IMG/VR virus record: IMGVR_UViG_3300042565_000864
Location: 1 to 34,590 of that record
Strand: one strand, 5' to 3'
Length of the DNA: 34,590 nucleotides
From: a virus
Shown one piece after another: positions 1 through 34,590 of the stretch. The notes beneath the pieces were generated by a model that saw nothing but the letters and a program-made list of their open reading frames with translations, made no database searches and was not told the origin of the DNA. Numbering within the stretch: position 1 is the first letter of the stretch; each line of letters starts with the position of its first letter. The translations under genes and the position numbers were made by a program.

Positions 1-240
1 GCCGCGTCTTTGACCGTGCCGTCTGTGGACGTCAACGGCCTGTCCTGCAAACCGTCTATCGCTATCATCGTGCCGGAAGGTGCGGCGGTGCGTTGGCGAG
101 ACGACGACACTGCTCCGACCGCAAGCGTCGGAATGCCCTTGGCAAACGGTGTCACCTTGCAGTACGACGGCGACCTGACCAAGATCCAGTTCATTGAGCA
201 GACCGGCACGGCCAAGCTCAACATCACTTACTACGCTTGA
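1..240 (+). CDS. small probable virion protein, 5' end outside window
   Basis: The reading frame is open from the first base and ends in TGA at 238-240, so this is the C-terminal part (about 79 residues) of a gene that starts upstream. The only in-window start candidate is a TTG at 10 with no ribosome site, so I treat it as truncated. The sequence is rich in Val, Thr and Ala with alternating hydrophobic residues, as in small beta-sandwich virion proteins found near the portal and scaffold genes of P22-like phages. No catalytic motif is visible. The coiled-coil gene follows after 7 bases. The structural role is inferred from context. Confidence 0.6.
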   Translation, partial: AASLTVPSVDVNGLSCKPSIAIIVPEGAAVRWRDDDTAPTASVGMPLANGVTLQYDGDLTKIQFIEQTGTAKLNITYYA

Positions 241-247
241 GGTCGAC

Positions 248-748
248 ATGAACGTCTTCAACACAACCGGCCAAATCGATTATTTTGATTATTTTGCCAA
301 CCAGTTGCCAAAAGATTTGGCGGCAATGGCGCAACTGCGAGATGAGTTGGTCAAGCGCCAAGGCGCTCTGACGGCGGTCGACGACGCCAACAAGTTGCGC
401 ACTGACGCGCAGGCCGTGCTGGCCGATGCAAAGACGCAAGCGGCTGACTTGATCGGCAGCGCCAAGGCTCAGCACGACACCAAGATGGCCGAGATCAGCG
501 CCGCGCAGAAAAAGCTGGACGACACGCTGAAGACGCTGACCAAACGCGAGAAAGAGTTCGACGCCAGCTACAACACCAAGTCGGCTGACCTTGCCAAGCG
601 CGAGAGCCAGCTTGCGGCGCTGCAAAGCGAACTGAACGCTCAAGAAGCAAACCTTGACCAGCGAGAGATCAAAGTTGCAAACGATCGCGCTACTTTGGAC
701 GCCCGCATCAAGGCATTTCAAGAAAAGGTTGCATCTTTGTCGATTTGA
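248..748 (+). CDS. coiled-coil protein upstream of scaffold
   Basis: This is a 166-residue protein starting at ATG 248 behind a GAGG ribosome site. From about residue 30 to the end it is almost continuous charged heptad sequence rich in Lys, Glu, Asp, Ala and Gln, predicting one long alpha-helical coiled coil. There is no signal peptide or membrane segment. Genes of this kind sit directly before the scaffold in many P22-like phages, and an assembly or minor head role is likely, but I do not recognise a named family. The next gene is separated by a 51-base gap containing a stem-loop. Confidence 0.72.
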   Translation: MNVFNTTGQIDYFDYFANQLPKDLAAMAQLRDELVKRQGALTAVDDANKLRTDAQAVLADAKTQAADLIGSAKAQHDTKMAEISAAQKKLDDTLKTLTKREKEFDASYNTKSADLAKRESQLAALQSELNAQEANLDQREIKVANDRATLDARIKAFQEKVASLSI

Positions 749-760
749 TGTAGTATGACC

Positions 761-784
761 GTACCTGTGCGGCCCACAGGGTAC
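761..784 (+). promoter_or_regulatory. stem-loop in leader of scaffold gene
   Basis: GTACCTGTG (761-769) pairs with CACA plus GGTAC (775-784) across a five-base loop, with one bulged G at 779. The hairpin ends about 15 bases before the scaffold ATG at 800, whose ribosome site (AGAGTAG) is weak. No U-tract follows, so a translational or RNA-processing role is more likely than termination. Function is inference. Confidence 0.4.
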
Positions 785-799
785 TCGTTAGAGTAGACC

Positions 800-1570
800 A
801 TGCAAGAAAACCAGTTAGCGGAACTTGACTCCGCGTCAGCGGCCCCCGAGACGGCCTCGGAACAGCCGCCGCAGCAACCTGACCAGGTTGTTGCACCTGA
901 TACGCCGGCCAAGACGTTCACTCAAGAAGAGTTGGACGACATCATTCGCAAGAGGCTTGCGAAAGAGCAGCGAAAGTGGGAGCGCCAGCAACGCCAACCC
1001 GCAGCGCCGCCCCAGCCACAAGAGATCCCGCCTGCGGATCAGTTCGAGTCAGTCGATGCCTACGCGCAAGCGTTGGCCGAGAAGAAGGCTCAAGAGCTGA
1101 TGCAACAGCGAGAAATCGAGCGGCAACAGTCGGAACTGCTGGAAAGCTACGCTGAACGTGAAGAGTCGGCAAGGGACAAGTACGAAGACTTCGAGCAAGT
1201 CGTCTACAACCCAAGCCTTCGCGTCACGACAGTCATGGCGCAGACGATTCAGGCTTCTGATCTTGGTCCCGACATTGCGTACTACCTCGGGTCCAATCCG
1301 AAAGAGGCTGACCGAATCGCCCGGCTCTCGCCGATCTTGCAAGCCAAAGAGATCGGGAAGTTGGAAGCCAAGTTGGTCGACAACCCTCCCGTCGTTCGCA
1401 AACCAACCAAGGCGCCTGACCCTATCGCGCCCGTGACAGCCTCTCGGTCTAATTCGCCGAAGTTTGACACCACCGACCCGCGTTCAGTTGGGGCGATGTC
1501 AACCTCGGACTGGATCGAAGCGGAGCGGCAGCGGCAGATCAGAGCGTGGAAAGCTAGGCACAACGCCTAA
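800..1570 (+). CDS. scaffolding protein
   Basis: This 256-residue acidic and Gln-rich protein lies immediately upstream of the coat gene, where P22-like phages keep their scaffold. Residues about 1-35 are Glu/Pro/Ala-rich and disordered, about 35-135 are strongly helical and charged with runs of Gln, Arg and Glu, and the extreme C-terminus is short and basic (WKARHNA). In P22 scaffold a basic C-terminal helix-turn-helix binds coat, and the basic tail here fits that role. The family is short on conserved motifs, so the call rests on composition, length and position. The gap to the coat gene is 17 bases. Confidence 0.85.
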   Translation: MQENQLAELDSASAAPETASEQPPQQPDQVVAPDTPAKTFTQEELDDIIRKRLAKEQRKWERQQRQPAAPPQPQEIPPADQFESVDAYAQALAEKKAQELMQQREIERQQSELLESYAEREESARDKYEDFEQVVYNPSLRVTTVMAQTIQASDLGPDIAYYLGSNPKEADRIARLSPILQAKEIGKLEAKLVDNPPVVRKPTKAPDPIAPVTASRSNSPKFDTTDPRSVGAMSTSDWIEAERQRQIRAWKARHNA

Positions 1571-1587
1571 TTCACAAAGGATTTATC

Positions 1588-2793
1588 ATGGCTAATTCAT
1601 TGCTTACGATTGACATGATCACGAGGAAGATTCTCGAAATTCTTGAGAACAACCTTGTGATCACCCGTACTGTCAACCGACAGTACGACTCTTCCTTCGC
1701 GCAAGAAGGCGCGAAGATCGGCTCCACCCTGCGTATCCGTCTGCCGGACCGCGCTCTGGTGACCGACGGTGCTGCGCTGCAAGTGCAGGACGACAACGAG
1801 CAGTTCACCACGCTGACCGTTGCCAGCCAGAAGCACATCGGCGTCAACTTCACGACCGCTGAACTGACCATGCAGCTCGACGACTTCGCCGAGCGGGTGC
1901 TGAAGCCTCGTATCAGCCAGCTTGCGTCCAGCATCGACGCCGACGTCGCCAACTCGTTCCAGAACATCTTCCAGTCGGTGGGTACGCCTGGCACGACTCC
2001 TGGAACCAGTCTGGTGCTGCTGCAAGCCCAGCAGAAGCTGAACGAAGCGGCTGCCGTCATGTCGCCCCGTTATGCCACCGTCAACCCGGCCGCCAATGCC
2101 GCGCTGGTCGAGGGCATGAAGGGTCTGTTCAACCCGGTGTCGACCATCAGCAAGCAGTTCAAGACCGGACTGATGGCTGAAGGCATCCTCGGGTATGAAG
2201 AGATGAACATGAGCCAGTCGATCAAGCAGCACACGACCGGCACCCGCACAGGATCGCACACTGTCACCACGACCGTGTCGACCCAAGGCGCGACCACCAT
2301 CGCGATCACCGGCACGGGCACGCAGACGATCAAGAAGGGCGACGTCTTCACCATCGCTAACGTGTATGCGGTCAACCCGCAAACCCGCGAGTCGACTGGG
2401 TCGCTCCAGCAGTTCGTTGTGACGGCCGACGTGACCGCCTCGGGTGGCGCGTATGCCAGCGTCTCAATCAGCCCGGCGATCTACACCGCCAACCAAGCTC
2501 TGGCTACCGTGGACTCGTTCCCGCAGTCCGGCGCGGCGGTCACCTTCTTGGGCAGCGCCAGCACCCAGTACCCGCAGAACCTGATCTACCACCGCGACGC
2601 CATCACGTTCGCGACGGCCGATCTGGTGATGCCGCAGGGTGTCGATATGGCGAGCCGTCAGGTCCACAACGGCATCAGTCTGCGTGTCGTGCGTCAGTAC
2701 GACATCAACAACGACCGTATGCCTTGCCGGGTCGACGTGCTGTATGGCTACTCGGTGATCCGTCCGCAGATGGCTGTGCGGATGTGGGGCTAA
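1588..2793 (+). CDS. major capsid (coat) protein, P22 gp5-like
   Basis: The 401-residue product forms the icosahedral head shell. It matches the P22 coat type in length and in its beginning (MANSLLTIDMITRKILEI), the NNLVITRTVNRQYDSSFA stretch, a middle insertion of alternating Thr/Val strands (about 215-310) that fits the telokin-like I-domain, and a closing strand region (RVDVLYGYSVIRPQMAVRMWG without the last residue counted). It starts at ATG 1588 behind AAAGG. It is preceded by the scaffold and followed by a strong stem-loop that could reduce read-through into the next genes. No oddities seen. Confidence 0.95.
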   Translation: MANSLLTIDMITRKILEILENNLVITRTVNRQYDSSFAQEGAKIGSTLRIRLPDRALVTDGAALQVQDDNEQFTTLTVASQKHIGVNFTTAELTMQLDDFAERVLKPRISQLASSIDADVANSFQNIFQSVGTPGTTPGTSLVLLQAQQKLNEAAAVMSPRYATVNPAANAALVEGMKGLFNPVSTISKQFKTGLMAEGILGYEEMNMSQSIKQHTTGTRTGSHTVTTTVSTQGATTIAITGTGTQTIKKGDVFTIANVYAVNPQTRESTGSLQQFVVTADVTASGGAYASVSISPAIYTANQALATVDSFPQSGAAVTFLGSASTQYPQNLIYHRDAITFATADLVMPQGVDMASRQVHNGISLRVVRQYDINNDRMPCRVDVLYGYSVIRPQMAVRMWG

Positions 2794-2797
2794 AGGG

Positions 2798-2813
2798 AGG
2801 GGCTTCGGCCCCT
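2798..2813 (+). terminator. UUCG stem-loop after coat gene
   Basis: AGGGGC-TTCG-GCCCCT forms a six-base-pair stem closed by a cUUCGg tetraloop five bases after the coat stop codon. It is followed by only TT and a mixed stretch, then TTTTT at 2822-2826, so it is at best a leaky terminator or a 3'-end stabiliser for coat mRNA. Confidence 0.55.
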
Positions 2814-2840
2814 TTCAATCATTTTTGAAAGGATACAATC

Positions 2841-3248
2841 ATGGCTCTTCCTAATGGTGCTGGTGGCTATCAGCTTGGCGCGGGCAATCGTGACGAAACC
2901 ACGATGGGCTACGCGGCGGCGCCTCAAACCGCTACTTCGACCGCGACCCTGTCTGCTGCTCAGATCTTGGGCGGTATGCTGGTAGCAAACCCCTCGACCT
3001 CGGCTGCGACCTACACGCTGCCGACCGCTGCGCTGATCGACGCGGCGCTGCCGAATGCAACGATTGGCAGCACGTTTGATCTGTTCATCGTGAACACCGG
3101 GACGTCGTCCGGTACTGTCACGCTTGCAACGGCAACGGGTCTGACCGACGGCGGGAATGCGTTTGTGGCGGTGGCGATCACCTCCAGCGCCGCGTTCCGG
3201 TTCCGCAAAACGGCCGAGGGTGCGTACACGGTCTACAAGATCGCGTAA
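2841..3248 (+). CDS. probable head decoration or minor virion protein
   Basis: The 135-residue protein starts at ATG 2841 behind AAAGGA. It is rich in Ala, Thr, Ser and Gly with repeated short hydrophobic strands (for example STFDLFIVNTGTSSGTVTLA), typical of a compact beta fold, and has no charged active-site-like clusters, signal peptide or membrane segment. It lies directly behind the coat gene, where capsid decoration proteins often lie. The neighbouring 3261 gene has the same size class and composition and could be a distant paralogue. The role is inferred from context and composition. Confidence 0.7.
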   Translation: MALPNGAGGYQLGAGNRDETTMGYAAAPQTATSTATLSAAQILGGMLVANPSTSAATYTLPTAALIDAALPNATIGSTFDLFIVNTGTSSGTVTLATATGLTDGGNAFVAVAITSSAAFRFRKTAEGAYTVYKIA

Positions 3249-3260
3249 AGGAGCAAGCAC

Positions 3261-3623
3261 ATGGCAGCGAACAACAAACCTGTTGGCGTGGCCTATTCTG
3301 ACCCGGCTTTATCGGCGTTCTACCTCAACGCTCCGGTCACCAAGACCGCCAGCTTTACGCTGGGCGAAGAAGAGAACTTCGTCATCGCCAACGGCGCTTC
3401 GGCCAACGTCACGGTGACGTTGCCGAGCGGCGCCGATTACATCGGTCGGACGGTCTTTGTCAAAAATCTGTCGGCTACTTACACCTTGATCTCGGCGTCG
3501 TCCAACGTCAAGCCTCGTACCTCGGGTACTGCTGGCACCGCCATTCTGGCGGCGTCCGCAGGCGCCTGGGCGATCTTGGTTTGCGAAGACGGCACGAACT
3601 GGGTTGTGATGGCTGGCAACTAA
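3261..3623 (+). CDS. small beta-rich virion protein
   Basis: The 120-residue protein starts at ATG 3261 behind a clear AAAGGAG site, 12 bases after the previous gene. Alternating strands such as ANVTVTLPSGADYIGRTVFV and a final WAILVCEDGTNWVVMAG suggest a beta-sandwich. Similar Thr/Ser/Ala-rich proteins lie between coat and neck genes in related phages and are usually virion components. No enzymatic motif is visible. A strong UUCG stem-loop follows its stop. Confidence 0.68.
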   Translation: MAANNKPVGVAYSDPALSAFYLNAPVTKTASFTLGEEENFVIANGASANVTVTLPSGADYIGRTVFVKNLSATYTLISASSNVKPRTSGTAGTAILAASAGAWAILVCEDGTNWVVMAGN

Positions 3624-3628
3624 ACGGG

Positions 3629-3646
3629 CGGGGGCTTCGGCCCCCG
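3629..3646 (+). terminator. UUCG stem-loop between virion genes
   Basis: CGGGGGC-TTCG-GCCCCCG gives a seven-base-pair stem with a cUUCGg loop, extendable by G-U pairs. TTCTACCC follows instead of a U-run, so full termination is doubtful. It lies nine bases before the ATG at 3655, which has no visible ribosome site. Confidence 0.5.
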
Positions 3647-3654
3647 TTCTACCC

Positions 3655-3843
3655 ATGCCCCTTATTTACATGAAGCACCCGGTTCACGGGGACAAAATCG
3701 CCACTCTTGAGCTAGAAGCCGAGCATGATGAAAAGCACGGCTGGGAGCGGTATACTCCGGGCGAAGAGCCGGCACCGGAGCCGGTGAACGAATTGCGGCC
3801 GCGCCGCCGCCGGGAGTCAGCCCATGTCGACGTCAGCCGGTGA
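3655..3843 (+). CDS. small hypothetical protein before gp4-like gene
   Basis: This 62-residue protein begins MPLIYMKHPVHGDKIATL and ends in an Arg-rich tail (RPRRRRESAHVDVSR). The N-terminal half resembles short phage proteins that carry a MKHP..G.K..... motif, but I know no function. No Shine-Dalgarno sequence is visible before ATG 3655 or the alternative ATG 3670, so expression may depend on the preceding hairpin or on coupling. Its 3' end overlaps the gp4-like gene by 20 bases in another frame. Confidence 0.6.
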   Translation: MPLIYMKHPVHGDKIATLELEAEHDEKHGWERYTPGEEPAPEPVNELRPRRRRESAHVDVSR

Positions 3844-4540
3844 TCTGATCAACGGTGCGCTGCGCCTCTTAGGCCAACTTGCAGAGGGTGAGACGCCGTC
3901 AGCCGAGACGTCTGCGGACGCCTTGATGGCGATGAACCAGATGATTGACAGTTGGAGCACCGAACGGCTGTCGGTGTTCGCGACACGCGATGACGTCTTT
4001 ACTTGGCCGGCCAACACGATCAGCCGTACTTACGGCCCGTCGGGCGACTTTGTCGGCACCCGGCCTATCTTGCTGGATGACAGCACCTACTTCAAAGACA
4101 CGTCAAGCGGTCTGTCGTATGACATCCTGTTCATCAATCAGGACCAGTACAACGGCATCGCGCTGAAGACGGTCGGGAGCACGTTCCCGCAGGTGATGTG
4201 GGTCAACATGACCTACCCTGACGTCGAGATGTATGTGTACCCAAGGCCGACCAAGGACTTGGAGTTTCATCTGGTGTCGGTGCAGGCGCTGTCGCAGCCT
4301 GCCAACTTGGCGACGGTGCTGTCGTTCCCGCCAGGCTACCTGCGGGCGTTCCGGTACTGTTTGGCGATGGAGTTGGCGCCTGAGTTCGGTGTCGAGCCGT
4401 CGATGCAGGTGCAGCGGATCGCGATGGTGGCTAAGCGCAATCTGAAGCGGATCAACAATCCGGAAGACCTGATGGCGATGCCGTACAGTCTGGTGAACCG
4501 ACGTAGGCAAAGATTCAACATCTTCTCGGGCGGGTATTGA
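3824..4540 (+). CDS. tail accessory factor, P22 gp4-like
   Basis: The 238-residue protein fits the P22 gp4 head-completion family, which binds under the portal ring after packaging and begins tail assembly. The N-terminal helical stretch (GDLINGALRLLGQLAEGE, then MNQMIDSWSTERL) is characteristic, as is its place between the coat group and a gp10-like gene. The middle has Tyr/Pro-rich segments (VYPRPTKDLEFHLV). ATG 3824 has a GGGAG site inside the preceding gene. Its TGA overlaps the next ATG (TGATG at 4538-4542), indicating translational coupling. Confidence 0.85.
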   Translation: MSTSAGDLINGALRLLGQLAEGETPSAETSADALMAMNQMIDSWSTERLSVFATRDDVFTWPANTISRTYGPSGDFVGTRPILLDDSTYFKDTSSGLSYDILFINQDQYNGIALKTVGSTFPQVMWVNMTYPDVEMYVYPRPTKDLEFHLVSVQALSQPANLATVLSFPPGYLRAFRYCLAMELAPEFGVEPSMQVQRIAMVAKRNLKRINNPEDLMAMPYSLVNRRRQRFNIFSGGY

Positions 4541-6045
4541 TGAAGACGCCCATCCTCGGCGCCTCCTATGTCGCGGCCAGCATCAACGCCGCGAACGACC
4601 GCTGCGTGAACCTTTACCCAGAGATCGTGCAGCAAGGCGGCAAAGAGCCTGCGTTCCTGCGCCGGGCGCCGGGGCTGAAGCTCATTACGCCGACGGTTAG
4701 CGGCTCGCCTGTCTCAACGCTTGACAACGGCCCGGTGCGCGGGCTGCACGTCTACGGCGGCAAACTGTACGTCGTGACGGCAGAAGCCCCGGCAACGCTG
4801 CCCTACCCCGAGACCAAGTTGTGGGAGTTGGACGCCAACTACGCGGCTACGCTGCGGGGCACGGTTGCTACTGACGTCGGCACGGGCCAGGTTACGATGG
4901 CCGACAACGGCACGCAGATGTTCTTGGCGTGCGGCGATGCGGCCGGCACCAGTTACATCTACAACAACAGCACGACTGCGTTCGCAGAGATCACGGACCC
5001 TGACTTCCCCGGCGCCTCCTCTGTCGGGTTCATTGACGGGTACTTTGTCTTCAGCGAGCCAGACAGCCAAAAGTTGTGGGTGACTGAACTGCTGGACGGC
5101 ACCTCGGTCGATCCGTTGGACTTTGCAAGCGCCGAGGGCGCGCCTGACGACATCCTGTCAGTTGTTGTCAGCAACCGTGAGATCTGGGTGTTCGGCACGA
5201 CCTCGACCGAGGTCTGGTACAACGCGGGCGGGCCTGACTTCCCGCTTGAACGGATCGCAGGCGCCTTCAACGAACTGGGCTGCGCCGCCCAGTATTCGAC
5301 CGCCAAGTTGTCGAACGTGGTGTTCTGGCTGGGCCGCAACCAAGAGGGCCAAGGGATCGTCTATCGGTCGAACGGCTACATCGGCGAGCGGATCAGCACG
5401 CACGCGGTCGAGACCGCCATCCAAAGCTATGACACGATCGAAGATGCGATCAGCATGGTGTACCAGCAGGACGGGCACCCGTTCTATGTGCTGACCTTCC
5501 CGAGCGCCAACAAGACTTGGGTCTACGACTTGGCGACTGGCTTGTGGCATGAGCGGGCCGGATGGATTGCGTCTGAGTTTACGCGGCATCGCGCCAACTG
5601 CATGGCGTCCTTCAACGGCAAGATCATCGTCGGTGACTACATCAACGGCAAGCTTTACGAGCTTGACTTGGGCACCTACAAGGATGACGGCGACGTGCAG
5701 CGTTGGCTGCGGTCGTGGCGGGCGCTTCAGACCGGCCAGAACAACCTGAACCGCACGGCGCAGCACGCGCTGCAACTGGACTGCGAGTCGGGTGTCGGAC
5801 TGGTAACGGGCCAGGGTAGCGACCCCCAGGTCATGCTGCGGTGGTCAGACGATGGCGGGCACATCTGGTCAAACGAGCACTGGCGGTCGATGGGCAAGAT
5901 CGGCGAGACCGGGCGCCGGGTGATCTGGCGGCGGCTGGGGATGACCGAGCGCCTGCGGGATCGGGTGTACGAACTGAGCGGTACAGATCCGGTGAAAATC
6001 GCGATCATGGGCGCTGAGCTGCGCGCGAGCGGAACCAATGCCTAA
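4540..6045 (+). CDS. packaged DNA stabilization protein, P22 gp10-like
   Basis: The 501-residue product matches P22 gp10, the tail-hub protein that assembles after gp4 and closes the portal channel. Visible signatures are the N-terminal CVNLYPEIV element, GKLYVVT strands, repeated propeller-like beta blades (ETKLWELDANY, NREIWVFGTTSTEVWYN, NKTWVYDLATGLWHERAGW) and a C-terminal MLRWSDDGGHIWSNEHW segment. The start is ATG 4540, coupled to the gp4-like stop; a TTG one codon upstream is less likely. The end overlaps the next gene by eight bases. Confidence 0.87.
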   Translation: MKTPILGASYVAASINAANDRCVNLYPEIVQQGGKEPAFLRRAPGLKLITPTVSGSPVSTLDNGPVRGLHVYGGKLYVVTAEAPATLPYPETKLWELDANYAATLRGTVATDVGTGQVTMADNGTQMFLACGDAAGTSYIYNNSTTAFAEITDPDFPGASSVGFIDGYFVFSEPDSQKLWVTELLDGTSVDPLDFASAEGAPDDILSVVVSNREIWVFGTTSTEVWYNAGGPDFPLERIAGAFNELGCAAQYSTAKLSNVVFWLGRNQEGQGIVYRSNGYIGERISTHAVETAIQSYDTIEDAISMVYQQDGHPFYVLTFPSANKTWVYDLATGLWHERAGWIASEFTRHRANCMASFNGKIIVGDYINGKLYELDLGTYKDDGDVQRWLRSWRALQTGQNNLNRTAQHALQLDCESGVGLVTGQGSDPQVMLRWSDDGGHIWSNEHWRSMGKIGETGRRVIWRRLGMTERLRDRVYELSGTDPVKIAIMGAELRASGTNA

Positions 6046-6592
6046 CCCGCAACCGTTCCGCATCCCCGCGCAGCGGGTGCCGCTGGTCGAGACTGAGCAG
6101 GGGCTGATGCGGCGCGAGTGGTATCGGTTCTTCAACCGCAAGCCCCGCCACGGGTCGTTCTTCGACACCACAACGCAGACTGCGGCGGCTACCAACACGG
6201 GGTACGCCGTGACGTTCAACAACACGGCTACGTCGTTTGGGATCGGGATTGGGCAGCCTACTTCGCGAATTTATGTCCCTGATACGTCGACCTACGACTT
6301 CGAGTTTTCGTTGCAGGTTGACAAGACATCCGGTGGTTCAGCCCTGCTGTATGTTTGGCCGCGTATCAACGGCATCGACGTGCCAGACTCAGCCAGCCGG
6401 CTGCGTGTCAAAGACAACAACGACGAGACCGTTGCGTCGTGGAACTTCATGCTAGATTTGCAGGGTGGCAGCTACTTTGAGTTGATGTGGGCAGTTGACG
6501 ACACATCCGTGCAGTTGCTTACCGAGCCTGCGGCCGCATTTTGTCCGGCGATTCCGTCGGCCATTCTGACCGTTTTTGAGGTGTCGCTATGA
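6038..6592 (+). CDS. probable tail or neck structural protein
   Basis: The 184-residue protein has a short basic N-terminus (about 1-40, with REWYRFFNRKPRHGSFFD) followed by a jelly-roll-like beta domain (TGYAVTFNNTATSFGIG, SALLYVWPRINGIDV, FELMWAVDDTSVQLL). This C1q/TNF-like strand pattern is common in phage tail and host-contact proteins. It lies between gp10-like and fibre genes, the position of the P22 tail needle, but no long trimeric coiled coil is present, so I do not call it a needle. Its TGA overlaps the ATG of the fibre gene. Confidence 0.68.
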   Translation: MPNPQPFRIPAQRVPLVETEQGLMRREWYRFFNRKPRHGSFFDTTTQTAAATNTGYAVTFNNTATSFGIGIGQPTSRIYVPDTSTYDFEFSLQVDKTSGGSALLYVWPRINGIDVPDSASRLRVKDNNDETVASWNFMLDLQGGSYFELMWAVDDTSVQLLTEPAAAFCPAIPSAILTVFEVSL

Positions 6593-8013
6593 GCGCCTTC
6601 TTGTCCTCTGTCCCCAAGCTTCAGTTCTTTGACGCCAACGGCGATCCGCTGGTGGGTGGAAAACTGTACACCTACGCGGCCGGGACGACCACGCCGCTGG
6701 CGACCTACACCGACTCGACCGGCGCCACGCCCAACACCAACCCGATCATTTTGGATTCCCGAGGCGAGGCGAACGTCTGGTTGACGGCGGTCGCCTACAA
6801 GTTTGAGTTGAAGACGTCCGCTGACGCGCTGATCTGGACGGTGGACAACATCAGCAACGCGCTGAACCTGTCTCAGTTGCTGGCAAACAGCGGGAGCGCC
6901 GCCAACCCGCCGTACACGTTCGCGGCTGACCCGACGACCGGAATGTACTTGGCGGCAATTGGTCAGATCGGGCTGACGGCCAATGGCACGCCGGTGCTGC
7001 GATCGTCTGACACCAGCATGACAATCGGCCAGGCTGGCGGGTCGAACGATGTGGACATTACGCACTACGGCGACATGGCGCAGACCGGCAACGTCACGCA
7101 GACCGGCAACGTTGTGCAGACCGGCAACTGGACGCTGACGGGCGACGTTAACGTTACGGGCGCTGCCGTGTTCAATGAGGCGGGTGCTGACAAGGACTTT
7201 CGCGTTGAGGGCGATACAAACCCCAATCTGCTGTTTGTTGACGCGTCAACTGATCGTGTAGGTGTAGGTACGAACGCGCCGGCGCACACGTTGGACGTCG
7301 ATGTTGCATCTGCCTCGTTCCGGGTGCGAAACGCGACGGGTGGTAACGACTTCACGGTCAAGAGCGTTGCGGGGCCGATCACGCAGATTGGAAGTGTTGC
7401 CAACACCCCTCTGCAAATTTTAACGAACGACGTGGCTCGGATCCACGTCACCGCTGCCGGCAACGTGGGGATCGGCGTCGTCGCGCCCAACGACAAGCTA
7501 GACGTCGACGGGGTCATTAGAATTTCGTCCGGCAACGTGATTCGTTGGGTGGACGGCGGCAACATCCGGTCTTCCATTTTAGGCGACGCAAGTTCCAACC
7601 TTATTTTTTCGACTGCCAGCACTGAGAGAGCGCGCATCTCTGGGGCAGGCTTGTTCCAATACAACAACGGCTACGGTTCGGTCGCCACCGTCTACGGCTG
7701 TCGGGCGTGGATCAACTTTGATGGTACGGCGGTCGTCAGCCCGGCGTCGATGACTGGGGTGCGTGGTAGCGGTAACGTGAGCAGTGTGCTCGATAACGGC
7801 ACGGGCGACTACACGATCAACTTTACGACCGCGATGCCGGATGCCAACTATTCGGTGGTCTGTTCAGCGGGCAACACCGACGCCGCCGGCGAAGAGTTCG
7901 TGGCGTTTACGCCTTCCGCGTCTGTTGTCGCGGGCAGCGTAAAAATTCGCGTGTCGTCCGGGTCCGGCGCCGCGACGGACGTTGCGGTTGTTTCCGCAGC
8001 AATCTTCAGGTGA
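6589..8013 (+). CDS. tail fibre / tailspike-like protein
   Basis: The 474-residue protein has an N-terminal virion-attachment domain (about 1-100) of a type widespread in podovirus fibres: PKLQFFDANGDPLVGGKLYT, then AGTTTPLATYTDSTGA and NPIILDSRGEANVWL. The middle (about 165-190) has a TG-NV-TQTG repeat typical of beta-structured shafts, and two LDVD blocks (after NAPAHT and APNDK) belong to trimeric-fibre repeat types. The last 90 residues form a beta-rich tip (NYSVVCSAGNTD). The LDVD blocks usually precede an S74 auto-cleaving chaperone domain, but none is seen. It would bind the host receptor. ATG 6589 has a GAGGTG site. Confidence 0.83.
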   Translation: MSAFLSSVPKLQFFDANGDPLVGGKLYTYAAGTTTPLATYTDSTGATPNTNPIILDSRGEANVWLTAVAYKFELKTSADALIWTVDNISNALNLSQLLANSGSAANPPYTFAADPTTGMYLAAIGQIGLTANGTPVLRSSDTSMTIGQAGGSNDVDITHYGDMAQTGNVTQTGNVVQTGNWTLTGDVNVTGAAVFNEAGADKDFRVEGDTNPNLLFVDASTDRVGVGTNAPAHTLDVDVASASFRVRNATGGNDFTVKSVAGPITQIGSVANTPLQILTNDVARIHVTAAGNVGIGVVAPNDKLDVDGVIRISSGNVIRWVDGGNIRSSILGDASSNLIFSTASTERARISGAGLFQYNNGYGSVATVYGCRAWINFDGTAVVSPASMTGVRGSGNVSSVLDNGTGDYTINFTTAMPDANYSVVCSAGNTDAAGEEFVAFTPSASVVAGSVKIRVSSGSGAATDVAVVSAAIFR

Positions 8014-8018
8014 TCAGC

Positions 8019-8258
8019 ATGAAAGTCATTTACGCAAAACCAGACGGCGGTGTGGCCATCCTGATCCCTACCGGCGAACTGCCGATTGAGGTGGTCGCCC
8101 GTAAAGATGTACCGCAGGGAGTACCGTACAAGTTTGTCGAGGATAGTGCGGTGCCTACTGACCGGACGTTCAGGAACGCTTGGGTAGCCGAGCCGTTTGA
8201 GCCGGATGGGTACGGTGACCCGGATGGATATTGGAGTGAGCAAAATGATCAAAGTTGA
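8019..8258 (+). CDS. small fibre-associated hypothetical protein
   Basis: This 79-residue protein starts MKVIYAKPDGGVAILIPTGE and contains VARKDVPQGVPYKFV and VPTDRTFRNAW, a pattern I recognise from short phage proteins encoded just after tail fibre genes. Their role is unknown; fibre assembly or a virion part is possible. ATG 8019 with AGGTGA eight bases ahead is preferred to a GTG at 8010 that overlaps the fibre stop. The 3' end overlaps the next gene by 14 bases. Confidence 0.72.
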   Translation: MKVIYAKPDGGVAILIPTGELPIEVVARKDVPQGVPYKFVEDSAVPTDRTFRNAWVAEPFEPDGYGDPDGYWSEQNDQS

Positions 8259-8484
8259 TCTTGACAAAGCCAAGGTGATCGCTCACGATCGCCGTCGTGC
8301 GGCTCGCGAGAAGGAGTTCGCGCCGTTTGACGACATCATTGCCAAGCAGATCCCCGGCGTATCCGCACAGCAAGCCGAGGCCGAGCGCCAAAAGATCCGC
8401 GACAAGTACGCCGCCATGCAGACTGCAATCGATGCAGCTCAAACGCCTGACGCGATCAAAGCCGCGCTGGAAGGGGTGAAGTAA
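8245..8484 (+). CDS. small helical hypothetical protein
   Basis: The 79-residue protein is mostly charged helix (DLDKAKVIAHDRRRAAREKE, AEAERQKIRDKYAAM) with an Ala-rich end. The start at ATG 8245 follows GGAG at 8233, inside the preceding gene. It resembles short phage proteins related to tail fibre assembly or bulk-tail accessory factors only in composition and place. TAATG joins it to the next gene. Function unknown. Confidence 0.68.
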   Translation: MIKVDLDKAKVIAHDRRRAAREKEFAPFDDIIAKQIPGVSAQQAEAERQKIRDKYAAMQTAIDAAQTPDAIKAALEGVK

Positions 8485-9281
8485 TGGATCCGATAACAAT
8501 GTTGGTGGGCGGCCAGATCCTCGGCGGTCTGTTCGGCGCTCGCTCTGCCCGCAAAGCAGCCGCCACGCAGGCCGCTGCGACCCGCGAAGGGATCGCGTCA
8601 CAGGAACGGATGTTCGAGCGCCAGTTGGCGATGCAGGAGCCGTTCCGGCAGGGCGGCCTTGAAGCCCAGAACATGCTGATGGAAGAGATCCGCAACCCGT
8701 CACAGTACCGGGCGACGGCGGGTCTGTCGCCGGCTGAGTTGGCGGCTGAGCAGTTCAACTTCGAGGCTGACCCTGGCTACGGGTTCCGGCTGTCGGAAGG
8801 CTTGCGTGCGCTTGAGCGCAGCGCCGCCGCCCGAGGCGGGCTGATGTCGGGTGGCACGGGCAAGGCGCTCCAGCGGTACGGCCAGAACCTTGCGTCTCAA
8901 GAGTACGGCAACGCGTTCCAGCGGTTCCAAGCGGACCGTGCGGCTCGGGCCGGGCTGGGTGCGATGGAGTACGGTCAGTTTGCGGGCGAGCGCAGCGCGC
9001 GCCTGCTGCCGCTCATGCAGACCGCCGCCACGGGCGCAGGCTCGACCGCCAACATCGCGGGTCAGATGGCAAACTTAGGCGGCGCGCAAGCGGCCGGTAT
9101 GGGTGCAATAGGGGCCGCGCAGGCCGCCGGCACGATCGGGTCGGCGAACGCGCTGGCGAACGCTTTTGGTCAGGGCACGAATCTGTACTTGCAAGGTCAG
9201 CAGAACCAGTTCATGCAGAACCTGATGAACCGGCTGTATCCGAACACATTTTCTAGTGTCAACAGCACTGTGGAATATTGA
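8484..9281 (+). CDS. DNA ejection protein, P22 gp7-like position
   Basis: The 265-residue protein begins with a hydrophobic, Gly-rich helix (MLVGGQILGGLFGARSARKA) and continues as Ala/Gln/Gly-rich helices with repeated GxxxG and AAG patterns (about 175-235), such as GAIGAAQAAG. This amphipathic composition is shared by podovirus internal head proteins that are ejected and insert in the cell envelope. Position, first of three ejection-type genes after the fibre, matches gp7 of P22. The segment PGYGFRLSEGLRALERSAAA is a recognisable element of this group. Start coupled to the preceding stop. Confidence 0.75.
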   Translation: MDPITMLVGGQILGGLFGARSARKAAATQAAATREGIASQERMFERQLAMQEPFRQGGLEAQNMLMEEIRNPSQYRATAGLSPAELAAEQFNFEADPGYGFRLSEGLRALERSAAARGGLMSGGTGKALQRYGQNLASQEYGNAFQRFQADRAARAGLGAMEYGQFAGERSARLLPLMQTAATGAGSTANIAGQMANLGGAQAAGMGAIGAAQAAGTIGSANALANAFGQGTNLYLQGQQNQFMQNLMNRLYPNTFSSVNSTVEY

Positions 9282-9292
9282 GGATCCCCGCT

Positions 9293-10657
9293 ATGGCTAT
9301 CATGCCGCAGATCGCGATGGGGTTCCAGATGCCCCAGATCCAGTTGCCGAACCAAGGCAATATGCTCATGCAGGTTGCGCAGCTTCAGCAGATGCAGGAG
9401 GCGAACGCCTTGCGTCAGGCGCAGGCCCGCAAGCTTCAGCTAGAAGAAGAGCGAGGCAACGCGCTGGTACAAGCGTTGCGCGGCGGGCAACCCACGCTTG
9501 AGCGGCTTGTGGCGGCTGATCCTGGACGCGGGTTTGAGGTCTACAAAGCGTTTCAGGAGCAGCAAAAAGCACAGGAGCAGCAAGACGAAGAGCGCCGCAA
9601 GAAATTTGTGAGCGCCATTTACGGATCGTTTGAAGACCCGTCATTGCCGTCGTATGGCCGGTCGGTGCGGTTCTTGCAACAGCAAAAGCTGACTGACCCT
9701 GAACTGGACAAGTTCTTGGGTGACTTGATGTTTGTCGACGACGCTACTCGCAAACAACAACTCAGCACGCTGTTGAACGCGATTCCGGGCGGGGGTGACT
9801 ACATCCGCAAGATCGCCACCGAGGATGTCGAGCGCGGCGAAAAATCGGCTAGAGTGGGCAAGATTATCGCTGAGAGAGATGTAGAGCGCGCGCGTCTGAA
9901 GGGTACGCTTCCGACCCAGCCACAACAAACTGAACTGGCAAGATTGATTGCAGAGCGAGACGCACTGCCGTTAGGCAGCCCGAATCGAGAGTTGTATAGC
10001 CAGCGAATCGCTCGGCTTGGGCAGGCGCCGACAACAACGGTAGAGGTTAATACTGGCGAAAATATTGAAGAAGGCGCTCGCCGCAGAAGCTTGGTTGAAG
10101 AAGAAAATCGGGCGCGTGTGGCAGCGCAAGCAGCGCGCAAAACACTTGTGTCGGTTGACTCGGCTGAGCGCGTTTTGGACTCTGACTCTGGATTTAAGAC
10201 AGGCTTTGGCACTGAAGTCAAAGCGACCGTCGCAGGTTTGCTTGGCGCTCTTGGCGTAAAAGACGCAGAGAAATTTGCGACCAACGCGCAGACGTTCTTG
10301 AAAGCGGCGATGGACCAAGTTTTGGCGCGGCAAATTGAGCAAAAGGGTGTGCAAACCAACCAGGACGCGCAGCGCATGGAGCAGACCTTTGCGCAGTTGG
10401 GCAATACGCCAGCCGCTAATCGTTTTGTGTTGGCTGTGTTCCGCGCGCAATCAAACATGGCGCTTGAGCAAGATCAGTTCTACCGCAAGTGGGTCAAAGA
10501 CAAGGGCACCATGAAGGGCGCCGAGGATGCGTGGCTTGAGCAGCAAGGCAACAAGTCTATTTTTGAGCGGCCTGAATTGAAACAGTACGCGCCTAAAAAA
10601 GACGCACCCACACCGTTGCCAGATGTAATTAACTTCAAAGATTTGAGGTCCCGATAA
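9293..10657 (+). CDS. internal virion / DNA ejection protein
   Basis: The 454-residue protein is largely helical and rich in Gln, Ala, Arg and Glu, with coiled-coil segments around 20-110 and 240-300. It lies second in the ejection cluster, where P22 keeps gp20. ATG 9293 has GAGGA eight bases ahead and is preferred to a TTG at 9278. The C-terminus (FYRKWVKDKGTMKGAEDAWL) is typical of long internal virion proteins in this phage type. No lytic transglycosylase motif is visible. TAATG couples it to the next gene. Confidence 0.72.
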   Translation: MAIMPQIAMGFQMPQIQLPNQGNMLMQVAQLQQMQEANALRQAQARKLQLEEERGNALVQALRGGQPTLERLVAADPGRGFEVYKAFQEQQKAQEQQDEERRKKFVSAIYGSFEDPSLPSYGRSVRFLQQQKLTDPELDKFLGDLMFVDDATRKQQLSTLLNAIPGGGDYIRKIATEDVERGEKSARVGKIIAERDVERARLKGTLPTQPQQTELARLIAERDALPLGSPNRELYSQRIARLGQAPTTTVEVNTGENIEEGARRRSLVEEENRARVAAQAARKTLVSVDSAERVLDSDSGFKTGFGTEVKATVAGLLGALGVKDAEKFATNAQTFLKAAMDQVLARQIEQKGVQTNQDAQRMEQTFAQLGNTPAANRFVLAVFRAQSNMALEQDQFYRKWVKDKGTMKGAEDAWLEQQGNKSIFERPELKQYAPKKDAPTPLPDVINFKDLRSR

Positions 10658-13410
10658 TGGACGTTCGGCCGGTTCGATTGCCTAACGGCACCGTCATTGA
10701 AAATGTGCCGGTCGGGACGACGCAAGCGCAACTGATTGAACAGTTGCGCGCCAGCGGCTACGACGTCAGTCAGTTGGGCGACGCCATGCCGGCAGAACGT
10801 CGGATGCCAACGGGTCTGTTGGGGGTGCTGGGTGTACCGGAGCAAGTGGAACGCTCGATCGCCGCTGGAGCCGTCCAAGCCGCGATGACACCGCTTCAGT
10901 TGGGTGGCGCGTCAAAACTCGGCCTGCTGCCAGAACGCGGCGCTGCCACCGAAGAGTATCTGAAGCGTGAATTCCAAGCCGATCCGACAACATTTGCCGG
11001 GCAAGCAGGCAAGTTTGGCGCTGAAATGATGTTGGGCGCGCCGATTATCCGAGGCGCCGGCGCCCTGATCGAAAAGGGCGCGCCGGCTCTCGGGCAGGCG
11101 GTCAAAACAGGCGGGTTTGAGATCCCCGCAACGGTCGAGGGCGCCAGAGGCATCGGTCTGCGCATGGCAGGCGGCGGTATTGGCGGGCTTGCCGGTACGT
11201 TGCCATTCAGCCCGGAAGATGCGGTGTTTGCGGGGCCGCTTGGTGCGGTCTTGGCGCCGATTGCCCGCGCTGCTTTAGGGGGCGGTCGCACCCTTAAAGA
11301 CTTGGCTCTTTCCAGTCCGCAACAGCTTGCAGAAAATGCCTTGCTGGAAGCGGGCGGCGCTGACTTGCGGAACGCGCTGATACGCACACAGGGCATGAAG
11401 ACGACGCCTGGATATACGCCGTCCGTGCTGGAGCGAGCGGTCGAGGGCGGCGTCGACAATCTTGAGTTGGCCGCGTTACAGAACCGAATTCGGCTTGCAC
11501 CTAAAGCGGCGCAGATCCAAGCGGATTCCATCAGCAAGAACATGGGATACCTGCAAGCGCAGCTTTCTCGGATTGAAGGGCAGCTTGCGCAAGACATTAC
11601 GCGACTGTCGCCGGCCGACGCAACGCGGTTGTCCGAGGTGCGCAACAACCTTCAACGCCAGTTGGCCGCTGAAGAACAGAACTTCAACGCACTGATTCAG
11701 TCGCTGCCGCAACAACTGCCGCCTAATGTTGCCGCTGCTGCGGGGGAAGCGCCTGGTGAAGTGCTCCAAGCGCGTGCAAGCGAGTTGCGACGCCGGGCGC
11801 GCGCCTCCTATGTCGAACCTGCGTACAGGGCTGCATTCAATGCGGCTGAAGGCGCGCGCATTGACGTGACGCCTATTGCTGACGCGGCGCGCGCTGCCCT
11901 CGGGCGCCCGTTGGCCGAGTTTGCGCCTGAGTCTATGCCTGCGGTCGCGCGCGTGCTGGGAAGGCTAGAGGCGCGCCCCGTTGTCGAGACGCGCGTCAGC
12001 ACGCGCGGTCGTCCGCAGCGTGTCGTGACCGGCGAGGCGCCCCCAACGATGACTCTGGAAGAGCTTGACGCACTGCGGAAAGCGATCAACTCGGACATTG
12101 CGATGGCGCAGCGTAGCCAATCAGGATTGACGCCTGCGCAGGTCACGGATCTGTATGCGTTGCATCGGCAGATTGACAACGTCGTCAACAACGCGCCCAA
12201 CTTGTCAGATGAAGCCAAGGAGCTGTACGGACAGGCGCTTGACGTCTATCGCAATCGGTTTGCGCCTGCGTTCAAAGACAACGTGACCGGGCGGCTGCTG
12301 AAAGATACGGCGTTTGGTGAGACGCGCATTCTCCCTGAAAACACGGTCGCTGCGTACTTCAAAGATCCCACCGACACCCGTCAGTTCTTGACGACGTTCG
12401 GCGCCGACCCGCAAGCGCGCGCAGCGTTTACGACAGGCATTGAGGATTTGTTCCGCAAACAGCTTGTTGACCCCGGCACCATGCGGTTGCGGCCTGACGC
12501 AGCGGCAAAGTTTTTGGAAGAGAACGCACCAAAACTTCAAGTTCTTGAAGACGCGGGGATGCCGATCCGTCAGCGATTGGAGCGCATTCAAACCGAAGCG
12601 GCGCGGCTGGATGAAGGCTTGGCAAATGTTCAGTCCTTGCGCACAACTTTTGGTGGTGAGACGGCCCAAGACGTCGTTCAAGTGCTGCTGTCCAATCCCC
12701 GCAACATGAGCGAGGCGCTGCGAAGGCTGTCGCCAGACGGCCGAGAGGCGGTGCAGTCGGCTATTGTGACGCGCGTCAACAACTTCTTGACCGGCGATAA
12801 GCCGAACGTCGGCGGTGCCGTCAAGCTGTTGGCTGACAACAGTGCCAGCATCAAGCAGGTCATGGGCAAAGACGGCTTTGCAGATTTAGAGGCAATTGTT
12901 GCGCGCACAGGCGAATTGCAGAAAGTGTCCGCGTCGTTGGTGCGCGCTATGCCAGACGCGCGGGTGGTGCCAAAGGTCCAGCAGTTGACGGGCAACTTTA
13001 CGCAAGAAGAACTGACCGACTTGGCGTCGGTCGCTGCCGACATCGCCCGCTATCAACGCGGCGAAGGTCTGGCCGCGCTTGGAATTGCAGCCCCGCGCCC
13101 CGCCGCCCAACGGCTGGCCTCGGAAGCAGCAGAGCAGACGTCGCCTATCGCCGGGTATTCAACCCTTAATCAAGAAGTCAATCTGGCGTTACGCATCAGC
13201 CAAAACTTGCGTCAGCGCATCAACAACCGCGCCGCCAACGAACTGGCCGTTTTGATGCATCAGAAACCTGACCAAGCGTTGGAAGCGATTAACGCTGCCT
13301 TGGCGCGCAAGGAGCGCCGGACGATGTTTAGTGGGGCTGCTGGGCGCCAAACCGCGATTGTTGCGCCGCAGGCCGCGCAGCCGTTTGTGGATTTTCGCGA
13401 GGGTGAATGA
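10657..13410 (+). CDS. large internal virion / DNA ejection protein, gp16-like
   Basis: At 917 residues this is the largest protein of the window. The first 40 residues (LPNGTVIENVPVGTTQAQLI) are a short module seen at the start of several phage internal virion proteins. Residues about 70-200 contain Gly/Ala-rich hydrophobic stretches (GGGIGGLAGTLPFS) that could enter membranes during ejection, and the rest is helical, with many charged Arg/Glu/Gln repeats. No catalytic glycosidase or peptidase motif is seen. It is third in the ejection cluster, like P22 gp16, and directly precedes the lysis genes, overlapping the next start by ATGA. Confidence 0.73.
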   Translation: MDVRPVRLPNGTVIENVPVGTTQAQLIEQLRASGYDVSQLGDAMPAERRMPTGLLGVLGVPEQVERSIAAGAVQAAMTPLQLGGASKLGLLPERGAATEEYLKREFQADPTTFAGQAGKFGAEMMLGAPIIRGAGALIEKGAPALGQAVKTGGFEIPATVEGARGIGLRMAGGGIGGLAGTLPFSPEDAVFAGPLGAVLAPIARAALGGGRTLKDLALSSPQQLAENALLEAGGADLRNALIRTQGMKTTPGYTPSVLERAVEGGVDNLELAALQNRIRLAPKAAQIQADSISKNMGYLQAQLSRIEGQLAQDITRLSPADATRLSEVRNNLQRQLAAEEQNFNALIQSLPQQLPPNVAAAAGEAPGEVLQARASELRRRARASYVEPAYRAAFNAAEGARIDVTPIADAARAALGRPLAEFAPESMPAVARVLGRLEARPVVETRVSTRGRPQRVVTGEAPPTMTLEELDALRKAINSDIAMAQRSQSGLTPAQVTDLYALHRQIDNVVNNAPNLSDEAKELYGQALDVYRNRFAPAFKDNVTGRLLKDTAFGETRILPENTVAAYFKDPTDTRQFLTTFGADPQARAAFTTGIEDLFRKQLVDPGTMRLRPDAAAKFLEENAPKLQVLEDAGMPIRQRLERIQTEAARLDEGLANVQSLRTTFGGETAQDVVQVLLSNPRNMSEALRRLSPDGREAVQSAIVTRVNNFLTGDKPNVGGAVKLLADNSASIKQVMGKDGFADLEAIVARTGELQKVSASLVRAMPDARVVPKVQQLTGNFTQEELTDLASVAADIARYQRGEGLAALGIAAPRPAAQRLASEAAEQTSPIAGYSTLNQEVNLALRISQNLRQRINNRAANELAVLMHQKPDQALEAINAALARKERRTMFSGAAGRQTAIVAPQAAQPFVDFREGE

Positions 13411-13574
13411 TGGGCAACATTTCCGAAGTGGAGGCGAAGTTGATGAGTCACGAACAGGTATGCGCGGTGCGCTACGAAGGCATCAACGCTCGCCTCAAGC
13501 GGCTGGAGCATATACTGGTCGGCAGCGCCGGCGCTATCATCCTGATGTTGATCAGTCTTGTGATTAAACTGTAA
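13407..13574 (+). CDS. XhlA-like small membrane protein of lysis cassette
   Basis: This 55-residue protein (54 if the second ATG at 13410 is used) has a charged helical N-terminus (EVEAKLMSHEQ, then NARLKRLEHI) and one C-terminal membrane segment (LVGSAGAIILMLISLVIKL). That order is typical of haemolysin XhlA-type proteins, which accompany holin and endolysin genes and help membrane disruption. It is the first gene of the lysis cassette and its start overlaps the previous stop. The family call is from architecture only. Confidence 0.7.
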   Translation: MMGNISEVEAKLMSHEQVCAVRYEGINARLKRLEHILVGSAGAIILMLISLVIKL

Positions 13575-13584
13575 GAGGTCGCAC

Positions 13585-13752
13585 ATGAACTCAGCTATCG
13601 TTGCATCGATCATCCGTCACGTCCTGACGACTGCTGGCGGCGGCTTTGCCGTCGCGTGGGGCATCGACGGCGAGACCTGGCAAGGTATCGTCGGCGCCAT
13701 CGCCACGCTGGGCGGGCTGGGTTGGTCGGTCTGGGACAAGCGTCGCGTATGA
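13585..13752 (+). CDS. holin-like small membrane protein
   Basis: The 55-residue protein has two short hydrophobic stretches (about 1-25, containing LTTAGGGFAVAWG, and 33-50, containing IVGAIATLGGLGW) and a basic end (WDKRRV). This matches very small phage holins of the Pam3-gp28 kind, with two hydrophobic hairpin segments. It would make the membrane lesion that releases the endolysin. ATG 13585 follows AGAGGT, and its TGA overlaps the endolysin ATG (13749-13752), supporting the assignment. Confidence 0.77.
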   Translation: MNSAIVASIIRHVLTTAGGGFAVAWGIDGETWQGIVGAIATLGGLGWSVWDKRRV

Positions 13753-14261
13753 GGTTTGACGCCTGCCTGAAGCACGTCCTCGCGCACGAAGGAAACTTCG
13801 TTGAGCACCCCAACGATCCGGGCGGCGCTACTAACTTGGGCGTCACTAAGGAGACGTGGGAGCGGTGGGTCGGTCACGGCGTCAGCGTCGACGCCATCCG
13901 GGCGCTGACCGTCGCGGACGTGACGCCGGTCTATCGTGAAAAGTACTGGGACCGCGCCAAGTGCGGCGCGCTGCCGGTCGGGATCGACTACTGTGTGTTC
14001 GACACCGCGGTCAACAGCGGGCCAGGCCGCGCGATCAAGTTCCTGCAAGAGACGGTCGGCTCGACGTCAGACGGCGTGCTGGGGCCGCTCACGCTGCGGG
14101 CCGTCCATGCCATGAACCCGCGCGACGTCATCGACGGGTACTGCGACCGGCGCTTGGCGTTCCTGAAAGAACTCAAGACTTGGGAGACGTTCGGGCGGGG
14201 CTGGGGGCGGCGCGTGCTGGAGGTCAGGCGCACCGCCCACGAGATGTTAGCCGCGTCCTAA
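13749..14261 (+). CDS. endolysin, GH108 family glycoside hydrolase
   Basis: The 170-residue enzyme cleaves peptidoglycan glycan strands at the end of infection. The N-terminal domain (about 1-90) has the GH108 signature HEGNFVEHPNDPGGATNLGV, where E14 is the expected catalytic acid, followed by YWDRAKCGALPVGIDYCVFD. The second half (about 95-165) corresponds to the small peptidoglycan-binding domain often fused to this family (GVLGPLTLRAVHAM). There is no signal peptide or N-terminal anchor, so export would depend on the holin. It overlaps the convergent DUF3310 gene by 15 bases at the 3' ends. Confidence 0.92.
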   Translation: MRFDACLKHVLAHEGNFVEHPNDPGGATNLGVTKETWERWVGHGVSVDAIRALTVADVTPVYREKYWDRAKCGALPVGIDYCVFDTAVNSGPGRAIKFLQETVGSTSDGVLGPLTLRAVHAMNPRDVIDGYCDRRLAFLKELKTWETFGRGWGRRVLEVRRTAHEMLAAS

Positions 14262-14528
14262 AACTTCGTTGAGCTTCTTGACGTAGTGCAGGCACTTGTT
14301 GACGTCGTCTGAGTCCTTGCGCCCCTGCCGCATGGCGTACTTGATGCAATTCCCCTTGAGGAACCCGATGAACTCCTCGCGGGTCAGCACGGCCTCCATG
14401 ACGTCCCACGGTTGCACCCCCATGTCCTTGTAGTGGGTGCCGCCAACTTGCATATCGTTTGCTTTCATCTTCCAGGCTTCCTCTTCTTCCTGAGTCATCT
14501 CGATGTAGTCGTTGAGCGTCTTTACCAC
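14247..14528 (-). CDS. DUF3310 family protein
   Basis: The 93-residue protein carries the family pattern GGTHYKDMGVQPWDVMEA followed by GFLKGNCIKYAMRQGRKD and a closing HYVKKL. DUF3310 proteins are common in phages and have been labelled nucleotide-kinase-like, but the biochemical role is not settled. The start is GTG 14528 behind a perfect AGGAGG ribosome site. It is the last gene of the leftward operon, following the regulator gene by 9 bases, and overlaps the endolysin gene tail to tail. No terminator is visible behind it. Confidence 0.88.
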   Translation of the reverse strand: MVKTLNDYIEMTQEEEEAWKMKANDMQVGGTHYKDMGVQPWDVMEAVLTREEFIGFLKGNCIKYAMRQGRKDSDDVNKCLHYVKKLNEVLGRG

Positions 14529-14537
14529 GGCGCCTCC

Positions 14538-15071
14538 TCACACGATTGCCGAAAACCAACTTTGTCGAGCCGGTCGCGGAGCGGGGGCTGGCTTATACCC
14601 TGCATTTGACGTAGCTGCTCCACGGTCGGGAAGGGCCACATCGAGGTTGCGTCTCCACGAGACCGGCGCGGTTGCTTTGCCGGGGTTTTGGACGAAGAAG
14701 CCGTGTCGGACGAGTTCATTCATTGCCTTCCTGATGGTTGAGCGCCCGAGGTTCAGCTTCTCGGACAGTTGCACGTTGTCGTAAGAGACCGGCGTGTCAC
14801 CAAAGAGGTCAAACAACTTCTTTTGCGTCTCGTTCCATCGTTCGTTGGTGTTGCTCCCGTAGCCAAATGCGTACACTGCGACGGGCTGCGTAACCTTGTA
14901 GTCCCAGCGGACGACGTGGAGCAGACCTTCTTTTTTCATTGCTGCGATGAACTTGTGGACGCCGTCTGCGCCGAGGCCGGTGCTGGCGACAAGTTCCAAA
15001 GCAGTCTGCGGCTTGTCGATCAGGGACTTGATAAGCAGGGGGATGGTTGTTGCGCTTACTCTTTTGGTCAT
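14538..15071 (-). CDS. two-winged-helix DNA-binding protein
   Basis: The 177-residue protein contains two predicted winged helix-turn-helix domains. The first (about 10-65) has ALELVASTGLGADGVHKFIA and a wing ending HVVRWD; the second (about 90-140) has LSEKLNLGRSTIRKAMNELV with GFFVQNPG. A basic, Pro/Ala-rich tail follows. This is the only clear sequence-specific DNA-binding protein in the window and is a candidate regulator of the early-late switch. A replication-initiator role at the iterons is an alternative. It overlaps the preceding gene by ATGA. Confidence 0.75.
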   Translation of the reverse strand: MTKRVSATTIPLLIKSLIDKPQTALELVASTGLGADGVHKFIAAMKKEGLLHVVRWDYKVTQPVAVYAFGYGSNTNERWNETQKKLFDLFGDTPVSYDNVQLSEKLNLGRSTIRKAMNELVRHGFFVQNPGKATAPVSWRRNLDVALPDRGAATSNAGYKPAPAPRPARQSWFSAIV

Positions 15072-15310
15072 GTGTTTTTATCCTTAAGTTTTGCTTCGAT
15101 CAACTTAGCAAATCGCTCATGTCCTGCGCTCGCGCCACCGAACCAAACTTGTGCTGCGAGCTGCTCAACTTCTTCATCCGTCAGTCCGACCCATTGGCGC
15201 TGCTTGAGGCGCTTGATCTCTGCCATATGCTCTCGCAACGACTCCTGCGTTGCTTCAAGGAGCGACCAGTCGCGCTTGCCGAGCTCGCACTTCATCGCTT
15301 CAATGCTCAT
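15068..15310 (-). CDS. small charged hypothetical protein
   Basis: The 80-residue protein starts at ATG 15310 behind GGAG and is helical and charged (SIEAMKCELGKRDWSLLE, MAEIKRLKQRQ). The second half contains GLTDEEVEQLAAQVW, a segment seen in several phage small proteins. No known domain. ATGA overlaps join it to genes on both sides, so it is translated as part of the leftward operon. Confidence 0.68.
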   Translation of the reverse strand: MSIEAMKCELGKRDWSLLEATQESLREHMAEIKRLKQRQWVGLTDEEVEQLAAQVWFGGASAGHERFAKLIEAKLKDKNT

Positions 15311-15504
15311 TTCGTTAACTCCTCCATCGCTCTCCATGCCGGTCGCCACACCTCGCAATCCAGACAAGTCGGGTCACCGCAGTCAGGATCAACATGGACA
15401 AGAAACCGCTCAAGGATCTTCACCAACTGCCCGACAATAGCTTCATGCTCCATGACCGTCATTGTTGGGATGCCGTCTATCATTCTCGTGAACTTGGGTT
15501 TCAT
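15307..15504 (-). CDS. small Cys-containing hypothetical protein
   Basis: The 65-residue protein has a hydrophobic-charged helix (VMEHEAIVGQLVKILERFLV) and a cluster CGDPTCLDCEVW near residues 42-52, which could bind a metal ion. No named family is recognised. It ends in an ATGA overlap with the downstream gene. Confidence 0.62.
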   Translation of the reverse strand: MKPKFTRMIDGIPTMTVMEHEAIVGQLVKILERFLVHVDPDCGDPTCLDCEVWRPAWRAMEELTK

Positions 15505-15507
15505 CTC

Positions 15508-15747
15508 TCACCTCTGCTTAAAGCCCAGACGCCGCATCCCGAGTTCGATCAGCATGGCTGCGTCCTCAAGGCTGTTCTGGGAACTGCTCATGGCTGTCTG
15601 CCATTCGCCACCGATCAGCTTGCCGACCAGACCGACCGTGACGATCTCACCGTTCTTGGCATCCTCCAGCCATTGCTCAAGCAGTGCAATCGCGTCGGAG
15701 TTGTCGGGCGTAGTGGCTTTGATAAATGGTTTGATGTTGTCGGTCAT
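15508..15747 (-). CDS. small hypothetical protein
   Basis: The 79-residue acidic-helical protein (DAIALLEQWLEDAKNGEIVT, NSLEDAAMLIELGMRRLG) has no motif I recognise. ATG 15747 overlaps the stop of the upstream gene by ATGA. The sequence around LEQWLEDAKNG resembles short phage proteins of unknown role. Confidence 0.66.
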   Translation of the reverse strand: MTDNIKPFIKATTPDNSDAIALLEQWLEDAKNGEIVTVGLVGKLIGGEWQTAMSSSQNSLEDAAMLIELGMRRLGFKQR

Positions 15748-15938
15748 CGCTCATCCCTTGCTTTCAACATGGCGTCTGCTTGCTCGTACGCAGCGCGGGA
15801 CATCTCGTAAAAGTCCCAACCCGTATCAGGGGCGGTTAGGTAAGCTTGCATCGCCTTGGCCGCAAAGTAGTCCCTAAGCGTCATGCCTTGATATGCCGTC
15901 CCCGTCGGGAACGCCGGTCCACCTGTTGGTTTATTCAT
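15744..15938 (-). CDS. small phage protein with GGPAFP...GMTLRDYFAAKAM motif
   Basis: The 64-residue protein begins with NKPTGGPAFPTGTAYQGMTL and continues RDYFAAKAMQAYL and MSRAAYEQADAMLKAR. This arrangement is very widespread in tailed phages as a short protein of unknown function. No membrane segment or metal site. It sits in an unbroken run of small overlapping genes. Confidence 0.8.
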   Translation of the reverse strand: MNKPTGGPAFPTGTAYQGMTLRDYFAAKAMQAYLTAPDTGWDFYEMSRAAYEQADAMLKARDER

Positions 15939-15941
15939 CTC

Positions 15942-16136
15942 TCACTCCAATAGTTCTTTGATGGCTGGCGGGATCTTGGGCAGCGGCGCCCAGCCGACCC
16001 ACCAGCCGTCCTTGTTGCCGGCCATCTTGCCGGTCGAGGCGATGCCCGCACGGTTAAGCAGTTGCACCCGCTCGCCCGTGGGGCAGGTCTCGATCGACTG
16101 CCAGAAGTAGTCCGGGTCAACCTTCGCGCGGTCCAT
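15942..16136 (-). CDS. DUF551-like small protein
   Basis: The 64-residue protein starts at ATG 16136 behind GGAG. It has FWQSIETCPTGERVQLL near the start and GWWVGWAPLPKIP near the end; such a W-start / WxPLP-end pattern is seen in short phage DUF551-type proteins. The function of this group is unknown. It overlaps the upstream gene by 20 bases. Confidence 0.7.
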   Translation of the reverse strand: MDRAKVDPDYFWQSIETCPTGERVQLLNRAGIASTGKMAGNKDGWWVGWAPLPKIPPAIKELLE

Positions 16137-16305
16137 GCTGCGCTCCAATCTGCGCCTTCAGGATCCGCGCCTCGACGACCGCCGAGTCACACATCGCCCG
16201 CGCTTCATCGAACCGTTGCTCCAGCACGGCTTGCCAAACCTGGTCGGTCAGGCGCTTCAGTTCGAGATAAGGCCCGCTATAGTCGACAACTTGAAGCTTG
16301 TCCAT
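16117..16305 (-). CDS. small hypothetical protein
   Basis: The 62-residue helical protein (GPYLELKRLTDQVWQAVLEQ, DEARAMCDSAVVEARILK) is supported by its place in the compact operon and by overlap with neighbours in other frames (20 bases downstream, 49 upstream). The ribosome site (AAGAG) is weak. Function unknown. Confidence 0.6.
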   Translation of the reverse strand: MDKLQVVDYSGPYLELKRLTDQVWQAVLEQRFDEARAMCDSAVVEARILKAQIGAQHGPREG

Positions 16306-16382
16306 TTCTCTTGATACTCCGTCAGTTCTGAAGGGGGCACCCAGCCGTACTTGCGCCAGGTTCGTTGGACGTCCGTCTGCAC
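16257..16382 (-). CDS. very small protein, GTG start
   Basis: I place the start at GTG 16382, two bases after the stop of the upstream gene, giving 41 residues with VQRTWRKYGWVPPSELTEYQ. The RTWRKYGWVPPSE motif is one I associate with short phage proteins of unknown function. A longer upstream extension in the same frame runs antisense-like over the neighbouring gene and looks noncoding. Overlap with the 16117 gene is unusually long (49 bases), so confidence is moderate. Confidence 0.45.
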   Translation of the reverse strand: MQTDVQRTWRKYGWVPPSELTEYQEKWTSFKLSTIAGLISN

Positions 16383-16384
16383 CG

Positions 16385-16576
16385 CTAGACGGTACGGGTC
16401 AGCCTCTGGATCAGATCCAGCCGCTCGCGGGTCGAGCGGACCGTACAGAGCCGCTGGTGCAGCCGCAGTGCGATCGTAGGGCGCGGCGCCGGCGACGCCA
16501 GTTCTTGGTCGATCAAGTCGCATAGTTCACTCTCCGTCAGGGTGGTCAGTCGCTTTTGCATTTCTCGCCAGTTCAA
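16385..16576 (-). CDS. small helical hypothetical protein, possible TTG start
   Basis: The 63-residue protein has LTTLTESELCDLIDQELA and IALRLHQRLCTVRSTRERLD. Related short phage proteins usually begin with a MxW.....L..LTE pattern, which favours TTG 16576 (Met-Asn-Trp) over the in-frame ATG 16561. The L-HQR-CT-R--RER pattern is a phage small-protein family of unknown function. It overlaps the upstream coiled-coil gene by 50 bases when TTG is used. Confidence 0.6.
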   Translation of the reverse strand: MNWREMQKRLTTLTESELCDLIDQELASPAPRPTIALRLHQRLCTVRSTRERLDLIQRLTRTV

Positions 16577-16700
16577 TTCGCTTCTCCAAGTAGGTGATTT
16601 GGGCCAAGACCCGATTGAGATGACGCTGGGCGGTGTTGAACTCCCGCTGCCGAATGGTCAACTCAGACTGCGCCAACTTCAACTGCTCCGTCAACGTCAT
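16527..16700 (-). CDS. small coiled-coil protein
   Basis: The 57-residue protein (MTLTEQLKLAQSELTIRQRE, then NRVLAQITYLEKRIELA) is a single amphipathic helix likely to form a coiled coil. ATG 16700 overlaps the helicase TGA (ATGA), which suggests coupling. No family recognised. Confidence 0.65.
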   Translation of the reverse strand: MTLTEQLKLAQSELTIRQREFNTAQRHLNRVLAQITYLEKRIELARNAKATDHPDGE

Positions 16701-17986
16701 TTCAAACACTCCATAGCAATGTCAGACACGCTGCGCTTGTTTTGTAGCGCAGTAAAGATTGTTTCATCTACAGTTTTCTCTGTCAACAAGACATAGTTCC
16801 AGACCGCGTGCCGCTGGCCGCTGCGGTGTAGCCGCCCGATCGCCTGTTCGTACAGCTCAAGCGACCACGGCAGCGACAGCCACACCATGCGGGACTGGCC
16901 TTGCAGGTTGAGGCCGTGCCCGGCAGACGCCGGGTGGACGGCCAGCATCTGGATCTGGCCGGCGTTCCAGCGGTCGATCGTGTCGCTGTTGACAAGCTCC
17001 TCGCAGCGCGGGAAGCGTGCCTTGAGCGCCGCCAACTGCGCCTTGAACTGATACCAGACAAGCGTCGGCGCCTTGTGGTTCTCGGTGAAGATGCTGTCGA
17101 GCGCGTCGAGCTTGTGATCCGAGATCGGCAGGACGTCGCCGTAGTTGGAGTACGCGAACCCGGCCGCGATCTGCTGGAGCTTGGACGTCACCGCGGCAGC
17201 GGTGGCGGCGCTGACGACCGTGTCGCGCATCTCGATCACGCACTTGCGCTTCATGTCGAGATAGACCTGCATCGGCATGACGAGCGGCACCTCGACCGTG
17301 TGGAGCGGCGGGAGCGTGTCCTTGTACTCGACCGGCTCTAGGACGTAGGTCCACGGTTTGATGCGCGCCATGACGCGCTCCAGCGAGCCAGGCAGCGGCG
17401 TCCACTGGCCGTACTCGCGGTTCAGGCAGTGGAAGTACTGCTGAAGGAACGCGCCCTTGCTGCGGCCAAGCATCTGCTGGTCGACGATCTTGCACTGGCC
17501 GAAGACGTCTTCGAGGCCGTTGGACGTGAACGAGCCGGTCAGCCCCCAGCGGATCTTGATGGGGTCGATGACTTTCGCGAACGCCTTGAAGCGTTTGCCG
17601 GACGGGTTCTTCAGCCGGGTCAGTTCGTCGAACACGACCGCGTCGAAGTCGAGCTGCTGCTCGGCGAGCCAGATCAGGTTGTCGTAGTTGGTCACGACCA
17701 CAGGCGCGCTGGAGGCGAGCGCCCGTGCCCGCTGCGCGGGTGAGCCGATGCAGACTGAGACCTCCAGCCCCGGCGCCCACTTCCGCGCCTCGACCGGCCA
17801 GACGTGCTCGGCGACCCGCTTGGGCGCGAGCACAAGGAAGCGGCGGGCGTGCCCGACCTCCAGCATATCGGCCATCGCCGTGAGCGTGGTCGCGGTCTTG
17901 CCGGCCCCGACCGGCGCCAGCATCATGGCGCGGTCGTTGGCGTACAGGAAGTCAGCCGCCTCTTCTTGATACGGTCGCAGCTTCAT
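16697..17986 (-). CDS. SNF2-type (SF2) DNA helicase
   Basis: The 429-residue ATP-dependent translocase has the Walker A loop PVGAGKT (K30), motif II DELT (D120-T123, a variant of DEAD/DEAH), motif III-like GLTGSFTSNG, and the C-terminal RecA-like lobe with HPASAGHGLNLQGQ and motif VI QAIGRLHRSGQRHAVW. These match phage SNF2-family helicases, which remodel or unwind DNA in replication and recombination. ATG 17986 overlaps the MTase stop by ATGA and is preferred to GTG 17998. Context: VRR-NUC nuclease and methyltransferase genes directly upstream. Confidence 0.92.
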   Translation of the reverse strand: MKLRPYQEEAADFLYANDRAMMLAPVGAGKTATTLTAMADMLEVGHARRFLVLAPKRVAEHVWPVEARKWAPGLEVSVCIGSPAQRARALASSAPVVVTNYDNLIWLAEQQLDFDAVVFDELTRLKNPSGKRFKAFAKVIDPIKIRWGLTGSFTSNGLEDVFGQCKIVDQQMLGRSKGAFLQQYFHCLNREYGQWTPLPGSLERVMARIKPWTYVLEPVEYKDTLPPLHTVEVPLVMPMQVYLDMKRKCVIEMRDTVVSAATAAAVTSKLQQIAAGFAYSNYGDVLPISDHKLDALDSIFTENHKAPTLVWYQFKAQLAALKARFPRCEELVNSDTIDRWNAGQIQMLAVHPASAGHGLNLQGQSRMVWLSLPWSLELYEQAIGRLHRSGQRHAVWNYVLLTEKTVDETIFTALQNKRSVSDIAMECLK

Positions 17987-18762
17987 GGGCGTCCCCACTG
18001 ATCAGCCATCGCGTCGGCGATGCCTTGGTATGTGGCGCTGCGGATCTTCCACCTGTCCGCGCTCGGGCCAAGTTTGTTCTGGCCGCTTGGTGTCTGGTTG
18101 CCCCACAACGGGCGCGCGGGCGGTGATGCGCGTGTGCCAAAGTCGACGCCGTCAATTGTCTTGATCGTCACGTCTTCCTCGTGAGGGCCAACACAGATGC
18201 AGTCTGAATAATGCTCGTCGTGCGTCGTGCAGAACGGCTCTCCGCAGCACGGGCATTCAGGCAGTTCGTGTGCGTAGACAACGCGCTGCCAATGCGCTGG
18301 CGCGACGACCGCCGTCGGCACCAGTCGCGGCAACCCCTTCAGCCACAAACAGGTCTTCTTGCTGGCGTCATGTCCAAACATCCACGGCTGCACGATCTGG
18401 TCAGGTCTGCGGATGCGGCTGCTGATGACACTAACCGGGTTCTCGATGGCGATGCGCGCAATCGGCGCGTCCATCAACAGACGCACAAACGTCAGCGCGT
18501 CCTCGGTCAGTTGCGGGTCGCGCAGCCCGCGCGTCGTCCAGTGCATCCCGCTGACCGACAGGTAGGTGCAGGGCGGGTGCGCCACCATCAGATCCCAGCC
18601 GTCGTCCAGCACGTCGCGCACGTCGCCTTGGTAGTGCGGGCCGGGCGCCTCAGTCGGCAGCAGGTCGCAGGACATCGCGTCGTGCCCGGCGCGCCGGAAC
18701 GCATCGCGAACCGTCCCGCTGTACTCGCACGCGACCAGCACTCTCATAGACTTGATATCCAT
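17983..18762 (-). CDS. DNA methyltransferase-like protein with Cys/His-rich insertion
   Basis: The 259-residue protein resembles phage cytosine-C5-like methyltransferases. An AdoMet-site-like start (RVLVACEYSGTVRDAFRRAG) is followed by the catalytic-type motif AHPPCTYLSVSG (C65) and IENP (107-109), where classical C5 enzymes have ENV. Residues 170-194 hold a dense C/H cluster (C170, C172, C173, C178, H181, H184, C188, C190, H194) that could bind one or two zinc ions and may be a DNA-reading knuckle. The C-terminus KIRSATYQGIADAMADQWG is typical of the group. Target base and activity are not shown by sequence. The start at 18762 has AAGGAGG ten bases ahead; ATG 18747 is an alternative. Confidence 0.75.
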   Translation of the reverse strand: MDIKSMRVLVACEYSGTVRDAFRRAGHDAMSCDLLPTEAPGPHYQGDVRDVLDDGWDLMVAHPPCTYLSVSGMHWTTRGLRDPQLTEDALTFVRLLMDAPIARIAIENPVSVISSRIRRPDQIVQPWMFGHDASKKTCLWLKGLPRLVPTAVVAPAHWQRVVYAHELPECPCCGEPFCTTHDEHYSDCICVGPHEEDVTIKTIDGVDFGTRASPPARPLWGNQTPSGQNKLGPSADRWKIRSATYQGIADAMADQWGRP

Positions 18763-19010
18763 CTGTCGACATCCTCCTTGTTCCAGACTACGATCACGTT
18801 CTGGTCAAGCCGTTTCATCTGCTCGATGAAGAGCGTCTGGAGCGGCGACAGGCGCCCGCCCTCGGCCTTGACCTCAACGAACCACACGACCCCCGGCAGC
18901 ACGACCAGTCGGTCAGCCACCCCCCGGTTGCTCGGCGAGACGAACTTGTAGGCGTGCCCGCCCAACGCCTTCACCCGCTTCACAAGATATGCCTCAATAT
19001 CGCGTTCCAA
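18744..19010 (-). CDS. VRR-NUC domain nuclease
   Basis: The 88-residue protein is a minimal VRR-NUC (PD-(D/E)XK type) nuclease: ERDIEAYLVKRVKALGG, then RGVADRLVVLPG with D33, FVEVKAEGGRLSPLQ with E46, K48 and Q58. Stand-alone domains of this size are common in phages, often beside an SNF2 helicase as here, and act on branched or single-ended DNA. I choose TTG 19010, behind GGGAG ten bases ahead, because the family begins with a LERDI-like helix; an open frame continues to about 19097 but crosses the promoter region. First gene of the leftward operon. Confidence 0.87.
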   Translation of the reverse strand: MERDIEAYLVKRVKALGGHAYKFVSPSNRGVADRLVVLPGVVWFVEVKAEGGRLSPLQTLFIEQMKRLDQNVIVVWNKEDVDRWISSL

Positions 19011-19046
19011 AATTTTTGATCTCCCGAAAGTTTTAAAGTTTAGGGC

Positions 19047-19075
19047 TTGCAAACTTTTTTCGCATCCTATACGAT
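19047..19075 (+). promoter_or_regulatory. candidate rightward promoter of replication operon
   Basis: TTGCAA (19047-19052) and TACGAT (19070-19075) are separated by 17 bases; each shares four of six bases with the sigma-70 consensus. A start near 19082 would give a leader of about 25 bases before ATG 19107. The -35 side overlaps an inverted repeat AAAGTTT (19035-19041) / AAACTTT (19051-19057), a possible operator between the divergent operons. Confidence 0.5.
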
Positions 19076-19106
19076 TGAGCCTCCTAACGTCAACCAAGGA
19101 ACAGTA

Positions 19107-19349
19107 ATGTCCCGTCTTCTAGGCTCTAATCTCCCCGCCGAGCGCGTCCCGAGCCATGCGCTCGTCCTGAACGGCGTGCCCTACCTGCCCCACTACCGGA
19201 ACGGTGACGTCTACGTCGCCCCCGGCTACGGCCGCAGCAACTTCGACCGCTACAGCGCACAGGAGCTGCTGGTGAAGGGCGCGCAGTATCAGCCCGAGAT
19301 GCTCTGGCCGCGCGGCGTCAACGGCATCGTGAACGAGAGGAACCCATGA
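19107..19349 (+). CDS. small hypothetical protein, first gene of replication operon
   Basis: The 80-residue protein starts at ATG 19107 behind AAGGA. It is rich in Tyr, Pro and Arg (LNGVPYLPHYRNGDVYVAPG, YSAQELLVKGAQYQ) without any known motif. Its TGA overlaps the DUF2800-type gene start by ATGA, so it is translationally coupled to the nuclease. Function unknown. Confidence 0.7.
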   Translation: MSRLLGSNLPAERVPSHALVLNGVPYLPHYRNGDVYVAPGYGRSNFDRYSAQELLVKGAQYQPEMLWPRGVNGIVNERNP

Positions 19350-20437
19350 GCGCACACTCATCTGTCGTCGGCGGCTCGACCGCCGGCCGCGTCATCGCCT
19401 GCCCTGGTAGCGTGCAGCTTGTCCAGAAGGCGCCGCCGCAACTGGAGAACGCCTACATGGCGCAGGGCACCCGTCTCCACGACGCCATCGAGCGTCAGAT
19501 CCTTGAGGGCGACCTCAAGTGGTCCGACTACACCACCGAGGAGGAGGACAAGATTCGCTTCGCGCTTGACTTCGTCGACGCGCTTGAGGCCGAGCGGCCT
19601 GGCACGCTGGAGTACGACTGCGAGACGATCGTCCGCTGGGACGAGGTGCCGGGCGCCTTCGGCACGGTCGACTTCATCGCCAAATCGCGCAACCACGCTT
19701 ATGTGGTGGACTGGAAGTTCGGCGACGGCGTCATCGTCGAGGCCGAGAACAACCCGCAACTGATGTTCTATGCGCTCGCCGCGCTGCGCTCGAACCACTG
19801 GGCGCTACGTGACGCTGCCACGGTTGAACTGATCATCGTTCAGCCGCCACAGGTGCGCCGCTGGCGCACCGACATCAGCCGACTGATGGACTTCGAGGCT
19901 GACCTGCGCCACGCGCTGCGGCTGGCTGAGCTTGAGAACCCGCCTCTTACGGTCGGCTCGCATTGCCGCTTTTGTCCGGCGAAAGCCATTTGTCCGCAAC
20001 AGACCGATGCGGTCCGTCGTCTCGTCGTGCAGAAGCTTCAAGACCTGTCGGACGCTGACCTCGGCCGCGCACTCGAACTTGCTGATATGCTGGAGTCGTT
20101 CACCGCTGCTGCGCGCGGGTTGGTGCAGCAGAAGCTTGAGGCTGGCCTGCCGGTGCCGGGCTGGAAGCTTGTCCCCAAGCGTGCGATGCGAAAGTGGTCC
20201 AATGAATCCGACGCCTGGGCGGCGCTCGTCGCCGCCGGCGCCCCTGAGTCTGAACTGATGGAGATGAAGTCGGTCGCGCAGGTTGAGAAGGTGCTTAAAA
20301 AACACAAGATCGCCCTGCCGGCTGATGCCGTGACTTCTGTCAGTTCTGGCGACACCATCGCACCGGAGAGCGATCCCCGGCCCGCGAAGGTGCTTCTCGG
20401 GCAGCAGATGACCGCTGCCCTTTCTAAAATCTCGTGA
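19346..20437 (+). CDS. DUF2800-type PD-(D/E)XK nuclease with Fe-S-type cysteines
   Basis: The 363-residue protein matches the phage DUF2800 / Cas4-RecB-like nuclease group. Nuclease residues are visible at GTVDFI (D109) and VVDWKFG (D122, K124), with NPQLMFYALA (Q138) as the following RecB-type motif. Four cysteines, C19 (IACPGS) and C207, C210, C216 (HCRFCPAKAICP), are spaced as in Fe-S cluster-containing AddB/Cas4 nucleases. The likely job is DNA end processing in replication or recombination. The last 100 residues are helical with a WxLVPKR segment. Located with a putative ssDNA-binding protein gene, a frequent pairing. Confidence 0.87.
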   Translation: MSAHSSVVGGSTAGRVIACPGSVQLVQKAPPQLENAYMAQGTRLHDAIERQILEGDLKWSDYTTEEEDKIRFALDFVDALEAERPGTLEYDCETIVRWDEVPGAFGTVDFIAKSRNHAYVVDWKFGDGVIVEAENNPQLMFYALAALRSNHWALRDAATVELIIVQPPQVRRWRTDISRLMDFEADLRHALRLAELENPPLTVGSHCRFCPAKAICPQQTDAVRRLVVQKLQDLSDADLGRALELADMLESFTAAARGLVQQKLEAGLPVPGWKLVPKRAMRKWSNESDAWAALVAAGAPESELMEMKSVAQVEKVLKKHKIALPADAVTSVSSGDTIAPESDPRPAKVLLGQQMTAALSKIS

Positions 20438-20448
20438 AAGGTACTGTC

Positions 20449-21087
20449 ATGTCCAATATCGCAATTTTCTCGAACGCCAACCTTCCCGTCACCGCAGTCG
20501 CGGAGTCGCTCAAGAAGCTTGAGCAGGCGACGCCGTCAACGATGGTGATCCTCAAGATGGACAAGACCGGGCACTGGGTGTTCGGCGCTGACCAGACCGA
20601 GGTCGAGAAGGGCACGCGCTGGGCGGTGAACCCGTTCTCGTTCGTCCACGGCTTCATCGCGTGGGGCAAGGGTGAGGTGCTTGGCGAGCACATGGCGCCG
20701 TTGACCGAGCCGCTGCCCGAGGTCGGCGTGCCGCCCGCAGGCGCGGAGCGGGGCTGGGAGCAGCAGTTCGGCTTCTGCCTGAAGGCGCTTGATGGTGATG
20801 ACGCCGGCATGGAAGCGCGGTTCAGCGCGACCTCAGTCGGCGGTAAGCGTGCGGTGCAGACGCTCGGCACGGCGATCGCCAATCAGGTGATGAAGGACCA
20901 GTCGCGGCCGGTGGCGGTGGTTGAGTTGAAGAACGACCACTACCAGCACAAGTCGTATGGCCGGGTCTTCACGCCCGTGTTCGAGATCGTCGACTGGCTG
21001 ACGATGGACGGCGAGGGTGTCCAATCCTCGGACGCCCCCGAGGCCGGTGGTGAGGAGCCGCGTCGGCGTCAGCGTCGCACGGCCTGA
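20449..21087 (+). CDS. putative ssDNA-binding protein
   Basis: The 212-residue protein starts at ATG 20449 behind GAAAGG. The core (about 5-180) has beta-type strands with aromatic residues (HWVFGADQTEVEKGTRWAVN, YGRVFTPVFEIVDWLTM), and the tail is acidic/Gly-rich ending in basic RRRQRRTA. Proteins in this place after a DUF2800 nuclease often behave as SSB or annealing proteins in phages, and the acidic tail suits SSB, although the very end is basic. No name-level match is claimed. A UUCG stem-loop follows. Confidence 0.55.
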   Translation: MSNIAIFSNANLPVTAVAESLKKLEQATPSTMVILKMDKTGHWVFGADQTEVEKGTRWAVNPFSFVHGFIAWGKGEVLGEHMAPLTEPLPEVGVPPAGAERGWEQQFGFCLKALDGDDAGMEARFSATSVGGKRAVQTLGTAIANQVMKDQSRPVAVVELKNDHYQHKSYGRVFTPVFEIVDWLTMDGEGVQSSDAPEAGGEEPRRRQRRTA

Positions 21088-21104
21088 TCGTTAAGCAGTG
21101 AGGT

Positions 21105-21126
21105 AACGGGGGCTTCGGCCCCCGTT
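21105..21126 (+). terminator. UUCG stem-loop inside replication operon
   Basis: AACGGGGGC and GCCCCCGTT form a nine-base-pair stem with a cUUCGg loop, 18 bases after the preceding stop. GCCATC follows, not a U-run, so complete termination is unlikely. It may cap or stabilise the upstream RNA, or partly reduce expression of the DpdA-like and polymerase genes. Confidence 0.5.
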
Positions 21127-21143
21127 GCCATCTGGACGAACCG

Positions 21144-21863
21144 ATGAGATTCTTTACTGGCCTACACCAACCGTCGGACGCCAAGCATTTCGATGCTGCG
21201 TTCATCAGCGTTAATCGTTTGCGCCCGCGCAAGAGCGCCTTCCAAGTGCAGGACTGGATCATGGATAGCGGCGCCTTCACCGAGATCAGCACGCACGGCC
21301 GATACCGGCATGACGTCGCTGAGTATGCGTCCGAGATCCGGCGCTGGGCCGACAATGGCAACCTGCTGGCGGCGGTCGCGCAGGATTGGATGTGCGAGCC
21401 GTTCATCGTTGAGAAGACTGGCCTGTCGGTCGACACGCACCAGCAGCTCACCGTCGAGCGATACGACGCGCTGCTGGACGCCGACCACGGCGCCGTCTAC
21501 ATCATGCCGGTGTTGCAGGGCTACGCTTGCGACGACTACCTGCGGCACTTTGACCGCTACGGCGCGCGGCTGGCCGAGGGCGCGTGGGTCGGCGTCGGGT
21601 CAGTCTGCAAGCGCAACGGCAAGCCGATCGACGTCGAGAACGTTCTGTCGACGATCAAGCGCGCGCGGCCTGATTTACGACTGCACGGGTTTGGTCTGAA
21701 GACGACGGCGCTCTCGCACCTGCCGGTCCGGTCCGCGCTGCATACGGCTGACTCAATGGCGTGGTCGTTTCACGCGCGGATCAACGGCCGCAACGGCAAC
21801 GACTGGCGCGAGGCGAAGGCGTGGACGGCCAAGATCGAGGAGAGACTCCGTGCTGTGGCTTGA
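21144..21863 (+). CDS. DpdA / queuine tRNA-ribosyltransferase-like protein
   Basis: The 239-residue protein resembles tRNA-guanine transglycosylases (TGT) in their phage form. Signatures: WIMDSGAFTEIS, the counterpart of TGT DSGGF with D41 as the expected acid/base; MPVLQGY at 121-127; GVGSVCKR; GFGLKTTAL; and HTADSMAWS with D203 in the nucleophile position. DpdA-type proteins exchange guanine in DNA for 7-deazaguanine bases. It is short compared with bacterial DpdA and TGT, and the Zn-binding part of TGT is absent. No preQ0/preQ1 synthesis gene (folE, queD, queE, queC types) is in the window, so precursor would come from the host or missing genome parts. It overlaps the polymerase start by 14 bases. 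Confidence 0.82.
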   Translation: MRFFTGLHQPSDAKHFDAAFISVNRLRPRKSAFQVQDWIMDSGAFTEISTHGRYRHDVAEYASEIRRWADNGNLLAAVAQDWMCEPFIVEKTGLSVDTHQQLTVERYDALLDADHGAVYIMPVLQGYACDDYLRHFDRYGARLAEGAWVGVGSVCKRNGKPIDVENVLSTIKRARPDLRLHGFGLKTTALSHLPVRSALHTADSMAWSFHARINGRNGNDWREAKAWTAKIEERLRAVA

Positions 21864-23718
21864 TTTCGAGACGCGCTCCGAGTGCGACCTGATCGCACGG
21901 GGCGCCTACACTTACGCTCAAGACCCCTCGACGCAGGTGCTCTGCATGGCTTGGGCGGTCGACGACGAGGACGTGCAGGTCTGGACGCCCGACCAGCCGT
22001 TCCCGCAGGCCGTGCGGGATGGCATCCAGAATCTGGACACCATCGCCGCCCACAACGCTGCGTTCGAGCGTCTGATCTTCTGGTATGTGCTCTGCCCCGA
22101 CTACGATCTGCCCGAGCCGCGTCTGGAGCAGTTCTACTGCACCGCCGCGCAGGCGCGCGCCAATTGTGCGCCTGGCTCGCTTGAGGACGTCGGTCGGTTC
22201 TCGGGTGCCAGCATGAAGAAGGACCATCGCGGGGCTGCGCTGGTCAGGAAGTGCTGCGTGCCGCCCTTCAAGCATACCGAGCAAGATCTGGCCGATCTGT
22301 TTGAATACTGCGCGCAGGACGTGCGGGCGATGCGGGCGATCAGTCAGGGCTTGCGGCCGTTGTCGGCTGATGAGCTTGCGGACTACCACGTCAATGAGCG
22401 GATCAACGATCGCGGCGTGCGGGTGGACGTCGCGCTCTGCCATGCGGCGCTTGCTTACGCGGCGCAGGAGAGTATCGACATCACGGCGCGGGTGCGCGAA
22501 CTGACCGACGGCGCGGTGCGCACGGTGCGCTCGCCCGTGCTGCGCCAGTGGGTGCTGGAGCGGCTGGGGCCGAGGGCGCGCAAGCTCGCGGTCAGCAAGG
22601 ACCGCGATTCCCTTGACAAATCAGTGCGGGCGAATCTGCTCGCGTTTGGAGATGATGATGAGGTACCGCCCATTGTTGCCGAGGTCATCCAGTGCACGGA
22701 CGACCTCTGGGCTTCTGCGGTCGCGAAGTATGCAAAGCTCGCTGCCTTGGCTGATCCGGAGGACCAGAGAGTTAGAGGCGCATTTGTCTTCGCTGGTGGA
22801 GCAGCTACAGGACGTGCATCAAGCTACGGCGCGCAGGTCCACAACATCCCTCGAAAAGCCGCAAAAGCTCCACTAAAGGTCCGGGCCAGCATGATGGCGC
22901 GGGCGCCGCTTGCGCCGGCGCACGGCACGCGGGTGACCGACGTGCTGAAGCTGATGCTCCGGCCGACGCTGCTACCCGACCCCGGCAAGTCGTTCGTTGT
23001 GGCCGATTGGTCGGCGATCGAGGGCCGGGTCAACCCGTGGCTTGCGAAGTCGCCGACCGGCGAGGCGAAGCTTGACGTGTTCAGGCGGCGGCTGGACCCG
23101 TACAAGGTCAATGCCGCCGCCACTTACGGCGTCGCGTATGAGGACGTGACCGACGACCAGCGCCAGATCGGCAAGGTGCAGGAGTTGGCGCTGGGGTTCG
23201 GGGGCGGCGTCGGTGCGTTCGCGGCGATGGGTCGCGGTTACGGCGTGCGGATCGAGGAGGCGCAGGCGCAACGGATCGTTGACGCTTGGCGCCGTGCGAA
23301 CCCTTGGGCGCCCGCGTTCTGGTCTGACATCGAGCGGGCTTACTGGTCCGCGATGCGGCACAAAGGGACCGCCTACGAGGCCGGCCGCGCGACCTATATG
23401 TACGACGGCACGCACCTGTGGTACGCGCTGCCGTCAGGCCGGATCTTGTGCTACCCGTATGCCCGGATCGAGGGTGACGAGATAACGTATGCGAAGGCCA
23501 GTTGGAAGCCGGCGGCTGACGCGAAGGAATGGCCGCGGGCGCGCCTGTGGCGCGGTTTGGCCGACGAAAATCTGACGCAAGCCGCCGCGCACGACATCCT
23601 GCGCCATGCGCTGCGACAGCTAAACGACGTGGTGCTCCACGTCCATGACGAGATCGTGATCGAGACAGACAGACCAGAGGAGGTCAAGACAGGGGCTGCC
23701 GTTGGCAGTGGAGGCTAA
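21850..23718 (+). CDS. family A DNA polymerase, 3' end frameshifted
   Basis: The 622-residue replicative polymerase has an N-terminal 3'-5' exonuclease (DFETRS with D5 and E7; AHNAAFER; YCAQDVRAM) and a palm with motif A VADWSAIEGRVN (D386), motif B IGKVQELALGFGGG (K442) and motif C HVHDEIV (H599-E601). The start is GTG 21850 behind GAGGAG. After DRPEEV the frame reads TGAAVGSGG and stops at 23718, whereas the family normally continues for about 40 residues and ends in a strand like the one present in the +1 frame. The exonuclease and motifs A to C are intact; the final strand and a preceding helix are lost in this frame. Activity is therefore uncertain. Confidence 0.9.
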   Translation: MLWLDFETRSECDLIARGAYTYAQDPSTQVLCMAWAVDDEDVQVWTPDQPFPQAVRDGIQNLDTIAAHNAAFERLIFWYVLCPDYDLPEPRLEQFYCTAAQARANCAPGSLEDVGRFSGASMKKDHRGAALVRKCCVPPFKHTEQDLADLFEYCAQDVRAMRAISQGLRPLSADELADYHVNERINDRGVRVDVALCHAALAYAAQESIDITARVRELTDGAVRTVRSPVLRQWVLERLGPRARKLAVSKDRDSLDKSVRANLLAFGDDDEVPPIVAEVIQCTDDLWASAVAKYAKLAALADPEDQRVRGAFVFAGGAATGRASSYGAQVHNIPRKAAKAPLKVRASMMARAPLAPAHGTRVTDVLKLMLRPTLLPDPGKSFVVADWSAIEGRVNPWLAKSPTGEAKLDVFRRRLDPYKVNAAATYGVAYEDVTDDQRQIGKVQELALGFGGGVGAFAAMGRGYGVRIEEAQAQRIVDAWRRANPWAPAFWSDIERAYWSAMRHKGTAYEAGRATYMYDGTHLWYALPSGRILCYPYARIEGDEITYAKASWKPAADAKEWPRARLWRGLADENLTQAAAHDILRHALRQLNDVVLHVHDEIVIETDRPEEVKTGAAVGSGG

Positions 23719-23743
23719 AGTGATGGCGAGGTATGGAAAATGA
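23684..23743 (+). pseudogene. displaced C-terminal tail of DNA polymerase (+1 frame)
   Basis: In the +1 frame relative to the polymerase, bases 23696-23743 encode LPLAVEAKVMARYGK and stop, the typical end of phage family A polymerases. Its TGA (23741-23743) overlaps the next ATG (23740) as ATGA, the coupling expected of an intact gene. The frame is open only from 23660. About 15-17 residues of the expected helix before GLPL are missing, so a deletion of length 2 modulo 3 explains both the loss and the shift. An AGGAGGT element lies at 23678-23684. Confidence 0.75.
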
Positions 23744-26019
23744 CTGATTTCATCGAATGGTTCGCGGGCCTTGCGGCCGAGGGCGAGACGGCGCTGCTGG
23801 TGCGCCAGCGGGGGCGCGGCTACATCGCGACGCTGCCGCGCGACTACCGACCGGGCGGCGCCTGGTACGGTAATACTGGTTCGTTCATCGAGGAGCGGCT
23901 GAAGGACCGCTTCAGCTTCACCCGCGACAACATCGAGCACGTCTTGGTGCTCATGCTGGACGACATCGGCACGAAGGTGCTGAAGCAGCCGCCGCTTGCG
24001 CCGACTTGGCGCATGGAGACCTCGCCGGGTAATGAACAGTGGGGCTACGCGTTCAGGTTCGACGATCAGCCGACCAAGGCCGAGTTCGCGGCCGCCGTGG
24101 CGGCGATGGCCGCGGCCGGCTGGACGGACGAGGGCGCGACGAACGCGGTGCGCAACTTCCGGCTGCCGGGCAGCGTCAACCTGAAGCCTGGCCGCGACGG
24201 GTTCGAGTCGCGCTTGGTCGAGTTCGCGCCCGAGCGCGAGTACTCGCTCGCCGAGGTCTGCGCGGCGCTGGGCGTCACGCCGGGCGCCCCGTCTGCTGAC
24301 GTGGTCAGCACGATCGTCGACGACGGCGCCGACGATGAGGTGCTGGGCTGGCTGGCCGCGAAGGGCTGGCTGCTTGAGCGGCCGAACAGTGCCGGCTGGG
24401 CGGGCATCGTCTGCCCTAACGCGGACGAGCACTCGAACGATGACCCCGAGGGCCGGTATTTCCCCGCCAGCCGCGCGTTCAAGTGCCTGCACGGGCACTG
24501 CGCCGGCTGGGACAGTGTGCGCTTTCTCGACTGGGTGGCCGAGCAGGGCGGGCCGAAGGTCGGCTACGGACTGCGCGATGAGCTTGTACAGGCGCAGATG
24601 GCGGCGGCGCTCGAGCGTGTCGCGCCGACCGAGGCTTACCCGGACGACGCGGCGGCGGTCGTCGCCGAGGCCGACCGGCGCGAGGCCGGGCGGGTCGAGA
24701 AGGCGGGTTGGTTCAAGCGGTTCGCGTACTTGCACGCGGATGACGGCTATTTCGACTTGGTGGAGCGGAAAGAGTATAGCCGCGCCAACTTCAATGCCAT
24801 TTTTAGGCACGTCGACTGTCGATCGATCCACGCGAATCCGGGCGGCAAGCCGCGCCGGATTGAGGCGAGCGTATCGTTCGACGAGCACCGTCAGGCCATG
24901 GGCGCGAGAGTGCTACAGGGCGTGACCTACGCGGCGGGTGAGGGCGTGCTCGTGTCACGGGCCGGCGACGTGTTCGCGAACCTCTGGCGCGACGGCCGGC
25001 CGGCCGGGTCGAGCGGCGACGTGTCGGCCTGGCTCGCGCATGCGGAGCGGATGATCCCGGACGCGGTCGAGCGTGAGCACGTCTTGGATTGGATGGCCTT
25101 TAAGGTTCAGTTTCCTGCGATCAAGGTCAATCACGGCGTTCTACATGGCGGCATACCGGGCAGCGGCAAGGATACGCTCTGGGCGCCCTTCCTGTACGCG
25201 ATCGGCGGCGCCGGTAAAGCGAACGTCGCGATCGTAAAAAACGAGGAATTGACGTCGCAGTGGGGTTACGCGTTGATGTCGGAAGTCATGGTCATCAATG
25301 AATTGCGGCAGGTCGAGGCGGCCGACCGGCGCGCGCTCGAGAACAGGCTCAAGCCGATGCTGGCGGCGCCCCCTGAGACGTTGAGCGTGAACAGGAAAGG
25401 ATTGCATCCGGTCGACATTTTGAACCGGCTAGCGGTCGTGGCATTCTCGAATGAGCGCGTGCCGATTGTGCTGACCGGCGACGATCGGCGCTGGTTTGTG
25501 GTCTGGTCTGACGCGGAGCGAATGGCCGACCGTGACGCAACGCGGCTTTGGGACTGGTACCGGGACCGGGGCGGGTTTGACGCGATCGCCGGGTGGCTGC
25601 GCGCGCGGGACGTCTCGCGGTTCTCGCCTGGCGCGGCGCCGATGACAACGGAAGCGAAGGCGATCATGACGCAGGCGGCGCTGTCGCCCGTCGAGGCGAC
25701 CTTGATCGAGATGATGACGGAACGGCGCGGCGAGTTTGCGTTAGGGGCGGCGCAGGGGCCATGGCCGCAGCTTTGCGACCGTCTGGCGGGGCACATGCCC
25801 GTCGGCGCGCGCTGTTCCGTTTGGGCGTTGTTTAGGGCGTTCAGGGATGCCGGCTGGCTGGATCTTGGGCGGGTCAAGACAGTCGAACATCAGACGAAGG
25901 CGCACGTCATGTGCGCACCGGACGTCTGGGAGCGACTAGGCGAGAATCGGTCCGAGGTGCGGCGGCTTTGCGAGAGGGCCAAGTCGGGCGCCGGCGGCGC
26001 GGCGCTGCGCGCGGTGTAA
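23740..26019 (+). CDS. primase-helicase (RepB-like primase plus SF3/D5-type helicase)
   Basis: The 759-residue protein supplies priming and unwinding. Residues about 1-165 resemble RepB-like/archaeo-eukaryotic primases (WRMETSPGNEQWGYAFRF, FRLPGSVNLKPGR). A zinc-binding motif follows with C225, H231, C249 and C254 (CLHGHC), as in DNA primases. The C-terminal third is an SF3/NrS-1-like helicase: Walker A GGIPGSGKDT (K477), Walker B-like SEVMVINEL, and FSNERVPIVLTGDDRRWFVVW with sensor and Arg finger. It directly follows the polymerase with ATGA overlap. Intact, with no odd features. Confidence 0.87.
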   Translation: MTDFIEWFAGLAAEGETALLVRQRGRGYIATLPRDYRPGGAWYGNTGSFIEERLKDRFSFTRDNIEHVLVLMLDDIGTKVLKQPPLAPTWRMETSPGNEQWGYAFRFDDQPTKAEFAAAVAAMAAAGWTDEGATNAVRNFRLPGSVNLKPGRDGFESRLVEFAPEREYSLAEVCAALGVTPGAPSADVVSTIVDDGADDEVLGWLAAKGWLLERPNSAGWAGIVCPNADEHSNDDPEGRYFPASRAFKCLHGHCAGWDSVRFLDWVAEQGGPKVGYGLRDELVQAQMAAALERVAPTEAYPDDAAAVVAEADRREAGRVEKAGWFKRFAYLHADDGYFDLVERKEYSRANFNAIFRHVDCRSIHANPGGKPRRIEASVSFDEHRQAMGARVLQGVTYAAGEGVLVSRAGDVFANLWRDGRPAGSSGDVSAWLAHAERMIPDAVEREHVLDWMAFKVQFPAIKVNHGVLHGGIPGSGKDTLWAPFLYAIGGAGKANVAIVKNEELTSQWGYALMSEVMVINELRQVEAADRRALENRLKPMLAAPPETLSVNRKGLHPVDILNRLAVVAFSNERVPIVLTGDDRRWFVVWSDAERMADRDATRLWDWYRDRGGFDAIAGWLRARDVSRFSPGAAPMTTEAKAIMTQAALSPVEATLIEMMTERRGEFALGAAQGPWPQLCDRLAGHMPVGARCSVWALFRAFRDAGWLDLGRVKTVEHQTKAHVMCAPDVWERLGENRSEVRRLCERAKSGAGGAALRAV

Positions 26020-26053
26020 AAGAAAATGCCCGCCAGACTTGCGTCGGGCGGGC
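26018..26053 (-). terminator. intrinsic terminator of leftward small-gene operon
   Basis: On the minus strand GCCCGCC (26053-26047) and GGCGGGC (26034-26028) pair, with a further GAC/GTC pair and a four-base loop, and the sequence continues ATTTTCTTTT (26027-26018). This is a standard rho-independent terminator ending the leftward operon against the 3' end of the primase-helicase gene. On the plus strand no U-run follows. Confidence 0.75.
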
Positions 26054-26092
26054 GAACAGTGCAAGGGCCACTGAGGAGGAGAGACCAGAGAC

Positions 26093-26155
26093 CTACAGGC
26101 GCAGTATAACCGCGATAATGGTCGCCAGCAAAGCAAGTAGCGCGGCCGCTATCAT
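26093..26155 (-). CDS. 20-residue single membrane-segment peptide
   Basis: ATG 26155 to TAG 26093 encodes 20 residues, almost all hydrophobic (IAAALLALLATIIAVIL with a final RL), forming one short membrane helix. The start overlaps the stop of the previous gene by ATGA, the same coupling as between confirmed genes here. It is the last gene before the terminator. Very small size keeps confidence modest. Confidence 0.45.
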   Translation of the reverse strand: MIAAALLALLATIIAVILRL

Positions 26156-26325
26156 TTTTGGACCTCGAACTTCAGGGATTCGAGCGCGTACTTGAGCGAC
26201 AGGCGCGCGTCGAGGATGGTGCTGTAGTCGAGCGGGGGCTGGTGCTGGGCACTGGGCGGTATCGTCCGGGTCCATTCGAGCACGGCGAGGGCGGTCGCGA
26301 GCGTGCGGGCGTCGATTGTGGGCAT
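26152..26325 (-). CDS. small hypothetical protein
   Basis: The 57-residue protein starts at ATG 26325 (weak GGA ahead), with MPTIDARTLATALAVLEWTR and a helical end SLKYALESLKFEVQK. It is below 60 residues and easily missed. The frame is tied to both neighbours by close spacing (2 bases upstream, ATGA downstream). Function unknown. Confidence 0.55.
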   Translation of the reverse strand: MPTIDARTLATALAVLEWTRTIPPSAQHQPPLDYSTILDARLSLKYALESLKFEVQK

Positions 26326-26327
26326 GG

Positions 26328-26528
26328 TCAGTCCAATTCCGGCCGGTCGGCCGCGGTGAGGTTAACGATCAGCACGGCGGCCGGCAGGCCGTCGGCGCCC
26401 CAATTGACGCGCGCGATGCGGCCGTCGATCGACTCGATTGTGCCGACGGCGAACGGCATCGGGCCGGTGAACAGCCCGACGGAGCGCAACCAGCGTGCTG
26501 CAAACTTGACGCGGTCGCCCGGCTTCAT
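26328..26528 (-). CDS. small beta-rich hypothetical protein
   Basis: The 66-residue protein (MKPGDRVKFAARWLRSVG, TGPMPFAVGTIESIDG, RIARVNWG) looks like a small SH3/KOW-like barrel, with a G-D-RV start and I-R-NWG turn often seen in short phage proteins. ATG 26528 overlaps the clamp-like gene TGA by ATGA; the frame continues upstream but runs into that gene. Function unknown; RNA or protein binding is a guess from the fold. Confidence 0.66.
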   Translation of the reverse strand: MKPGDRVKFAARWLRSVGLFTGPMPFAVGTIESIDGRIARVNWGADGLPAAVLIVNLTAADRPELD

Positions 26529-27139
26529 CGTGCGGCCCCTGTCTCGGTCAGTGTGGCCCATGACGGCAGGGTAGCGTCCGGCTGGCGCCACGGCATGATG
26601 ATGGCGAGCGCGTCCGGGACGGCGGCGGCGGTCACAAGGGACGGCTTGGTGCCGTGTTGACGCATTTGGATATCACCCTCGTCGGCGCCCATGAGCTGAA
26701 GGGCCGCGTGGACGCGCGCCAGAAGTGCCGGGTTGAATTGGGCGGGTTCGATCGGGGTGATTGAGGGGAGCGGCGTCACTCGGTCCGTGTCGGGATAGGT
26801 GCCGTCGATCGCTTTCCCGGTCCGCACGGTCCCGTCCGGTTCAGTAAGGGTTATCGTGCCGTCCGACTGAATGTCGACCTGGACGGCATCAAGCAGGGTT
26901 TTGCGGCCCTTGCCGGCGGCGCCCTCGAGCAGGGCGCGCGGGATGATGGTGGACGTCATGGGCGCGGGCGCCGCGTCGACGCGGACGCGAAGCATCGCGT
27001 GCCCGTCGGTGGCTTCAACGATCGTGCCGCGCGCGTCAGTCTTGACGCGGGCGCCGATCAGGTAATAGCGCACGTCCGTAGTGGGCGCGATCGTGAGCAG
27101 GGCGCGGATCGTGCCGCGCGTGAGCGTGAGTGCAGGCAT
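26525..27139 (-). CDS. sliding-clamp-like (DnaN-type) protein
   Basis: The 204-residue protein resembles part of a bacterial beta clamp: VEATDGHAMLRVRVDA corresponds to the clamp ATDGHRL segment, and GKAIDGTYPDTDRVTP to the G-x-FPDY-x-x-VIP segment. Length allows two clamp domains rather than three, as in some phage clamps; a trimer would restore a ring. It would be a processivity factor for the family A polymerase encoded elsewhere, or a decoy of the host clamp. ATG 27139 has GAGG nine bases ahead. It lies far from the replication operon and on the other strand. Confidence 0.68.
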   Translation of the reverse strand: MPALTLTRGTIRALLTIAPTTDVRYYLIGARVKTDARGTIVEATDGHAMLRVRVDAAPAPMTSTIIPRALLEGAAGKGRKTLLDAVQVDIQSDGTITLTEPDGTVRTGKAIDGTYPDTDRVTPLPSITPIEPAQFNPALLARVHAALQLMGADEGDIQMRQHGTKPSLVTAAAVPDALAIIMPWRQPDATLPSWATLTETGAAR

Positions 27140-27176
27140 GGTACTGGACCTCATTGGATGATGACGCAAGACGCGT

Positions 27177-27200
27177 CCGTGAGCGCACGCGCGCTCACGG
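27177..27200. repeat. perfect inverted repeat before clamp-like gene
   Basis: CCGTGAGCGC and GCGCTCACGG pair as ten base pairs with loop ACGC, in the 76-base gap between the small membrane protein gene and the clamp-like gene. No U-run follows on the minus strand, so it is more likely a processing or attenuation hairpin than a terminator. Confidence 0.55.
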
Positions 27201-27215
27201 CCGTACCCTGATCGA

Positions 27216-27359
27216 TTATTGGCGCGCCAGTTTGCGGGCGCCAAAGGCGGCGATGATGAGGCCAACGATGGCTTGGATGATGATGAGGGTTAGGGGCGCG
27301 TCATGGGGCGCGTCGACGGCGCCCATGGCGAGCATTAGCCCGAGACAAAAGCGGATCAT
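27216..27359 (-). CDS. small two-segment membrane protein
   Basis: The 47-residue protein starts at ATG 27359, overlapping the previous stop by ATGA. It has an N-terminal hydrophobic segment (FCLGLMLAMGAV) and a second one (LTLIIIQAIVGLIIAAFG), with a basic end (ARKLARQ). It is a probable inner-membrane peptide of unknown role; a lysis-related or host-takeover role cannot be judged from sequence. Confidence 0.6.
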   Translation of the reverse strand: MIRFCLGLMLAMGAVDAPHDAPLTLIIIQAIVGLIIAAFGARKLARQ

Positions 27360-27568
27360 TGTTTATCCCCTGCGACGATGACCGACCACGGCTCACCGCG
27401 TGCGGTAGTGCCCCAATACCAGCGAGAGCCGTCCGGTTCGTCGCTGTAGTCGTCGCATTCGACGAGCAGGAAATGATCATAGTCGGGGTCCGCCTCAAGG
27501 CGCGCGGGCGTGGTGAGCACGCCCGTACCCTCGTCGATCGCGCTTTCCACGATGTCACGGTTTCCCAT
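27356..27568 (-). CDS. small acidic hypothetical protein
   Basis: The 70-residue protein is acidic, with VLTTPARLEADPDYDHFLLV and ECDDYSDEPDGSRWYWG. It begins at ATG 27568 behind CGGAGCAT and is coupled to the membrane peptide gene by ATGA. No motif known; acidic aromatic small proteins in such operons are often inhibitors of host enzymes, but this is only a possibility. Confidence 0.62.
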   Translation of the reverse strand: MGNRDIVESAIDEGTGVLTTPARLEADPDYDHFLLVECDDYSDEPDGSRWYWGTTARGEPWSVIVAGDKQ

Positions 27569-27572
27569 AGTC

Positions 27573-27758
27573 TTATGCTCCGATCAGTTTGCGAGCGTAG
27601 TGCAGGGCCGCGTCGGGGTTTGAATAGGTGCGATGCTCGATCGTCGCGTCCGCGTCCTCGTCGCGGAAAGTGACGATAAACCGGCCGGACGGCCAATCGG
27701 CCGCGACGCGTACCGAGAGATTCGCGGCCGCGTCGTGCGCAGTGAAAATTGTGTCCAT
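27573..27758 (-). CDS. small hypothetical protein
   Basis: The 61-residue protein starts at ATG 27758 behind AAGGAAA. It has alternating strands (LSVRVAADWPSGRFIVTFRD, ATIEHRTYSNPDAALHYA) ending ARKLIGA, which suggests a small alpha/beta fold. An upstream extension of the frame overlaps the Cys-rich gene and is not preferred. Function unknown. Confidence 0.65.
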   Translation of the reverse strand: MDTIFTAHDAAANLSVRVAADWPSGRFIVTFRDEDADATIEHRTYSNPDAALHYARKLIGA

Positions 27759-27790
27759 GGTCGTTTCCTTGTTTGAAAGTCTGTAGTGTA

Positions 27791-28027
27791 TCAAATTGTG
27801 CAGCATCCGCAACACGGCGCGTCTTCGCAGCGGCCGTTGACGTTGCGGTAGAACGTCCGATCGCCGAAAGTGTAGGTGTCGGACACTGGCGCGGGGTTGT
27901 GGGTTGAGCTGCGGGACAGCAGCACGGACCGTCCGCGGCCGTGGAACATGATACGGTCGCCTGGCCGAATCTCGCGGCCGGTCCGGTAGCAGACACCGGG
28001 GAAGCGTGCGGTCATTTCTTTTGCCAT
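27791..28027 (-). CDS. small Cys-rich hypothetical protein
   Basis: The 78-residue protein starts at ATG 28027 behind a strong GGAGG site. Residues 1-35 (FPGVCYRTGREIRPGDRIMF) resemble short phage proteins that have a C-x-x-(S/T)G-x-x-I-x-x-GD element of rubredoxin-like or knuckle type, and the last ten residues hold C-x4-CC-x-CC. These cysteines could bind zinc. No function can be given. Confidence 0.66.
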   Translation of the reverse strand: MAKEMTARFPGVCYRTGREIRPGDRIMFHGRGRSVLLSRSSTHNPAPVSDTYTFGDRTFYRNVNGRCEDAPCCGCCTI

Positions 28028-28030
28028 GGA

Positions 28031-28276
28031 TCAGGCCTCCGTCGCACGCTCTAGCAGCGTGATAGTGCGGTTATCGTCAATCAACTTCATGCCGGCCGCG
28101 GTCGGCCGGTACCAGTCAGCGCCAAACCGAGTCGCGAGCAGCGTGCCGTAGTCGCGCGCACGCTCCGCGAGCGTAGTGCCCGGCCGATCGTTGACGTGAT
28201 TGGGCGGAACCGAATAAACCGCGCGATTTCCTGACGGCAGAATTACCGCAAGGATTGAGTCAGACAATACGGGCAT
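28031..28276 (-). CDS. small hypothetical protein
   Basis: The 81-residue protein begins at ATG 28276 with CGGAG ten bases ahead. It contains ILAVILPSGNRAVYSVPP, TLAERARDYGTLLATRFGAD and NRTITLLERATEA. A longer frame from ATG 28315 would translate the hairpin arm and is not preferred. A four-base gap separates it from the Cys-rich gene. Function unknown. Confidence 0.64.
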   Translation of the reverse strand: MPVLSDSILAVILPSGNRAVYSVPPNHVNDRPGTTLAERARDYGTLLATRFGADWYRPTAAGMKLIDDNRTITLLERATEA

Positions 28277-28293
28277 GGTGAACTCCGAGAGTA

Positions 28294-28313
28294 GGCGCGC
28301 CCGTAGGCGCGCC
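28294..28313 (-). promoter_or_regulatory. cUACGg hairpin ahead of ribosome site
   Basis: On the minus strand the RNA reads GGCGCGCC-UACG-GGCGCGCC: an eight-base-pair all-GC stem closed by the very stable UNCG-type loop cUACGg. It lies eight bases after the previous stop and about 17 bases before ATG 28276. No U-run follows. Same hairpin at 29315-29334. Confidence 0.65.
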
Positions 28314-28321
28314 ATGAGGGT

Positions 28322-29065
28322 TTAAAAGTACTTCGCGCCGTTGCCGTGAACCACGATCGCAACGCTAGCCTGGCCGGCGCGCGTTGCGCCGTCGCACGCT
28401 CCGCAATCGATACACTGTTTGCGGTCACCGCCTTCCGGGCTGGCCGGACACGCGAACTCGCGCGCGGCCAGTGGCGCGCCTTGCTTGACGACCGTGAAAG
28501 TGCGCCAGCCTTTGGCGCGCGCCTGATCGCGATCGCGTGCCGAGTCGGCGGACGCCATGACGATCGGCGCCAAGTCGGCCGCGAGCGGTTTACGCCACTG
28601 ATGGGTGTATCCAGTGTGACCTTTGGCATCGGCCAAAAGGGCAATCCAGACGTGCGCCGGTATCGCGGCCGGATCGCCGTACGCGCCAAGTCTGACCATG
28701 CGACCGGCGAGATATTGGGCGCCGTCCACGGGTTCAAGGGTAGGGTATGAACCGCGCGCGAAAGCATTGAAGACTTGTTGGACGGACTTACCGACGTCGA
28801 CGTAACACGTCCGGACACGGCGCGACGTGAACCGGCCGGTTTTGCGATCGCGCTCACGAATGGTTTTGGGGCGATGCGGACAAGTACCGCAGATCGCGAC
28901 GTCGGCGCCTGACGCGAGCGCCGTCAGGGGCGTCATGTCGGACCGTAGGATATAGGTCTGGACCATGTCGCCCGTCTTACCATTGTCGCTGTGCAGCGTC
29001 GCGATACCGACAATCGGCGCCCCGTCCAACATGGACGGGCCTTGATAAAAGATGAATCCACGCAT
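28322..29065 (-). CDS. Cys-rich hypothetical phage protein
   Basis: The 247-residue protein is the largest in the leftward small-gene operon. It has GDMVQTYILRSDMTPLTALA, then CGTCPHRP (residues about 59-66), RTCYVDVG, GRMVRLGAYGDPAAIPAHVW, GYTHQW and GWRTFTVVKQ, and a second Cys cluster CIDCGACDG near the end. This order is familiar from a conserved phage family of unknown function; the cysteines suggest one or two metal ions. ATG 29065 has AGGAGCACACC ahead. It is flanked by hairpin leaders on both sides. Confidence 0.75.
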   Translation of the reverse strand: MRGFIFYQGPSMLDGAPIVGIATLHSDNGKTGDMVQTYILRSDMTPLTALASGADVAICGTCPHRPKTIRERDRKTGRFTSRRVRTCYVDVGKSVQQVFNAFARGSYPTLEPVDGAQYLAGRMVRLGAYGDPAAIPAHVWIALLADAKGHTGYTHQWRKPLAADLAPIVMASADSARDRDQARAKGWRTFTVVKQGAPLAAREFACPASPEGGDRKQCIDCGACDGATRAGQASVAIVVHGNGAKYF

Positions 29066-29067
29066 GG

Positions 29068-29114
29068 TGTGCTCCTGGTAGTGGCGCGCCTCGAGGGCAG
29101 GCGCGCCTCGAGGG
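29068..29114 (-). repeat. GGCGCGCC leader repeat with duplicated ribosome site
   Basis: Two copies of GGCGCGCCTCGAGGG (29083-29097 and 29100-29114) are separated by CA; because GGCGCGCC is self-complementary the two can pair as a hairpin on the minus-strand RNA. The segment 29068-29090, which holds the AGGAGCACA ribosome site, is identical to 29300-29322, so leader and ribosome site appear duplicated before two genes. Confidence 0.65.
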
Positions 29115-29294
29115 TTAACGCCACTGACCGTATGCGGTCAGGGTGTTTTCGTCAAGCATCCGATCGAGCGCCGTGGCTTTCACTTCGTACGCAACGTCAT
29201 GCGATGAGCGGCCATTCGGCATGACGTAGGCGGGCTGGGCTAGCAGAGCGTTAGCCCACTTGATCTGAGCGAGATTGAATTGTGCGGGTGTCAT
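29115..29294 (-). CDS. small hypothetical protein
   Basis: The 59-residue protein starts at ATG 29294 behind AGGAG. It has a helical start (TPAQFNLAQIKWANALLAQP) and NGRSSHDVAYEVKATALDRM. No family recognised. It lies between two GGCGCGCC leader hairpins, and the duplicated leader places it under the same translational arrangement as the following Cys-rich protein gene. Confidence 0.62.
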   Translation of the reverse strand: MTPAQFNLAQIKWANALLAQPAYVMPNGRSSHDVAYEVKATALDRMLDENTLTAYGQWR

Positions 29295-29314
29295 GACTGT
29301 GTGCTCCTGGTAGT

Positions 29315-29334
29315 GGCGCGCCCGTAGGCGCGCC
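29315..29334 (-). promoter_or_regulatory. cUACGg hairpin ahead of ribosome site
   Basis: GGCGCGCC-UACG-GGCGCGCC on the minus-strand RNA, identical to 28294-28313, between the stop of the membrane peptide gene (29341) and ATG 29294. AGGAG follows six bases after the stem. No U-run, so a processing, stability or translation role is favoured over termination. Confidence 0.65.
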
Positions 29335-29340
29335 GTGGGT

Positions 29341-29487
29341 TTACTTGCGAATGCCGATCACGGCGATAGCGAGAGGGAAAACCGTCAGCATCGCCGCGTG
29401 AACAGCGACAAGCGGTCGATCGATCGCGAGACCGCAGGCGCCGATCAAGACGAGGGACAGAGCGGTGAGGATCAGGATGATGCGCAT
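29341..29487 (-). CDS. small two-segment membrane protein
   Basis: The 48-residue protein starts at ATG 29487 behind CGGAGCAC. It has two hydrophobic segments (IILILTALSLVLIGACGLAI and AAMLTVFPLAIAVIGI) joined by DRPLVAVH, making a helical hairpin in the membrane. Cys18 lies in LIGACGL, but this is not a clear lipobox. Function unknown; it is second in the leftward operon, so it is probably made early. Confidence 0.62.
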   Translation of the reverse strand: MRIILILTALSLVLIGACGLAIDRPLVAVHAAMLTVFPLAIAVIGIRK

Positions 29488-29514
29488 GATTAGTGCTCCG
29501 GATGATTGAAGGGG

Positions 29515-29727
29515 TTAAGCCGTGTCCATGCCGAGACCGAATTTCACGGCGATCGAACGGGCATAGTCGTATGCGATGTCAGCGTAAGCGTCGCCGTCGC
29601 CGTCAAGCGTGAACACGCGATCGAGCGGATGCTCGTCCGCGCGATTGTCGTTGTTGACGATTTCGACGACAGCAAAGGCATGCTTGACGTTGTGGAACAA
29701 GGTAACAAAGTGTGATTCGCGGTCCAT
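29515..29727 (-). CDS. small hypothetical protein, first gene of leftward operon
   Basis: The 70-residue protein begins at ATG 29727 with TGGAGCAC ahead; an upstream in-frame TTG overlaps the ribosome site and is rejected as start. It has FVTLFHNVKHAFAVVEIVNN and an acidic turn LDGDGDAYADIAYDYARSIA that looks like a Ca-type D-x-D-x-D loop but lacks other EF-hand features. It would be the first product after the leftward promoter at 29788-29760. Function unknown. Confidence 0.66.
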   Translation of the reverse strand: MDRESHFVTLFHNVKHAFAVVEIVNNDNRADEHPLDRVFTLDGDGDAYADIAYDYARSIAVKFGLGMDTA

Positions 29728-29759
29728 GTTGTGCTCCAAAGTGTGTTACAGCGATCGGA

Positions 29760-29788
29760 ACGATATCAGACTATTCGCGAGCGTGCAA
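29760..29788 (-). promoter_or_regulatory. candidate promoter of leftward small-gene operon
   Basis: On the minus strand TTGCAC (29788-29783) and TATCGT (29765-29760) are separated by 17 bases. Transcription would start near 29753, giving a leader of about 26 bases before ATG 29727. The -35 box lies in one arm of the inverted repeat at 29782-29804. Confidence 0.5.
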
Positions 29789-29804
29789 ACTATTTTGTTG
29801 CACG
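29782..29804. promoter_or_regulatory. inverted repeat over leftward -35 box, possible operator
   Basis: CGTGCAA (29782-29788) and TTGCACG (29798-29804) are perfect seven-base arms with a nine-base AT-rich spacer. The arm overlaps the predicted -35 box. A dyad with the same 7-9-7 spacing but different arms (AAAGTTT/AAACTTT) lies at 19035-19057 beside the other divergent promoter. Confidence 0.5.
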
Positions 29805-29808
29805 TGTG

Positions 29809-29869
29809 ATGGGCGTGCCCATAACGCCCATTGAACCGCTCTGCCGATGGGCGTGCCCATATCGCCCAT
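29809..29869. repeat. iteron-like repeats 1 and 2
   Basis: Copies at 29809-29831 and 29847-29869 share ATGGGCGTGCCCAT, three variable bases, then GCCCAT, 38 bases apart. The first 14 bases are nearly self-complementary (ATGGGC/GCCCAT), so each copy contains several half-sites for a dimeric protein. A third copy is at 30125-30147. Confidence 0.7.
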
Positions 29870-29978
29870 CGTCACGGGATAGGCGGATGGCGCGGGTATG
29901 GGGCGGCGCCGCTCCGCTCCGGCGCCGAGCTATAGGGTTAGATGGGTATCTTCTACCTATCAACCTTTAGACTTCTAA

Positions 29979-30000
29979 ATGTTATGTTATAACGTAACAT
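29979..30000. repeat. near-perfect 22-base palindrome in AT-rich patch
   Basis: ATGTTATGTTA and TAACGTAACAT match as inverted repeats at ten of eleven positions with no spacer. It lies in the only AT-rich part of the control region, between iteron-like copies, so it fits an operator or an origin element. Confidence 0.5.
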
Positions 30001-30124
30001 GTGTATGTATAGCAGCGATTTTTTCTGCCGGGATATTTGACCCCTTTGACCCATCGCGCGCGCCGACTGCCCCGCCCCGCGCGCCGACTGCCCCTCACCC
30101 CTCACCGCGTGCCCTCGACCCCTG

Positions 30125-30147
30125 ATGGGCGTGCCCATCATGCCCAT
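30125..30147. repeat. iteron-like repeat 3
   Basis: This copy has the same 14-base core as copies 1 and 2, then CAT and GCCCAT. A degenerate follower, TGCCCATCCTGCCCAT, lies at 30183-30198, adding two more GCCCAT half-sites. Confidence 0.65.
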
Positions 30148-30156
30148 CAGCTACCG

Positions 30157-30179
30157 GGGCAGGATGGGTAATCCTGCCC
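30157..30179. repeat. perfect inverted repeat
   Basis: GGGCAGGAT (30157-30165) and ATCCTGCCC (30171-30179) form nine base pairs with loop GGGTA, between iteron copy 3 and the degenerate follower. There is no T-run on either side, so it is not an obvious terminator. Confidence 0.55.
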
Positions 30180-30343
30180 GCCTGCCCATCCTGCCCATGA
30201 CGTACAGGCGCCCGCCCGCGCGTCATGTGTATGACGGCGACTGTTCGGGGCAAGGGTATTTGACCCATCGCGCGCGCCCTGGGCGCGCCCTGGGCGCGAT
30301 AGGTTCCAGCTATCTGGCGCGACGATCCGATAGTCGATAGCGT

Positions 30344-30375
30344 GCGCCTATCAATTCGGCCGGGCCGATAGGCGC
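30344..30375. repeat. perfect inverted repeat before terminase genes
   Basis: GCGCCTATC (30344-30352) and GATAGGCGC (30367-30375) are perfect nine-base arms around a GC-rich spacer that can pair further (CGGCC/GGGCCG). It lies 170 bases before the small terminase gene and could be a terminase recognition element or an operator. Confidence 0.5.
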
Positions 30376-30531
30376 GATGCCCACCAGCTCGAGGCCACGC
30401 GGCCAGCGGCCGCGACGCCCCCCGGGTAGGGCCGGCGGGCCGACGGGTCAAAAACGGAGGGGCCACAAGAATTTTTGCAAAATTTTTTACGCTCACCGCT
30501 ACACAACTATCTACACAATCGCGGCGCCACC

Positions 30532-30540
30532 TGCTACACT
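30532..30540 (+). promoter_or_regulatory. candidate extended -10 promoter of terminase operon
   Basis: TGCTACACT at 30532-30540 fits an extended -10 element. A start seven bases downstream would fall on the A of ATG 30547, giving a leaderless mRNA; there is no Shine-Dalgarno sequence before this ATG. A weaker alternative uses TTGCAA at 30475-30480 as -35 box. Confidence 0.35.
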
Positions 30541-30546
30541 CGCACC

Positions 30547-31020
30547 ATGTTCCAAACTTTGCCCCTTACTGCACGCCAACTGCAAGCGACCGAGGCGCGT
30601 TTGCAGGCGATTTATGACGCCGCCAAGCTTGGCTTGCGTGGAGACAACCTAGCGCACGCGGCGGGGATGTTGCCGGTCGAGTATCGGCGGCTGTGCGAGA
30701 TGGACCCGTTGGCGCAGATGGCCGAGCAGAAGGGGCGCGCCGACGCCGAGCGCGAACTAAGCATGATCTTGTACGCAGCGGCTGCCGCTGGCGACACCAA
30801 GGTCGCCTTGGACATCCTGCGCTTCCAACACGACTGGGTCGCCAAGCAGCAGGTGCAGATCGACGTCAGTCAGCAGATCAGCGTAATATCCGCGCTTGAG
30901 GCGGCCGAGCGCCGCGTCATCGACATGGAAACCGTAGATGCAGCAACCAATCTACTCAGCGACAGACGAGCAGGCGCTTATGACGCGCCTCTGGTCCCCC
31001 AAGCTCAAGAACGATCCTGA
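30547..31020 (+). CDS. terminase small subunit
   Basis: The 157-residue protein lies directly before the large terminase and has the expected build: an N-terminal DNA-binding helix-turn-helix (IYDAAKLGLRGDNLAHAAG, then PVEYRRLCEMDP), a long oligomerisation helix (KGRADAERELSMILYAAAAA) and DILRFQHDWVAKQQVQIDVS before an acidic-helical tail. It would recognise the packaging site and regulate the ATPase. No ribosome site precedes ATG 30547. The 3' end overlaps the large subunit gene by 83 bases (41 if ATG 30980 is used). Confidence 0.85.
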   Translation: MFQTLPLTARQLQATEARLQAIYDAAKLGLRGDNLAHAAGMLPVEYRRLCEMDPLAQMAEQKGRADAERELSMILYAAAAAGDTKVALDILRFQHDWVAKQQVQIDVSQQISVISALEAAERRVIDMETVDAATNLLSDRRAGAYDAPLVPQAQERS

Positions 31021-32467
31021 AGCGTTTGTTCTGTTCGCGTTTCCTTGGGGCCAGCCCAACACGCCGCTCGCGCACCACAAAGGCCCGCGTCAGTGGCAGC
31101 GCCGCCTGCTGCGCAAGATCGCAGAGCACATCCGCAACAACAACGACGCCGCTGCCTACAGGGTGTTCCGGAGCGCGGTCGCCTCCGGTCGCGGTATCGG
31201 GAAGTCGGCCCTCGTCAGTTGGCTCGTGCTGTGGATGCTGTCCACGCGCATCGGTGCCACCACCATCGTGTCGGCCAACAGCGAGGCGCAGCTCCGCTCG
31301 ATCACCTGGTCGGAGATCACCAAGTGGCTGGCGCTCCTCATCAACAGCCATTGGTTCGAGATCAGCGCGACGCGGGTCAGCCCGGCCAAGTGGCTGGCTG
31401 AGATCGTGGAGCGCGACCTGAAGAAGGGCACGCGGTTCTGGTCGATCGAGGGGCGCCTCTGGTCGGAGGAAAACCCGGACGCCTACGCTGGTCTGCACAA
31501 CGTAGACGGGGTGTTCCTAGTGTTCGACGAGGCGTCAGGCATTCCAGACCCGATCTGGGACGTGGCCCAAGGCTTCTTCACAGAGAACACGCCAAACCGC
31601 TTCTGGATGGCGTTCAGCAACCCTCGGCGCAACCAAGGCTACTTCTTCGAGTGCTTCCACTCCAAGCGGGAGTTCTGGCACTCGGAGCACATCGACGCCC
31701 GCGACGTCGAGGACACCGACAAGGCGATATACGAGCAGATCATCGCGGAGTACGGCAGCGACAGCCCGCAGGCCCGCATCGAGGTGTATGGTGAGTTCCC
31801 GAGCGCGGGCGACGACCAGTTTATCCCGCCGCAACTGGTGGACGAGGCCGCCCAACGACCCCGGTACAAGGACGCGGACGCGCCGATCGTGATCGGGATC
31901 GACCCGGCGCGGTCGGGCGCCGACAGCACCGTGATCGTGGTGCGCCAAGGGCGCGACCTGCTGCACATCAAGCGGTACCGGGGCGACGACACCATGACGA
32001 CGGTCGGGCACGTCATCGACGCCATCGAGGAGTACAGGCCGACGCTGACGGTCATCGACGAGGGCGGGCTGGGCTACGGCATACTTGACCGGCTGACGGA
32101 ACAACGGTATAAGGTGCGTGGGGTGAACTTCGGTTGGAAGTCAAAGAACCCGATCATGTGGGGCAACAAGCGCGCCGAACTGTGGGGCGCGATGCGGGAC
32201 TGGTTGAAAACTGGCAGCATCCCCAACGATCGGCAGTTGAAGTCGGACTTTACCGGCCCCAAGACCAAACCGGACTCGGCCGGGACGATCTTCTTGGAGA
32301 GCAAGAAGGACATGAAAGCAAGAGGACTAGCCTCACCGGACGCAGCGGACGCGCTGGCGTGTACGTTCGCGTTCCCGGTCGCGTCCCGTCAGTCGTCCTA
32401 CAAGCCGGAGCGCCAAGTAGCGTACTCCGACCGAGTCAGTCAAGCCGCCGGATGGATGGGAGCCTGA
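30938..32467 (+). CDS. terminase large subunit
   Basis: The 509-residue packaging motor and headful nuclease has Walker A SGRGIGKS (S83-S90), Walker B FLVFDEAS (D197, E198), and an RNase H-like nuclease with IGIDPARSGADST (D322), LTVIDEGGLGYG (D374) and SPDAADALA (D468, D471). All catalytic positions are present. It acts on the portal during packaging. Two starts are possible, ATG 30938 and ATG 30980; neither has a strong ribosome site, consistent with coupling to the small subunit. Length is typical for the family. Confidence 0.94.
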   Translation: MQQPIYSATDEQALMTRLWSPKLKNDPEAFVLFAFPWGQPNTPLAHHKGPRQWQRRLLRKIAEHIRNNNDAAAYRVFRSAVASGRGIGKSALVSWLVLWMLSTRIGATTIVSANSEAQLRSITWSEITKWLALLINSHWFEISATRVSPAKWLAEIVERDLKKGTRFWSIEGRLWSEENPDAYAGLHNVDGVFLVFDEASGIPDPIWDVAQGFFTENTPNRFWMAFSNPRRNQGYFFECFHSKREFWHSEHIDARDVEDTDKAIYEQIIAEYGSDSPQARIEVYGEFPSAGDDQFIPPQLVDEAAQRPRYKDADAPIVIGIDPARSGADSTVIVVRQGRDLLHIKRYRGDDTMTTVGHVIDAIEEYRPTLTVIDEGGLGYGILDRLTEQRYKVRGVNFGWKSKNPIMWGNKRAELWGAMRDWLKTGSIPNDRQLKSDFTGPKTKPDSAGTIFLESKKDMKARGLASPDAADALACTFAFPVASRQSSYKPERQVAYSDRVSQAAGWMGA

Positions 32468-32472
32468 CCGAC

Positions 32473-32730
32473 ATGGCAAAAAAGTCCGTCAGTCTGTCGG
32501 TGGGGCGCGGTGAGAAGCTGCCAACCAAGGAAGGTGCCGGGCTGACGGCCAAAGGCCGGGCTAAATACAACGCAGCCACCGGCAGCAACCTGAAGGCACC
32601 GGCGCCGAACCCGAAAACGGAAGCAGACAAGGGCCGCAAGGCCAGCTTCTGCGCCCGTATGGGTGGGGTAGCAGCCAAGGCCAAAGACGGCGAACGCGCC
32701 AAAGCGGCGCTCAAACGATGGAAGTGCTGA
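32473..32730 (+). CDS. small basic Lys-rich protein (DUF6321-like)
   Basis: The 85-residue basic protein begins MAKKSVSLSVGRGEKLPTKE and has GLTAKGRAKYNAATGSNLKA and DKGRKASFCARMGGV. The AKGRxKYN and GRKxSFCARM motifs are those of a short phage family (DUF6321-type) found between terminase and portal genes. Strong positive charge suggests nucleic-acid binding, perhaps in packaging; no experimental function is known to me. Confidence 0.78.
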   Translation: MAKKSVSLSVGRGEKLPTKEGAGLTAKGRAKYNAATGSNLKAPAPNPKTEADKGRKASFCARMGGVAAKAKDGERAKAALKRWKC

Positions 32731-32731
32731 C

Positions 32732-32884
32732 ATGGCAACCAAACCTGGTCTTTACGCAGCAATTCATGCCAAACGCGAGCGCATAGCCGCCGGATCGGGC
32801 GAGAAAATGCGCAAACCCGGCACCAAAGGCGCGCCGACGGCCAAGGACTTTAAAGAGTCGGCCAAAACAGCGAAAAAGAGGTAG
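32732..32884 (+). CDS. very small basic protein
   Basis: ATG 32732 begins one base after the previous stop. The 50 residues (LYAAIHAKRERIAAGSGEKM, then RKPGTKGAPTAKDFKESAKT) resemble short phage proteins with a YANIHAKRxRI start and a TKGxPTxxDF end. It is strongly basic, like both neighbours. Function unknown. Confidence 0.75.
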   Translation: MATKPGLYAAIHAKRERIAAGSGEKMRKPGTKGAPTAKDFKESAKTAKKR

Positions 32885-32890
32885 TCAGCC

Positions 32891-33034
32891 ATGCCACTCG
32901 TCAAGTCAGCCAGCCCTGCCGCCTTTCGGAAGAACGTGAAAACTGAAATGGCGGCTGGAAAGCCGCAAAAACAGGCGGTGGCGATAGCGTACTCGACCAA
33001 ACGCGCTGCCCAAGCCAAAAAAGGCAAAAAGTGA
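32891..33034 (+). CDS. very small basic protein (DUF6496-like)
   Basis: The 47-residue protein (MPLVKSASPAAFRKNVKTEM, GKPQKQAVAIAYSTKRAA) has the pattern FxKNVxxEMxAGKPxKQAVAIAYS, a widespread short phage family. It is basic and helical. Its TGA overlaps the GTG start of the portal gene (GTGA at 33031-33034), which ties its expression to portal. Confidence 0.77.
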   Translation: MPLVKSASPAAFRKNVKTEMAAGKPQKQAVAIAYSTKRAAQAKKGKK

Positions 33035-34590
33035 AAGACGTTCTCGACACCATGCGGACGCGCCTGCGGGTGGCGATGTCCGCATACGCAGACAGCCGAC
33101 AGGACCAGTTGGACGACCTGCGGTTCATGGCCGGATCGCCTGACAACAACTGGCAATGGCCCGCAGACGTGCTAAAAACGCGCGGGACGGCCCAAGGGCA
33201 GACGATCAACGCTCGCCCCTGCCTGACCATCAACAAGCTGCCGCAGCACGTCAAACAGGTCACCAACGACCAGCGCCAAAACAGGCCGTCTGGCAAAGTG
33301 ATCCCGGTGGACGACATGGCTGACGTCGAGATGGCTGAAGTCTTGGACGGCATCGTGCGTCACATCGAGTACATCAGCGATGCAGACGTCGCCTACGACA
33401 CGGCGTGCGAGAACCAGGTCATCCACGGCGAGGGCTACATCCGGCTGCTGACCGAGTACTGCGACGAGACGAGCTTTGATCAAGACATCAAGATCGGGCG
33501 GGTCCGGAACCCGTTTTCGGTCTACATGGACCCGATGATCCAAGATCCGTGCGGGGCAGACGCCGAGTACTGCTTCATCACGGACGAGATCACCAAGGAA
33601 GAGTACCACCGGCTCTACCCAAAGGCCGCGCCGGTGACCTCTATCATGGCGCAAGGTGTCGGCGACGCCGACATCAGCCAGTGGGTGGGCGAGATGACCA
33701 TCCGCATCGCCGAGTACTTCTACTACGAGCACAAACCGGCAACGCTGAACCTGTACCCGAACGGTCAGGTGTTCTTTCAGGACGACCCGCAGGACAAGCA
33801 GATGCGTCAGATGGGGCTGCGCCCCATCCGGCAGCGCAAGGTCGACCGAAAGCAGGTGAAATGGCTCAAAACCAACGGTTTTGAGGTGTTGGAAGAGCGC
33901 GACTGGCCTGGGCAGTACATCCCGGTTGTGCGAGTGATCGGTAACGAGTTCGAGGTCGACGGCGAGGTGCAGATCTCGGGTCTTGTGCGGAACGCCAAGG
34001 ACGCCCAGCGGCTCTACAACTACTGGGTCAGCCAAGAGGCTGAGATGCTGGCTCTGGCCCCGAAAGCACCGTTTATCGGCTACGGCGGGCAGTTTGAGGG
34101 CTACGAACACCAGTGGAAGACGGCCAACGTCAACAACTGGCCCTATCTGGAGGTCAATCCAGACGCTACAGACGGCCAAGGAGCGCCTTTACCGCTGCCG
34201 CAGAGGTCTACCCCTCCGATGGCGCAAACGGGCCTCATACAGGCCAAAATGGGCGCTTCTGACGACCTCAAAGCGACCACAGGTCAGTATGACCCAAGTT
34301 TGGGCGCAAGCTCGAACGAGCGGTCGGGCCGGGCGATCTTGGCGCGGCAGCAGCAGAGCAACACCGGGACGTTCCATTACGTCGACAATCTGGCGCGTGC
34401 GATTCGGTACATCACGCGGCAGATCATCGATCTGGTGCCCAAGATCTACGACACCCGTCGGATCGCGCGGATCATTGGAATTGATGGTGAGGTGACTCAA
34501 GCTGAGATCGATCCGAGCCAGCAGCAAGCGGTTACCAAGCTGATCAACGAGCAAGGGATCATCGTCAAGAAGATCTACAACCCGTCGATC
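33031..34590 (+). CDS. portal protein, P22 gp1-like, 3' end outside window
   Basis: The frame is open for all 520 codons to the window edge. GTG 33031 overlaps the previous TGA. The sequence fits P22-type portals: RQDQLDDLRFMAGSPDNNWQ, LPQHVKQVTNDQRQNRPS, a ring domain with NPFSVYMDPMIQDPCGADAE, and GASSNERSGRAILARQQQSN near residue 435. The dodecameric portal forms the packaging channel. Family members are about 700 residues or more, so roughly 200 codons are probably missing on the right. Confidence 0.92.
   Translation, partial: MKDVLDTMRTRLRVAMSAYADSRQDQLDDLRFMAGSPDNNWQWPADVLKTRGTAQGQTINARPCLTINKLPQHVKQVTNDQRQNRPSGKVIPVDDMADVEMAEVLDGIVRHIEYISDADVAYDTACENQVIHGEGYIRLLTEYCDETSFDQDIKIGRVRNPFSVYMDPMIQDPCGADAEYCFITDEITKEEYHRLYPKAAPVTSIMAQGVGDADISQWVGEMTIRIAEYFYYEHKPATLNLYPNGQVFFQDDPQDKQMRQMGLRPIRQRKVDRKQVKWLKTNGFEVLEERDWPGQYIPVVRVIGNEFEVDGEVQISGLVRNAKDAQRLYNYWVSQEAEMLALAPKAPFIGYGGQFEGYEHQWKTANVNNWPYLEVNPDATDGQGAPLPLPQRSTPPMAQTGLIQAKMGASDDLKATTGQYDPSLGASSNERSGRAILARQQQSNTGTFHYVDNLARAIRYITRQIIDLVPKIYDTRRIARIIGIDGEVTQAEIDPSQQQAVTKLINEQGIIVKKIYNPSI

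Follow-up and report, generated by a model that had tools for sequence, protein, structure and literature searches.

Podovirus-like phages carry family A (Pol I-type) DNA polymerases, and those closest to the gene considered here are members of phrog_17 (L050, L052, L053, L065 and others) that are 90–96% identical to it over residues 1–614. In most of them a primase-like gene lies directly downstream, as it does in the window (the whole stretch of DNA analysed, a linear virus record of 34,590 bases), and the same C-terminal codons are found in the window in the +1 frame. The difference is that these relatives have an additional 41 nt and read in one continuous frame to RYGK and the stop codon, whereas the window polymerase stops 8 codons past a deletion junction. 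A second point of comparison is the +1 frameshifting of release factor 2 (prfB), in which the shift codon CUU directly precedes UGA and a Shine-Dalgarno sequence acts as a conserved stimulator of the shift (PMC5009743). The window resembles prfB in that a codon which could re-pair in the +1 frame is preceded by a Shine-Dalgarno-like sequence.

Profile searches recognised genes in the window for an Hc3-type head closure protein, a scaffold, a major head protein and a terminase, together with a family A polymerase, a primase-like protein, an exonuclease and an SNF2-type helicase. This gene content fits a podovirus-like phage, the relatives of which are known mainly from metagenomic contigs. One of these contigs, L097, carries both window ends (positions 1 and 34590) in conserved order and about 2.7 kb apart, an arrangement which suggests that the record is short by about 2.7 kb of a genome of roughly 37 kb. 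The L097 ORFs in the segment absent from the record look structural, as judged by eye. On the minus strand, positions 26525–27265 give a weak match to PF02767 (E = 2.6e-5, under the curated cut-off), the central domain of the DNA polymerase III beta sliding clamp, and it is possible that a phage-encoded clamp of this type is specified there.

The locus is made up of two adjacent open reading frames:

21850–23718, plus strand: family A DNA polymerase ORF (3'-5' exonuclease and polymerase), assigned from PF00476, phrog_17 and its relatives
23740–26019, plus strand: primase-like ORF, intact and directly 3' of the polymerase (phrog_1156, E = 2e-21)

The polymerase ORF begins with GTG at 21850 and encodes 622 aa before a TAA stop at 23716–23718. 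It ends in PEEVKTGAAVGSGG and the stop, the frameshifted tail being GAAVGSGG (in KTGAAVGSGG). The match to PF00476 has an E value of 2e-14 and a score of 53.6 against a cut-off of 34.3, with the profile covering the palm and fingers, and phrog_17 is matched with an E value of 4e-93; protein identity to the relatives is mostly 61–96%. Motif C (HDE) is kept as HVHDEIV, and H610, D611 and E612 are invariant in alignment A1. Past motif C, the window polymerase lacks a complete C-terminal helix and the last palm strand. Judged by its sequence, the protein is a broken member of family A (PF00476/phrog_17), its descent from the family being unaffected. Relatives of the downstream primase-like ORF reach 98–100% identity.

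Some observations concern the surroundings and family of the polymerase gene. Directly 5' of it, at 21144–21863, lies a gene of the DpdA family (deazapurine DNA modification; PF23859, E = 5e-43), at a position where close relatives have a few bases only. This gene overlaps the polymerase start, and the start codon is GTG in the window compared with ATG in the relatives examined. In L052, a different gene lies between the polymerase and the primase (about 11955–12650) and is PAPS-reductase/QueC-like on the basis of an SGGKDST motif. Because DpdA is found 5' in the window and the L052 insert is found 3', the two borders of the polymerase gene are sites of gene gain. Finally, the polymerase ORF of L061 (10001–12844) is 947 aa long and appears from its sequence to contain an intein of about 300 residues (GLA/CIAKGTPV ... 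LIVHN/CEN), located before the conserved CEN motif; the window polymerase and its nearest relatives have ADEN where L061 has ACEN.

Comparison of the polymerase 3' end with intact relatives places the lesion and its consequences as follows:

23690–23691, plus strand: deletion junction, 41 nt absent, from DNA alignment and blastn gaps against L050, L051, L053, L065, L080 and L084
23691–23718, plus strand: out-of-frame tail of the polymerase ORF with the premature TAA at 23716–23718, from translation
23693–23743, plus strand: C-terminal codons of the original gene, now orphaned in the +1 frame (GLPLAVEAKVMARYGK and stop), recognised from synonymous-only differences from L065, L053 and L080

A single gap of the same 41 nt separates the window from all six relatives, its placement being ambiguous by one base. 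The deletion amounts to 14 codons minus one base and, since 41 is 2 modulo 3, the frame switches after 23690/23691; eight codons (GAAVGSGG) are then translated out of frame before the stop. The +1 frame is open from 23660 to 23740, and its TGA at 23741–23743 overlaps the primase ATG at 23740, just as the polymerase stop and primase start overlap in L053, L065 and L080. Eight relatives (90–96% protein identity) continue in one frame to PEEVKTMLEQVMTTPPDWAQGLPLAVEAKVMARYGK and the stop, or a close variant of this end, and have 30 more residues after DRPEEVKT (or a close variant) up to RYGK. At the sequence level, the identity of the +1 tail to the C-terminus of the relatives is far beyond chance. 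The preliminary description had the polymerase frame ending in GAAVGSGG at 23718, took the +1 frame for the normal tail with a TGA overlapping the next ATG, and proposed that a deletion of length 2 modulo 3 accounts for both the lost residues and the change of frame. These proposals agree with the alignments to the base.

The locus would be explained by a single 41-nt deletion near the 3' end of the polymerase gene, either in the phage or in its assembled sequence only. Translation would proceed eight codons out of frame to the stop at 23718, giving a product in which the last helix is cut to its first half, with no turn after it and no final palm strand; such a product would most likely be inactive. 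Working from the assembled record, we consider it highly probable that one such deletion occurred, that it is either very recent or an error of library preparation or assembly, and that no dedicated recoding device is involved. The deletion should be recent or artefactual because the rest of the gene is undecayed and the codons past the junction are still of the intact type.

In order to place the lesion in time, the window gene was compared with intact relatives, giving dN/dS values of 0.12–0.22, compared with 0.11–0.18 between intact relatives (pairs computed). The 16 orphaned codons differ from those of L065, L053 and L080 by synonymous changes only. The low dN/dS and the synonymous-only tail indicate selection for the full polymerase until very recently, and they argue against long-standing relaxed selection. 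Normal constraint on the rest of the gene and an unspoiled tail are consistent with an artefact, in which the gap was produced by a chimeric or damaged read, or by an assembler that merged strain variants where coverage was low and the sequence variable; we give this explanation an even chance. The lack of relaxed selection is also to be expected of a genuine inactivating deletion, if young, in a sub-population or defective genome of the phage, a reading that we hold to be a serious one, a little short of even. A genuine event is further favoured by the lesion being single and clean in a sequence that is otherwise good. Where relatives of at least 84% identity cover the window, a gap list inspected by eye contained, among genes with a recognised function, no uncompensated indel other than the one in the polymerase. 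The remaining indels against close relatives in recognised genes were, again by eye, multiples of three, mutually compensating or located at gene ends, and general genome decay was rejected on this ground.

The lesion is isolated among its relatives. In viral_contigs, an HxHDE motif could be recognised in 42 relatives, and the polymerase end is in frame in every one of them; the same holds for six polymerases on phage contigs that had been assigned to bacterial MAGs. The 33 bases immediately preceding the junction have an exact match in 8 other viral contigs, and the gene runs in frame to its normal end in 8/8. When the junction sequence itself (as a 22-mer and as an 18-mer) was searched in viral_contigs, no other contig was found. 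Close relatives with exactly this end, regarded in the preliminary description as the observation that would speak against a lesion, were therefore sought and none was seen. As neither the complete Hc3 homologues (0/78) nor the polymerases (0/42) of this collection are broken, broken core genes are rare in it, and this counts against the explanation proposed above. The tail of L291 is a few residues shorter, in frame, and retains the PPxWA-LPL part, so the window lesion does not represent natural length variation of the last helix. Uniqueness of the junction in viral_contigs favours an artefact, and the presence of the lesion in no relative and no other sample counts against a genuine deletion.

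The intact L065 polymerase as modelled with AlphaFold2 (mean pLDDT 84; about 93–97 at the C-terminal end) has a helix at residues 620–631 and the last strand at 647–650. When aligned with Bst polymerase (4dsj; Z 23.6, rmsd 3.6, 521 residues aligned), its final residue coincides with the C-terminal end, residue 876. The deleted segment corresponds to L065 residues 626–639, which span the C-terminal half of the last helix together with the conserved PPxWA turn; the equivalent of residues 640–655, including the last palm strand, is out of frame in the window. It had been proposed that a helix of about 15 residues is missing; the loss stands, but part of the helix is retained: in the L065 model, the 14 missing residues make up the C-terminal half of the last helix and the turn that comes after it. 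The predicted window product retains the exonuclease domain and motif C (HDE). On the basis of the model, the 622-aa product is most likely inactive.

A scan of the window ORFs apart from some small ones, and not extending to the ~2.7 kb seen in L097, turned up no second recognisable DNA polymerase, and dispensability through a second polymerase was rejected on this ground. Since none was recognised, a viable phage with the lesion would be difficult to account for if the lesion were not rare, complemented by a helper or an artefact. This result favours an artefact, and a genuine deletion is made less likely by the expectation that such a phage depends on its polymerase. The same virus is represented in metagenome 3300042879 by L094, which matches window 4087–15986 at 99.992% identity, and by L183, which matches 24402–28516 at 100% identity. 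These contigs flank the polymerase site on either side, and the stretch with the polymerase falls between their matches. Assembly of the virus in that sample with the polymerase stretch left uncovered is in keeping with an artefact; against this, the rest of the window agrees with the other record, with 1 mismatch in about 16 kb. Neither is there a known assembly-error signature, as microhomology at the junction is limited to one base and the deleted segment is not exactly spanned by any strong hairpin. The fold of the region is ordinary (z −1.5 and −0.6), and deletion via a hairpin or long direct repeat was discarded on these observations. Overall, the chances that the deletion arose in the virus or in assembly only are about even.

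Two sequence elements next to the junction bear on the possibility of recoding:

23678–23684, plus strand: AGGAGGT, Shine-Dalgarno-like, coding for Glu-Glu-Val; coding sequence common to intact relatives
23692–23695, plus strand: GGG_G, candidate slip codon, taken from the codon list by inference only, with no evidence of use

The preliminary description had located AGGAGGT correctly and raised programmed frameshifting at this sequence, remarking that no slippery codon was evident. The remark requires amendment, as GGG_G is slip-capable, though at the wrong spacing. It is the only codon in the open overlap that would allow full re-pairing of the P-site tRNA in +1. A +1 slip at GGG_G aided by AGGAGGT would give a predicted product ending in EEVKTGLPLAVEAKVMARYGK, which is the normal protein minus exactly 14 residues. 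Such functional recoding would draw on this re-pairing and on a type of stimulator established for release factor 2. However, seven intact relatives (L050, L052, L053, L054, L065, L080 and L084), which need no shift, have AGGAGG in the equivalent position. Because it encodes their Glu-Glu codons, AGGAGGT did not arise as a signal; a signal role was rejected, and programmed frameshifting at this site is unsupported. The spacer between AGGAGGT and the shift codon is 7 nt, compared with about 3 nt between the Shine-Dalgarno sequence and the shift codon of release factor 2. The codon following GGG is GCT, in contrast to the poorly decoded stop of prfB, and the arrangement is conserved in none of the relatives (0/42; the junction is absent from viral_contigs). 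Furthermore, even the slipped product would have only half of its last helix and would be missing the conserved PPxWA turn. We regard functional recoding as very improbable.

Work on T7 and thioredoxin has shown that phage replication can persist when a replication factor is present in very few copies (PMC12645430), and rare slippage was retained as a possibility for this reason. Here the deletion would be real and fixed, and low-level +1 slippage at GGG_G would make enough of the 14-residue-shorter polymerase for replication; we consider the likelihood of this to be slimmer still. A literature search on the C-terminal residues of T7 polymerase found nothing useful.

The single 41-nt deletion, very recent or artefactual, is of value mainly for annotation quality: the polymerase annotated in the record needs a frameshift flag, and the eight residues at its end are unfit for use in alignments or models. 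Were the deletion shown to be real and fixed, the locus would provide a natural test of the minimum family A polymerase C-terminus, or of the amount of polymerase, that is required. Single-event indel frameshifts in phage and metagenome assemblies likewise combine an indel that is not a multiple of three with a readable downstream frame and no other decay, and the window polymerase shows no notable difference from genes frameshifted in this way. The lesion is an ordinary single-event frameshift.
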